DNA of 64,000 nucleotides. Source: Apium graveolens. Taxonomy: Eukaryota > Streptophyta > Magnoliopsida > Apiales > Apiaceae. This document shows positions 1 through 64,000 of this stretch, one piece after another; the stretch's first letter is position 1, and every line of letters begins with the position of its first letter. Where the stretch lies: NCBI RefSeq assembly GCF_009905375.1, contig NC_133647.1:48852506-48916505 (forward strand), written 5' to 3'. Made by a program: the position numbers and the translations under genes. Under the pieces are notes generated by a model. That model did not search any database and was not told where the DNA came from. It was given only the letters and a program-made list of their open reading frames with translations.

Positions 1-900
1 TGTAAATAAGTACAGGAAACTATACCAAGCATCAAAATCAATCCAGAACCCCAGAATCAAAAATGCCTAAATCAGACATAAACCCTAAAAATCCGAATTG
101 AAAATCAATGTAATAAAACACAAAATTGATGATAGAATTGGAAAGTAGGGATCAAGAGCTTTCGATTGAGTACTCACATGTTTGATTTGGAGATCAGAAT
201 CACTGTCAAATCTTTGCTTGAAATCAAGAACTCAAGAACCCTAATTTCTGAATTTGGGAATTAATTTGCAGAATTATGAATTAATTAATAATAATCAGGG
301 TATTTATAGTATGAAAAATAATACTCCTAAATAAAATTAAGGGGCTAATTATACATTTAATAAAAATATTTGGCCCTAATTTTTATAATTTTTGGGTATT
401 AAAATTTAATTTATAAATATTTTATATATACAATATATATACCAAAAATTCCCAAAAATTGTGAATAATTCAAAAATACAAAGAAATGGTATAAATAAAA
501 GTCCTATAATTTTATAAAAATAAAAATGTGATTTTTGTGGGGTTTTTAACACCCAATGGGGCCCGGAAAAGTCATTTTTCATAAAATGAGAAAATTTATA
601 AAATATCTATATGTTCAGAATATTGCGATTGTAAAAGCCGTTTGATGAAAAATAAGGCCCATTATTTTATTTGAAATACTTGCTTTAAAATCATTATTTG
701 GGTTGCAAAGCGTTCCAAATGAAACCTTTGAATACGATATAAAACATCTGAAAAATACCTTAAAAATATAGAAATGATACAGAATACACGTAGCATGTAA
801 CAATTAGGGTTTAACAGATAATCACACATAACTGACATATTAATACACATATTTTATTATAAATATGATACAATACAACGTAAATTTGCCGGTCATTACA
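1..900 (-). repeat. TE1 3' LTR, partial (start of U3 in sense orientation)
   Basis: Near-identical to 9961-10860 with 9 substitutions and no indels. In sense orientation it begins TGTAATGACCGG directly after the polypurine tract. The rest of the roughly 3.96-kb LTR lies before the window. No coding content is seen; the short frames here are chance. Confidence 0.95.
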
Positions 901-912
901 TTCTCCCCCCTT
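901..912 (-). other. TE1 polypurine tract
   Basis: In sense orientation the purine run AAGGGGGGAGAA abuts the first TG of the 3' LTR. This is the expected priming site for plus-strand DNA synthesis. Confidence 0.85.
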
Positions 913-937
913 AATTGGATTCTGTCCTCAGAATCTT

Positions 938-1430
938 TTATGAAAACAAATGAGGGTATTTCTCTAACATTTTACTTTCAAGTTCCCAGGTTGATTCTTC
1001 AACCATAGGATTTCTCCATAACACTCGCACTAAATATACAGACTTATTTCTCAACACTTTCTCTCACCGATCTAAAATTCTTACTGGCTGCTCTACAAAA
1101 GACAAATCAGGTTGGATATCTATCGGTTCATACTCTATTACATGCCTAGAATCAGGATTATATCGCTTAAGCATTGACACGTGAAACACATTGTGAATAT
1201 GTTGCATATGAGGCGGTAAAGCTAATTCGTATGCAAGCTTTCCTACTTTCTTCAAAATTTCAAATGGTCCGATATATCGTGGCTTCAATTTACCCTTATT
1301 GCTAAATCTAGTCAATCCTTTCCATGGCGATATTTTAAGTAATATGTGTTCTCCTTCCTGATAGTCCATATCCTTCCGTGCTTGGTCTGCGTATTTGCGT
1401 TGCCTGTTTTGCGCTGCATCGACGTTTCCG
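938..1430 (-). pseudogene. TE1 integrase C-terminal part and chromodomain, broken
   Basis: After a frameshift near 1430 this frame carries the integrase tail ([47 protein letters not shown]). It ends at a TGA (1064-1066) after QPVRILDR. The same frame then continues with a chromodomain (LVRVLWRNPMVEESTWELES) to a TAA at 938-940. In this family the chromodomain at the integrase end is thought to steer insertion to heterochromatin marks such as H3K9me. The TGA sits where related copies carry a sense codon, so it is a nonsense mutation between integrase tail and chromodomain. Confidence 0.9.
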
Positions 1431-4412
1431 AATAAGTTCAATCTTTTCCTTTGTTTGCTGAATTAATTCTGGACCCAAAATTTTGCGTTCTCCAACTTCA
1501 TCCCAGTGTACTGGTGATCTGCATTTTTTCCCATATAGTGCTTCATACGGTGGCATTCCAATGTTGGCGTGATAACTGTTATTATAAGAAAATTCCACCA
1601 GAGGTAAATGTTCATCCCAGCTGCCTTCAAAATCGATCGCACAAACTCGTAACATGTCTTCAATCGTTTGGATAGTTCTTTCACTTTGCCCGTCGGTTTG
1701 TGGATGATAAGCGGTACTCATGTTTAATTTCGTTCCAAGGCATTTTTGAAATTGTCTCCAAAATCTTGAATTGAAACGAGGATCTCGATCAGACACGATA
1801 GATATTGGAACTCCATGTCGCATCACAATTTCTTTAAGATACATGTGCACTAATTTGTCGAGTGAAAATCTTTCGTTAATTGGTAGAAAATGTGTCGACT
1901 TTGTAAGTCTGTCAATGATTACCCATATCGCATCATGATTTTCCTTAGTCCTTGGTAGTCCTACCACAAAATCCATCGCTAGATGTTCCCATTTCCATTC
2001 TGGAATGTCTAACGGTTGCAATAACCCGCTCGGACGTTGATGTTCCGCTTTAACTCGCTGGCATGTGTAGCATTTACTCACCCATTCTGCTATTTCCTTT
2101 TTCATGTTCGGCCACCAGAAGTTTTCTTTCAGATCGCGATACATTTTTGTACTTCCTGGATGAATGGAATACTTCGAATTGTGCGCATCTCGCATTATTT
2201 CTTCTTTTAATTCTACCACATTAGGGATCCAGATTCTCGACGCAAAGCGTAAAATTCCTTCACTATCTTTCTGAGTTGTGATCTCTTCTCCCATCAGGTC
2301 GTCATCTTGACTCATCACTTCATCTTGACAGCGGCGAATCTTCTCTAACAATTCCGGTTGGAAAGTCATAGTGTAGATAGCTTCTGCAGATTCATTGGGA
2401 ACACGAATCTCGATTTCCAATTTATCGAATTCCTTGGCCAATTCTTCGCATGAAGTTAACCAATTCAATCTTTCTTTCCTGCTCAACACATCCGCTACAA
2501 CATTTGCTTTTCCTGGATGATAACTGATTGTAACATCATAATCCTTTATCAATTCTAGCCATCGACGTTGTCGCATGTTCAGTTCCTTTTGTGTAAAGAT
2601 ATACTTCAGACTTTTATGATCCGTGTAGATTTCGCATCTTTCACCGTAGAGATAATGTCTCCAAAGCTTCAATGCAAATACAATCGCTGCCAATTCCAGA
2701 TCATGCGTAGGATATTTCTGTTCATGAAGTTTAAGTTGTCTCGAAGCATATGCGATGACGTTATCGTGTTGCATCAATACACATCCTAGCCCGCGATACG
2801 AAGCATCGCTGAAAATAACGAAATTCCCTTGCTCATCTGGCAATACCAGTATTGGTGCGGTCACTAACCGGTTCTTTAACTCTTGAAAACTTTCTTCACA
2901 CTTATCATTCCATTCAAACTTTTCACTTTTTCGAGTTAATTTGGTCAACGGTGTTGCTATTTTCGCAAAATCTTTGACAAACCTTCGATAATATCCTGCC
3001 AATCCCAAGAAACTTCGAACTTCTGTTGGTGTCTTTGGTCGTTCCCAGTTCAACACAGCTTCAATCTTTGCTGGATCGACTTGGATGCCTTCTCTACTGA
3101 TGATATGCCCTAGAAATTGTACTTCCCTTAACCAGAATTCACATTTTGAGAATTTTGCGTATAATTGCTCTTTCCTCAGGATTTCCAAAACTATCCTCAA
3201 GTGTTCTGCATGCTCTTCTTCTGTCTCGGAGTAAATCAAAATGTCATCAATGAATACAATTACAAACTTGTCCAAATATTTCTTGAATATCCTGTTCATC
3301 AAATCCATGAATGCAGCTGGCGCGTTTGTCAAACCGAATGCCATTAAAAGAAACTCGTAATGTCCATATCTCGTACGAAATGCAGTCTTAGGAATATCTT
3401 CAGCTTTAATCTTTAATTGATGATAGCCTGATCGCAAATCTATCTTTGAAAACCATGCAGCTCCTTTTAGCTGGTCGAACAAATCGTCGATTCTCGGTAA
3501 AGGATACTTGTTCTTAATAGTGAGTTTATTCAATTCTCGATAGTCGATGCATAATTGCATACTGCCATCCTTCTTCTTCACAAATAACACTGGTGCACCC
3601 CATGGGGATACACTAGGTCGTATAATGCCTCGGTCCAGAAGATCTTGTAGTTGTGTTGACAATTCCTTCATCTCGACTGGAGCCATTCGATACGGAGCTT
3701 TCGAAACTGGTTCTGTACCTGGTGCTAGATCAATCGTGAACTCGATTTCTCGATCTGGCGGTAACCCTGAAAGCTCGTCTGCAAAGACGTCCGGATACTC
3801 ACATACAACTGGAATGCCTTCTATTCTAGGACTTCCTTTTTCAGTATCTAAAACGTAAGCTATGTACGCCTCACATCCTTGTCGAAGCAATCGTTTGGTC
3901 TGCATCACGGTGAGAAATTTCTTCCACTGTTTTCCGCCTTTGAATATTACCGTTGCATTTTGCGCAGTTTGCAATTTCACTTTCTTATTCGCACAATCTA
4001 TTTGAGCCTTATGATACGCTAACCAATCCATTCCCAAAATCACATCAAATTCTCCTAGCTTAAAAGGAATTAAGTTTACAGAGAAATGATGTCCAGCTAT
4101 TTCTAAATCTCACGCAGGACATACTCGATCTACTGGAACTTGGTCGTCATTCGCTAATTTTATAATTAACATCTCGCCCAACCATTCCATTTTGCAATGT
4201 AACTTATCAAGAAATTCTTCAGAAATAAATGAACGAGTAGCTCCAGAATCAATTAATACTTTTGAATCTACGAAGTTCACCAAAAGCGTACCTGCAATCA
4301 CACTTGGATTCTGTACTGCTTCTTTCATGGTCATGTTAAAAGTCCTTGCTCTGGGTTGATTTGGCGGCGGTGGCGGAGGTAATGCCAATACTTTCGGAAT
4401 ACTGGCTGCCAT
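1420..4412 (-). pseudogene. TE1 protease, reverse transcriptase, RNase H and integrase core, broken
   Basis: Protease lies at 4412-4110 with the active-site motif LIDSGATRSF. A TGA (4110-4112) replaces a Cys-type codon after VCPA, then the same frame runs on to 1335. In the 902-codon stretch beginning at 4043, RT has FIDD at residues 265-268. RNase H has D413, E450, D475 and D518. Integrase has the HHCC finger H621, H629, C658, C661 and the core D691, D752, E788 (D-35-E spacing). All catalytic residues survive. The frame is lost at about 1430, just after the integrase core, where the family continues into the C-terminal and chromodomain part found in another frame. Confidence 0.93.
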
Positions 4413-5458
4413 TGCTGGTCCTTTACAATTCCTAGCGATATGCCCTCTCCTTCCGCATTAATAGCAAGTGATTTCTGTTGTTTTTCCTGTCGGACATTCG
4501 TTAGAGTAGTGCCCTTTCTGCTTGCATTTGAAACATGTCACCTCTGCTTTAATACATACGCCGGTATGCTTGCGTCCACAAGTTTTGCAATACGGCACTG
4601 AAACCTTAATAATTCCCTGCTGGTTGGAGACTTGGAAACGATTACCTGCTTTTTGTGTACCCTGTCCTATCCTTTTGAAATTCAGATTTGCCCGGGCTTG
4701 AAATCCCGGCTTTCTGTTGAAACGGTCTTGGAAACTTCCCTGTCCTCTGTCTCGTTGATATCTTTCACTTTCCCCTTCGATGATCAAAGCTTTCTGGACT
4801 ACAGTGGTATATGTTGCTAATTCAAAAACTGCAACTTGTCCGCGTATCCATGGTCGTAATCCTTCTTGAAACCTCTGCACTCGTTTCCCTTCAGTGTCCA
4901 CCTGTTCCGGAACAAACCTAGCCAACTCATTAAATTTGGCTTCATACTCTGTCACAGACATACTTCCCTGCTTCAGCTCTAAAAACTTTATCTACATCTG
5001 ATTTCTTATGTAGCGAGGAAAATGCTTCTCTAAAAATAATTCTTTGAACCTATCCCAAGCAATAACATCTTCACCTTCTAAAGCCTTTTTAGATTCCCAC
5101 CAATAATTTGCCTCTCCCTTCAACAAGTAACTAGCAAAATCAGTCTTCTGGTCCTCACCTACCTTTACTAGTACAAAAGCTTTCTCTATTTCCTTTAACC
5201 AGGTGGTAGCTTTAATAGGATCAGTAGACCCATCAAATTCTGGAGGTTTAACTGACTGAAACTGCTTAAAAGTAACAACAGGTTGAGGCTCAGGATGAGG
5301 TGGTTGTGGTAACATTTGTTGTTATATCTGCTGTTGCTGATGCTGCATCTGCTGCTGCATCATTACCATCTGAGGAACATTTGGTTCATGGTTTCATTAG
5401 TCTGGCCTTCAGAATTATTGTTAGAGGTCTCAGCCCTAGTCTTTCTTTTTGGTGCCAT
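4413..5458 (-). pseudogene. TE1 gag with zinc knuckles, broken
   Basis: The likely start is the ATG at 5458-5456 (MAPKRKTRAE), right after an acceptor-like TTATTATCAG. About 26 codons on, the reading changes frame, then continues through a Q-rich stretch with one TAA. The conserved Ty3 gag core follows (PPEFDGSTDPIKATTWLKEI, YWWESKKALEGEDV). A TAG replaces the Glu of the QMELKFLEL-type motif near 4990. One CCHC knuckle is intact (CFKCKQKGHYSNEC). A second reads CY-stop-CGRRGHIARNC, with TAA at 4458-4460 in place of a Lys codon. The lesions are one frameshift and three stops. Gag would form the particle and its knuckles bind the genomic RNA. Confidence 0.9.
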
Positions 5459-6011
5459 CTTTTTCTGATAATAAAACAGGTGATATTTATTTAACAGTTT
5501 AATAAACAATTGACAGTATGTAATGGAAACAATTTATCCTGTATTAATAACATGGTTTATTTAAAGAAAACAGTTACTAAATGTAAAAACTAAAAATGTA
5601 AACAGTTAAATAAAATGTTTATTCTTTTTCTTTTCTATTTTTTTTTAACAAGAATTATAGTTTAAAAGACTGTAAAGCAATAAAGTGAAAGTAAATGCTG
5701 TAAAACTTGAAAGACTGAAATTTAAATAAAAGATATTTGAAAAGTTCAGTTTATATATATATATATGTGACACCAGCTTCAGGTGTAAATGCTTGATACA
5801 AAAAGTCTCGGGCTACTGGTCATCACTACGGCTACAAGTCACACTATCGCTACAAGTTAAACTACTACTACAAGTTAAACTACTGATACACACATACACA
5901 CTACTCACTAGGTTATACTATGCTGCCTCTATATACACATGTACTCTGGAGTCATCGTCTCAAACCATCTCAGAACCCAGGCGGAATACGCCTAAGCTCC
6001 TCTCTAAGTGC
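5459..6011 (-). other. TE1 spacer between leader ORF and gag
   Basis: About 550 bp without a supported gene. It is AT-rich with a T run near 5640 and an AT microsatellite near 5755-5767. Just before the gag ATG the sense strand reads a pyrimidine-containing stretch ending TTATTATCAG at 5465, a possible splice acceptor. No coding evidence is seen. Confidence 0.6.
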
Positions 6012-6704
6012 CTAGACTAAAGTCTGTGCCAAGCGGAATATACGATAGAACTCTGCAAAAGAAGGAGGTCCATCATGGGTCAACTCATCAAGCTCCCAAG
6101 TAGCGCTCATCAATACTGACTGTAGTCGCTGCCTCATGTAGTAATCTGGCTGTAGGGCTGCTAACGGTCCTCTGTCCCTCTGATCAAACAGATGCATAAT
6201 CTCTCGACACTGTGCCCGCCAATACTCCATATCATCCCTCATAACTCTATACTCATGGTATGGTACCATATGCGGCTGAGCAATCTGACCTACTGACTCC
6301 TGGGAAGGAACCCTCGGAATACCTGCACCCGGCTGTGGTAAACCTAACTGTAGATCCACATCATGCTCTCCCATCCCCTCGACTGGAATCATCTGAACTA
6401 TGTCCGGCTCTGGGGCATGCACTGGTATAGGAGGTAACAATGGTAGTGGTGGTAATTCCTGCTCAATACCTGGTATAAACTGATACTCAATAGGTAAAGG
6501 AACTATCGGCTCGAAGAACTCAAAAGGATCAAACATCTCTATGGGGTCATGAACTATCCCCTGAACTGGTGGTACCGGCTCCTGTGGCAATGGTGGTAGA
6601 GGTGGTAGAGGAGGAAACATATACTCAGATACTGGAGGTATAACTGGTGCTGCTGGCCCAGTGATTGTCCTCTCGGAAGATGCAGAATAACCAGAAGATG
6701 CCAT
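6012..6704 (-). CDS. TE1 leader ORF: proline-rich extra protein between PBS and gag
   Basis: An intact sense-strand ORF of 230 codons that is not part of gag-pol; I do not recognise the family. The N-terminal half is rich in Pro and hydrophobic residues (PPLPPLPPLPQEPVPPV and similar runs). The C-terminal third looks helical and charged (YRVMRDDMEYWRAQC, RQRLQSVLMSATWELDELT). The ATG at 6704 directly follows TATTATCAG, an acceptor-like site. A longer reading starts five codons earlier but would begin inside the presumed intron. Elements 2 and 5 have a different-looking ORF in the same place. It is open while gag-pol has many lesions. It may have been expressed from a spliced subgenomic RNA whose first exon lies in the LTR (7178-7300). 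Confidence 0.7.
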   Translation of the reverse strand: MASSGYSASSERTITGPAAPVIPPVSEYMFPPLPPLPPLPQEPVPPVQGIVHDPIEMFDPFEFFEPIVPLPIEYQFIPGIEQELPPLPLLPPIPVHAPEPDIVQMIPVEGMGEHDVDLQLGLPQPGAGIPRVPSQESVGQIAQPHMVPYHEYRVMRDDMEYWRAQCREIMHLFDQRDRGPLAALQPDYYMRQRLQSVLMSATWELDELTHDGPPSFAEFYRIFRLAQTLV

Positions 6705-7177
6705 CTGATAATATACCAAAGAAAAGAAAAGGTCACTAAATAATTCTAAGATTTATACTTTCCTATTCTAATCTGACCTAAATCCTAACACTATTTTTCT
6801 TAATCTGACTATCCCTATCATATGTGATCTCTCTATCCTATCTTAATCCTAATGTTCTTGTTTTCAGGGACCAAACCTACAGCTCTGATGCCAAACTGTA
6901 ACGCCCTCCAGACCCGGGGTATAAGTCTGGGGTTACAAGCCAATCACCAAACCTGTACAAGCTTATTGATAATTAATAAAGAAATGAAACTAAACCCCTT
7001 AACAACTACCAGGATCTTTCTAGGTTGAAGTATGAAAACAAGAACCACTAACTACTTTTATTACAAACCAACATTTTTAAATCTCACAAACTTTCTTTAT
7101 TACAAACCATTGTCTAACTCATTTTAAACTAAGTTCAGTTTTTATTCAAACACACATACTATCTATTAACACTCCAC
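6705..7177 (-). promoter_or_regulatory. TE1 predicted leader intron spanning the LTR end and PBS
   Basis: The donor CAG|GTGGAG at 7178/7177 lies inside the short LTR ORF and the acceptor TTATCAG at 6705-6707 precedes the leader ORF. Joining them keeps phase 0. The 473-nt intron would contain the LTR end and the PBS, so the spliced RNA could not serve as a reverse-transcription template. This is inference from site consensus and phase only. Confidence 0.45.
6881..6895 (-). other. TE1 primer-binding site (initiator Met tRNA type)
   Basis: The sense strand reads TTTGGCATCAGAGCT one base after the 5' LTR. This matches the plant initiator-Met tRNA primer motif TGGTATCAGAGC with one substitution. 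Confidence 0.85.
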
Positions 7178-7300
7178 CTGCTCGGTCAACTCAAAGCTTT
7201 CTTCCTGGATAGAGATCAACACCTTTGGTATAAGAGGATCCCGAGGCTTGACCCGCTTCTTTACCATTCGTGTTCTGACGGGTTTCATATTCCTTCTTAA
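7178..7300 (-). CDS. TE1 LTR exon-like short basic ORF
   Basis: The sense strand shows GGCTCACCCC, a T-rich stretch and TTGTTTCAG, then 12 nt, then ATG at 7288. The ORF is 40 codons to the TAA at 7166-7168, and a donor-like CAG|GTGGAG cuts it after codon 37. The peptide begins MKPVRTRMVKKRVKPRDP, with 8 Lys/Arg in the first 16 residues. The same layout (CTCAC block, pyrimidines, CAG, ATG, basic start, AG|GT donor) recurs in the unrelated-looking LTRs of TE3/TE4 and TE2/TE5. Only one copy is visible here. Function is unknown; it may be the first coding exon of the leader ORF. Confidence 0.5.
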
Positions 7301-9280
7301 CTGAAACAATAAGGTGAATAACAACAAAAAGGGGTGAGCCAAAATTGCTCAACAAGTCTACCAAATATACACAATGTTAAAGCAATATAACTGAATCTTT
7401 ATCCCAGGTATATCTGCAAAGATATAACCTCATAAGAATCAAAAGAAGGCCATTGCTGGCAAATATAAACGAACTACACTAGATTCAAGTTCGCAGCTAT
7501 ACCCTGTTGATCAGCCAGGATACAGTGCAGATCTATATCTCACTATATAGATCTCGTCGGGCACCCAGGCACTACGGCCCATCTTAAGGATCCGGTTATG
7601 TTCCGGTACTTAGGATTAAGTAACCTTAATCCCCAAAAGTAATGTTATCCAGTCCTTAGAATAGCAACCAGAACAATCGGTATACTTTGATATATTCTAA
7701 TCACCAGAATATATTAATAATTGTGAGTAATAATTGGAATATGAATAATAAATTCAAATGAAAAGAATAATTCAAGAATCGAACTGAGATATGAATAAAG
7801 GAGTTTAAATAATGTAAATGTAATACGAATCTGAAGAGAATATCACTATTCTGGAAAATAGAATAGAGGAGAAACTTGTCTTTTGCGCGACTCACTGCAA
7901 TTAAATCACTTCCGTCTATCCCCTACTTGACCTGCCTTGCTGACTTAGCTTCTGTTAGCAAAATAGACTGATTAAGTCATCTTGTACTTTAATTTGCATC
8001 TTGAATTGACTTCATTTCATTCTTATTATCTACCCATGCGCCTATAACTGACTCTTATATTACATATAAGCAAGTAAGACTCGATTAACCACATAATACA
8101 CATAAGCACATAATCATTTTTATAGTCAAAATAATTTTTAGAATCAAAATCAACTCGCTGATTGCTCCGTTGATCACCTTCTGCTTCATTTCCCATTTTC
8201 CGTAATTTTTCGAACTCGTCTCGGCACGCATTTCAACTGATAATCAAGCAATCAATAAAATCAACTAATTTCGAGAAGAAATTAGGTCTTCATATTATTT
8301 TTAGTGAAAAGAATTCATTTTTCTGAGTCAACAGGCTTTCGTTTCGCTCAATTCGGACTAACGGTTGAATTATTATCAATTAAACACTGATAATTCAATA
8401 TAAATAATTATTGCTAATTTTTAAATCCCAAAATAATTTTTTTTGAATAATTATTTAACAAAACTCAAAGTCAAAAATATTTTTTTTATAATTTTTGGAG
8501 TTAAAATGAAGAAGTTATGATTTATCGAACATTATGTGACTAATTATCGAAATAATTAATCACTTTTTAAATATTTAATAAATAAATAACTAATAAATAA
8601 TTAATAGATAATTATTTACTAATTTAAAATAATTAATCCATAATTATTAGGATTAATCACAATTTATTACAAATATCTACAACTTATCGTTATTGATTTG
8701 ATTAGATCGATTATTTATAAATAAATAATCGATATCCTTTACTGATACGTTAATTACTGAATTATTCGAATCATAATCAAACTCAACAATCAATTACTCG
8801 TGTAAATACGAATCATTCATCTTTTTCGTATAATTATTGAATTATTACGATTATTATTACAATTTCTACGATTCAATCGATATTTAATTATACGATACGA
8901 ATAATTATTACGGTATTCTTCGAATAATTATCGCTCGAATAATAATTTTTAATTATCGAATCACTACTCGTATAGATACGAGTTACACGTAATATTCACT
9001 AATTATCGGATTATTAATCGTATTATTTAATCCTTATTTATTAATTAATTACCTAATTATTAATTAATTACCTAATTATTAATCAATTAGATAACTAATA
9101 AATAATTAGATAAATAATTAAGTAATTAAATAAATAATTAAATTCAAATTTCTAAATTAATAAAATAATTCAGACATTATTTACAAAATTATTTTAAATT
9201 TTTAAATCTAATTTTTATTTGATTTTTATAATTATTAAAAACTGATTTTAATATACTAAAATATAATTAATTAATAAAAT

Positions 9281-9780
9281 TTGCAGAAACAGAATTCTGG
9301 AAGTCAGGTTGGGAATTCTAGGATCAAACTCGGGTCAACAATCTCAGGAAAACGGGTTGGAACCCGGGTTTTCGGGTCGCTGAAGAACAGCCGCCGTGCT
9401 GCCCAGAAACCGGCGCCGGCGAGCTGTTTCCGGCGAGCCCAATTCGAACGTACAGGTCATTGGTTCTGCAAGATTTTTGTTCCGTTCAATTCCATGTGGC
9501 TGCAGCAACACAACCCTGCCGTTCTCCTTCAGCTCCGTCACCTCAGTCGCCTTCTCCGGCCAAAAACGTAACAACGTCGGCGAGCTCGATGTCCAAGTCC
9601 GGCGAACTCCAGTCGGGGTCAAAACACCACCATTCGAATCGATTTTTATATGAATTTCACTCAGAATCTCACCAGCAACACAACCAAACCAACAACACAA
9701 CCTGATAATCACTAGAACCAATTTTCCGATCAAACCAAGAAATTTTTCCGGCCAAACTCCGTTTTGCTTCGTTCGTACAC
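9281..9780 (-). other. GC- and CpG-rich island inside the TE1 LTR
   Basis: Roughly 500 bp is strikingly GC-rich (runs such as ccggcgccggcgagc) between AT-rich flanks. A sense-strand frame stays open for 129 codons at 9733-9344 (VLTPTGVRRTWTSSSPTLLR and so on), and other frames are also open, as expected of GC-rich sequence. I do not recognise a protein. It could be a captured piece of a host gene or promoter, or a CpG-island-like promoter of the element. Dense CpG suggests it has not long been exposed to methylation-driven decay. Confidence 0.5.
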
Positions 9781-10860
9781 AGAAAATTACAATCTATAGC
9801 TTAAAATAAAGCTTAGAGTATACACAATCAAACCCCTATAACCAAAATAACCTCAGAATCATGTAACTTCAAAAACGAATCAAAATAAAATGATAAAAAC
9901 TTGAAACTAAGAACTACTATCTAGAACATAACTCCGATCAATTAAATAGCACAAATCGATTGTAAATAAGTACAGGAAACTATACCAAGCATCAAAATCA
10001 ATCCAGAACCCCAGAATCAAAAACGCCTAAATCAGACATAAACCCTAAAAATCCGAATTGAAAATCAATGTAATAAAACACAAAATTGATGATAGAATTG
10101 GAAAGTAGGGATCAAGAGCTTTCGATTGAGTACTCACATGTTTGATTTGGAGATCAGAATCACTGTCAAATCTTTGCTTGAAATCAAGAACTCAAGAACC
10201 CTAATTTCTGAATTTGGGAATTAATTTGCAGAATTATGAATTAATTAATAATAATCAGGGTATTTATAGTATGAAAAATAATACTCCTAAATAAAATTAA
10301 GGGGCTAATTATACATTTAATAAAAATATTTGGCCCTAATTTTTATAATTTTTGGGTATTAAAATTTAATTTATAAATATTTTATATATACAATATATAT
10401 ACCAAAAATTCCCAAAAATTGTGAATAATTCAAAAATACAAAGAAATGGTATAAATAAAAGTCCTATAATTTTATAAAAATAAAAATGTGATTTTTGTGG
10501 GGTTTTTAACACCCAATGGGGCCCGGAAAAGTCATTTTTCGTAAAACGAGAAAATTTATAAAATAACTAGATGTTCAGAATATTGCGATTGTAAAAGCCG
10601 TTTGATGAAAAATAAGGCCCATTATTTTATTTGAAATACTGGCTTTAAAATCATTATTTGGGTTGCAAAGCGTTTCAAATGAAACCTTTGAATACGATAT
10701 AAAACATCTGAAAAATACCTTAAAAATATAGAAATGATACAGAATACACGTAGCATGTAACAATTAGGGTTTAACAGATAATCACACATAACTGACATAT
10801 TAATACACATATTTTATTATAAATATGATATAATACAACGTAAATTTGCCGGTCGTTACA

Positions 10861-12477
10861 GCCTCAAAGTGCACAACAATGACATGGTCAAAACTCACTC
10901 TAAACCTCAGGGTACCAAACTGATTTTCTGCGTGAAACTAAGACTCTCCTTTCTCCAAGGTTCTCACTTAACAAACCTAACCACCAATAACCAAAATACC
11001 CAAACCATAACTTAACTATGGTGATCTAATGAACTAACTTCCTTACACTCAAAATAGGCTTAGTGGAGATCATCCTTACCTAGGGTGCAACATAGCAAAA
11101 CAAAGGAAATCACATTACACAAATTACAAGTCATCAAGTTTTCAAGGATAACAACTTTAACCCTTTTGATAAGTATAAACGAGATAACATCACATGTTAA
11201 GGAGCACAATTCTTAATTAATATCTTAACTTAACTAAAATTAAGGTTTACTAGCAAAATATCACTTCGAATGATCAATAACTTCCAAAATTCAAGAGAAA
11301 TCTACATGCATGCATGACTTCGAGTCTTTCAAACCAAAACAACATGATTTCCAAATAAATTTTCATTATAAATCAACATGCAAGCCTATCATGTATTATA
11401 TCTAAATGACCACCTAGCATGCAATGGTTTTTACCAAGATTTTACTAAGATTTTCATGTTATTATCACAAAAACACACAAAATGAAACAAAGCAACCAAA
11501 GCACCATCCATTCGGCTCCTATCAAGTCATGGCCGAATGGATTAGGGTGAAAACAACATTTACATAAGTGCAACACACTCATGTTTAGTCATTCTCAGCC
11601 CTATGATACTATAACTCATGGTGAAAGCCTTGAATTCACAAGAATCAAGGATATTCACTTTGAGTTTAACAAAAAAAACATCACCATGCAAAGTCAACAC
11701 ATAAGTTTTCTACTCTAAACTCTTGAGATACACATGAACAACATGTAGGGAGTAAGATTACTTGATTATAGGATGATTATTTGAGTGAAGAAATGAAGAA
11801 AGAAGGGGATGGGGGCTTCGGTTTTGGAATTTGCCGAGAGGGAGGGGAGAAAGCCGAGAGGGAGGAGGAGAAGAAGAGGAGAGTGAAGTGGTGGAGTGAA
11901 AGTGGAGTGGTGATCACTTCCTTAATTTGTTTTTATGTCTTGATTTGACTATAATGTGAGTGGGTTTGGGTAGGCTATCTTGCATGCAAGGTCAAGGAGG
12001 TAATTTAGCTAATAAATTATGAGTTAGTGGGTTTAGAAATGTCTTCTTTGTCCTTGAAGAGTATAAAAAGGTGGTTTGCATGCAAGGGCTTCCTTGTAAT
12101 TTGCTAATTATTACAACTAAAATTTGTAAAGATTTATTTTTATAAAATAAAATACCAGTTCAAAAATTATAAAATTTATACCATAAAATAACTTGGATTT
12201 TCAGAAATTTTATAAAATCACTTTCAAAATTTGTGAACAAAATAACTTTTAAAAGAAAGTTTCTCCAAGATTTAGAATATTCTTTATAAATCAAAAATAA
12301 AGGAAATAAATAAACGTTTGCTTTGAAAAATCATATACTACACAAAGAAAATTTATAATGCAGAAATTTTCATTCACACAAACGGACAACCATTAAGTAT
12401 ATTTACATTCGGCTCTAATATTATACCAAGTCCACAAATAATATTACACAAAATACCGGTTGTAACATCCTCTCCCC
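10861..12477 (-). repeat. TE2 3' LTR, partial (start side in sense)
   Basis: It aligns with 34381-35653 of the solo LTR and with the TE5 LTRs. In sense orientation it begins TGTTACAACCGG after the PPT. At 11806-11912 there is a GA-rich stretch (CT-rich in sense) with two copies of the sense motif CCCTCTCGGC, which could be a pyrimidine-patch promoter or 5' untranslated region. No coding content. The remaining part, including the exon-like ORF, lies beyond TE1, outside the window. Confidence 0.92.
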
Positions 12478-12490
12478 TTTAAGGGATTTT
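12478..12490 (-). other. TE2 polypurine tract
   Basis: The sense strand reads AAAGGGGAGAGGA directly before the LTR start TGTTACA. Confidence 0.85.
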
Positions 12491-13050
12491 GTCCCCAGAA
12501 TATAAGAGAACAGATGAGGATACCGGGGACGCATATCAGACTCCAACTCCCAAGTTGATTCTTTGACCTTGGGGTTCCTCTAAAGTACTTTCAGTAACTT
12601 TACCGACTTATTGCTAAGATTCTTTACTTGCCAGTCGAGTAATTTGACAGGTTGCTCCATAAATGACAGGTCTGCCTGAATTTTTACAGGTTCATATTCT
12701 ATCACATGGCTGGCATCATGATTATACTTTTTAAGCAACGACACATGGAACAAATTATGCATATGCTGATACTGAGGTGGTAAGGCTAACTCGTAGGCTA
12801 CCTTCCCCACTTGACTCAAAGTCTCAAAAGGACCTATATATCTAGGTGCTAACATCCCCTTCTTGCCAAATCTAGACAACCCTTTTCTTTGTGACACCTT
12901 TAACAAAATGGCTTCGCCTACTTGGAATCGAACATCCTTACGCGCTGGATCCGCATACTTCCTCTGTCTATCTTGAGCATCAAGCAACCTCTTCTGAATT
13001 AACTTGACTTTTTCATGCAACTGTTGTACCAATTCTGAGCCTAGAATCCT
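12491..13050 (-). pseudogene. TE2 integrase C-terminal part and chromodomain, broken
   Basis: In frame with the upstream pol apart from a TGA near 13050 (after WNEVGK). The integrase tail is clear (RQRKYADPARKD, PRYIGPFETLSQVGKVAYEL, HNLFHVSLLKKYNHD). The chromodomain follows with its aromatic Trp codon turned into TAG (12580-12582), then RNPKVKESTWELESDM. This frame remains open through the PPT toward the LTR, so the native end may have been lost by an indel. The two stops fall at positions where TE1 has sense codons. Confidence 0.88.
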
Positions 13051-15399
13051 TCATTTTCCTACTTCATTCCAACTTGTCGGCGATCTACATTTTCGTCCGT
13101 ACAAAGCTTCGTATGGTGGCATGCCAATACTGGAGTGATAGCTGTTGTTGTAAGAGAATTCTATCAATGGCAAGTGGTTGTCCCAACTTCCTACAAAATC
13201 GATTGCACAACTGCGCAACATGTCTTTAATTGTTTGAATTATCATTTCGCTCTGACCATCGGTCTGTGGTTGGTACGTCGTACTCATGTTCAACTTCGTG
13301 CCAAGACTTTCTTGAAATTGCTTCCAAAATCTCGAGTTAAATCGGGGATCTCTGTCTGAAACTCTCGATACGAGTACTCCATGCCTTAATACGATTTCGC
13401 GCACGTACAGATGAAGTAATTTGTCCAATGACGACTTCTTATTAATTGGAAGGAAATGCGCCGACTTAGTAAGGCGATCAACTATAACCCATATAGCGTC
13501 ATGTCCGGATTTCTTTCGCGTTAGTCCCACTATAAAGTCCATAGCAATATTTTCCCATTTCCATTTTGGAATCTTTAGGGGCTGAATTAATCCGCTTGGT
13601 CGTTGATGTTCTACCTTCACTTTCTGAAAAGTATAACACTTTGCAACCCATTCTGCCACGTCTCGCTTCATATTTGGCCACCAAAAGTTCTGCTTTAAGT
13701 CCCGATACATCTTGGTGCTTCCCGGGTGGATTGAAAATCTTGAATTGTGGGCTTCTTGTAGGATCTCATTCTTCAATTCAGGTACATGAGGAATCCAAAT
13801 TCTTGAGGAAAACCTTAGTATACCTTTCTCATCCCTTTGAGTGCCAATCTCTTCTCCAGTTAGCTGATTCTTCTCTTTCTCCATTACTTCCTCCTGACAT
13901 TTCCTTATCCTTTCCACTAGTGTAAGCTGAAAAGTTATTGCACGACAAACTTCTTCAACTATTCCACAATCACAAAGTTCTAATCCAAGTTTCTTAATCT
14001 CTTCAGACAATTCCTTTGGTGTTGCCATCCTATTCAATCTCTCCTTCCTACTTAAAGCATCGGCTACAACATTCGCCTTTCCAGGATGATAATTTATCGA
14101 GCAATCGTAGTCCTTGATCAATTCCAACCATCTCCTTTGCCTCATATTGAGCTCCTTCTGAGTGAAAATGTACTTTAAACTCTTGTGATCCGTGTAGATT
14201 TCACACTTTTGTCCGTAGAGGTAATGTCTCCAAATCTTAAGTGCGAACACTATGGCGGCTAGCTCTAAGTCATGCGTCGGGTACTTCAACTCATACAGTT
14301 TTAACTGTCTTGACGTATACGCGATCACCTTATTGTGTTGTATTAGCACACAGCCCAATCCTTTATGTGAAGCGTCGCTGAAAATCACAAAGTTTCCTTG
14401 GTCATCTGGTAGTACTAACACCGGAGCCGTTACCAATCTCTGTTTCAACTCTTGAAAGCTATTCTCACATTCTGCACTCCATTCGAACTTCTGATTCTTC
14501 CTGGTTAACTTAGTCAATGGCGTGGCGATTTTCGAAAAATCCCTGACAAACCTTCTATAATACCCTGCCAATCCTAGAAAACTTTGCACTTCTGTAGGTG
14601 TTTTTGGCCTCTCCCAACTCATAATCGCCTCAATCTTTGCCGGATCTACTTTAACTCCTTCATTTCCAATGACGTGTCCCAAAAATTGAACTTCCTTTAA
14701 CCAAAACTCACATTTAGAAAACTTGGCATACAACTTCTCTTGCCGGAGTATCTCCAATGCTATCCATAGACGTTGCTTATGTTCTTCTTCCGACTTTGAA
14801 TAAATAAGGATGTCATTAATGAATACCACTACGAACTTGTCCAAATACTTTTTAAATACCCGATTCATCAGATCCATAAATACGGCCAGGGCATTAGTCA
14901 ATCCAAACGGCATTACTAAGAATTCATAATGTCCAAATCTGGTCCTGAATGCTGTCTTGGGAATATCTTCTTCCTTGATCCTTAATTGATGGTATCCAGA
15001 TCTCAAGTCAATCTTCGAAAAGAACTTTGCTCCTTTCAGCTGGTCAAATAGGTCATCTATTCTTGGTAGTGGGTAGCGGTTCTTGATCGTTACCTTATAA
15101 AACTCCCGATAATCTATACATAGCTGCATACTTCCATCTTTCTTCTTTACAAACAGAACATGTGCTCCCCATGGCGATGTACTTGGCCGAATCACTCCTT
15201 TATCCAATAATTCTTGTAGCTGGCTCGCCAACTCTTTCATTTCTGTTCGTGCCATCCTATATGCGGCCTTTGAAACTGGTTCTGTGCCCGGAGCAAGGTT
15301 GATCTCGAACTCGATTTGTCGATCTGGTGGTAAGCCTGGTAGTTCATCTGGAAACACATCTGGGAACTCGTTAACTACGGGGATATCTTCTATGCTGGG
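13051..15399 (-). pseudogene. TE2 RT, RNase H and integrase core with mutated RT catalytic site
   Basis: An open frame of 768 codons from 15357, continuous upstream to the TE3 insertion point. The RT catalytic box reads FIND (residues 179-182) instead of FIDD; the first Asp codon GAT is now AAT, which should abolish polymerase activity. RNase H motifs SDAS, DLELAA, TDHKSL and ADALSRK are present. In the integrase zinc finger the second Cys is Phe (CYTFQ instead of CYTCQ). The core acidic residues are present (MDFIVG, SDRDPRF, QSE). The native protein would be one polyprotein with the protease at 29261-29900; the split is due to TE3. Confidence 0.93.
15395..15399. repeat. Target-site duplication of TE3, left copy (ctggg)
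   Basis: The five bases ctggg directly before TE3 recur directly after it at 29256-29260. Confidence 0.95.
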
Positions 15400-17523
15400 T
15401 GTAATAACCCCAATTTTTGGAAATTTTTGAAACCCTTATGAATAGTGATTTTGCAGATTATGCTGAATGAGAAAACTTTTCATGCCACACTACGTAGGGG
15501 TTTTGTTATTGATCTTCTGGGATATTATTAGTACTCTATATGATAAATAAGTGTATGTAAAGATCGTCAGAATCCAAATTCGAACACTTTGATTTTTCCC
15601 GAAAATCTACCAGATACAGAAAGAATTGAGTATAAGATAATAGAATAAAAAGGATTTAAATTCAAGGATTATAAGAGAGGATCATGAAAGGAATATAATG
15701 TATTGAGAAAGGTTAAAGAAACCTAAGTAATAAGATCCCGGGTATGATCCCTCAAACGATAAACGAAAATGAAAGTTAAGCGAACGGTATAACAGATCAG
15801 CGGTCATTAGGCAAGCAATTAGGAGTTAATCAAGGAGGTTAGGGATGATGATGTCATCAAACTAACAAGGTGTGAACAAGTGGAAGCATTATGACATGTA
15901 AGATGACATAAGCATGACAAGGGGTTTTGTTTTGTTGGTTGATTTTGGGCCATGTAAAATTTACCATGGTAAAAAGCTAAAACATTTTCCAAGGCAAAAA
16001 GGAGAAGCAACCAAACAAATATCATAAAACACAAAAATTAGAAGTTCACTTTTGCTTCCAAGAGCAAAAGCTCTCGGCCAAAACAAACCCAGCAACTTTA
16101 AACTGCCATATCTCCTTCAATACTCACTCAAATATTGTGTTCTATATCTCGTTGGAAAGGTATTGAGATGGTCTACAACTCTTGTTCACAAGTCTTGTCC
16201 AAATAAGCACGGTAAGACCCTAATTTTTACAGTTCTTTCAATCGGACTTTTAGAAACTTTAAAGCCTAACTTTGTGTTCTTGATTTCTTTGGAAAGATCA
16301 AGCTTGTAGGAGGCTCCATAAGGCTTCCTAGTAACTTTCCACCTTCCAAGAAAGTTATAAATCCTCACACCCTTTAGTAATAAGTTTGAATGTTGAAGTT
16401 TGGAGATGGTTTGGATGGATGAGTAGTAATTTGAATGATAAGCATGATTCGAGATTAATTGTTAAGTAGTTTAGTTAAATTTGGAGATGTTATAATATAT
16501 GATTGTATTGAGATCCTTGAGCTTATTGACTGAAATCAGTAGCATTGATGTTTATCTTGAGTTGTTGTTGATTAGTAGTTGGATTGATATGATTTGGAAT
16601 GGTAAAAATTTGGGAAATCGCGTAAACATAACCATCGTAATGTCCGATTTACTTTAGACTGTTTTTGCTCTTAACATCAGGACCTGAGAACTCCCTGTTA
16701 GGTTTTGACCATTGCCATGATTAGATAGTTCATGTTACGAGCTTCGTTTTTATATGTGGTTCGTTTGAATCCGATGTACGGTTTAGGAGAAACGACTGTT
16801 TTAAGTAACAGCGTTTCGCGACCGAACCATTACCCCTCGCCTTACTTTGAAACCTTGGTTAAGGACTTTAAATGACTATTTGGGGTATGAAACATTTATG
16901 TAAAGTGGATTAGGAAGTTGGTAAGGTACTCGCGAAAGAATTGCTTTAAAATTCTTAATGGTTAATTTATTAAAAATGGTGGAGCCGAGGGTACTCGAGC
17001 GACTTAAGTAAATCGTTAAGCGCGAAAGCGAACGTTAGGACTCTAAATGGTTAAAGTCTAGTTTCTTAAGCGACCGGGGTTTAATTCCGACTTATGTTGT
17101 TGTTCATAGGTTATCGGACCCACTCTAAGCTTAAGTCTATCCGGGAGCACTCAGGCAAGTTTTCTACCCGTTATACTGTTGTTGTGATGTATATATGTAT
17201 ATGCATTATCTTGTGATAGATGCATGTTGGTTAATTAGCAAATTTTGCGATATATTGAAGCATGCTGATATGGTATATATATGCATGCCTGTTTCGTATT
17301 CTTGCCATATATATCTATTGGTTCAGTTGATAATACCTATGCTAGAGAATAGCGGTAATTTGCATATACCCTTAGTATAGGGACCCAAAGGTGAAAACAT
17401 TTTCTAAAACCGGGAGTCGAGGATCCCGAGTAGATTTTATATATATATATTTATATATATATGGTTATAGTTTTCAAAACTATTAATCGAATAAGGTTTA
17501 TTCGATAACTTTATATTATTTAA

Positions 17524-17745
17524 TGAATATTATTTCGAATATTCATTCGAGGGCTTATGACTCGGCTTATTTATTTATTGAATATTATTTCGAATATTCA
17601 TTCGAGGGCTTATGACTCGGCTTATTTATTTATTGAATATTATTTCGAATATTCATTCGAGGGCTTATGACTCAGCTTATTTTATTTATTGAATATTATT
17701 TGAATATTCATTTGAGGATCTATGACTCCGATTAATTGCTGAGAT
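17524..17745. repeat. 55-bp tandem repeat array in the TE3 5' LTR
   Basis: Nearly four units at a period of 55-56 bp, each starting TGAATATTATTTCGAATATT and followed by ATTCGAGGGCTTATGACTCG. Each unit contains the palindrome-like GAATATT..AATATTC. Units begin at 17524, 17579, 17634 and 17690. The last is the most diverged. Confidence 0.9.
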
Positions 17746-19257
17746 ATATTCTTTATTTTATTAAAGAATAAGGTGTCGATAATCAAACTCACTTTTGATT
17801 ATTCAAATAAAGATAGTACTTTCGTATAGGTATATCTTTGGTTATTTAATATTCATTTCAAGTATAAGTTTTAAAACTTCTACTTCAATTATTTTTATAA
17901 AGATTATTCTTTATGGGAATATTATTTAAATAATAATATTCAGATATTTTCTAATATATTGGGACTGATTTATTTTGTTAAATCAACATCACTCCAAACA
18001 TTCTTAAAAATGTTTTGCGAGTCTTCAAAATGATTTTTAAAAGTTAGAGCGGATCCCAAAACTCATTTTTATATTTAAGATCCTCCTTTCGAAGGGGATT
18101 TAAATACTCGCTCAAAACCTGAGGGATCCGGCTCTATGGTGTGTTTTATATTCGCAATAAGGTTGCGGTTTTGATAAATGAATTGATTACTTACCCAACA
18201 CTCGGGAAGTAAAATTCTTGGAACAAGTTAATCCATTAACAGGCATCGCCTGGGAAATATCGGTGAGTTCTCCTTTCCAACTAGATACGACTTTTTGGTG
18301 GAGCCGTATCAACAAGTTTCTACTTGGGGAAAGGGGGAACGAGCTTTACGTTTCAGAGTCATGGATTTCATCTGAACTAGGAGTGGCGTAAGTGGTCGAG
18401 TGGCGCCGGCCCAGCCTTATTATATTGGCCCAAATGGCCTGGAAGTTCCGCTAAGGCGGTCCATTCCTTAGGAGTTCAGTGTTCAGTTGACAAGTAAATC
18501 CGACAGGTTCTCCTCTACATGTAAAAAATGGTGGGGTTGCACTACTACGACTGATCATAGTAAGTGGTCTTCCTGGCGCGGCAAACTCCCGTAATGAGTT
18601 CATCATCCAATTGGATATTTCTGCAACACTACCCAGAGCACTTCGATAGAAAGGCTACGGTTGGGCGATTGTTGAGTGTTGGCAGGGTCAAGTTTTCAAA
18701 ATGATGTTTGCATCAAATAAAGTATCTCGTAACTTCATTTTATTTTGATGATATTTTAAAGATTTAATCTATTCAAATCTGGTCTTGTAGTCTCATCTAT
18801 GTGATGAACTTTTGAAACTAATTATAACTTGAACGGTGGTAGCTCAAGTAGTATTTGGAAAAGATATAAGTATATTGGAGGATCTTGTAACTTCATCTTT
18901 TAAACTTATATCTAGTAAATGATTATCTTATGTATGTCAAAGATTTTCAGAAAAATGTTGAGACAAGGTTAGATATATTAGATCACCTTGCAACGATAGT
19001 TTTATACAGTTATAAACTGGAACTCTGTGTATATTATGCATGGAAGAGGACTTCCAAGATTTTGAAAAGTATATATATATATATATACTGAATATTTTGC
19101 GACTTCATCGCATTAAGATATCAAACTTGGTTCATTTCTTTTGACCAAGACTTTCATGAGTACTATGAGAAGGCTCATATACTGTAAATCATTATACATA
19201 TTATTTTGGTGGGCTTGTTGCTCACCCTTGCTTTCTTCTTTCATCACACAACAACAG

Positions 19258-19350
19258 ATAGAAAAGATGAACAGGACCAAGCTCCCAATTCGCGAGCGGA
19301 TAGGAAACGTTCCGCAGTTTCCTATAGGCATTGATGTCGCTGTAGCTGAG
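19258..19350 (+). CDS. TE3 LTR exon-like short basic ORF (5' LTR copy)
   Basis: TTGTTGCTCACCCTTGCTTT and a pyrimidine-rich stretch lead to CAACAACAG, then ATG at 19267. The ORF runs 39 codons to the TAA ending at 19386, and a donor-like GAG|GTAGGA at 19350/19351 cuts it after codon 28 in phase 0. The peptide starts MNRTKLPIRERIGNVPQF. The copy in the 3' LTR (28851-28943) has a TGA at codon 13. The TE4 copy (58830-58922) is open. The start shares M-x-RTK-x3-R with histone H3 tails, which is weak. Confidence 0.5.
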
Positions 19351-19666
19351 GTAGGAACTACCAATAGGCTAGGCTTCAACTTTTAATGTACCGGATTTAT
19401 GTATATTTATGAATTGTAATAATGGCAAAGAAATGTAAATTTATTCAGAAACCCTTTTAAGGTGTATTGGCATATAATTGTGGAATAAAATGACTTGTGA
19501 TTATTTTTGGATATTCATCTCTGAGACTATAACTTGTGGTGTGTGTGTTTATTGTGGGGTCACAGTACAGAGTAGTTGATTATTTATTAAGATTGGGTGT
19601 TATTAAGGGAAATGGAACTCGTGACAGCCCGGATCCCCGACCCCGGATTTGGGGGTATTACAGAAA

Positions 19667-19680
19667 TGGTATCAGAGCTA
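19667..19680 (+). other. TE3 primer-binding site
   Basis: TGGTATCAGAGCTA, four bases after the 5' LTR, matches the initiator-Met tRNA primer motif exactly. Confidence 0.93.
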
Positions 19681-19697
19681 AGCGTTATAAACCTCAG

Positions 19698-20056
19698 AGA
19701 TGATATGACGTTAAAATAATATTTTCACTAAGATAATAAGAACTCTTGCCAAGTTCATAGTCGGACTACCTAACGTAGTACTGACAGTTAAAACCCTTAT
19801 GGGAACCCTTATAAATATCATGATAGAAGCATAGTTCGTTATCGTATATGGTAGCGGGACTCCGAACCCTGAGGTTGAGGAGCAACAGCGCGATGATGTT
19901 TTATTACTAATTGGAGATCGGATTGTGGATCCGATAGAGCGTCCTAACGCAAGACCGGATGATGTTGATATTGAGGATGTAGCGGTTGAGGATGTTGTCC
20001 TAGAAGGGATTGTTGTTGAGGAGGATCCCTTGAAGGATCCTGACAAGAATGAATAA
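19698..20056 (+). pseudogene. TE3 leader ORF remnant (acidic protein)
   Basis: The sense strand between PBS and the pol fragment has a long readable frame from about 19712 to the TAA at 20054-20056. It has one internal TAG at 19832-19834 and stops close to the possible ATG at 19700. The upstream part reads LAKFIVGLPNVVLTVKTLMG. The downstream part is strongly acidic (DDVDIEDVAVEDVVLEG). I do not recognise it. Its position equals that of the leader ORFs in TE1, TE2 and TE5, but no sequence similarity is obvious by eye. An open frame on the opposite strand in this area is judged a shadow. Confidence 0.4.
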
Positions 20057-20099
20057 AGGACCACTGAGGAATCGATGACCATGGTTAGGGCAACTCCCA

Positions 20100-20930
20100 G
20101 AGGTAGGATTGGCCGGTCACTACCAGAGGTTCGTTCAAGTTTGTAAAGATAGTAGCCCCTTTAACGCGGCTTATCGTAAGACTGAGAAGTTCGAATGGAC
20201 AGAGAAATGCGAGAACAACTTTTAAGAACCGAAGCAAAGGTTGGTGACGTTCCCTATGTTGGCGTTGCCGGATGGAAAATGAGATTTTGTGAAGTGTAGT
20301 GACGCTTCGCATAAGGAATTAGGGTGCTTCTTATACAGCACAGCAAGGTAATCGTGTACGCGTCAAGACAATTAAGGGAATATAAAATTTGATATCCCCA
20401 CCCATGAGCTTGGGCTCGTGATAATAGTTTTGCCCTAAAGATGGGAGGCACTACTGGTATGGAGAAAAGTACGAGATTTACATAAGCCATAAGTGCTCTA
20501 GTACATTTTCACGCAGAAAGAGCTCAACATGCGCCAAATGAGGTGGTTAGAGCTAATCAAGAATTATGGTTGGGAGATTCTTTATCATTCAGGGAAAGCC
20601 AATGTGGTGGCTGATGCCCTTAGTAAAAAGGAGAGACTCAAGATAATAATGTCTTTGGGAGAGTTTATAAGAGATTTTGAGAGAAGTGAAGGTAACCGGA
20701 GCCGGTACCGAAAAGCTGTTTGAGATTGCAATACAGACCGAATTTTTGGAAAAGAACATATTGTGCCAGAAAAAGTGATGAATGAAGGCAGAGAGTCAAT
20801 GACTGGAGAAGAGATCCATACCGAGAAAGATGATAAGGGGATAGTGAGGTGTTCCTACAGAAATTGGGTTCCAAAAGTTCAAGAGCTTAAGGATGAGAAC
20901 TTAGATGAGAGCCATAGTTTGAGGAATAAG
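20100..20930 (+). pseudogene. TE3 displaced RT/RNase H/integrase fragment upstream of gag
   Basis: The translation recovers the RT connection region (GLAGHYQRFV, KTEKFEWTEKCEN), RNase H (SDASHKELG, RWLELIKNYGWEILYHSGKA then [13 protein letters not shown]) and the integrase N-terminal lead-in (MTGEEIHTEKDDKGIVR, DESHS). All are in pol order but lie in front of gag. Several stops and shifts interrupt it. The same piece precedes gag in TE4 (41774-42066), so this arrangement was copied rather than formed locally. Confidence 0.8.
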
Positions 20931-21560
20931 ATTTAGGGCAAACCTGAATGTGATAGTCAGGGAGGTTGCCATCAAGAAAGAAAGAACCCATAACATAATA
21001 GAGTGGAAAACAAGGTTTTTAATGTATAAGATAACCCCGATTATGGGAGAAGGTTGAAACATTTCATACTAAGGAAACAGAAAGTCGAGTAAGGAAAGGA
21101 GACACGAGACGGTACTCCTATACGGCAATTTATGGACCTGTCTAGACAGAACTTAGACTATTATCCCCAACCACCACCTTGAGGAAACAATGCGGTAGGA
21201 AATTCTTTCAGGACCTTTAAGTCTCTAAGCTCTCAGAGTTCCAAGGAACAGGTTGACCTAGTCGAGGCAAGAGCCTGGCTAAAGGAAATAAAGGAATCAT
21301 TTGAGATTCTGAATGATTGACGAATCACAAAAGACTGTTTTTGTCACTTACCCTCCTAAGAGAGAGACCACCCGCTGGTGAAAGGCCAAGGAAGGCACGA
21401 AGCAAGAGATTATAATAAACTGATTTAAGTTCAGTCAATTGTTTTCGGGAAAGTAATTCCCAAAGATAAGGAGATAGTATAAAAGCTTTGGAGCTAGAAC
21501 AAAAGCGGATGAGTATGATGAATTATGAATCTAAGTTGTAAAAGTTGTCAAGATTCATTC
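20931..21560 (+). pseudogene. TE3 gag remnant
   Basis: From about 21105 the frame reads DGTPIRQFMDLSRQNLDYYP, then NSFRTFKSLSSQSSKEQVD and VEARAWLKEIKESFEILND. This is the conserved N-terminal core of Tekay-type gag, with stops. The first 170 bases are unassigned spacer. The block aligns with 42230-42720 in TE4. Confidence 0.75.
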
Positions 21561-24500
21561 TGAGGACACGAATCCAGAATGACGGGATGTTTGAAATTAA
21601 TACTTATGTTGTGTTGGTTCATGAAATAAGGATAAGAGAAAGGAAAATAAAAAGAAACTGAAGTGGAAAGGAATATAAAGGCAATAGAGTTTGAGGTATG
21701 ATAAGGGAGTTGGGTATGAGGAAACCCTAAAGACTCGTAGCAATAGAAATAGAAAAGTATGCATTCGTCAGGATGAGGGTGATTCACCATGAGTTAAAAT
21801 TGATGGTTGAGGGCATAAGAGATACATATATTTTATCCCCTGTAAGTTGGGAGGATTCAAGGAAACCTTGAGATAATTCGAAGGATAAATAATGAGACGC
21901 AGATAGACTGAGGAGACAAGAAAGTAAGAAATTAAGAAAATTGGATGAAGGAAGTGACCTTCAAGAAGGTGAAGTGTAAGACCGGTGGCATGTTACCCAG
22001 AAAGGGAGATGCCAGATATGAAAGATATCCCAACATTGAGGTGACTGTTGAGATAAACAACAAAAGTAAATAAGGAATTATTAAGAAGAGGTTCACGTTG
22101 AACACGACCAATATCCTCCAGAACATCCTTGTTATCATTACCAAATTAGGCAAGAAAAGCGGATAACCATTTTTATCTTTTGGAGGCCATGTGGATTGAC
22201 CTTAACTTGAATAAGGATGCTATTGTGAAATTCGGTATAGACTATCAAGGTGGAAATGATTGAATAAGATACCCTTATCAGGGATATATGACTTGATTTA
22301 TCCATGGAAGGATGCATGTACCTTTTTAAAGGTGGAATTAAGGATAGAACATCGGTAACTTAAAACGAATCCTAGGGGAATGCATAAAGGTTGGAATTTC
22401 ACCCTTAATAGGGACATCATGAGTTTTGACAGTATGAATTGGAAAGGATTAAGGTAATAACAACCTTTAAGGATCAGTGGAGAAATTTTTCAGAAGTATG
22501 TAGACAATGATTCTGGTATTAATAAATGGTATCTTGATATGCCCTGTATCTAGGGAATTCATGAGGAAAGATTCAAGGATAACCTTAGAGGTTTTACAAG
22601 GAGAAAGGTAATATTCAAAATTCTCAAGAATAGAAATTATGATAAAGGAAATATGACGTAATTATAATGATGCCAAGTGGGGCACGTGTTAAACCACGAG
22701 AAAGTATGGATCGAACCAGTAATGGTCGAAATTGTTCAGGGCAATTAAGACTTAGGATAAAAGATGTTCTAATTATGATTAAGAGTCAGTCATGGCAGTG
22801 ATTAACCTCTAAAGACTGAGGCAATAACTTATGGAAAAATGGTGATTTTTTTTTTACTCATCAGATTTTAAGGAAAACATCTTCACATAAGCTGTGATTG
22901 AAATAAGGTAGAAAATTTATTTGGAGGTGGTTAAAATGACATTGACTGTAAGGAAATTTTACTATCAGGAAAGGCCAAATAGGTGGCCGACACTTTAAAG
23001 GTAAGAGGATAATTATAGGCGCTTGTGCCAAAGGAATACAGCGATGATGGTTAAAGCCATGCAGATTGTATTATGGTTTGGAAGATTGACATTCCTTCTG
23101 ATGACTGTGCAATACCCAACCGTAATAGTAGTTGGTAAAGGTTTAATTCGTGTAATCGCCATGAGCGGGCTATCTATCTCAGAAGATACTATCTTGAGAT
23201 AAGTCAGGACCATGTTTCAAAAAGGACTAGACGAACCCTTGAGTTAAGTCTTCTATTTAAGGCATACGATTAAGAATGGTATTAACCTGCTATCGTTGCT
23301 TTGATTGAAACTCTTCTGCAATTTTATATGCTTCATGTCATGAAAGTACGTCAGAGTTTGGAGTGTTCTTCATGAATCATGAAAGGTGATTATGTTAACT
23401 CCTTAGAAGAATTTGATACGACAGTTATGGACTCCGTATGGTTAGCTATTAAGATTCCAAGGAAAATGAATGATGACAGTAGGTCAGTGGTGGACCATAG
23501 TAATGTAGCAACGATTCTTTGAATAATGAGCCGATTACAACCGTGAGAGTTGTAGTGTAATGGATGTTGAGATTGGGTACCCCTAATCGGGTTGTGGTGA
23601 TGTATAAGTTGTCGTTGAATAGACTAGTTAAGTAGATTATCTACCTATTGAATATTTATTCCTTCTTATCAATAGAGAGTCATATTACTATACGAGGAAG
23701 GTTGCGATGCAAGCATAGAATTCTAGTAACGATGATGTCTAGAATGAGATCCCAGATTCGATTTTCAATGTCGAGGGAGTTTCAAAGGTGATTGTGTATA
23801 AACTCGAGGAAGAGCATGGGTCCATAGAATGATGGACGGAATAGCAAAAATATTTAGGCATGTGAAATACGATGCTATAATACTTGATGTTGATAGAAAT
23901 ACATATATGTTTTGTTCTCCTATGACAAACCTCTATAGTTCAGAGGTAGATTCCAAGCTAGATATTATATGGCAATATTTTTTTTTACATATATACAATT
24001 CTCTTCAGTTCGTTCTTTCCTCTTCTTTTCATTTCAAGTATGAGAAGAACAACCCTTCCAGAAGGGGAGGTATTGCCCAATGACTATCTATCTTTGTGAT
24101 AGAAGCCTAGTAGGATACCATCTATTGTTTAGTTGCTTGTCAAGTACTAAAGGCTGGCCACCTTCTGTACTAATTATGCGATATAACAAGTGTTCATGAT
24201 CATAGTGATCTCTCAACGAATTCCTTTACTTCTATATGATTGATCAAACTTTGGGAAATAGAAACAGCTGAAAAAGGAGTAATAAAGTTATGGTGGTATT
24301 CGGAATGGAAACACATTCATGATACTAAGGTTGATGTGGTTATTAAAAGGTTATAGAACGCTAACGAGCAAAAGTATAACCAGTATAATATTAGAAACGG
24401 AAGGTAGTAGAGATTACGAACTCGAAAAGAATGGGTATTGAGAAGCAAAAGCTCTAATGCCAAAAGCTATAATGAGAGTCTGTGCAATAGACTTGAAAGA

Positions 24501-25209
24501 AATTGGAATGATCACTTAACACGGATTGAGTTTTCTTACGACAAAAGATCATATGTCAGTATTGAGGTATCTCCTTATGAGATCCTTGAGGGAAGACAAT
24601 GTCGATCTCCCTTATGTTAGGATGAAGTTGTAGAGCGTAAGATGCTCGGACCCGCAGTAGTCCAAATGACCAGGGATATAATAGATCTAATCAGAGGACG
24701 GCTGGTAGTAACCCAAGATGGACATAAGAGGTATGCTGATTTGACTCAAAAGGACAAAGAATATGAAATAGGGGACCTAGTAATGTTATAGGTATCCCTT
24801 GGAAAGGATTGATGAGGTTCGGAAAGAAAGGAAAGCTAAGTCTACAATTTGTTGGACCCTTGGATATATTAAGATGTTTTGGGAAGTTAGCATATGAGCT
24901 AGCCCTACCCCCGAACATGTAGCAAGTCATAACGTGTTCCACGTATCAATGTTAAGGAAGTATAATTCGGATGCCAGATAAATAGGGGCATATGAGCGCA
25001 TAGACACGCAACCCGACGTAACCTATATGGAGCAACCAGGAAGGGTTATAGAGTAAAAAGGAACAAGTGCTTAGGAGAAGGGTTATCAAACTATTCAGAG
25101 TTTGATGGAAGAACCATAATGTGGGAAAATTTACTCGAGAGTTAGAAAGTGCAATGTTAAGAAAGTATCCATATTCATTTTCTATCTGATTCCGGGACGG
25201 AATCCTTTT
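21561..25209 (+). pseudogene. TE3 decayed pol (RNase H to integrase and chromodomain recognisable)
   Basis: Most of 21561-22900 is too decayed for me to assign. Near 22960-23010 an RNase H end is recognisable (LLSGKAK, VADTLKVRG). At 24438-24620 there is late integrase core (NWNDHLTRIEFSYDKRSYV, SPYEILEGRQCRSPLC). From 24630 the integrase tail (ERKMLGPAVVQ, KRYADLTQKDKEYEIGDLVM) and a degenerate chromodomain end (NHNVGKFTRELESAMLRKYP) follow in shifting frames. Aligns with 42720-46306 in TE4. Confidence 0.75.
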
Positions 25210-25222
25210 AAGGAGGGGAGAC
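25210..25222 (+). other. TE3 polypurine tract
   Basis: AAGGAGGGGAGAC immediately precedes the 3' LTR start TGTAATAACCCC. The same tract precedes the TE4 3' LTR at 55180-55192. Confidence 0.9.
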
Positions 25223-27350
25223 TGTAATAACCCCAATTTTTGAAAATTTTTGAAACCCTTATGAATAGTGATTTTGCAGATTATGCTGAATGAGAAAACT
25301 TCTCATGCCACACTATGTAGGGGTTCTGTTATTGATCTTCTGGGATATTATTAGTACTCTATATGTTAAATAAGTGTATGTAAAGATCGTCAGAATCCAA
25401 ATTCGAACACTTTGATTTTTCCCGAAAATCTACCAGATACAGAAAGAATTGAGTATAAGGTAACAGAATAAAAAGGATTTAAATTCAAGGATTATAAGAG
25501 AGGATCATGAAAGGAATATAATGTATTGAGAAAGGTTAAAGAAACCTAAGTAATAAGATACCGGGTATGATCCCTCAAACGATAAATGAAAACGAAAGTT
25601 AAGCGAACCGTATAACAGATCAGCGGTCATTAGGCAAGCAATTAGGAGTTAATCAAGGAGGTTTGGGATGATGATGTCATCAAACCAACCAGGTGTGAAC
25701 AAGTGGAAGCATTATGATATGTGCAAGATGACATAAGCATGACAAGGGGTTTTGTTTTGTTGGTTGATTTTGGGCCATGTAAAATTTACCATGGTAAAAA
25801 GCTAAAATATTTTCCAAGGCAAAAAGGAGAAGTAACCAAACAAATATCATAAAACACAAAAATTAGAAGTTGACTTTTGCTTCCAAGAGCAAAACCTCTC
25901 GGCCAAAACAAACCCAGCAACTTTAAACTACCATATCTCCTTCAATACTCACCCAAATGTTGTGTTCTATAGCTTGTTGGAAAGGTATTGAGATGTTCTA
26001 CAACTCTTGTTCACAAGTCTCGTCCAAATAAGCATGTTAAGACCCTCATTTGTACCGTTCTTTCAATCGGACTTTTAGAAACTTTAAAGCCTAACTTTGT
26101 GTTCTTGATTTCTTTGGAAAGATCAAGCTTGTAGGAGGCTCCATAAGGCTTCCTAGTAACTTTCCACCCTCCAAGAAAGGTATAAATCTTCACACCCTTT
26201 AGTAATAAGTTTGAATGTTGAAGTTTGGAGATGGTTTGGATGGATGAGTAGTAATTTGAATGATAAGCATGATTCGAGATTAATTGTTAAGTAGTTTAGT
26301 TGAATTTGGAGATGTTATAATATATGATTGGATTGAGATCCTTGAGCTTATTATGACTGAAATCAGTAGCATTGATGTGTATCTTGAGTTGTTGTTGATT
26401 AGTAGTTGGATTGATATGATTTGGAATGGTAAAAATTTGGGAAATCGCGTAAACATAGCCGTCATAATGTCCGATTTACTTTAGACTATTTTTGCTCTTA
26501 ACATCAGGACCCGAGAACTTCCTGTTAGGTTTTGACCATTTCCATTATTAGATAGTTCATATTACGAGCTTCGTTTTGATATGTGGTTCGTTTGAATCCG
26601 ATGTACGGTTTAGGAGAAACGACTGTTTTAAGTAACGGCGTTTCGCGATCGAACCATTACCCCTCGCCTTACTTTGAAACCTTGGTTAAGGACTTTAAAT
26701 GACTATTTGGGGTATGAAAAATTTATGTAAAGTGGATTAGGCAGTTGGTAAGGTACTCGCGAAAGAATCGCTTTAAAATTCTTAATGGTTAATTTATTAA
26801 AAATGGTGGAGCCGAGGGTACTCGAGCGACTTAAGTAAATCGTTAAGCGCGAAAGCGAACGTTAGGACTCTAAATGGTTAAAGTCTAGTTTCTTAAGCGA
26901 CCGGGGTTTAATTCCGACTTATGTTATTGTTCATAGGTTATCGGACCCACTCTAAGCTTAAGTCTATCCGGGAGCACTCAGACAAGTTTTCTACCCGTTA
27001 TACTGTTGTTGTGATGTATATATGTATATGCATTATCTTGTGATAGATGCATGTTGGTTAATTAGCAAATTTTGCGATATATTGAAGCATGCTGATATGG
27101 TATATATATGCATGCCTGTTTCGTATTCTTGCCATATATATCTGTTGGTTCAGTTGATAATACCTATGCTAGAGAATAGCGGTAATTTGCATATACTCTT
27201 AGTATAGGGACCCAAAGGTGAAAACATTTTCTAAAACCGGGAGTCGAGGATCCCGAGTAGATTTTATATATATATATTTATATATATATGGTTATAGTTT
27301 TCAAAACTATTAATCGAATAAGGTTTATTCGATAACTTTATATTATTTAA

Positions 27351-27560
27351 TGAATATTATTTCGAATATTCATTCGAGGGCTTATGACTCGGCTTATTTA
27401 TTTATTGAATATTATTTCGAATATTCATTCGAGGGCTTATGACTCAGCTTATTTATTTATTGAATATTATTTCGAATATTCATTCGAGGGCTTATGACTC
27501 AGCTTATTTTATTTATTGAATATTATTTGAATATTCATTTGAGGATCTATGACTCCGATT
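27351..27560. repeat. 55-bp tandem array in the TE3 3' LTR
   Basis: Same units and copy number as at 17524-17745, with a few substitutions (ctcagc for ctcggc in the second unit). Confidence 0.88.
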
Positions 27561-28850
27561 AATTGCTGAGATATATTCTTTATTTTATTAAAGAATAAGG
27601 TGTCGATAATCAAACTCACTTTTGATTATTCAAATAAAGATAGTACTTTCGTATAGGTATATATTTGGTTATTTAATATTCATTTCAAGTATAAGTTTTA
27701 AAACTTCTACTTCAATTATTTTTATAAAGATTATTCTTTATGGGAATATTATTTAAATAATAATATTCAGATATTTTCTAATATATTGGGACTGATTTAT
27801 TTTGTTAAATCAGCATCACTCCAAACATTCTTAAAAATGTTTTGCGAGTCTTCAAAATGATTTTTAAAAGTTAGAGCGGATCCTTTCCAACTAGATACGA
27901 CTTCTTGGTGGAGCCGTATCAACAAGTTTCTACTTGGGGAAAGGGGGAACGAGCTTTACGTTTCAGAGTCATGGATTTCATCTGAACTAGGAGTGGCGTA
28001 AGTGGTCGAGTGGCACCGACCCAGCCTTATTATATTGGCCCATTCCTTAGGAGTTCAGTGTTCCTTAGGAGTTCAGTGTTCGGTTGACAAGTAAATCCGA
28101 CAGGTTCTCCTCTACATGTAGAAAATGGTGGGGTTGCACTACTACGACTGATCATCGTAAGTGGTCTTCCTGGCGCGGAAAACTCCCGTAATGAGTTCAT
28201 CATCCAATTGGATATTTCTGCAACACTACCCAGAGCACTTCAATAGAAAGGCTACGGTTGGGCGATTGTTGAGTGTTGGCAGGGTCAAGTTTTCAAAATG
28301 ATGTTTGCATCAAATGAAGTATCTCGTAACTTCATTTTATTTTGATGATATTTTAAAGATTTAATCTATTCAAATCTGGTCTTGTAGTCTCATCTATGTG
28401 ATGAACTTTTGAAACTAATTATAACTTGAACGATGGTAGCTCAAGTAGTATTTTGAAAAGATATAAGTATATTGGAGTATCTTGTAACTTCATCTTTTAA
28501 ACTTATATCTAGTAAATGATTATCTTATGTATGTCAAAGATTTTCAGAAAAACGTTGAGACAAGGTTAGATATATGAGATCACCTTGCAACGATAGTTTT
28601 ATACAGTTATAAACTGGAACTCTGTGTATATTATGCATGGAAGAGGACTTCCAAGATTTTGAAAAGTATATATATATATACTGAATATTTTGTGACTTCA
28701 TCGCATTAAGATATCAAACTTGGTTCATTTCTTTTGACCAAGACTTTCATGAGTACTATGAGAAGGCTCATATACTGTAAATCATTATACATATTATTTT
28801 GGTGGGCTTGTTGCTCACCCTTGCTTTCTTCTTTCATCACACAACAACAG

Positions 28851-28943
28851 ATAGAAAAGATGAACAGGACCAAGCTCCCAATTCGCGAGCGGATATGAAA
28901 CGTTCCGCAGTTTCCTATAGGCATTGATGTCGCTGTAGCTGAG
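28851..28943 (+). pseudogene. TE3 LTR exon-like ORF (3' LTR copy, stop at codon 13)
   Basis: The acceptor CAACAACAG, the ATG at 28860 and the donor GAG|GTAGGA at 28943/28944 are all conserved. Codon 13 is TGA where the 5' LTR copy has GGA. Confidence 0.5.
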
Positions 28944-29255
28944 GTAGGAACTACCAATAGGCTAGGCTTCAACTTTTAATGTACCAGATTTATGTATATT
29001 TATGAATTGTAATAATGGCAAAGAAATGTAAATTTATTCAGAAACCCTTTTAAGGTGTATTAGCATATAATTGTGGAATAAAATGACTTGTGATTATTTT
29101 TGGATATTCATCTCTGAGACTATAACTTGTGGTGTGTGTGTTTATTGTGGGGTCACAGTACAGAGTAGTTGATTATTTATTAAGATTGGGTGTTATTAAG
29201 GGAAATGGAACTCGTGACAGCCCGGATCCCCGACCCCGTATTTGGGGGTGTTACA

Positions 29256-29260
29256 CTGGG
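29256..29260. repeat. Target-site duplication of TE3, right copy (ctggg)
   Basis: Matches 15395-15399 exactly. Confidence 0.95.
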
Positions 29261-29850
29261 ATTGCCCTTTTCTGAATCCACTACATAAGTTAGGAACGAC
29301 TCACAACCTTTTCTAAGTAGCTTCTTAGCCTGAACGATTGTAAGAAACAGTTGCTCTTGCCTCTGTCCCTTAAATACTACCTTCTCTCCACTCTTCGTCT
29401 TTAAATACACTTTCTTGGTCTTACAATTAATCTGGGCATTATTCTTCCCTAACCAATCCATACCTAAAATTATATTGAACTCTCCCTACTTGAAGAGTAT
29501 CAAGTCGGCTGTAAACTTATGCCCCGAAATATCAATCTCACACTTCGGACAGAATTGATTCACATGAATCTTCTCTTGGTTCGCAATTACCACATTTACT
29601 ACCTCGCTCATAATCATTTTATCACATTGAAGTTTATTAACAAAAGTTTCTAATATGAAAGATCTTGTTGCTCCCGAATTAATCAATACTTTAGCTTTGA
29701 CATTATTGAGTAAAAGTATACCTGTTATCACCTCAGAGTTCTGAACAGCGTCCTTCATTTTCAAATCGAATGTCCTTGTTGTTGCTTGCGGAGTTGTTGT
29801 AGGTGGTGGAGGTAATGCCAATACCTCAGCTGGCATGCTTGCACTGGTAC
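29261..29850 (-). pseudogene. TE2 protease with mutated active site, and linker to RT
   Basis: The protease motif reads LINSGATRSF. The catalytic Asp is Asn (residue 199 of the open stretch starting 30274), so it should be inactive; TE1 has LIDSGATRSF at the same place. A TAG at 29486-29488 interrupts the family motif (F-K-stop-GEFNIILGMDWL). The frame then reads MDWLGKNNAQINCKTKKVYL to the insertion point of TE3 and resumes at 15399. Confidence 0.9.
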
Positions 29851-30973
29851 TTGCCACATTCATTAAAGCTTTGACTGGTCCGGTTGTCTTGCACTCCCTA
29901 GCTATGTGTCCAGTCTTTCCACACTTGTAACATGTAACTCCTGGCTTCGGCATCTTACACTCATTTGTCAAATGTCCCTTCTGGTTGCACCTATAGCATG
30001 TCACGCTCAGCTTATTACACACTCCGGGGTGCCTTTTTCCACAATGCTTGCATTCCGGTCTCTGGAATCTATTTTCTCCAAATTGTCCTTGGCTTGCCTG
30101 GTTGTTCCCCTTTGATTCTTGTCTTTTGCCCAAATTTCCCTTCTTTTGAAAATTTCCGCCCTTATGGAATCCAATCCTCTTTACATTCCGATCTTGTGAA
30201 TTTCCGGCTTCAGACTTTTCTCCATAAAATGGAACCTTTCTCTTTTTGTTATACCTTTCCTTTCTTGACTGCATCCCATTGTTCTCAATCAGTGCAGCTT
30301 TCTATACTACTCCCGCATAAGTATCAAGCTCAGACATAGCCACTCTATCTCTGATCCAAGGCTCCAATCCTTGTTGAAATCTCTTCGCTTTTTCCTCCTC
30401 AATGCTGGTATACTTTGTCACAAACCTTGACAACTCGGTGAACTTCTTCTCATACTCCAGTACAGATATATTCCCTTGCTTCAACTCAAGAAATTTAAGC
30501 TCCATCTGATTCTGCATGTACTTAGGGTAATACTTTTCCAGAAATAACTTCTTAAATCTTTCCCAAGAAACTTGATGAGTTGCTTCCATAGCTTTAACTG
30601 ATTCCCACCAATAGATAACTTCGCCCTTCAAGAAGTAAGTAGCATATGGGGTCTTCTGATCGTCCCCTAACTGTACCAACTCGAAAGCCCTTTCCATTTC
30701 CTTAATCCATGTGTTAGCTATTATTGGATCAGTGGTATCATGAAATGCAGGTGGATTCACATTCTGAAAAGCCTTGAAAGTGACAACTTGTCGAGGTGGT
30801 ACTGGTAGATCAGGTGGTTGGTGTGGTTCACGGTTATCTTGGTTTTCAAATCGTTGTTGAAGAGTTAGTTGTTGTTGAGCTATAGCATCGGTTTGTTGTT
30901 GCAAAATTTCCAGTAATCGAAGAATATTTGGATCTATGGTAGATGTGGTTGTTGGGTTCTTTTTGGGTGGCAT
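29851..30973 (-). pseudogene. TE2 gag with zinc knuckles, one stop
   Basis: The start is ATG at 30973 (MPPKKNPTTTSTIDPN), matched by the TE5 gag start. The core motifs are AFHDTTDPIIANTWIKEMER, IYWWESVKAMEATHQ and MELKFLELKQGNISVLEYEK. A TAG at 30302-30304 replaces a Gln (DTYAGVV-stop-KAALIE). Two CCHC knuckles follow (CYRCNQKGHLTNEC and CYKCGKTGHIAREC), preceded by an unusual Cys/His stretch CKHCGKRHPGVC. Just upstream the sense strand reads CTCTTATTTCAAG, where TE5 has the stronger acceptor-like CTCTTATTTCAG. Confidence 0.92.
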
Positions 30974-31285
30974 GATTCTTGAAATAAGAGTTATATCAAA
31001 ACAGGTATGAATAATGAAATAATTCAAGGGTATCGCATGGCATTCTTATTTACATATGAGGTCAAGTTTCAAATTAAACAGATATGGTGATGCATATAAA
31101 GGAGTAAAATAACAGTTGAGAACAAATGGAACGATAGTGCATAATAATTGAAATTTTAAGGTCACAATACATCGGGATTAGGACAAAGTCTGATTCTAGG
31201 AATAACATGCTTATTTAAAGGAAATGACTGGGAATTCTACGAAGTCTGATAATACAACAACGTGGAAGGTAGATAATGGAAAGAA

Positions 31286-31630
31286 CTAAGGCTCCACTCC
31301 ATCAGAACGGGGCTTGGTAGTTTTCTCCTCTCGAAGCATCTTCACAATGCTCTAGAGCTCATCCACCACCATCTGGATGATATACTGGCTGGTGCGGTCT
31401 TGGTGCGATGGCATCTCCTCAAGCTTAGTGTTGACGTACTGAACCAAAGTCTCAAGTCTCACAGTCATATGCTCCTTAGGCTTCCCTTCATAGTTTCGGC
31501 TGTCCGGGTACACGTTCTTCAGTCGGTCTATCAGTTGGTCGTACTTGCCCTGAAGCATGTCAACCTCACGCCTCAACTCAGCATACACGGACAAAACAAT
31601 AGTGTCGTCCGACCTAGAGGATGACGAGGA
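31286..31630 (-). pseudogene. TE2 leader ORF (extra protein between PBS and gag), 5'-truncated with one stop
   Basis: The frame reads SSSSSRSDDTIVLSVYAELR, then MLQGKYDQLIDRLKNVYPDS and so on. It is highly similar to the TE5 ORF at 50956-50600. A TAG (31352-31354) replaces a Gln that TE5 keeps; the ORF then reads SIVKMLREEKTTKPRSDGVE to TAG at 31286. Its composition suggests a helical, possibly coiled-coil protein. The ATG at its apparent start arises at the junction with TE6 and is not ancestral. The family is unknown to me. Conservation of the frame in two separate copies supports a real protein. Confidence 0.72.
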
Positions 31631-31781
31631 CATAATAGATGTCCTCTTCAACTCCCCTCAGCCGGATGATCGCATCTTGGATCCTAGCACTACTTCTCCT
31701 CCTGCTTCTCCCCCGAAGAATGTTGAAAAGGATGGTGCTGAAAAGGAGCAGGAGAATAAAGGCTCCCACATGGAGGAGTAG
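31631..31781 (+). pseudogene. TE6 antisense ORF tail downstream of pol
   Basis: On the strand opposite TE6 pol, an open C-terminal tail of 49 codons ends at TAG 31779-31781 (PQPDDRILDPSTTSPPASPP, then Lys/Glu-rich, ending SHMEE). Its start is lost at the junction with TE2; a longer apparent frame across the junction is chance. Tat-lineage elements are known to carry extra ORFs between pol and the 3' LTR, some antisense, and this could be the end of one. Low certainty. Confidence 0.35.
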
Positions 31782-32022
31782 TGTTTCTAGTTTGTAATTT
31801 TATTCATAACTTATTGTTGAACTTTATTTGTATCCAGAACTTATTACCCTTCGGGGTTAATTTATGCTGCTTTCTCCTTCATACCTTTTTCCTTTAACTT
31901 TCCAAAACTTATTATGCTTTTAACGTTAAATGACCTGAACTACATAGCCCTTTGTGCAACAAGCACTCCTTATGACAGAAGAATTCTTAAAGTGTTCTTC
32001 TTTCAATGATGAAAACATGATC
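31782..32022 (-). other. TE6 non-coding 3' region, distal part
   Basis: No gene seen. It continues at 35654-35902 on the other side of the solo LTR; the two pieces meet at the TSD tgatc. Confidence 0.6.
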
Positions 32023-35000
32023 TGTCACACCCCCAACTTAACATATAAAATAAATAACTTTTACAATATTTAAAAGAAAGTAAACTTGACCGAATCCAAG
32101 ATCTTACAGTTTAGGGTTTGGAACAGCCCAAAACTACCATCTATTACAACTGATTTTTTTATCGAGTCCTCACACAAAACTATCTCTTATTCTACCTGAG
32201 CTCGGACATACGCATCGGCGTCACAGGTCTTACGTGCTGTCTGCTTGAATCTAACCATAGCTGCTAGCTGTAATATCAGGGTAAAGCAAGGAGTGAGCCA
32301 AATGCTCAACAAGTGCTAAATAATACGGTACAAAGCATAAATCGATATATATATAAAAGAATGACAATGCGAAGACGTAACCAATATTAACAAGAGATAA
32401 AACTTTGAGTGATGGCATCATTTGCTTGAATCAAAACATTTTCAAAATCATAACTTAAATAAAATCATTTTATGACGCTACGGATTACAGCCGGTGATCA
32501 GCCGCGAAGTAATCCCGAACCTCGCTGGGTTCGAAAACATTAATGGAATGCCTAGGCAACTTTTAAGCCTACAATATAAGCGTGGAAATGATTCGCATCT
32601 CAGTCCAGATTCACTATTCAAAGAAAACATTTATCCCCCTTTGGGACTGAAAATCCATATTTTAGTTATTTCAAAAACTGATGCCGATTTATGATAAAAT
32701 CTCTTAAGTAGTAAACATTTTTATCAAGGGATTATAGATCAACTTGAAATACTGGAAATATGTCAACAGACCTCAAGGCCATGATCCACAAGTCTTTACT
32801 ATATTAGGGTAATTGAAAGGTTTCCATATACAAGAACTTTGACAAGGAAATTTAGCAAGGCTATTGGATATTATGAAAGAGTAATGCCAAACTAGGCTTA
32901 AAACAATGGTTTTCGACAAGGTACAAGTACTAGAACATCAAGAAGATAATCTTCATAAATACTAGGGGTGTTAAGGTATGAAGAAATGATCTTTAGCTCA
33001 AGGTATATCATGATTGTCGAACTTTAGGAAAAGAAAAAGGATTATCAATCAATTAAGAACAACTTTAAAGAATATCTGGCTTTTAGGTATCAAGGTACAG
33101 TTTCTATTGGGGTTCAAGCATCAGGGTTAGATGTCAATATTTTAGGAATCAATAGCATGTTAATCAAGAGGATCAATCAAGTATTATATCAAATCTTTAT
33201 GGCATTCCAATTAGTTTGATATACTAGCGTGATACGACTTTTGATCTACTTGTAATATGTACTTGAGGGTTCTTGGCATTTCTATATAATATAAAGATAG
33301 ATTTAAGAATCGCTTGGTTCAAGTATATCAGGATAACTCAGGATAATCGCATCAATATATATGAACTAATTATCACACATTTGCAGTGTAAACGAAAAAC
33401 AGGTTGAATCACTTGCCTTGAAAAAGGCTAGTCTGGTCTGGCTGGTAGGAGCAACTGGAAGTTTTACTCGACCTTTATGGCAAGTTTACCCTCGTCTCGA
33501 GATCCTACACAATTAATAATAACCTCATTATAATATACTCTCACCAACTCAACCTATAAATACAATAGTACAATCACCTAATAAATACAATAGTACACAT
33601 AGACACATATACTCACATACCATATTTTAATACCAAATAATATCACACATATCATAATGCAACACTAGGCTTGGATGATCTCGATCCCCAACTAAGTCAC
33701 TTGATCGCTAAACTAGACAAATTCTCCAAATTGGGCCTTCTAACTCGATGTGCCTTTACTTAAATATCCAAAACCTATTGACCCTCACTTGGGCCTTTAA
33801 CTTTAATGGCTTTATACTATCTTGCAACCATAGTGGTCAACCCAGGTCTCACTCATAGGTGCTCTAAAACTATGTGGTAAGTGAAAGTGCTCACTGGAGT
33901 AAATTTCAGAATGTCATCTATGGTTTCTTGGGTGCATTAGACACTCTTAAACTACAAGTTTACCTCCAAAAATTCTACACTAGACTCTTCTGACCATAAG
34001 GCATCTCCCAAACTTGATGTGGCTCAAGGGTCTAGCTTGGGCCTCCTTGGGCCTAAGCACAAAGTCCATGGTTCCCCTGTTTTTCTGGGCCGAAAACGCC
34101 CTGACTTGAACTAACTTGTGACACATGGTTCTAACTCCAATCCTATGAACTATGGTTGGAAAAACTCCTCTGACACTCCCTCTAACTAAGGCACAACAGG
34201 GCCTAATGAGGGCCTACCCATGACATGGTCAAAACTTCCTATTTCTATGTTGCAACAAAACTGTCCCCTGCTGGACAGATTTTGTGATTCCACTCGTGCA
34301 CCTAACCAAACGACTTGTAAATCTCCAAAAAACACCTAAAACCTTTTATATACTCCTAATTCTAGCTTCTGGTGGCTTGGGCCTCAAAGTGCACAACAAT
34401 TACATGGTCAAAACTCACTCTAAACCTCAGGGTACCAAACTGATTTTCTGCGTGAAACTAAGACTCTCCTTTCTCCAAGGTTCTCACTTAACAAACCTAA
34501 CCACCAACAACCAAAATACCCAAACCATAACTTAAAATGGTGATCTACTGAAATAACTTCCTTACAATCAAAATAGGCTTAGTGGAGATCATCCTTACCT
34601 AGGGTGCAACATTGCAAAACAAAGGAAATCATATTACACAAATTACAAGTCATCAAGTTTTCCAGGATAACAACTTTAACCCTTTTGCTAAGTATAAACG
34701 AGATAACATCACATATTAAGGAGCAAAATTCTTAATTAATATCTTAACTTAACTAAAATTAAGGTTTACTAGCAAAATATCACTTCGAATGATCAACAAC
34801 TTCCAAAATTCAAGAGAAATCTACATGCATGCATGACTTCGAGTCTTTAAAACCAAAACAACATAATTTCCAAATAAATTTTCATTATAAATCAACATGC
34901 AAGCCTATCATGGATTATATCTAAATGACCACCTAGCATGCAAAGGTTTTTACCAAGATTTTACTAATATTTTTATGTTAGTATCACAAAAACACACAAA

Positions 35001-35653
35001 ATAAAACAAAGCAACCAAAGCACCATCCATTCGGCTCCTATCAAGTCATGACCGGATGGATTAGGGTGAAAACAACATTTGCATAAGAGCAACACACTCA
35101 TGTTTAGTCATTCTCAGCCCTATGATACTATAACTCATGGTGAAAGCCTTGAATTCACAAGAATCAAGGATATTCACTTTGAGTTTAACAAAAAAAAGAT
35201 CACCATGTAAAGTCAACACATAAGTTTTCTACTCTAAACTCTTGAGATACACATGAACAACATGTAGGGAGTAAGATTACTTGATTATAGGATGATTATT
35301 TGAGTGAAGAAATGAAGAAAGAAGGGGATGGGGGCTTCGGTTTTGGAAATTGCCGAGAGGGAGGGGAAAAAGCCGAGAGGGAGGAGGAGAAGAAGAGGAG
35401 AGTGAAGTGGTGGAGTGAAAGTGGAGTGGTGATCACTTCCTTGATTTATTTTTATGTCTTGATTTGACTATAATGTAAGTGGGTTTGGGAAATAAATAAA
35501 CTTTTGCTTTGAAAAATCATATACTACATAAAGAAAATTTATAATGCAGAAATTTTCATTCACACAAACGTACAACCATTAAGTATATTTACATTCGGCT
35601 CTAATATTATACCAATTCCACAAATAATATTACACAAAATGCCGGTCGTAACA
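32023..35653 (-). repeat. Solo LTR of the TE2/TE5 family, 3631 bp, TSD tgatc
   Basis: Starts TGTCACACCC and ends CGTAACA on the plus strand, with tgatc on both sides (32018-32022 and 35654-35658). It is homologous throughout to the TE5 LTRs and to the TE2 3' LTR, in the same orientation. There is no internal sequence, so it is the product of LTR-LTR recombination. It lacks about 330 bp that the TE2 LTR has (11971-12302), with the junction at 35489-35490. It contains one well-preserved exon-like ORF (32196-32267); otherwise no coding content is seen. Confidence 0.93.
32196..32267 (-). CDS. LTR exon-like ORF with histone H3 tail-like start (solo LTR copy)
   Basis: The sense strand shows CTCACTCCTTGCTTTACC and TGATATTACAG, then 9 nt, then ATG at 32258. 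The ORF is 23 codons to the TAA at 32187-32189, and the donor-like CAG|GTAGAA (32196/32195) cuts it after codon 21 in phase 0. The peptide starts MVRFKQTARKTCDADAYV. Against the plant histone H3 start MARTKQTARKS, 8 of the first 11 residues agree, including KQTARK. This is the best preserved of three copies; the TE5 copies differ by substitutions only, mostly C to T at CpG. A short match can be chance; the exon signals and frame conservation are the stronger evidence. Confidence 0.5.
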
Positions 35654-35902
35654 TGATCTTTGTTAAAATCACACAAAGTATTATCACAACTTAAATATCA
35701 AAAGGTTGAAATAATTTCAAAATCATTAATATGAAGTCTGGTTTTCCAAAACCTTACATAGCATGGGTTCGACCCTTAACAATAATGACTCGACAATGTA
35801 AATCCTACTGGAATTAAAATATAAAATCCTACGTAAGCAAAGCTTTAAGGTGCTTTTCAACCTACTTATCATTTCGAAAAGTGAGAATCGTACTCAGCTG
35901 AT
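35654..35902 (-). other. TE6 region just after pol
   Basis: About 250 bp after the pol stop, with no gene seen. The first five bases are the right TSD of the solo LTR. Confidence 0.6.
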
Positions 35903-36890
35903 TTACACATAGTAAACCTTCAAGTTTTGTGCATGCCAAGTTCTCGGGACTTCAGAACCATCCATAGTCTCCAACTTGTAGGTTCCCCTTCCTTGAATGC
36001 TCTTAACCTTGTACGGCCTTTCCCAATTCGGGGCAAGCTTTCCTTTCTGCGCAACGCCAGAGGCCTGTTTGAAGAACCTTTCTTTAACCCTTAGGTTGTA
36101 GTGGAACGAAGCCTTTTTCTGATATTTCACTATCTTTGCATGTGCCTCATCTCGCACTTCATCAATTAGATCCAGGGCTAACCTTTGCCCTTCCTCGTTT
36201 TCCTCAGCATTGAAAGCTTAAATCCTGGGGGAGGAATGTGATATTTCCACAGGAACAACTACTTCTGCCTCATATACTAACATGAAGAGAGTTTCTCCAG
36301 TCGTGACTCTATAGGTAGTCCTATAGGCCCATAGTATCGGGAGTATTTCATCCACCCAGTTATTCCTCGACTTCTCGATCCTCTTTTTTAGTCCATCCAG
36401 GATTATTCGATTCGCCACTTCCGCTTGTCCATTGGCTTGCGGGTGAGCCACAGATGTGAATCGTAACTCAATTTCATTCTCCTCACAATACTTCTTGAAT
36501 TCCTCATTGTTGAGCTGTGTTCCATTGTCAGTGATTAGGATGCGGGGAATTCCATACCGGCACATGATATTTTCCCACAGGAATTGTGCAACCTGCTTAG
36601 TTGTGATTTTGGCCAAAGGCTTGGCTTCAATCCACTTAGTAAAATAATCAATGGCTACAATCAGGAACTTCCTTTGTGCCGTGGCCATGGGGAAAGGCCC
36701 CAGTATATCCATTCCCCATATAGCAAAGGGGATGGGCGAGTTGATGGAGGTCAGCATCTCGGGGGGTTGTCAGCGGTCACACTTTTTCACATATTATTTG
36801 GCATCAGCCATTATTTCTGGCCAATAGAAGCCTAAACGGGTCATCTTATGAGCTAGCGCTCTGCCCCCAAGTGTTTCCCACATATAACTA
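35903..36890 (-). pseudogene. TE6 integrase, broken
   Basis: The zinc finger region reads GGRALAHKMTRLGFYWPEIM with stops in the Cys half (near 36778-36810). The core from 36757 contains WGMDILGPF, DYFTKW, LITDNGTQ and AHPQANGQAEVAN, giving the catalytic D, D and E. A TAA at 36218-36220 interrupts between SPRI and AFNAEENEEGQR. The C-terminal domain ends HAQNLKVYYV at the TAG 35903-35905. No chromodomain follows, as expected for Tat-type elements. Confidence 0.9.
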
Positions 36891-36904
36891 CATGCACTCC
36901 ATGC

Positions 36905-37073
36905 ATTCGTCATTCAGATCAGTGAAGTCCTTAGGGCATGCGTCATTCAGATCAGTTAAGTCCACACACATCCTCCATTTCACATTGGCCTTCTTCACCA
37001 TTACAGGGTTTGCTAACCATTCTGGAAATTGTATCTCCTCAATGAATCCAGCCTCTAAGAGCTTCTCTACTTC
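36905..37073 (-). pseudogene. TE6 RT start fused to integrase by a large deletion
   Basis: After a TAG at 37074-37076 the RT beginning reads LLEAGFIEEIQFPEWLANPV and KWRMCVDLTDLNDACPKD. It then repeats DFTDLNDEC and passes straight into the integrase finger. The RT palm with its DD motif and all RNase H are missing. A 22-bp segment occurs twice at a 33-bp period (36909-36930 and 36942-36963) at the junction. Confidence 0.88.
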
Positions 37074-38877
37074 CTATTTTATAGCTTCTTGCCTCTCTGG
37101 GGCAAAACTTCTTTTCTTTTGCTTCACTGTCTTCCGATTTGGATCCACATTCAACTTGTGAGTAATCAATTCTGGGTCTATGCCTAACATATCAGCTGCT
37201 GACCATGCAAACACATCACTATTTTCCTGCAAAAATTTCACCAACCTCCCTCTAAGGGGCTCCTCTATTGTGGCTCTAACGAAAGTCACCTTCTCAGGAT
37301 CCTCGGGAGCTAAAGGAATCGAGGCCAAGTCTTCTGCTGGCTTCCCTCTTTTCTCATCATTCTCTCGAATATCCAGATCTTCAATAGGCAGGACCTGCCC
37401 CCCAACTCCATCTGCCCTCAGAGAGGCCACATAACAACTTCTAGCCATTTTTTGATCTCCTCTCTCTTCTCCAATCCCATTCCGGGTGGGTAACTTCATA
37501 ACTGAGTAGTAGGAAGAAGGGACTGCCTTGAAGGCATGTATCCCCGTTCCTCCCATGATTGCGTTGTAAGTTGAACTAGCCTTCACCACCACAAAGTCCA
37601 ACATCTGTGTTACTTGCCTTGGTTCCTGACCTATTGTTTTTGGCAACTTGATTATCCCTTCCACGGGGCACTTTACTCCAGCAAATCCATATATCGGCAT
37701 ATCGGTAGGGGTTAATTGAGAATCATTTTTACCCATCCTTAAAAAGGTTTCGTGGAGCAAGATATCCACTGAAGCACCATTATCCACTAGGACCCTCTTC
37801 AGCGGGCTGTTTTCTATTACTGGTGTTATGACTAGCGGGTCGTCATGAGGAAATTTCACACCCTCTAGGTCAGAATCATCAAAAGCCAATGTTACTTCTG
37901 TCCAGGCCCTCTTCGGAGCTTCTCCAATAATATGCATAACTTCCCTGGCATATGCTTTCCTAGAGTTCTTGGATAATCCAGCAGCAGTTGGTCCTCCAAA
38001 AATCATGTTTATCACAGGTCTTCGGGGTCGTGGTCCTCCAAAAATTGTATTTATGACTGGTCCCCTGGGCTGGGGATTCCGTCCCTGATCGTCTTGGTCC
38101 CTCCTACGATCTTCAAAGTTCTTTCTTCCATTGTTATTCCTATTCCCTGCTTCTCCAATGTATTTGTTCAATCTTCCTTTTCGAATGAGGAACTCAATTT
38201 CATCTTTCAGTTGTCTACACTCATCGGTGTCATGACCAACATCTTTGTAAAATCTGCAATACTTCCTCTTATCTAGCTTAGCAGGATCAGCCTTCAAGGG
38301 GATCTAGCAACGAATATCTTGATCTTTCTCGATTTCCATTAAGATCTGGCTTTTAAGAGCATTCAGCTTAGCGTATTCAGTGAACTTTTGCCCAGGTCCT
38401 CCCTTCTTGGGGGTTGAATCAGGGTTTTGCTCAGTTCTAGGATACTTGTCCTTAGCGATATATTCCAGGTCAGTTTTCCGCTTCTTGCCTCCAGCAGGCT
38501 CATTACTCACTACGGTCTTCCTCATGCTCTCTTCCACCTTGATGTACTTCCCGGCCCTATCTTGGAGCTGCAACATGCTTTCAGGGGGGCGCTTGGCCAA
38601 GGACATCTTGAAGAATTCATCCTTAGTTCCCTGTTGTAGTGCTATCATGGCTACCTTGTCATCAAGGTCCGGGACTTTTAATGCCTCCTTTGTGAAACGA
38701 TTCAGGTATTCTCTCAAGGATTCCTTTGCTCCCTGTACAATGGTCATGAGGGATTCTGAACTTTTCTCATGCACTCTCCCGCTGATGAACTGCTTAATAA
38801 AAGCCTGACTTAATTCTCTGAAGGATCCAATAGAGTTCGGGGGAAAACGACTATACCATCTTTGAGCCATACCCGAC
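37074..38877 (-). pseudogene. TE6 gag C-terminal part and protease
   Basis: The gag part (38877-38304) reads MAQRWYSRFPPNSIGSFREL, FISGRVHEKSSESLMTIVQG and so on, the Tat-type gag core. A TAG at 38304-38306 interrupts it. The same frame continues with KYCRFYKDVGHDTDECRQLK, a short CCHC-like finger. Protease follows with LVDNGASVDILL, active Asp present, then the linker to RT (KFLQENSDVFAWSAADM). The six codons before MAQRW in the open frame belong to the TE7 LTR. The N-terminal gag is displaced beyond the window. Confidence 0.9.
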
Positions 38878-39884
38878 TGAAGGGTTTTTAGCACATAAAT
38901 GCAGCGAAAATATAAACTTAAATCTTAAAAAATAACGAAACCCTCCACAGGATCCATGCGAAAAATATTTAATTCGTAGTTCAGTATGTTTACCTTAATA
39001 AGCTTTATATTAATGGAAAGATGGAGGTCTTTAATAGTGATCCAAGAACCACGAGCAGAGATCCTTAGCAGCTGCTCCTCAAGTGTGAAGCACTCCACCG
39101 GTATCCACCAAGAAAACGATGTAATGGAGAAGGAGGAGGGGGAGAGAATTAAGGTTTTGTAAAAAAATTTAGGTTGAGGCAAAAATAGGGTTTAGCAAAA
39201 TTTTCAGCTGAAAATTTTCCCATAAAATATTATTATTATTAACCCTTTATTATTCTCATTAATAATTAAAACACCTTTTAATTATTAATCCTTTTTCTAA
39301 ACACTTTAGAAATAATTCTCTCTCTTGATTTAATTTCTAAAAATTAAATTTTTAATTAATAATATTAAGAAAATTTTCTTAATTAATTTATAATCAATTA
39401 AATCTCATTTAATCAATTATTAAATTTTCCAATTAATTATTTATTTCATAAATAAATAATTATCAGCCATTATTAATTAATACCTCCACCATTAAATCAT
39501 TCTCTTTTATGGTGTGACCCTGTAGGTTCAATATTAAGCCGATAGTAGAAATAAATAATAATAAAACTATTTTATCATTATTTATATAAATTCTCTAATT
39601 CATTAAATATGATTAATTAATTAATCATATTTATTCTATATCGTGAGTGATACTTCTCAGCATATCGCAACTATCCGGATAATACGAATTCACTGCTTAT
39701 AATACCAAGAACCTATTCAGTGAGTAGTTACCATACAATTAATTCCTTCTACCCTGCAATATCATGATTAAATACAAGGCATGGAACTTGTGTCAAGCCT
39801 ATCTTATTTAATCACTTGCTTTTCCATTCACTATGCTTAGTTCTATTTAATGTAAATTAGAAAGTCCTTTCTAATTTCATTCAC
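38878..39884 (-). repeat. TE7 3' LTR, end part
   Basis: Sense ends CTAAAAACCCTTCA at 38878. Very AT-rich around 39190-39480. No gene. It continues at 59241 after TE4; total LTR length is about 1689 bp. Confidence 0.88.
39880..39884. repeat. Target-site duplication of TE4, left copy (ttcac)
   Basis: Recurs at 59236-59240 directly after TE4. Confidence 0.93.
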
Positions 39885-41773
39885 TGTAATAACCCCAATT
39901 TTTGGAATTTTTTTAGTAACCCTTATGAATAGTGTTTTGCTGAGTATGCTGAATAAGAAAACTTTCCATGCCACACTATGTAAGGGTTCTCCTATTGTTA
40001 TTCTGAGATCTTATTAGTACTTTATATGGGATATAAGTGTATGTAAAGATCGTCATAATCCAAATTCGAACACTTTGATTTTTTCCCAAAAATCCACCAG
40101 ATACCGAAAGAATTGAGTATAAGGTAACATGATAAAAGGGATTTAAATTCAAGGATTATAAGAGGGGATCATAAAAAGGAATATAATGTATTGAGAAAGG
40201 TTAAGGGAACCCAAGTAATAAGATCCCGGGTATGATCCCTCAAACAATAAACGAGAACGAAAGTTAAGCGAACCGTATAACAGATCAGCGGTCATTAGCC
40301 AAGTGATTAGGAGTTAATCAAAGAGTTAGTGGAGGGTGATGTCATCTCACCAACAAGAAGAGGACAAGTGTGGAATGATGACATAAAGGGATGACTTAAG
40401 CATGACAAAAAAAGGAGGGATTAGTTGGTTGATTGTGAACCATTCATTCTTTACCATGGTAAAAAGTTAATTAAACAAACAAAAGGATGTCAACCAGGAA
40501 AAACAAATCAAAAACACAAAACACAAAGTTGACCTTCATTATCCAACAAGAAGCTCTCGGCTTTTCTTCATTTTCAAGGAGAAAAAATCAAAATCCAAGA
40601 TCCAAGCATTGTTAGATCATGAGGTAATTATCCAAGGGTCCTTATACATAGATATAGCTATCCCATGAATCTAATCTTCAAATTCATTCACAATCTCTTC
40701 CTAAAAATCATGGAAGAAGAGGGTGAATAGTGTTTTTCAAGAACTTAAATTTTTGTTCTTGAGTTTTTGTTTAGATTAAGCTTGGATAAGGACTTTCAAG
40801 GGTGATTCCAAGCTAGTTAATTGATTCTCCACTCTCCAAGGAAGGTATAACCCCTCCAAACCCTAACTTTACTTTGAATATTAGGTTTAGTTTTGTTGTT
40901 ATGATTCATGAGAAGCATGATTCTTGTAGACTTAGAGTGTGGTTGGTTTTGTAATGAGTTGGAGTTGTAAATCTTGGATTATTGATTAATGAACTTAAGT
41001 ATAGTTTTAATTCATGTTTGAGAATAATATAAATTGGAGAACTTGAGGTGTTGGGGCTGTTATAGTATGGTATGGATGGATTTTGGTTGTATGAATGAAT
41101 TGTGGTTGATTGGTGGTTGGTTTGGAGTAGAATAAAAATTTGTAATCGCGTAAACATAGCCGTCGTAATGTCCAATTTACTTTAGACTATTTTTGCTCTT
41201 AACATCAGGACCCGAGAACTCCCTGTTAGATTTTGACTATTGCCATGATTAAATAGTTCATGTTACGAGTTTCGTTTTGATATGTGGTTCGTTTGAATCC
41301 GATGTACGGTTTAGGAGAAACGACCGTTTTAAGTAACGGCGTTTCCCGAACGAACCTTTACCCCTCGCCTTACTTTGAAACATAGGTTAAAGACCTTAAA
41401 GGACTAATTGGAGTATGAATCATTTATGTAAACTGTATTAGGCAGTTTGTAAGGCACTCGCAAAAGAAACGCCTTAAATCCTTAATGGTTAATTTATTAA
41501 AAATGATGGAGCCGAGGGTACTCGAGCGACTTAAGTGAATCGTTAAGCGCAAAGCGAACGTTAGGGTTCAATTGGTTAAAGTCTAGTTTCTTAAGCGACT
41601 GTGGTTTAATTCCGGCTTATGTTGTTGTTCATAGGTTACCGGACCCACTCTAAGCTTAAGTCTACCCCGGAGCACTCAGGCAAGTTTTTTACCCGTTATA
41701 CTGTTGTTATGATGTAAATATATGTATATGCATTATCTTGTGATAAGTGCATGATTGTTATTAGCAAATCTTG
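39885..41773 (+). repeat. TE4 5' LTR, 3'-truncated
   Basis: Aligns with 55193-57087 of the 3' LTR, then jumps at AGCAAATCTTG|AGACTC into internal sequence equivalent to 20633 in TE3. Only one base of homology is shared at the join. Roughly 2.15 kb of LTR plus 1 kb of leader are missing. A donor-like AAG|GTATAA at 40844/40845 follows a CTCTCGGC region (40555). No coding content. Confidence 0.92.
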
Positions 41774-44700
41774 AGACTCAAGATGATAATGTCTTTGGGA
41801 GAGTTTATAAGAGATTTTGAGAAAATGGAAATAGAAGTGAAGGTAACCGGAGCCGGTACCGAAAAGCTGTTTGAGATTGCAATACAGCCCGAATTATTGG
41901 AAAAGAACATATTGTGCCAGAAAAAGTGATGAATGAAGGCAGAGAGCCAACAAATAGATAAGAGATTAATACCGAGAAAGATGATAAGGGAATAATGAGG
42001 TATTCCTACAGAATTTGGGTTCCAAATCTTCAAGAGCATAAAGATGAGATCTTAGATGAAAGCTAGTTTGAGGAATAAGATTTATAGCAAACCCTGAACG
42101 TGATAGTCAGGGAGGTCGCCATCAAGATAGAAGGAACCCATAACATAATGAAGTGGAAAATGAGGATTTAAAACATTTAGGATGACCCCAATTATGGGGA
42201 GGAGGAGGGAACATTCAGACTAATGGAACAGAAGTCGAGTAAGGAAAGGAGACCCGAGACGGTACTCCTATACGACAATTTATGGACCTTTCTAGACAGA
42301 ACTTAGACTATTATCCCCAACCACCACCCTGAGGAAACAGTGCGGTGGGAAATTCTTTCAGGACCTTTAAGTCGCTATGCTCTCAGAGTTCCAAGGAACA
42401 GGTTGACCCAGTCGAGGCAAGAGCCTGGCTAAAGGAAATATAGGAATCATTTGAGATTCTAAATGATGGATGAATCACAAAAGACTGTTTTTGTCACTTA
42501 CCTTCCTATAAGAGAGGCCACCCGCTGGTGAAAGACCAAGAAAGGCACGGAGGCAGAGGTTATGATAAACTGATTAAAGTTTAGTCAATTGTTTTCGAGA
42601 AAGTAATTCCCAAGATTATGGAGATACTATAAAAGCTTTAGAGCCAGGACAAAGGCGGACGAGTATGATGAATTATAAAGCTAACTTGTAAAAGTTGTCA
42701 AGATTCGTTCTGATGACAATAATCCCAGAACGACGTGATGTTTGAAGTTAATGAGTAGTGGGTTCATGAAATGATTGTAATAGAAAAGAAAATAAAAAGA
42801 AACTGAAGTGGAAAGGAATATAAAGGCAATAGAGTTGGAGGAATGATAAGGGAGTTAGATATGAGGAAACCCTAAAGACTCGTAGCAATATAAATAAAAA
42901 AGTATGTAATCGTCAGGATGAGAGTGATTCACCATGAGTTAAAGTTGATGATTGAAGGAATAAGAGATACATATATTTTATCCCCTGTAAGTTGGGAGGA
43001 TTCGAGGAAACCTTGAGATAGTTCGAAGGATAAATAATGAGACACGGATAGACTAAGGAGACAAGGAAGTAAGAAATTAGGAAAATTGGATGAAGGAAGT
43101 GAACTTCAAGAATGTGAAGTGTAAGACCGGTGGCTTGATACCCAGAAAGGGAGACGCCAGGTATGAAAGATATCCCAACATTGAGATGACTGTTGAGATA
43201 AACAAAAAAAGTAAATAAGGAATTATTAAGAAGAAGTTCACGTTGAACATGACCAATATCTTCCAGAACATCCTTGTTATCGTTACCAAATTAGGCAAGA
43301 AAAGCGGATAACCGTTGTTATCTTTTGGAGGCCATATTGATTGACCTCATTTTAAATACATATGTTATTGTGAAATTAGGCATATACTATCGAGGTGGGA
43401 ATGATTGAATAAGACACCTTTATCAGGGACATATGACTTGATTTATCCATGGAAGGATGCATGTACCTTTTTAAAGGTGGAATTAAGGATAGAACATCGG
43501 TAACTTAAAATGAATCCTAGGAGAATGCATAAAGGTTGGCATTTCACCCTTAATAGGGATAGTATGAGTTTTGACAGTATGAATTGGAAAGGATTAAGGT
43601 AATAACAACCTTTAAGAATCAGTGGAGAAATTTTTCAGAAGTATATAGACAATGATTCTGGTATTAATAAATGGTATCTTGATATGCCCTGTATCTAGGG
43701 AATACAGGAGGAACGATTCAAGAATAACCTTAGAGGTTTTATAAGGAGAAAGGTAATATTCAAAATTCTCAAGAATAAAAATATTGATAAAGGAAATATG
43801 ACGTAATTATAATGATGCCAAGTGGGGCACGTGTTAAACCACGAGAAAGTATGGATCGAACCAGTAAAGGTCAAAATTGTTCAGGGCAATTAGGGCCTAA
43901 GATAAAAGATGTTGTAAGTATGATTGAGAGTCAGTCGTTACAGTGATTAACCTCTAAAGACTGAGGCAATAACTTATGGAAAAATGGTGATATTTTTTTT
44001 ACTCATCAAATTTTAAGGAAAACATCTTCACATAAGCAGTGATTGAAATGAGGTAGAAAATTTATTTGGAGGTGGTTAAAATGACATTGACTGTAAGGAA
44101 ATTTTACTATCAGGAAAGGCCAAAGAGGTGGCTGACACTTTAAAGGTAAGAGGATAGTTATAGGCGCTTGTGCCAAAGGAATACAGTGATAATGGTTAAA
44201 GCTGTGAAGGTTGTATTATGGTTTGGAAGATTGATATTTCTTCTGATAACTGTGCAATACCCAACCGTAATAGTAGTTGGTAAAGGTTTAATTCGTGTAA
44301 TCGCCATGAGCGGGCTATCTATCTCAGAAGGTACTATCTTGAGATAAGCCAGGACCATGTTTCAAAAAGGACTAGATGAACCTTTGAGTTAAGTCTTCTA
44401 TTTAAGGCATATGATTAGGAATGGTATTAACCTGCTATCGTTGCTTTGATTGAAACTCTTCTGCAATTTTATCTGCTTCATGTCATGAAAGTACGTCAGA
44501 ATTTGGAGTGTTCTTCATGAATTATGAATGGTGATTATGTTAACTCCTTAGAAGAATTCTATACAACATGTATGGACTCCGTATGGTTAGATATTAAGAT
44601 TTCATGGAAAGTGAATGACGACAGTAGGTCAGTGGTGGACCATAGTAATGCAGCAATGATTCTGTGAGTAATGAGTTGATTACAACCGTGAGAGTTGTAT

Positions 44701-46306
44701 TGGAATGGATGTTGAGATTGAGTGCCACTAATCGGGTCGTGTTGACGTATAAGTTATTTTTGATAGAAAAACTAGGTCAATTATTTACCTATTGAATATT
44801 TATTCCTTCTTATCAATAGAGAGTCGTATTACTAGACAAGGAAGCTTGCGATGCAAGCATAGAATTCTAGTAACGATGATGTCTAGAATGAGATCCCAGA
44901 TTCGATTTTTGATATCGAGGGAGTTTCAAAGATGATTGTGTATAGGCTCGAGGAAGAGCATGGGTCCATAGAATGATGGACGGAATAGCAAAAATATTTA
45001 GGCATGTGAAATATGATGCTATAATACTTGATGTTGATATAAATACATATATGTTTTGTTCTCCTATGACAAACCTCTATAGTTCAGAGGTAGATTCCAA
45101 GCCAGATATTTTATGGCAATAATTGTTTTTTACGTATATACAATTCTCTTTAGTTCCTTCGTTTCTCTTCTTTTCATTTCATGTAAGCTGAGAAGAACAA
45201 CCCTTCCAGAAGGGGAGATATTGCCGAATGACTATCTATCTGTGTGATAGAAGCCTAGTAGGATACCACATGTTGTTTAATTGCTTGTCAAGTACTAAAG
45301 GCTGGCCACCTTCTGTACCAACTATGCAATAGAACAAGTGTTCATGATCATAGTGATCTCTCAACAAATTCCTTTACTTCTATATGATTGATCAAATTTT
45401 GGAAAATAGAAACAGCTGAAAAAGGAGTAGTAAAGTTATGGTGGTATTCGGAATGAAAACACATTCGTGATACTAAGGTTGACTTGGTTATTAAAAGGTT
45501 ATAGAACGCTAACGAGCAAAATTATAACCAGTATAATATTAGGAACGGAAGGTAGTAGCGATTACGAACTGGAAAATAATGGGTATTGAGAAGCAAAAGC
45601 TCTAATGCTAAAAGCTATAATGAGAGTTTTTGTAATAGACCTGAAAGAATTTGGAATGATCACTTAACGCAGATTGAGTTTTCTCACGATAATAGATCAT
45701 ATGTAATTATCGAGATGTCGCCTTATGAGATCCTTGAGGGAAGACAATGTCGATCTCCCTTATGTTAGGATGAAGTTGTAGAGCGCAAGATGCTCGGACC
45801 CGCACTAGTCCAAAGGACCAGGGATATAATAGATCTAATCAGAGGACGGATGGTATTAACCCAAGATGGACATAAGAGGTATGCTGATTTGACTCGAAAG
45901 GACAAAGAGTATGAATTAGGGGACCTAGTAATGTTATAGGTATCCCTTGGAAAGGATTGATGAGGTTCGGAAAGAAAGGAAAGCTAAGTCCACAAATTGT
46001 TGGACCCTTGGATATATTAAGACGTATTGGGAAGTTAACATATGAGCTAGCCCTACCCTCGAACATGTAGCAAGTCAAAACGTGTTTCACGTATCAATGT
46101 TAAGGAAGTGTAATTTGGATGCCAGATAAATAGGGGCATATGAGCACATAGACATGCAACCAGACGTAACCTATATGGAGCAACCAGGAAGGGTTATAGA
46201 TTGAAAAAGGAACAAGTGCTTAGGAGAAGGGTTATCAAACTATTCAGAGTTTGATGGAAGAACCACAATGTGGGAAAATTTACTTGAGAGTTAGAAAGTG
46301 CAATGC
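41774..46306 (+). pseudogene. TE4 decayed internal region (pol fragment, gag, pol)
   Basis: 41774-42066 is the end of the displaced RNase H/integrase fragment (VPNLQEHKDEILDES). 42237-42720 is gag (RQFMDLSRQNLDYYP, VEARAWLKEI). 42720-46306 is decayed pol. The integrase core is recognisable at 45586-45768 (NDHLTQIEFSHDNRSYV, SPYEILEGRQCRSPLC), then the integrase tail (KRYADLTRKDKEYELGDLVM) and a chromodomain-end remnant at 46210-46306 that resumes at 55128. Stops and shifts are frequent. The layout is the same as TE3, which supports descent from one chimeric parent. Confidence 0.78.
46302..46306. repeat. Target-site duplication of TE5, left copy (aatgc)
   Basis: Recurs at 55123-55127. Confidence 0.93.
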
Positions 46307-49300
46307 TGTCACACCCCTAACTTAAACAACAAAATAAATATAGCTATTACATCATTTTAATGAAGAATACACAACCAAGTCCAAGATCTTACAGTTTAGA
46401 GTTTGGAACAGCCCAACACTACCAACTATTACATCTGATTACAAATACCGAGTCCTCACACAACTATTATTACTTATTCTACCTGAGCTCGAACATAAGC
46501 ATCAGCATCACAGGTCTTACAGGCAGTCTGCTTGAATCTAACCATAGCTGCTAGCAGTAATATCAGGGTAAAGCAAGGAGTGAGCCGAATGCTCAACAAG
46601 TGCTAACAGTACGATACAAAACATAAATTGAGATATACTTTTAAGAATGACAATGGAAAGACATAGCTAATGATAACGAGAGATAAAACTATGTGAGATG
46701 GCATCATTTTGCTTGCATCAAAACAATTTTAAAATCATGTCTTAATCTAAATCATTTTATGACGTTACGGATTACAGCCGGTGATCAGCCGCGAAGTAAT
46801 CCCGAACCTCGCTGGGTTCTAAAACATTAATGGGAATCCCTAGGCAACTTTTAAGCCTAATATACGTGTGGAAAGGACTCGCGTCTCAGTCCAGATCCAC
46901 TATTCAAGAAAACATTTATCCCCCTTTGGGACTGAAAACCCACATTTTATTTATTTCAAAAGCTGATGCCGAATTGTAACAAAATCTCTTTAACAGTAAA
47001 TATTTTTATTAAGGGATTATAGATCAACTCGAAACATGGGAAATATGGTACTAAATCTCAGGGCCATGATTCACAAAACTTTAATCTATTAGGATAACCG
47101 AAAGGTTTTCATATGTCAGAACTTGGACAGGAAAATATGGTGAGACTAATGGATAATATGAAGGGGTAATGCCAAACTGGGCTCAAAGCAATGGTTTCTC
47201 GTCAAGATACAGGTGTTGGATCATTAAGAAGATAAGCTTCACGAATACTATGGGTGTTAAGGTATTGATCTCTAGCTCAGGATGTATATATATCAGAATT
47301 GTCAAGCTTTAGGATATGAAAGAGGGTATCAATCAATGAGGAATCATGTTGGTAAGTTTCTGACTATCAGACTTCAAGGTAAGGTTCTATAGGGGTTCAA
47401 GTATCAGGATGAGATATCAATACTCAGGAATCATCAACATGTTAATCAAGAGGATCAATCAAGTAATATAACAACTCTTTATTTTATCATGGCATTTAAC
47501 TATCATGAAAAGACTTTTGAACTACTTGCAATACATACTCGAGGGTTCATGGCATTTCTATATAATTCAAAGATAAGCGAGAGATACGCTTGATTTAAAC
47601 ATATCAAAATGACTCAGGATAATTGCATCGATATATATGAACTGTTTATAGTAAATACGAAGGTCAAGTTGAATCACTTGCCTTAAGATAGGCTGGTCTG
47701 GTCTGACTGGTAGGAGCAACTGGAGCTTCACTCGACCTTTATGGCAAGTTTTCCCTCTTCTTGAGATCCTACATAAATAATAATCCTCATTATAATATAT
47801 TCTCACTAACTTAACCTATTTACAACTTGAAATTAAACACGGATGGCACTTAGGCCTATACACACTTAATTTATATTCAATTTTAAATTACAATTGCACA
47901 CACATAGCCACATATTCACATATCATATATTAACACCAAATAACACCATATATACCATAATGCAACACTAGGCTTGGATGATCTTGACTCACCACTTAAG
48001 TCACTTGGTCGCTAAACTAGACAAAGTCTTCAAATTTTGGCTCCCTAACTCGATGTGCCTTTCCTAAATTATCCAAAACCTATTGACCCTCACTTGTGCA
48101 TTTTGCTCTACTGACCTTATACCATCTTGCAACTATGGTGGTCGACCTAATACTTACTCCTAAGTGTTCTAAAACTAGGTGATAAGTGAAAGTGCTCACT
48201 GGTGCAAATTTCAGAATGACAACTATAGTTTCTTGAGTGCATTAGGCACTCTTAAACTACGAGTTTTCCTTCAAAACTTTTACACAAGACTCTCCTGACC
48301 TAAGGGCATCTCACAAGTTTGATGTGGCTCAAGGGCCTGGCTTGGGCCTTCTTGGGCCTAAGCTAAAAGTCCAAGGTTCCCCTGTTTTTCTGTGCAGAAA
48401 ATGCCCTCACTTGAATTAACTTGTGACACATGGTTCTAACTCATATCCTATGAACTATGGTTGGAAAAACTTCTCTGACACTCCCTCTAACAAAGGCCCA
48501 ATTGGGCCTAATGAGGGCCTACCCATGACATGGTCAAATCTTCCTATTTCTAAGTTGCAACAAAACTGTCCATTGCTGGACAGATTTTGTTATTCTACTT
48601 GTGCACCTAACCAAATGACATGCAAACCTCCAACCAACTCCTAAAACCTTTTATATACTCCCAATACTAACTTCTGGTGGCTTGGGCCTCAAAGTGCACA
48701 CCAATGACATGGTCAAAACTCACTCTAAACCTCAGGGTAGTAAACTGATTTTCTGCAGAAACTATAACTCTCATTTCTCCAAGGTTTTGACTTGACAAAC
48801 TCAACTACCAACAACCCAATACTCAAACCAAGACTTAAACATGGTAATCTACTGAACTAACTCCCTTATTCTCAAAATAACCTTGGGTGAGATCATCCTT
48901 ACCTAAAGTACAATTATGGCAAAATAAGAGAATCTACACTTCACAAATCACAAATCTTCATGCTTTTGAAACAACAAGGTATGAATTTTTATAAAAGATA
49001 ATCACGGATTATTTCCATGCAACAAGAAGCATAAATCAATATTAACACATTATACCTACTGAAATTAAGGCTCACTAACAAAATCTTTCCAAATGATCAA
49101 AATCTTACAACATTCTAAGAGAAATCCTCATGCATGCATGCCTTCGGGTTTTTCAAACCAAAACAACACATTTTCTACATATATTCCATCTTAAAATTGA
49201 CATGCAAGCCTAGCATAAGGTATACCTAGATGATCACTTAGCATGCAAGGAGTTTTATCAAATTTCTACCACAAAATTCAAATCATTATCACATAAACAT

Positions 49301-50096
49301 GCAAAAATTGATCAAAATAACAAGAATGATTTCAAGGACCATTCATTCGGCTCCCATATGGTCATGGCCGAATGAAATGGATGGAAATGGCCATTAAATC
49401 ATCAAGAGTTTCCTTCTCATGACTTGGAACTTATCCATTCATTGTAGTCCTCTCAAAAACAACCTTAAATCCATAAGAATCAAGATTGTATTTTGAGTTT
49501 CACTAAAACCTTTACATGCAACCCTTAAACTTAAACCTTCTACTCAAAACTCTTTGAAATATGAATGATCATGGTATGGGAGATAACATTTACTTGTATA
49601 AAGAGTAGAAGCTTGGTGGAGAAATGAAGAAAAATGGGGAGGGGGGTTGGTTCTCGACTAAACCCGAGAGTGAGAGAGGGAGGGCCGAGAGTGAGGGAGA
49701 AGGGGAGGGATGAGAGAGTGAGGTGTGGGTGATGAGTGAAAATGATCATGTCTTTGCTTATTTTTATGGTATTTGATTTGACAAAATGTGAGTGGAAGGG
49801 AGAATTGACAAGTCTATCCCTCCACTTATACTTGGTGCATTTTGCATGCAAGGGTAAAGAAGAAAATTGGTTAGAGAACTAAGAGTTAGTGGGGTTGGAA
49901 TTGTCCTCTTTGTCCTTCAAAAGAATGAGAGGGTGGTTTGCATGCAAGGGATTTCTTGTAATTTGCTAAATATGACAACTAGAATTTATAATGATTTATT
50001 TTTATAAAATAAAATACAAGTTCAAAAATTATAAAATTTATACCATAAAATAACTTGGATTTTTAGAGACTTTATAAAATCATTTTCAAAATTTGT
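46307..50096 (-). repeat. TE5 3' LTR, U3-truncated
   Basis: Homologous to 51094-54887. The sense start of the LTR is missing; gag joins at 50096/50097. It contains an exon-like ORF copy at 46483-46554 and a GA-rich patch near 49680-49740 (CT-rich in sense, with CTCTCGGCC). No gene otherwise. Confidence 0.93.
46483..46554 (-). pseudogene. LTR exon-like ORF, TE5 3' LTR copy
   Basis: ATG at 46545 and donor CAG|GTAGAA at 46483/46482 are kept. The peptide starts MVRFKQTACKTCDADAYV (Arg to Cys, CGT to TGT). The acceptor is mutated from TTACAG to TTACTG. No internal stop. Confidence 0.45.
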
Positions 50097-50281
50097 CTAG
50101 GTGGTATTGGTGGTTCAGGTGGTTGGTGTGGCTCACGGTTATCTTGGTTTTTAATTCGTTGTTGAAGAGTTAGTTGTTGTTGAGCTATATCATTGGTTTG
50201 CTGTTGCAAAGTTTCCAGTAGTCGAAGAATATTTGGGTCTGTGGTGGAGGTGGTTGTTGGGTTCTTCTTTTTGGGAGGCAT
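50097..50281 (-). pseudogene. TE5 gag N-terminal fragment
   Basis: Starts MPPKKKNPTTTSTTDPNILR at 50281 and runs 62 codons to the deletion joint, then reads into LTR sequence. The ATG is preceded on the sense strand by CTCTTATTTCAG|GATC, a good acceptor-like site that is out of phase with the LTR exon donor, so gag would use its own ATG. Confidence 0.88.
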
Positions 50282-50599
50282 GATCCTGAAATAAGAGTTG
50301 TGTCAAAACAGATATGAATGATAAAATGATTCGAGGGTATCGCATGACATTCTGATTTACATATGGGGTCAAGTTTCCAAATTAAGTAGATATGGTGATG
50401 CATATAAAAATGTAAAATAACGGTTGAGGGCAAATGGAACAATAGAACATAATTATTGAAATTTTTAAAGGTCACAATATATAGGATTGGGACATAGTCT
50501 GTTTCTAGGAATAACAGGCTTATTTAAAAGATTAACGGAAACAACTGGGGATTCCATAGAGTCTAATAGTACAACAACATGAAAGGTAAATGGAAAGAA
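50282..50599 (-). other. TE5 spacer between leader ORF and gag
   Basis: About 320 bp, homologous to 30974-31285 in TE2. No gene seen except the acceptor-like site next to gag. Confidence 0.6.
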
Positions 50600-50956
50600 C
50601 TAAGGCTCCACTCCATCTGAACGGGGCTTGGTAGTCTTTTCCTCTCGAAGCGTCTTCACAATGCTCTGGAGCTCATCAGCCACCATCTGAATGACATACT
50701 GGCTGGTACGGTCCCGGTGTGCTGGCATCTCCTCAAGCTTAGTGTTAACGTACTGAAACAAGGTCTCAAGTCTCGCAGTCATCTGCTCCTTGGGCTTCCC
50801 TTCGTAGTTTCGGCTGTCCGGATACACGTTCTTCAGTCGGTCTATCAGTCGGTCGTACTTGCCCTGAAGCATGTCGAACTCGCGCCTCAACTCAGCATAC
50901 ACGGAGAAAGCAATAGTGTCGTCCGACCCAGAGGATAACGAGGAATGCGCCCTTTG
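50600..50956 (-). CDS. TE5 leader ORF, second exon of a possible spliced gene
   Basis: An open frame of 118 codons ending KPRSDGVEP at TAG 50600. The frame is open upstream to a TAA inside the presumed intron but has no ATG before AELRREFDM, well inside the part conserved with TE2. An acceptor-like GGTTGTCAG (50957-50959) precedes CAAAGGGCGC, and the phase there is 0. The LTR exon donor (51270/51269) is also phase 0, so splicing would supply the start codon. The composition suggests alpha-helices with many charged residues. Function is unknown. Its frame is conserved with the TE2 copy. Confidence 0.68.
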   Translation of the reverse strand, partial: QRAHSSLSSGSDDTIAFSVYAELRREFDMLQGKYDRLIDRLKNVYPDSRNYEGKPKEQMTARLETLFQYVNTKLEEMPAHRDRTSQYVIQMVADELQSIVKTLREEKTTKPRSDGVEP

Positions 50957-51269
50957 CTGACAACCAATAAGAGGAGTATTAATAATAATTTACTTAACCT
51001 ACTCTCTCGCATAATATCTATAACCTACACACAAATCCTATAACCTATTTGGGCTGTCCAGGGACTCTAAACCATAGCTCTGATACCAAAACCTGTCACA
51101 CCCCTAACTTAAACAGCAAAATAAATATAGCTATTACATCATTTTAATGAAGAATACACAACCAAGTCCAAGATCTTACAGTTTAGGATTTGGAACAGCC
51201 CAACACTACCAACTATTACATCTGATTACAAATACCGAGTCCTCACACAACTATTATTACTTATTCTAC
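50957..51269 (-). promoter_or_regulatory. TE5 predicted leader intron removing the PBS
   Basis: Donor CAG|GTAGAA at 51270/51269, acceptor TTGTCAG at 50957; length 313 nt. It covers the LTR end and the PBS. Joining is in phase and yields a frame with an ATG, which the leader ORF otherwise lacks. In this copy the exon has a TGA at codon 19 (CGA in the solo LTR). Confidence 0.5.
51076..51088 (-). other. TE5 primer-binding site
   Basis: Sense TGGTATCAGAGCT, five bases after the 5' LTR; perfect initiator-Met tRNA motif. Confidence 0.92.
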
Positions 51270-54200
51270 CTGAGCTCAAACATAAGCATCAGCATCACAG
51301 GTCTTACGGGCAGTCTTCTTGAATCTAACCATAGCTGCTAGCTGTAATATCAAGGTAAAGCAAGGAGTGAGCCGAATGCTCAACAAGTGCTAACAGTACG
51401 ACACAAAAGATAAATTGAGATATACTTTTAAGAATGACAATGGAAAGACATAACTAATGATAACGAGAGATAAAACTATGTGAGATGGCATCATTTTGCT
51501 TGCATCAAAACAATTTTAAAATCATGTCTTAATCAAAATCATTTTATGACGCTACGGATAACAGCCGGTAATCAGCCGCGAAGTAATCCCGAACCTCGCT
51601 GGGTTCTAAAACATTAACGGGAATCCCTAGGCAACTTTTAAGCCTAATATAAGTGTGGAAAGGACTCGCGTCTCAGTCCAGATCCACTATTCAAGAAAAC
51701 ATTTATCCCCCTTTGGGACTGAAAACCCACATTTTATTTATTTCAAAAGCTGATGCCAAATTGTAACAAAATCTCTTTTAACAGTAAATATTTTTATTAA
51801 GGGATTATAGATCAACTCGAAACAGGGGAAATATGGTACTATATCTCAGGGCCATGATTCACAAAACTTTACTCTATTAGGATAACCGAAAGGTTTTCAT
51901 ATGTCAGAACTTGGACAGGAAAATATGGTGAGACTAATGGATAATATGAAGGGGTAATGCCAAACTGGGCTCAAAGCAATGGTTTCTCGTCAAGGTACAT
52001 GTGTTGGATCATTAAGAAGATAAGCTTCACGAATAATATGGGTGTTAAGGTATTGATCTCTAGCTCAGGATGTATATATATATATCAGAATTGTCAAGCT
52101 TTAGGATAGGAAAGAGGGTATCAATCAATGAGGAATCATGTTGGTAAGTTTCTGACTATCAGAGTTCAAGGTAAGGTTCTATAGGGGTTCAAGTATCAGG
52201 ATGAGATATCAATACTCAGGAATCATCAGCATGTTAATTAAGAGGATCAATCAAGTAATATAACAACTCTTTATTTTATCATAGCATTTAACTATCATGA
52301 AAAGACTTTTGAACTACTTGCAATACATAGTCGAGGGTTCATGTCATTTCTATATAATTCAAAGATAAGCGAGTGATACGCTTGATTTAAACATATCAAA
52401 ATGACTCAGGATAATTGCATCGATATATATGAACTGTTTATAGTAAATACGAAGGTCAAGTTGAATCACTTGCCTTAAGATAGGCTGGTCTGGTCTGACT
52501 GGTAGGAGCAACTGGAGCTTCACTCGACCTTTATGGCAAGTTTTCCCTCGTCTCGAGATCCTACATAAATAATAATCCTCATTATAATATATTCTCACTA
52601 ACTTAACCTATTTACAACTTGAAATTAAACACGGATGGCACTTAGGCCTATACACACTTAATTTATATTCACTTTTAAATTACAATTGCACACACATAGC
52701 CACATATTCATATATCATATACTAACACCAAATAACACCATATATACCATAATGCAACACTAGGCTTGGATGATCTCGACTCACCACTTAAGTCACTTGG
52801 TCGCTAAACTAGACAAAGTCTTCAAATTTTGGCTCCCTAACTCGATGTGCCTTTCCTAAATTATCCAAAACCTATTGACCCTTACTTGTGCCTTTTACTC
52901 TACTGACCTTATACCATCTTGCAACTATGGTGGTCGACCTAATACTTACTCCTAAGTGTTCTAAAACTAGGTGATAAGTGAAAGTGGTCACTGGTGCAAA
53001 TTTTAGAATGACAACTATAGTTTCTTGAGTGCATTAGGCACTCTTAAACTATGAGTTTTCTTTCAAAACTTTTACACAAGACTCTCCTGACCTAAGGGCA
53101 TCTCACAAGCTTGATGTGGCTCAAGGGCCTGTCTTGGGCCTTCTTGGGCCAAAGCTAAAAGTCCAAGGTTCCCCTGTTTTTCTGGGCAGAAAATGCCCTG
53201 ACTTGAATTAACTTGTGACACATGGTTCTAACTCATATCCTATGAACTATGGTTGGAAACAATTCTCTGACACTCCCTCTAACTAAGGCCTAATTGGGCC
53301 TAATTAGGGCCTACCCATGACATGGTCAAATCTTCCTATTTCTAAGTTGCAACAAAACTGTCCCCTGCTGGACAGATTTTGTTATTCTACTTGTGCACCT
53401 AACCAAATGACATGCAAACTTCCAACCAACTCCTAAAACCTTTTATATATTCCCAATAATAACTTCTGGTGGCTTGGGCCTCAAAGTGCACACCAATGAC
53501 ATGGTCAAAACTCACTCTAAACCTCAAGGTACTAAACTGATTTTCTGCAGAAACTATAACTCTCATTTCTCCAAGTTTTTGACTTGACAAACTCAACTAC
53601 CAACAACCCAATACTCAAAACAAGACTTAAACATGGTAATCTAATGAACTAACTCCCTGATTCTCAAAATAACCTTGGGTGAGATCATCCTTACCTAAGG
53701 TACAATTATGGCAAAACAAGAGAATCTACACTTCACAAATCACAAATCTTCATGCTTTTGAAACAACAAGGTATGCATTTTTATAAAAGATAATCACGGA
53801 TTATTACCATGCAACAAGAAGCATAAATCAATATTAACACATTATACCTACTGAAATTAAGGCTCACTAATAAAATCTTTCCAAATGATCAAAATCTTAC
53901 AACATTCTAAGAGAAATCCTCATGCATGCATGCCTTCGGGTTTTTCAAACCAAAACAACACATTTTCTACATATATTCCATCTTAAAATTGACATGCAAG
54001 CCTAGAATAAGGTATACCTAGATGATCACTTAGCATGCAAGGAGTTTTATCAAATTTTTACCACAAAATTCAAGTCATTATCACATAAACATGCAAAAAT
54101 TGATCAAAATAACAAGAATGATTTCAAGGACCATTCATTCGGCTCCCATATGGTCATGGCCGAATGAAATGGATGTAAATGGCCATTAAATCATCAAGAG

Positions 54201-55122
54201 TTTCCTTCTCATGACTTGGCACTTATCCATTCATTGTAGTCCTCTAAAAAACAACCTTAAATCCATAAGAATCAAGATTGAATTTTGAGTTTCACTAAAA
54301 CCTTTATATGCAACCCTTAAACTTAAACTTTCTACTCAAAACTCTTTGAAATATGAAAGATCATGGTATGTGAGATAACATTCACTTGTATAAAGAGTAG
54401 AAGCTTGGTGGAGAAATGAAGAAAAATGGGGAGGGGGGTTGGTTCTCGGCTAAACCCGAGAGTGAGAGAGGGAGGGCCGAGAGTGAGGGAGAAGGGGATG
54501 GAGGAGATAGTGAGGTGTGGGTGATGAGTGAAAATGATCATGTCTTTGCTTGTTTTTATGGTATTTGATTTGACAAAGTGTGAGTGGAAGGGAGAATTGA
54601 CAAGTCAATCCCTCCACTTATACTTGGTGCATTTTGCATGCAAGGGTAAAGAAGGAAATTGGCTAGAGAAATAAGAGTTAGTGGGGTTGGAATTGTCCTC
54701 TTTGTCCTTGAAAAGAATGAGAGGGTGGTTTGCATGCAAGGGCTTTCTTGTAATTTGCTAAATATGACAACTAGAATTTATAATGATTTATTTTTATAAA
54801 ATAAAATACAAGTTCAAAAATTATAAAATTTATACCATAAAATAACTTGGATTTATAGAGACTTTATAAAATCATTTTCAAAATTTGTGAACAAAATACC
54901 TTTTAAAAGAAAAATTTTCCAAGGCTTAGAATATTCCTTATAAATCAAAAATAAATAAATTAAATAAACTCTTGCTTTGAAAAATCACGTACTACACAAA
55001 GCAAATTTATAATGCAGAAATTTTCACTCACACTAGCGTACAATCATTGAATATATTTTCATTTGACTTTAATATTATACCAAATCCACAAATAATATTA
55101 CACGAAAATACCGGTTGTAACA
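51094..55122 (-). repeat. TE5 5' LTR, 4029 bp, complete
   Basis: Sense TGTTACAACCGG to GGGTGTGACA. It is the only full-length LTR of this family in the window. The CT-rich region (in sense) with CTCTCGGCC lies at 54450-54520 and the exon-like ORF at 51270-51341. Nothing else coding is supported. Confidence 0.94.
51270..51341 (-). pseudogene. LTR exon-like ORF, TE5 5' LTR copy (stop at codon 19)
   Basis: Acceptor TTACAG, ATG at 51332 and donor CAG|GTAGAA at 51270/51269 are kept. The peptide is MVRFKKTARKTCDADAYV, then TGA in place of CGA. Confidence 0.5.
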
Positions 55123-55127
55123 AATGC
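55123..55127. repeat. Target-site duplication of TE5, right copy (aatgc)
   Basis: Matches 46302-46306. Confidence 0.93.
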
Positions 55128-55192
55128 TAAGAAAGTATCCCTATTCATTTTCTATCTGATTCCGGGACAGAATCCTTTTAAGGAGGGGAGAC
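55128..55192 (+). pseudogene. TE4 end of pol and polypurine tract
   Basis: Chromodomain-end remnant followed by AAGGAGGGGAGAC (55180-55192), the PPT. Confidence 0.85.
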
Positions 55193-57960
55193 TGTAATAA
55201 CCCCAATTTTTGGAATTTTTTTAGTAACCCTTATGTATAGTGTTTTGCTGAGTATGCTGAATAAGAAAACTTTCCATGCCACACTGTGTAGGGGTTCTCC
55301 TATTGTTATTCTGAGATCTTATTAGTACTTTATATGGGATATAAGTGTATGTAAAGATCGTCAGAATCCAAATTCGAACACTTTGATTTTTTTCCAAAAA
55401 TCCACCAGATACCGAAAGAATTAAGTTTAAGGTAACAGGATAAAAGGGATTTAAATTCAAGGATTATAAGAGGGGATCATAGAAAGGAATATAATGTATT
55501 GAGAAAGGTTAAGGGAACCCAAGTAATAAGATCCCGGGTATGATCCCTCAAACAATAAACGAGAATGAAAGTTAGGCGAACCGTATAACATATCAGCGGT
55601 CATTAGCCAAGTGATTAGGAGTTAATCAGAGAGTTAGTGGAGGGTGATGTCATCTCACCAACAAGAAGAGGACAAGTGTGGGATGATGACATAAAGGGAT
55701 GACTTAAGCATGACAAAAAAAGGAGGGATTAGTTGGTTGATTGTGAACCATTCATTCTTTACCATGGTAAAAAGTTAATTAAACAAACAAAAGGATGTCA
55801 ACCAAGCAAAACAAATCAAAAACACAAAAAACAAAGTTGACCTTCATTATCCAACAAGAAGCTCTCGGCTTTTCTTCATTTTCAAGGAGAAAAAATCAAA
55901 ATCCAAGATCCAAGCATTGTTAAATCATGAGGTAATTATCCAAGGTTCCTTATACATAGATATAGCTATCCCATGAATCTAAGCTTCAAATTCATTCACA
56001 ATCTCTTCCTAAAAATCATGGAAGAAGAGGGTGAATAGTGTTTTTCAGGAACTTAAATTTTTGTTCTTGAGTTTTTGTTTAGATTAAGCTTGGATAAGGA
56101 CTTTCAAGGGTGATTCCAAGCTAGTTAATTGATTCTCCAATCTCCAAGGAAGGTATAACCCCTCCAAACCCTAACTTTACTTTGAATATTAGGTTTAGTT
56201 TTGTTGTTATGATTCATCAGAAGCATGATTCTTGTAGACTTAGAGTGTGGTTGGTTTTGTAATGAGTTGGAGTTGTAAATCTTGGATTATTGATTAATGA
56301 ACTTAAGTATAGTTTCAATTCATGTTTGAGAATAATATAAATTGGAGAACTTGAGGTGTTGGGGCTGTTATAGTATGGTATGGATGGATTTTGGTTGTAT
56401 GAATAAATTGTGGTTGATTGGTGGTTGGTTTGGAGTAGAATAAAAATTGGTAATCGCGTAAACATAGCCGTCGTAATGTCCGATTTACTTTAGACTGTTT
56501 TTGCTCTTAACATCAGGACCCGAGAACTCCCTGTTAGATTTTGACCATTGCCATGATTAGATAGTTCATGTTACGAGCTTCATTTTGATATGTGGTTCGT
56601 TTGAATCCGATGTACGGTTTAGGAGAAACGGCCGTTTTAAGTAACGGCGTTTCGCGAATGAACAATTACCCCTCGCCTTACTTTGAAACATAGGTTAAAG
56701 ACCTTAAAGGACTAATTGGAGTATGAATCATTTATGTAAAGTGTATTAGGAAGTTGGTAAGGCACTCGCAAAAGAATTGACTTAAAACCCTTAATGGTTA
56801 ATTTATTAAAAATGGTGGAGCCAAGGATACTCGAGCGACTTAAGTGAATCGTTTAGCGCAAAGCGAACGTTAGGGTTCAATTGGTTAAAGTCTAGTTTCT
56901 TAAGCGACCGTCGTTTAATTCCGGCTTATGTTGTTGTTCATAGGTTACCGGACCCACTCTAAGCTTAAGTCTACCCCGGAGCACTCAGGCAAGTTTTCTA
57001 CCCGTTATACTGTTGTTGTGATGTAAATATATGTATATGTATTATCTTGTGATAAGTGCATGATTATTATTAGCAAATCTTGCGATATATTGGAGCATGT
57101 GATATGGTATATATGCATGTCTGTTTCGTAATCTTGATATATATTGTTGATTCAATTGCTTATAAGTTGCATAATACCTATGCTAGAGATAAGCAGTAGT
57201 TGCGTATATCCTTAGTATAGGGGACCCAAAGGTGAACATTTTTCTAAACCGGGAGTCGATGTTCCCGAGTATACTATATATACATATATATATATATATT
57301 GATATAGTTTTCAAAACTATTAATCGAATAAGGTTTATTCGACAACTTAATTTTATTTAATGAATATTATTTTGAATATTCATTCGAGGACTTATGACTC
57401 CGCTTATTTTATTTAATGAATATTATTTTGAATATTTATTTGAGGACTTATGACTCCGTTTATTTACTAATCAATATTCTATATTTTATTAAAGAATAAT
57501 GTCTCGATAATCAAACTTATTTTTGATTATTCAAATAAAGATCATACTTTCGTATAAGTATATCTTTGGTTATTTAATATCCATTTCAAGTATGAGTTTT
57601 AAAACTTTTACTTCAATTATTTTTATAAGGATTATCCTTATGGGAATATTATTTAAATAATAATATTCAGATATTTTCTAATATATCGGGACTGATTTAT
57701 TTCATTAAATCAGCAATTCTCCAAACATGCTTAAAAATGTTTTTGAGTCTTCAAAATGATTTTAAAAGTTAGAGCGGATCCCAAAACTCATTTTTATATC
57801 TAAGATCTTCCTTTCAAAGGGGATTTAAATACTCGCTCAAAAATCTTAGGGATCCGGCTCCGTGATGTATTTTATATTCGCAACGAGGTTGCTGTTTTGA
57901 GAAAACAATTTGATTACTTGCCCAACGTTCGGGAAGTAAGTCCATCTAATTGAGTCGGCA

Positions 57961-58090
57961 TAAGCGACAGGCCGGGGTACGGTCTATGAAGGTGTAAGAG
58001 GCTGGGTAACAGTCCATCCACGCGTGAGTGGCCGGGTAACGGTCTAGCGCGAGGTCCTAATGCGGCCAGGGTGATGACCGGCGAGGAATT
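57961..58090. repeat. 30-bp tandem repeats in the TE4 3' LTR
   Basis: Units beginning GCCGGGGTACGGTCT (57971), GCTGGGTAACAGTCC (58001) and GCCGGGTAACGGTCT (58031) have an exact 30-bp period, plus a degenerate fourth. The block is GC-rich within an AT-rich LTR and absent from the TE3 LTRs. Confidence 0.85.
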
Positions 58091-58829
58091 CATCCATCTA
58101 CAATAGAAAAAGTAACTTAATGGGTATCTTTGCCTGATCAGCAAGATATCGGGTTTATGCCAAAATTCTTTTCTTTTTAAATTCATTGGATATTGCAACT
58201 CTGTTCATACTTTACATGACAGAGGTTTTCAGGAAATGTATGAGATATATATATATATATGGATATATATATATATAGCGGGACTTAATGAAGTATCTCG
58301 TAACTTCATTTCTTTTGAATAATATTTCAAAGATTGAATCATTTCAAATCTTATCTTGTAGTCTCATCTATGTGATGAACTTTTGAAACTGATTATACCT
58401 TGAACGGTGGTAGTTCAAGTAGTATTCAGAAAAGATATAAGTATATTGGAGTATCTTGTAACTTCATCTTTTCAACTTATATCTGGTTAATGATTATCTT
58501 ATGCATGACAAAGATTTTCACAAAAACGTTGAGACGAGGTTAGATATATGAGATCACCTTGCAACGATATTTTTATACAGTTATAAACTGGAACTCTATG
58601 TATATTATGCATGGAAGAGGACTTCCAAGATTTTGAAAAGTATATATATACATATATACTGAATATATTGCGACTTGGTCGCGTTAAGATATCAAACTTG
58701 GTTCATTTCTTCTTGACCAAGACTTTCATGAGTACTATGAGAATGCTCATATATTGTTAATTATTATACATATTATTTCGGTGGGTGTGTTGCTCACCCT
58801 TGCTTTTTTCTTTCATCACACAACAACAG

Positions 58830-58922
58830 ATAGACAAGATGAACAAGATCAAGCTCCCAATTCGCGAGCAAATAGGAAACGTTCCGCAGTTTCCTGTAGG
58901 CGTTGATGCCATTGTAGCTGAG
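58830..58922 (+). CDS. TE4 LTR exon-like short ORF
   Basis: Acceptor CAACAACAG, ATG at 58839, donor GAG|GTAGGA at 58922/58923 after codon 28, phase 0. The peptide starts MNKIKLPIREQIGNVPQF. The unspliced frame runs 48 codons to 58985. Same exon length (93 nt) as in TE3, with only substitutions. Confidence 0.5.
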
Positions 58923-59240
58923 GTAGGATCTACCAATAGGCTAGGCTTTCAACTTTTGATGTACCAGACTTATGTATATTTATGAATTGTAATAATGGCA
59001 AGGAAAATGTAAATTTATTCAGAAACCCTTTTAAGGTGTAATGGCAAATAATTGTGGAATAAAATGACTTGTATTATTTTTGGATATTCATCTCTGAGAC
59101 TATAATTTGTGGTGTGTGTGTTTATTGTGGAGTCACAGTACGGAGTAGTTGATTGTTCATTAAGATTGTGTGTTATTAAGGGAAATGGAACTCGTGACAA
59201 CCCGGATCCCCGACCCCGGATTTGGGGGTGTTACATTCAC

Positions 59241-59922
59241 TCTGGCCAGAGATTCCTGAACTAACATAAGTGGATTAGCATTGAACATTCTCTTCCTTCA
59301 TTGGAAGGGGTAGATACTTTATTGATCATACACTATCTTCGTGTACAAATTGCTATACCCAGTAGAGCCCTTATAATTGTCCGTTGAGACTAAGAACTAA
59401 ACCAAAGCATAGTTCAGTGTACACAAGATGACTATGATGACCTCAAGTCTTAGGATACTTGTACAACTATCACTATGTGAACAACTGCTGACACGTGAGT
59501 GAACTCCATCAGTTGTTCAGCTGTGTGAGTCATGTTCAGTAAACTTATTCTATAATAAGCACCTACATACTAGCTATAGTGTCACCACACAAATGTCTAT
59601 GAGAACAGACATCCTTCATAATGAAGCAAGCATAGTATGTACCGATCTTTGCGGATTATTAATTACCAGTTAGTAATCCCACGACCAGGAACTATTTAAG
59701 TTTAGAGTTATCATTTTTTAGGTCTCATTATTATGATCTCATCACAATCCATAAAAAGCTTTACTTTAAACTGTGGTATATCTTATTTAAACATTTAAAT
59801 AGATAGAGCCCGCAATAAAAACAAAATAAGTCTTTTATTAATATCAATGAAATCAAAACAGATTACATAAAAGTTATTCCTAAATCCTCATACATGATTG
59901 GACTTAGGACATATCTCTTTCA
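59241..59922 (-). repeat. TE7 3' LTR, start part
   Basis: Sense begins TGAAAGAGATATGTCCTAAG after the PPT. No gene; joins 39884 once TE4 is removed. Confidence 0.88.
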
Positions 59923-59933
59923 ATCTCCCACTT
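59923..59933 (-). other. TE7 polypurine tract
   Basis: Sense AAGTGGGAGAT directly before the LTR start. Confidence 0.8.
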
Positions 59934-59936
59934 GTA

Positions 59937-61015
59937 CTAAGGCCAATCACTCTGGTATCTAATACCCATCTTGTCTTTATGACGATCAAAGTGACTCTGA
60001 GAAAGTGGCTTTGTGAGTGGGTCTGCTACGTTGTTGACTGTTTGGAACTCTTCCAACTAATTGCACCACCATTCAGAGTAAACACGTACCCTGACATGGA
60101 TTTGCTATCACTTTCTGATTGAAAACTAGTGTCAGTATAACCCTCTATTTTCAACTCAGATTCACCACCAAAAACAAGAAAACTCTCTTGAGTCCTTCGC
60201 AGGTACTTAATGATGTTTTTCACTTCTTTCCTGTGGTCTTCACCTGGATTGGACTGATATCTGATCGTGACACTAATTGAATAAGCAACATCAGGCCTTG
60301 TACATAACATCGCGTACATGATAGATCCTATTGCTGAAGCATAAGGAATCTTACTCATACGCTCTCTTTCCTCAGGTGTCTTATGAGCCATTTTTTCGGA
60401 AAGGGACACTCCATGGCTCATCGGTATGAGACTTCTTTTGGAGTTTTCCATGCTAAACCATTTAAGCACTTTCTGGATGTATGTACCCAGGGTAAGACCT
60501 ATCATTCTTCTAGATCTATCTCTATAGATCTTTATACCGAGAATGTAGGATGCTTCTCCCAAGTCCTTCATGGTGAAGTTCTTTGATAGTCATACTTTGA
60601 CTGATTGTAGCATCGGTATATCATTTCCTATAAGAAGTATGTCATCCACATACAATACAAGAAATGTTACCGCGCTCCCACTAACCTTCTTGTAGACACA
60701 TGGTTCATCTATGTTTTTGATAAAACCAAACTCTTTGATTATCTCATCAAAACGGATGTTCCATCTACGAGAAGCTTTCCTTAAACCATATATGGTTCAC
60801 AGTAGCTTACACACTAGGTGTTCATTTCCCTTGGAAAGAAAACCCTCTGGCTGTGTCATATACATTTCCTCCTCAAGTTCCCCATTGAGGAAGGCCGTTT
60901 TCACATCCATTTGCTAGATCTCATAGCCGTAGTAAGCAGCAATTGCAAGCAAAATCCGAATTGATTTTAACAGGGCTACATGCGAAAAAGTTTCATCAAA
61001 GTCAATCCCTTGCCT
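59937..61015 (-). pseudogene. TE7 RT and RNase H, with stops and an RNase H deletion
   Basis: In frame with the upstream polyprotein. RT motifs are [40 protein letters not shown] and LYVDDILLIGND (catalytic DD kept). Stops occur after KGFK, before QMDV, before TIYGL and before LSKNFTMK. RNase H begins (GYTDTSFQSESDSKSMSGYV, GGAISWKSSKQST) and then jumps to the family's C-terminal end (VNNVADPLTKPLSQSHFDRH) and the TAG at 59937. The middle, with its acidic residues, is absent. The joint shares CAGTCAACAAC, which both sides could encode. Confidence 0.9.
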
Positions 61016-62794
61016 TTATTTGAATCCTTTTGCCACGAGTCTGGCCTTATAGGTCTCCACCTGGCCATCTGCTCCAATCTTTCTCTTGTATACCCACTTG
61101 CACCCAATAGGCTTAACACCTTCAGACGCCTCAACCAGAGTCCATACTTGGTTGGTATACATAGATTTCATTTCGGATTTCATGGCACTATGCCAGTTCT
61201 CTGAGTCAACACTACTCATAGCCTCATTATAGGTCACAGGGTCGTCATCATCAATGATTGACAACTCATTGCCATTCTCAATGACAAGGCCATAATACCT
61301 CTCAGGTTGGCGAGACACTCTCCCTGTCCTACGAATGGGCTGTTCCACAGAAGGTTGTTCAGTCTGAACAGGTGTTTCCACTTGATCCGTAGTAGTTTGT
61401 GCTTCTTGAACTTCATCAAGTTCAATTTTGCTCCCACTGTTTCCTTCAAGGATAAACTCCTTTTCCAAGAAGGTAGCATGTCTGGAGACAAACACCCGAT
61501 GATCATTGTAAAAGTAATACCCCAAAGTCTCTTTAGGATATCCCAGAAAATTATATTTTACGGATCGAGATTCCAGCTTATCTGGGTCAACTTTCTTGAC
61601 ATAAGCTGGACATCCCCAAATCTTAACGTGTTTAAGACTCAGTTTCCTTTCTTTCCATATCTCATATGGTGTTTGAGGAACAGATTTGGAAGGCACCTTA
61701 TTCAGTAAATATGCTGAGGTTTCCAATGCATAACCCCATAGGAATACTGGAAGATTCGCATAGCTCATCATGGACCGAACCATGTCTAACAAAGTTCGAT
61801 TTCTCCTTTCAGATACCCCATTTAACTGTGGAGTATATGGAGGAGTCCACTGGGAGACTATACCATTTTCTTTGAGATAATCTAGAAACTCTCCATTCAA
61901 GTATTCCCCACCTCGATCTGATCGAAGAGTTATAATACTATGTTTGGTTTGTTTCTCCACTTCATGTTTATATTCTTTGAACTTTTCAAAGGCTTCAGAC
62001 TTGTGTTTCATCAAATACACATATCCGAATCTAGATCTATCATCTATAAAAGTAATGAAGTACGAAAATCCACCCATGGCTTGCATAGACTTTGGTCCAC
62101 ATACATCTGTGTTTACCAATCCTAGAAAATCTGCAACCCTCTCTCCATGTCCACTAAATGGAGATTTGGTCATTTTACCCAATAGACAAGACTCGCATGT
62201 AGGATATGATTCAAAATCAAAGGGGTCAAGTAACCCTTCCTTATGCAATGTCCGCAGTCTATTTTCACTAATATGACCTAGCCTACAGTGCCATAAATAG
62301 GTCAGATTTTCATCATCTCGTTTTCTTTTATTAGTTTGTTCAATCTGAAGTAAATCATGCTCTGCGTCACATACATACAGACTATTATTTATAATACCAC
62401 GTCCATAAAGAACATTATCTCTAAGGATAGAACATTGATTATTCTTAATAATAAATGAAAAACCATCCAAATCCAACATAGGGATAGAAATAATATTCCT
62501 CACAATAGAGGGAATGTAATAACAATTATTCAGAATAATAGTCTTGCCCATAGGCATATGTAAACTAAATGATCCTACAGATATGGATGCAACCCTTGCT
62601 CCATTTCCCATACGTAGAATCACCTCAACTTTTTCAAGAGTCCTACTTCCCTTTAGTCCTTGCAACGAATTACAAATATGAGAACCACAGGCGGTATCTA
62701 ATACCCAAGCAGAAATTTGACCTAGTGACATATTAACTTTGAACATGAACATGCCTGAATCAGAAGCGGTAGTCTTACTACCCTTCTTCTTCAA
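61016..62794 (-). CDS. TE7 protease, integrase and start of RT (open 592-codon stretch)
   Basis: Long open part of a copia polyprotein. Protease has [12 protein letters not shown] (residues 30-41), where the usual Gly/Ser after DT is Ala. The integrase zinc finger includes H in LWHCRLGH and CESC; the core has [17 protein letters not shown] and [12 protein letters not shown], giving D, D, E. RT begins with [20 protein letters not shown] and [20 protein letters not shown] and stops at TAA 61016-61018. The true start is upstream in gag; codon 1 here is a TTG. The element could not make a full polyprotein. Confidence 0.93.
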
Positions 62795-62923
62795 TTCTGC
62801 AAGGTAAACCTTGCAGTTCCTCTTCTAGTGCCCCAACTTGTTACAATGAAAACAAACAGCTAAATTAGGACAAGTCAACTTGTGAGCATCTAGTATGCTT
62901 CGGAGTGATAGTGCAGAAGACAT
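62795..62923 (-). pseudogene. TE7 gag reduced to its two ends
   Basis: ATG at 62923 opens the typical copia gag start MSSALSLRSILDAHKLT. It is followed at once by the gag zinc knuckle CFHCNKLGH-stop-KRNC, still in frame with protease. Some 200 or more codons of gag are missing. The TAG in the knuckle replaces a Trp-type codon. Confidence 0.85.
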
Positions 62924-63102
62924 GATGAATATAGTAAATATGTAAATGATAAACACATAACAACACTTAGGAAATATTCAATTTCATTTCAAAACACTAT
63001 ATGAATTGGGTCTTTATTCATAAGTGTCTCCCACTAGTTTATTTAATTTTTTCAACCTATAAGTGAAAATTAAGCATTCATAATGCTAGTGGGAATAGGG
63101 AT

Positions 63103-63161
63103 CCTACATTACATCACACAACTTTGGCTGTGGCACGAAACGTCATGTGATGTTCAATAGG
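63103..63161 (-). promoter_or_regulatory. TE7 leader stem-loop 1
   Basis: ACATCACA (63111-63118) pairs with TGTGATGT (63146-63153); outer CCTA pairs with TAGG. The loop contains GGCTGTGGCACG. Confidence 0.65.
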
Positions 63162-63215
63162 CAGACAACTCTTGTCAATTACATCTTATGTTATTCCCTA
63201 ATATAAGTTTAGCCT

Positions 63216-63264
63216 CTTGAATAATTGAGTCACGGCTGTGGCACGATAAACTCAATATTCTAAG
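63216..63264 (-). promoter_or_regulatory. TE7 leader stem-loop 2
   Basis: GAATAATTGAGT (63219-63230) pairs with ACTCAATATTC (63250-63260) with one bulged A. The 19-nt loop is CACGGCTGTGGCACGATAA. Confidence 0.7.
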
Positions 63265-63284
63265 TCAAGTCTAACCCAACATTT

Positions 63285-63358
63285 TGTACAATTGAATCAG
63301 TCTCCAACGGCCCACGGCTGTAGCACGTACCGACCTTTAGATTCTAATTCAATGTACA
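63285..63358 (-). promoter_or_regulatory. TE7 leader stem-loop 3
   Basis: TGTACAATTGAATCAG (63285-63300) pairs with CTAATTCAATGTACA (63344-63358). There is one bulged A, and one C-A mismatch that is a G-U pair on the sense RNA. The loop contains CACGGCTGTAGCACG. Confidence 0.72.
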
Positions 63359-63376
63359 CATCTCTATGTAATAGAC

Positions 63377-63451
63377 AAGTATTTCTTATTTCGAAATCAA
63401 AGCCCTCGGCTGTAGCACGAAACGACAATGATTCAAAAATAAGAACTACTT
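63377..63451 (-). promoter_or_regulatory. TE7 leader stem-loop 4
   Basis: TTCTTATTTCGAAATCA (63383-63399) pairs with TGATTCAAAAATAAGAA (63429-63445), extended by AAGTA/TACTT. Two of three mismatches become G-U on the sense RNA. The loop contains CTCGGCTGTAGCACG. Confidence 0.72.
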
Positions 63452-63470
63452 TCTACAATGTTGGAAGGCT

Positions 63471-63504
63471 TTGACCGACACAAGCCCATTGTGTCATTGG
63501 CCAA
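63471..63504 (-). promoter_or_regulatory. TE7 leader stem-loop 5 (different loop)
   Basis: GACACAA/TTGTGTC (63477-63483/63489-63495) with loop gccca, extended by TTGACC/GGCCAA with one G-U pair on the sense RNA. It lacks the shared loop motif. Confidence 0.6.
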
Positions 63505-64000
63505 TTACTACTTGATATTATTTAATTTTAGAGGGATTATATTACGTTACAATCATAATCATATTATAAAGAGATTCTTACTTTTAAATTAAATATTTCA
63601 AATCAATAATCGATAATCAGAGGATTCCCAGATCGGGTGGAGCATTGTCAAGAGGCGTCACTTAATAACCCTTTCTTACAGATAGAAATCTGTTGTTGAC
63701 AGAATCATCCTTTCTCTCAATATTGAAAATTCAAATTCAATTAAGTGTTTCATAAACACAAGAATCTCATGATCGTATTCATAATATTTATTATTAAGGC
63801 AAGAAACGTTTCTTATTCTAGATTTTCTAGAGTGCGCCTTATATTGATTTAAGTTCACCTAAATCTATCATCGCATGGTAAACATAGGCATATATCGCAT
63901 ATATAAAATTAAATAAACAAGTAAATGTAAAGTGCAATAAAGTAAATGTGTTTGGTTGTGGCCCCATCCTATGTGATCTTTATCAAGCTCATGATAAAGA

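What the first reader, a model, noticed from the sequence alone, without database searches (positions are those of the whole stretch)
50600..51341. An exon hidden in the LTR appears to splice in phase to an extra leader ORF, removing the primer-binding site (TE5)
The TE5 leader ORF (50956-50600) has no usable ATG: its conserved part reads from an acceptor-like GTTGTCAG. In the LTR upstream there is an exon-like unit (51341-51270): TTACAG, ATG, basic ORF, CAG|GTAGAA. Donor and acceptor are both phase 0, so joining them gives one frame with a start codon. The 313-nt intron contains the PBS, so the product would be a dedicated mRNA, not a genome, as for retroviral subgenomic RNAs. Seen: sites, phase, frame conservation with TE2. 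Inferred: splicing and translation.
Basis: partly seen in the sequence, partly recalled or inferred. Interest (0 to 1): 0.88.

Follow-up and report, generated by a model that had tools for sequence, protein, structure and literature searches.

The report
Retrotransposon exon mimicking histone H3 tail
In celery, a very common jumping gene hides in its terminal repeat a tiny exon that reads like the tip of histone H3 and appears to be spliced onto a second protein piece, which suggests that the element makes a histone-tail look-alike to interfere with the machinery that silences it.

Summary
The layout is real. LTR unit 51341-51270 and leader ORF 50956-50600 can be joined in phase 0 across a 313-nt intron holding the PBS. 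This copy is dead (TGA in the exon) and TE2 lacks the acceptor, but the family supports the idea. TE2 and TE5 differ at six fixed exon sites, all synonymous; pN/pS is 0.14 in frame, above 1.5 in the other frames. Of 39 other copies, 38 have a stop-free exon, 39 the donor, 38 the acceptor AG. In 56 of 57 readable loci no in-frame ATG precedes the acceptor. Eight public celery and hogweed gene models have this junction. Best reading: a spliced mRNA of a Tekay-like retrotransposon encodes an H3-tail mimic on a helical domain, probably engaging host H3K9 writers or readers. Splicing, translation and activity are not shown; no spliced genomic copy was found. My paper searches showed no such retrotransposon protein.

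The parts
46307..55122 (-). TE5, a deletion derivative: 5'LTR 55122-51094, internal stretch 51093-50097, 3'LTR 50096-46307 lacking its first ~230 nt
   Evidence: LTR pair 97.3% identical over 3.8 kb; deletion joins early gag (50097) to the 3'LTR
46302..46306 (.). target-site duplication AATGC (other copy 55123-55127)
   Evidence: both flanks read AATGC; an uninterrupted paralogue of the target lies at about 25153
51270..51341 (-). LTR exon: 9 nt, then ATG at 51332 and 21 codons, last base 51270; encodes the H3-tail-like peptide; TGA at codon 19 in this copy
50957..51269 (-). predicted intron, GTAGAA...GTTGTCAG, 313 nt
   Evidence: donor in 39 of 39 and acceptor AG in 38 of 39 other copies
51077..51088 (-). 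primer-binding site TGGTATCAGAGC (initiator tRNA-Met type, name recalled), inside the predicted intron
50600..50956 (-). leader exon: 118 codons plus TAG, predicted helical
50097..50281 (-). start of gag (ATG at 50281), cut by the internal deletion; TTTCAG acceptor-like site just before the ATG
46483..46554 (-). same exon in the TE5 3'LTR (MVRFKQTACKTCDADAYVRAQ); its acceptor reads TTACTG
32196..32267 (-). same exon in the TE2 5'LTR (MVRFKQTARKTCDADAYVRAQ)
31286..31630 (-). TE2 leader body (one TAG inside); its PBS-acceptor stretch is replaced by unrelated DNA
7178..7300 (-). exon-like unit of the same layout in a second element (ATG 7288, MKPVRTRMVKKRVKPRD..., CAG|GTGGAG, phase 0), not H3-like
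6012..6704 (-). leader ORF of that second element, starting at TATTATCAG|ATG, phase 0; PBS at 6893-6882 in between

Best explanation
A Tekay-like (chromovirus) LTR retrotransposon family of celery and its relatives makes, besides its genomic RNA, a spliced mRNA. A small exon near the 3' end of the LTR carries the start codon and about 21-27 codons. Splicing joins it in phase 0 to a leader ORF upstream of gag and removes the primer-binding site. The protein has a disordered N-terminus that copies the histone H3 tail from the first residue (V-R-x-K-Q-T-A-R-K-S/T for A-R-T-K-Q-T-A-R-K-S), a short variable linker, and an alpha-helical domain. The most likely mode of action is histone mimicry: after Met removal the tail is bound or methylated by host H3-tail enzymes or readers, most plausibly those of H3K9 (the SUVH4/KYP class and the readers of its mark), because the K9 context Q-T-A-R-K-S/T is kept while H3 positions 1 and 3 vary. 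The helical domain would carry this decoy or tether to element components. Shown here: sequence, phase, coding constraint between subfamilies, frame closure without splicing, H3-like peptide across subfamilies and two genera. Inferred: splicing, translation, interaction with H3 enzymes, and benefit to the element.
For: Exon coding: six fixed TE2/TE5 differences, all synonymous; pN/pS 0.14 in frame 0 against 2.67 and 1.59 in the other frames over 17 hand-picked exons, and 0.21 for linker codons 12-21, which the pattern does not select. Leader: no indel in 39 of 39 copies against 30 of 39 with an indel in the intron; TE2/TE5 15 synonymous of 30 changes, 25% expected, P 0.003. Splice logic: donor 39 of 39, acceptor AG 38 of 39; 56 of 57 readable loci have no in-frame ATG before the acceptor; L077, L079, L081 have a stop directly before it; leader conservation starts at the acceptor. 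Public gene models with the exact AQ|Q junction: P0002, P0007, P0010, P0012, P0015 (celery), P0016-P0018 (hogweed). H3 likeness: hogweed 9 of 10 residues 2-11 identical to H3, celery 7 of 10; the window's three LTR exons are the top three of 2,535 ATGs scored against H3; 8,384 against 0 control matches in the genome; 46 of 46 distinct exons from an anchor pattern that left the H3-like positions free keep both K4 and K9 equivalents. In P0016 the exon part is predicted disordered, the rest mainly helical.
Against: No RNA or peptide evidence. No precise spliced copy in the genome: the only two contiguous exon-leader places among the listed hits are ordinary deletions. Gene models can be ab initio, and P0011, P0013, P0014, P0022 use other junctions. 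Among the 39 near-identical copies the variants show no synonymous excess (leader: shared 3 syn and 3 nonsyn, singletons 12 syn, 23 nonsyn, 1 stop; exon: 1 syn of 5). In TE2/TE5 the stretch between leader and gag also has half of its changes in one phase (20 of 40), so the leader's phase count alone is weak. H3 position 1 is Val and position 3 often Phe, which would weaken H3K4-type readers. The tail is basic and could be only a nuclear signal. The second element has the layout but no H3 likeness, and its donor ranks only tenth of its GTs. No pull of codons toward celery H3 genes, so capture from H3 is unproved.
Confidence: 0.62

Rival explanations
1. Spliced leader protein, but the tail is only a basic nuclear-import or RNA-binding tag; the H3 likeness is inherited or fortuitous and has no H3-specific role.
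For: A sunflower Tekay 5'aORF protein has a predicted nuclear signal, and the passages seen name no H3 likeness (PMC11728184); the second element's exon is basic but not H3-like.
Against: A basic tag would not need K-Q-T-A-R-K-S/T at fixed distance from Met; in 46 distinct exons both lysines are kept 46 of 46 while synonymous sites change freely; the linker varies in length but the H3 part does not (loci partly chosen by a pattern that demands KQTARK).
Confidence: 0.22
2. The exon is a conserved short upstream ORF (a peptide that regulates translation of the unspliced RNA), and the leader ORF is read by internal initiation or not at all.
For: Without splicing the exon frame of most copies ends in GTAGAATAA, a natural short ORF; no RNA proves the join.
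Against: Leader conservation begins at the acceptor with no in-frame ATG before it in 56 of 57 readable loci; donor phase 0 kept across exon lengths 63-81 nt; eight gene models with the join.
Confidence: 0.1
3. The LTR exon is mainly a splice trap or 5'UTR exon joined to host exons or gag rather than to the leader.
For: Celery gene models P0002, P0007, P0010, P0012, P0013, P0015 join upstream sequence to the LTR acceptor; an acceptor-like site precedes the gag ATG.
Against: Host chimeras do not explain a frame constraint that ends in the phase of the leader; joining to the gag acceptor would be out of frame in TE5 (by inspection).
Confidence: 0.06

Closest known systems
5' additional ORFs (5'aORFs) of Tekay chromoviruses, e.g. 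sunflower Tekay group 2, RIRE3, Retrosat-2 (PMC11728184, passages)
   Same: extra ORF upstream of gag; helical segments plus disorder; predicted nuclear; type II chromodomain lineage
   Different: described as plain ORFs; a word search of the text found no 'splic', 'intron' or 'histone'; sunflower protein 402 aa with no sequence similarity to the grass ones
Spliced subgenomic RNAs of plant LTR retrotransposons: BARE1 (PMC3735527), EVADE and Ogre (PMC12786077, PMC6317226), passages
   Same: splicing makes an mRNA distinct from the genomic RNA
   Different: those introns lie at or downstream of the end of gag; here the first exon is in the LTR and the intron removes the PBS. PMC1142308 (2005, passages) stated that no intron upstream of gag had been reported in any LTR retroelement
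Viral histone-tail mimics: influenza NS1 ARSK, SARS-CoV-2 ORF8 ARKS (PMC10208167, passages)
   Same: short H3-tail motif in a parasite's protein
   Different: four-residue motifs in animal viruses (C-terminal in NS1); here up to 11 consecutive H3 residues (R2-G12, L077) at the predicted N-terminus, in a plant retrotransposon
Geminivirus TrAP, inhibitor of SUVH4/KYP (PMC4606454, abstract and passages)
   Same: a plant genome parasite targets the H3K9 methyltransferase step
   Different: TrAP binds the catalytic domain; the words 'histone mimic' and 'pseudosubstrate' do not occur in the text
Orchid Ty3/Gypsy elements with an acquired m6A demethylase ORF (as described in PMC12786077; PMC9289625 seen as listing only)
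   Same: an extra domain or ORF that would act on host regulation of the element
   Different: enzyme acting on RNA, not a histone mimic

Membership tests
Tekay chromovirus lineage | integrase C-terminus with group II chromodomain, motifs (K/R)-X-(L/T)-R-X-(k/r) and EEXTWEXE (PMC3350952 passages) | tested here: inconclusive
   second element: KVLRNK and EESTWELE fit, PF00385 E 8.6e-4 but 19.6 bits is below the cut-off of 25.1; the piece assigned to TE2 has decayed versions (KNLSNK, KESTWELE) and no Pfam hit for its part searched; TE5 has no pol
Tekay chromovirus lineage | gag and Ty3/gypsy-order pol of the family itself | tested here: inconclusive
   TE2 gag PF03732 and PF19259; the pol at 13051-15435 is assigned to TE2 across nested insertions by position only; TE5 internal region deleted
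Tekay 5'aORF | ORF upstream of gag, same strand, after the PBS | tested here: met
histone H3 tail mimic | H3 N-terminal sequence in register from the first residue | tested here: met
histone H3 tail mimic | bound or modified by H3-tail enzymes or readers | not testable with these tools
   needs peptide assays
core histone H3 | histone fold after the tail | tested here: not met
   no histone family for P0016 or the leader in Pfam; no fold match at E<=0.001, model confidence moderate
retrotransposon spliced subgenomic mRNA | donor, acceptor, phase and coding constraint consistent with splicing | tested here: met
   family level, not TE5 itself:
retrotransposon spliced subgenomic mRNA | junction in RNA | not testable with these tools
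   no transcript reads available; gene models only
retrotransposon spliced subgenomic mRNA | spliced copies reverse-transcribed into the genome (supporting, not required) | tested here: not met
   two contiguous places among the hits listed, both deletions; only 150 of 25,915 candidates were scored

The most novel reading that the evidence does not exclude
A plant retrotransposon encodes, on a PBS-less spliced mRNA, an element-borne histone H3 tail that is methylated at its K9 equivalent or blocks the enzyme, and so titrates or redirects the H3K9me2-DNA methylation loop, or serves as the ligand of the element's own unexplained group II chromodomain. Thousands of LTR copies would be a reservoir of H3-tail exons with acceptor and donor that could also be spliced onto host genes.
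Probability: 0.4. Interest if true: 0.97.

Novelty: new variant of a known kind. Interest (0 to 1): 0.9.

Why it matters
Chromoviruses are present in high copy number in plant genomes (PMC3605345, abstract in listing). How they get past H3K9 and DNA-methylation silencing, what their 5'aORFs do and what group II chromodomains bind are open questions. An element-encoded H3 tail links all three and makes each testable with a short peptide. It would extend histone mimicry from viruses to plant retrotransposons, and it shows a way to separate mRNA from genomic RNA by splicing out the PBS.

Tried and rejected
Rejected: 'no usable ATG because of a TE5 frameshift': I suspected this from P0001, but 56 of 57 readable loci lack an in-frame ATG. 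'Gene models prove splicing': P0014 and P0022 read the PBS stretch as an exon, so models alone prove little. Spliced retrocopies: L109 and L110 looked right by coordinates but are deletions. Capture from a host H3 gene: no excess of shared codons (L077 6 of 9, P 0.17), undecided. PDB sequence search with the 21-residue peptide: no hit; too short to mean anything. Fold search: no match at E<=0.001. Viral-contig scans: none. Copies of the second element: not answered. A paper on the hogweed genome annotation: not found, so I do not know whether RNA data stand behind the gene models.

Biases: the 39 copies are the best-scoring 40 (window included) of 2,966 candidates. The pattern demands KQTARK, so codons 1-11 and most loci are selected for it. 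One search used 17 exons (2 of the window, 15 fetched) that I picked by hand for diversity. The 57 readable loci are those of 89 scanned (L009-L097) in which a motif for the leader start was found; 39 of the 89 are near-identical copies.
Full report
Where it is. The window lies in a 3.33-Gb assembly (G000 C1:48852506-48916505). I infer celery, Apium graveolens: the closest named leader relatives are celery records, and contig C3 (298,219,968 bases) has the length of the contig of celery record P0022. TE5 is on the minus strand, 55122-46307, with TSD AATGC and an uninterrupted paralogue of its target at about 25153. Its LTR pair is 97.3% identical over 3.8 kb. It is a deletion derivative: early gag is fused to the 3'LTR at 50097/50096.

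The observation. The TE5 exon itself carries K for Q at codon 6 and a TGA at codon 19; the 3'LTR copy has Cys for Arg at codon 9; TE2 is clean but lacks the acceptor stretch.

Is the exon coding? TE2 against both TE5 LTRs: 301 fixed differences in an alignment of 1,960 columns (113 with gaps); six fall in the 63-nt exon, all in codon position 3 and all synonymous (24% expected, P about 2e-4); in the flanks the three phases are even. The three differences private to one TE5 LTR change the amino acid or make the stop, as expected of decay after insertion. Over 17 hand-picked exons pN/pS is 0.14 in the claimed frame and 2.67 and 1.59 in the others; for the linker codons 12-21, outside the pattern, it is 0.21. 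Exons of different subfamilies are 63, 66, 69, 75 and 81 nt long; of 24 loci examined 19 keep CAG|GTAG, each in phase 0 (my count from that table). In a pattern anchored only on ATGGT and the donor (9,352 matches, 117 in the reversed control), 99 of 100 listed places keep a multiple of three (my count).

Is the leader joined to it? In 39 other copies (the listed best 40 of 2,966 candidates less the window itself) the exon is stop-free in 38, the peptide identical to TE2's in 35 (my count), the donor present in 39, the acceptor AG in 38, the leader 118 codons in 37; indels against the window occur in 0 of 39 exons and leaders, 30 of 39 introns and 34 of 39 post-leader stretches (indels shared by descent count many times). 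Variants among these near-identical copies show no synonymous excess (leader: shared 3 synonymous and 3 not; singletons 12 synonymous, 23 not, 1 stop; exon: 1 of 5 synonymous), so they carry no sign of constraint; the constraint shows between subfamilies. For the leader, TE2/TE5 have 15 synonymous of 30 changes (25% expected, P 0.003) and no gap; but the stretch after the leader also has 20 of 40 changes in one phase, with 16 gap columns, so the phase count alone is weak. Of 89 loci scanned, 57 have a readable leader start, and only one of these has an ATG between the last stop and the acceptor; in L077, L079 and L081 a stop abuts the acceptor codon. Among 25 public relatives, 17 extend upstream of the leader acceptor: 8 have exactly the exon-leader junction, 4 read through unspliced (P0001, P0008, P0009, P0019) and 5 start or join otherwise (P0011, P0013, P0014, P0020, P0022) (my count). 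P0016 stands for 13 member sequences. No transcript data were available. The search for a precise spliced copy in the genome scored 150 of 25,915 candidates; two contiguous places came up and proved to be deletions.

What the exon says. Histone H3 begins MARTKQTARKSTGG (celery genes). The exon peptides begin MVRFKQTARKTCDA (TE2 and most of the copies fetched), MVRTKQTARKSTGR (L077), MVRMKQTARKSTGG (L081), MVRFKQTARKSTGN (L087), MVRFKQTARKSSGG (L089), and in hogweed MVRTKQTARKSSNG (P0016). The likeness is in register from the first residue. Random expectation for 9 of 10 matches at residues 2-11 is 7e-11, for 7 of 10 it is 2e-7, uncorrected for my choosing H3 after seeing the peptide. The hogweed proteins and the window exons were found through the leader or the LTR, not through H3. 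In 46 distinct exons from the anchor pattern, the equivalents of H3 K4 and K9 and the Thr after K9 are kept in 46 of 46, Q5 and T6 in 43, R8 in 41, A7 in 32 (10 Thr, 3 Ser, 1 Val), while synonymous changes abound. A pattern demanding VRxKQTARK finds 8,384 places, none in the reversed control. Codons are not nearer to celery H3 genes than TE codon usage predicts (four exons tested), so capture and convergence both remain open; either way the peptide, not the DNA, is what persists.

The rest of the protein. AlphaFold2 for hogweed P0016 gives residues 1-34 below pLDDT 50 and four helices from residue 40 on (mean pLDDT 69.9, pTM 0.45); no PDB fold match at E 0.001, and only Pfam matches below their cut-offs.

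How it probably works. The spliced RNA would have lost the PBS and could not be primed there, so it would be an mRNA only. Removal of Met before Val (recalled rule) would expose V-R-x-K-Q-T-A-R-K-S/T. Positions 1 and 3, important to H3K4 readers (recalled), differ from H3; the K9 context is kept. I therefore favour an effect on H3K9 methylation: substrate decoy or inhibitor of SUVH-type enzymes, or a methylated ligand that draws readers. A precedent for attack on this step is geminivirus TrAP against KYP (PMC4606454, abstract and passages). A second possibility is a ligand for the element's own group II chromodomain, a class whose partner is unknown (PMC3350952, PMC12786077, passages). The lineage placement rests on chromodomain motifs in the second element and on gag and pol relatives, not on TE5, which has no pol.

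Known or new. Tekay 5'aORFs are known (PMC11728184, passages; the 2011 survey it cites was not read). Splicing of plant LTR elements is known for BARE1, EVADE and Ogre, at or downstream of the end of gag (PMC3735527, PMC12786077, PMC6317226, passages). H3 motifs are known in animal viruses (PMC10208167, passages). I saw no report of a retrotransposon-encoded H3 tail or of a PBS-removing intron in the listings of searches, which cover open PMC papers only and show at most 20 papers each. PMC10611923 was seen in passages and PMC7264820 in its first part of three.

The second element. Window 10860..1 (minus strand) has the same plan: TTTCAG|exon (ATG 7288, 37 codons)|GTGGAG, PBS at 6893, TATTATCAG|ATG leader, both phase 0. 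Its peptide is basic but not H3-like, its leader shows no local similarity to P0016 and has its own ATG at the acceptor, and its donor ranks tenth in my rough scoring. One copy only was seen. It suggests, no more, that the splice plan is older than, or independent of, the H3 likeness.

Noticed in passing
window 51536-51661 (minus strand): LTR block almost free of TE2/TE5 differences (0 to 3 per 63-nt window inside it, about 10 expected); possibly promoter or start-site DNA
   Followed up: no
window about 51385-51342 and 7356-7301: TTGTTGAGCA(n)GGCTCAC motif followed by a pyrimidine-rich stretch before the LTR acceptor in both elements; looks like branch point and 3' splice site, implying a further intron inside the LTR
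   Followed up: partly
window 50301-50286: ACAACTCTTATTTCAG four bases before the gag ATG: a possible acceptor for a gag mRNA
   Followed up: no
P0002, P0007, P0010, P0012, P0013, P0015: celery gene models in which upstream sequence is joined to the LTR acceptor, so H3-like exons may become part of host or chimeric genes
   Followed up: partly
window 32021-31631: about 391 nt of DNA unrelated to TE5 replace the PBS-acceptor stretch of TE2
   Followed up: no
L109, L110: two genomic deletions that bring exon and leader close together, mimicking splicing
   Followed up: yes
P0001, P0008, P0009, L095: copies whose unspliced leader frame is open from an upstream ATG; one of 57 readable loci
   Followed up: partly
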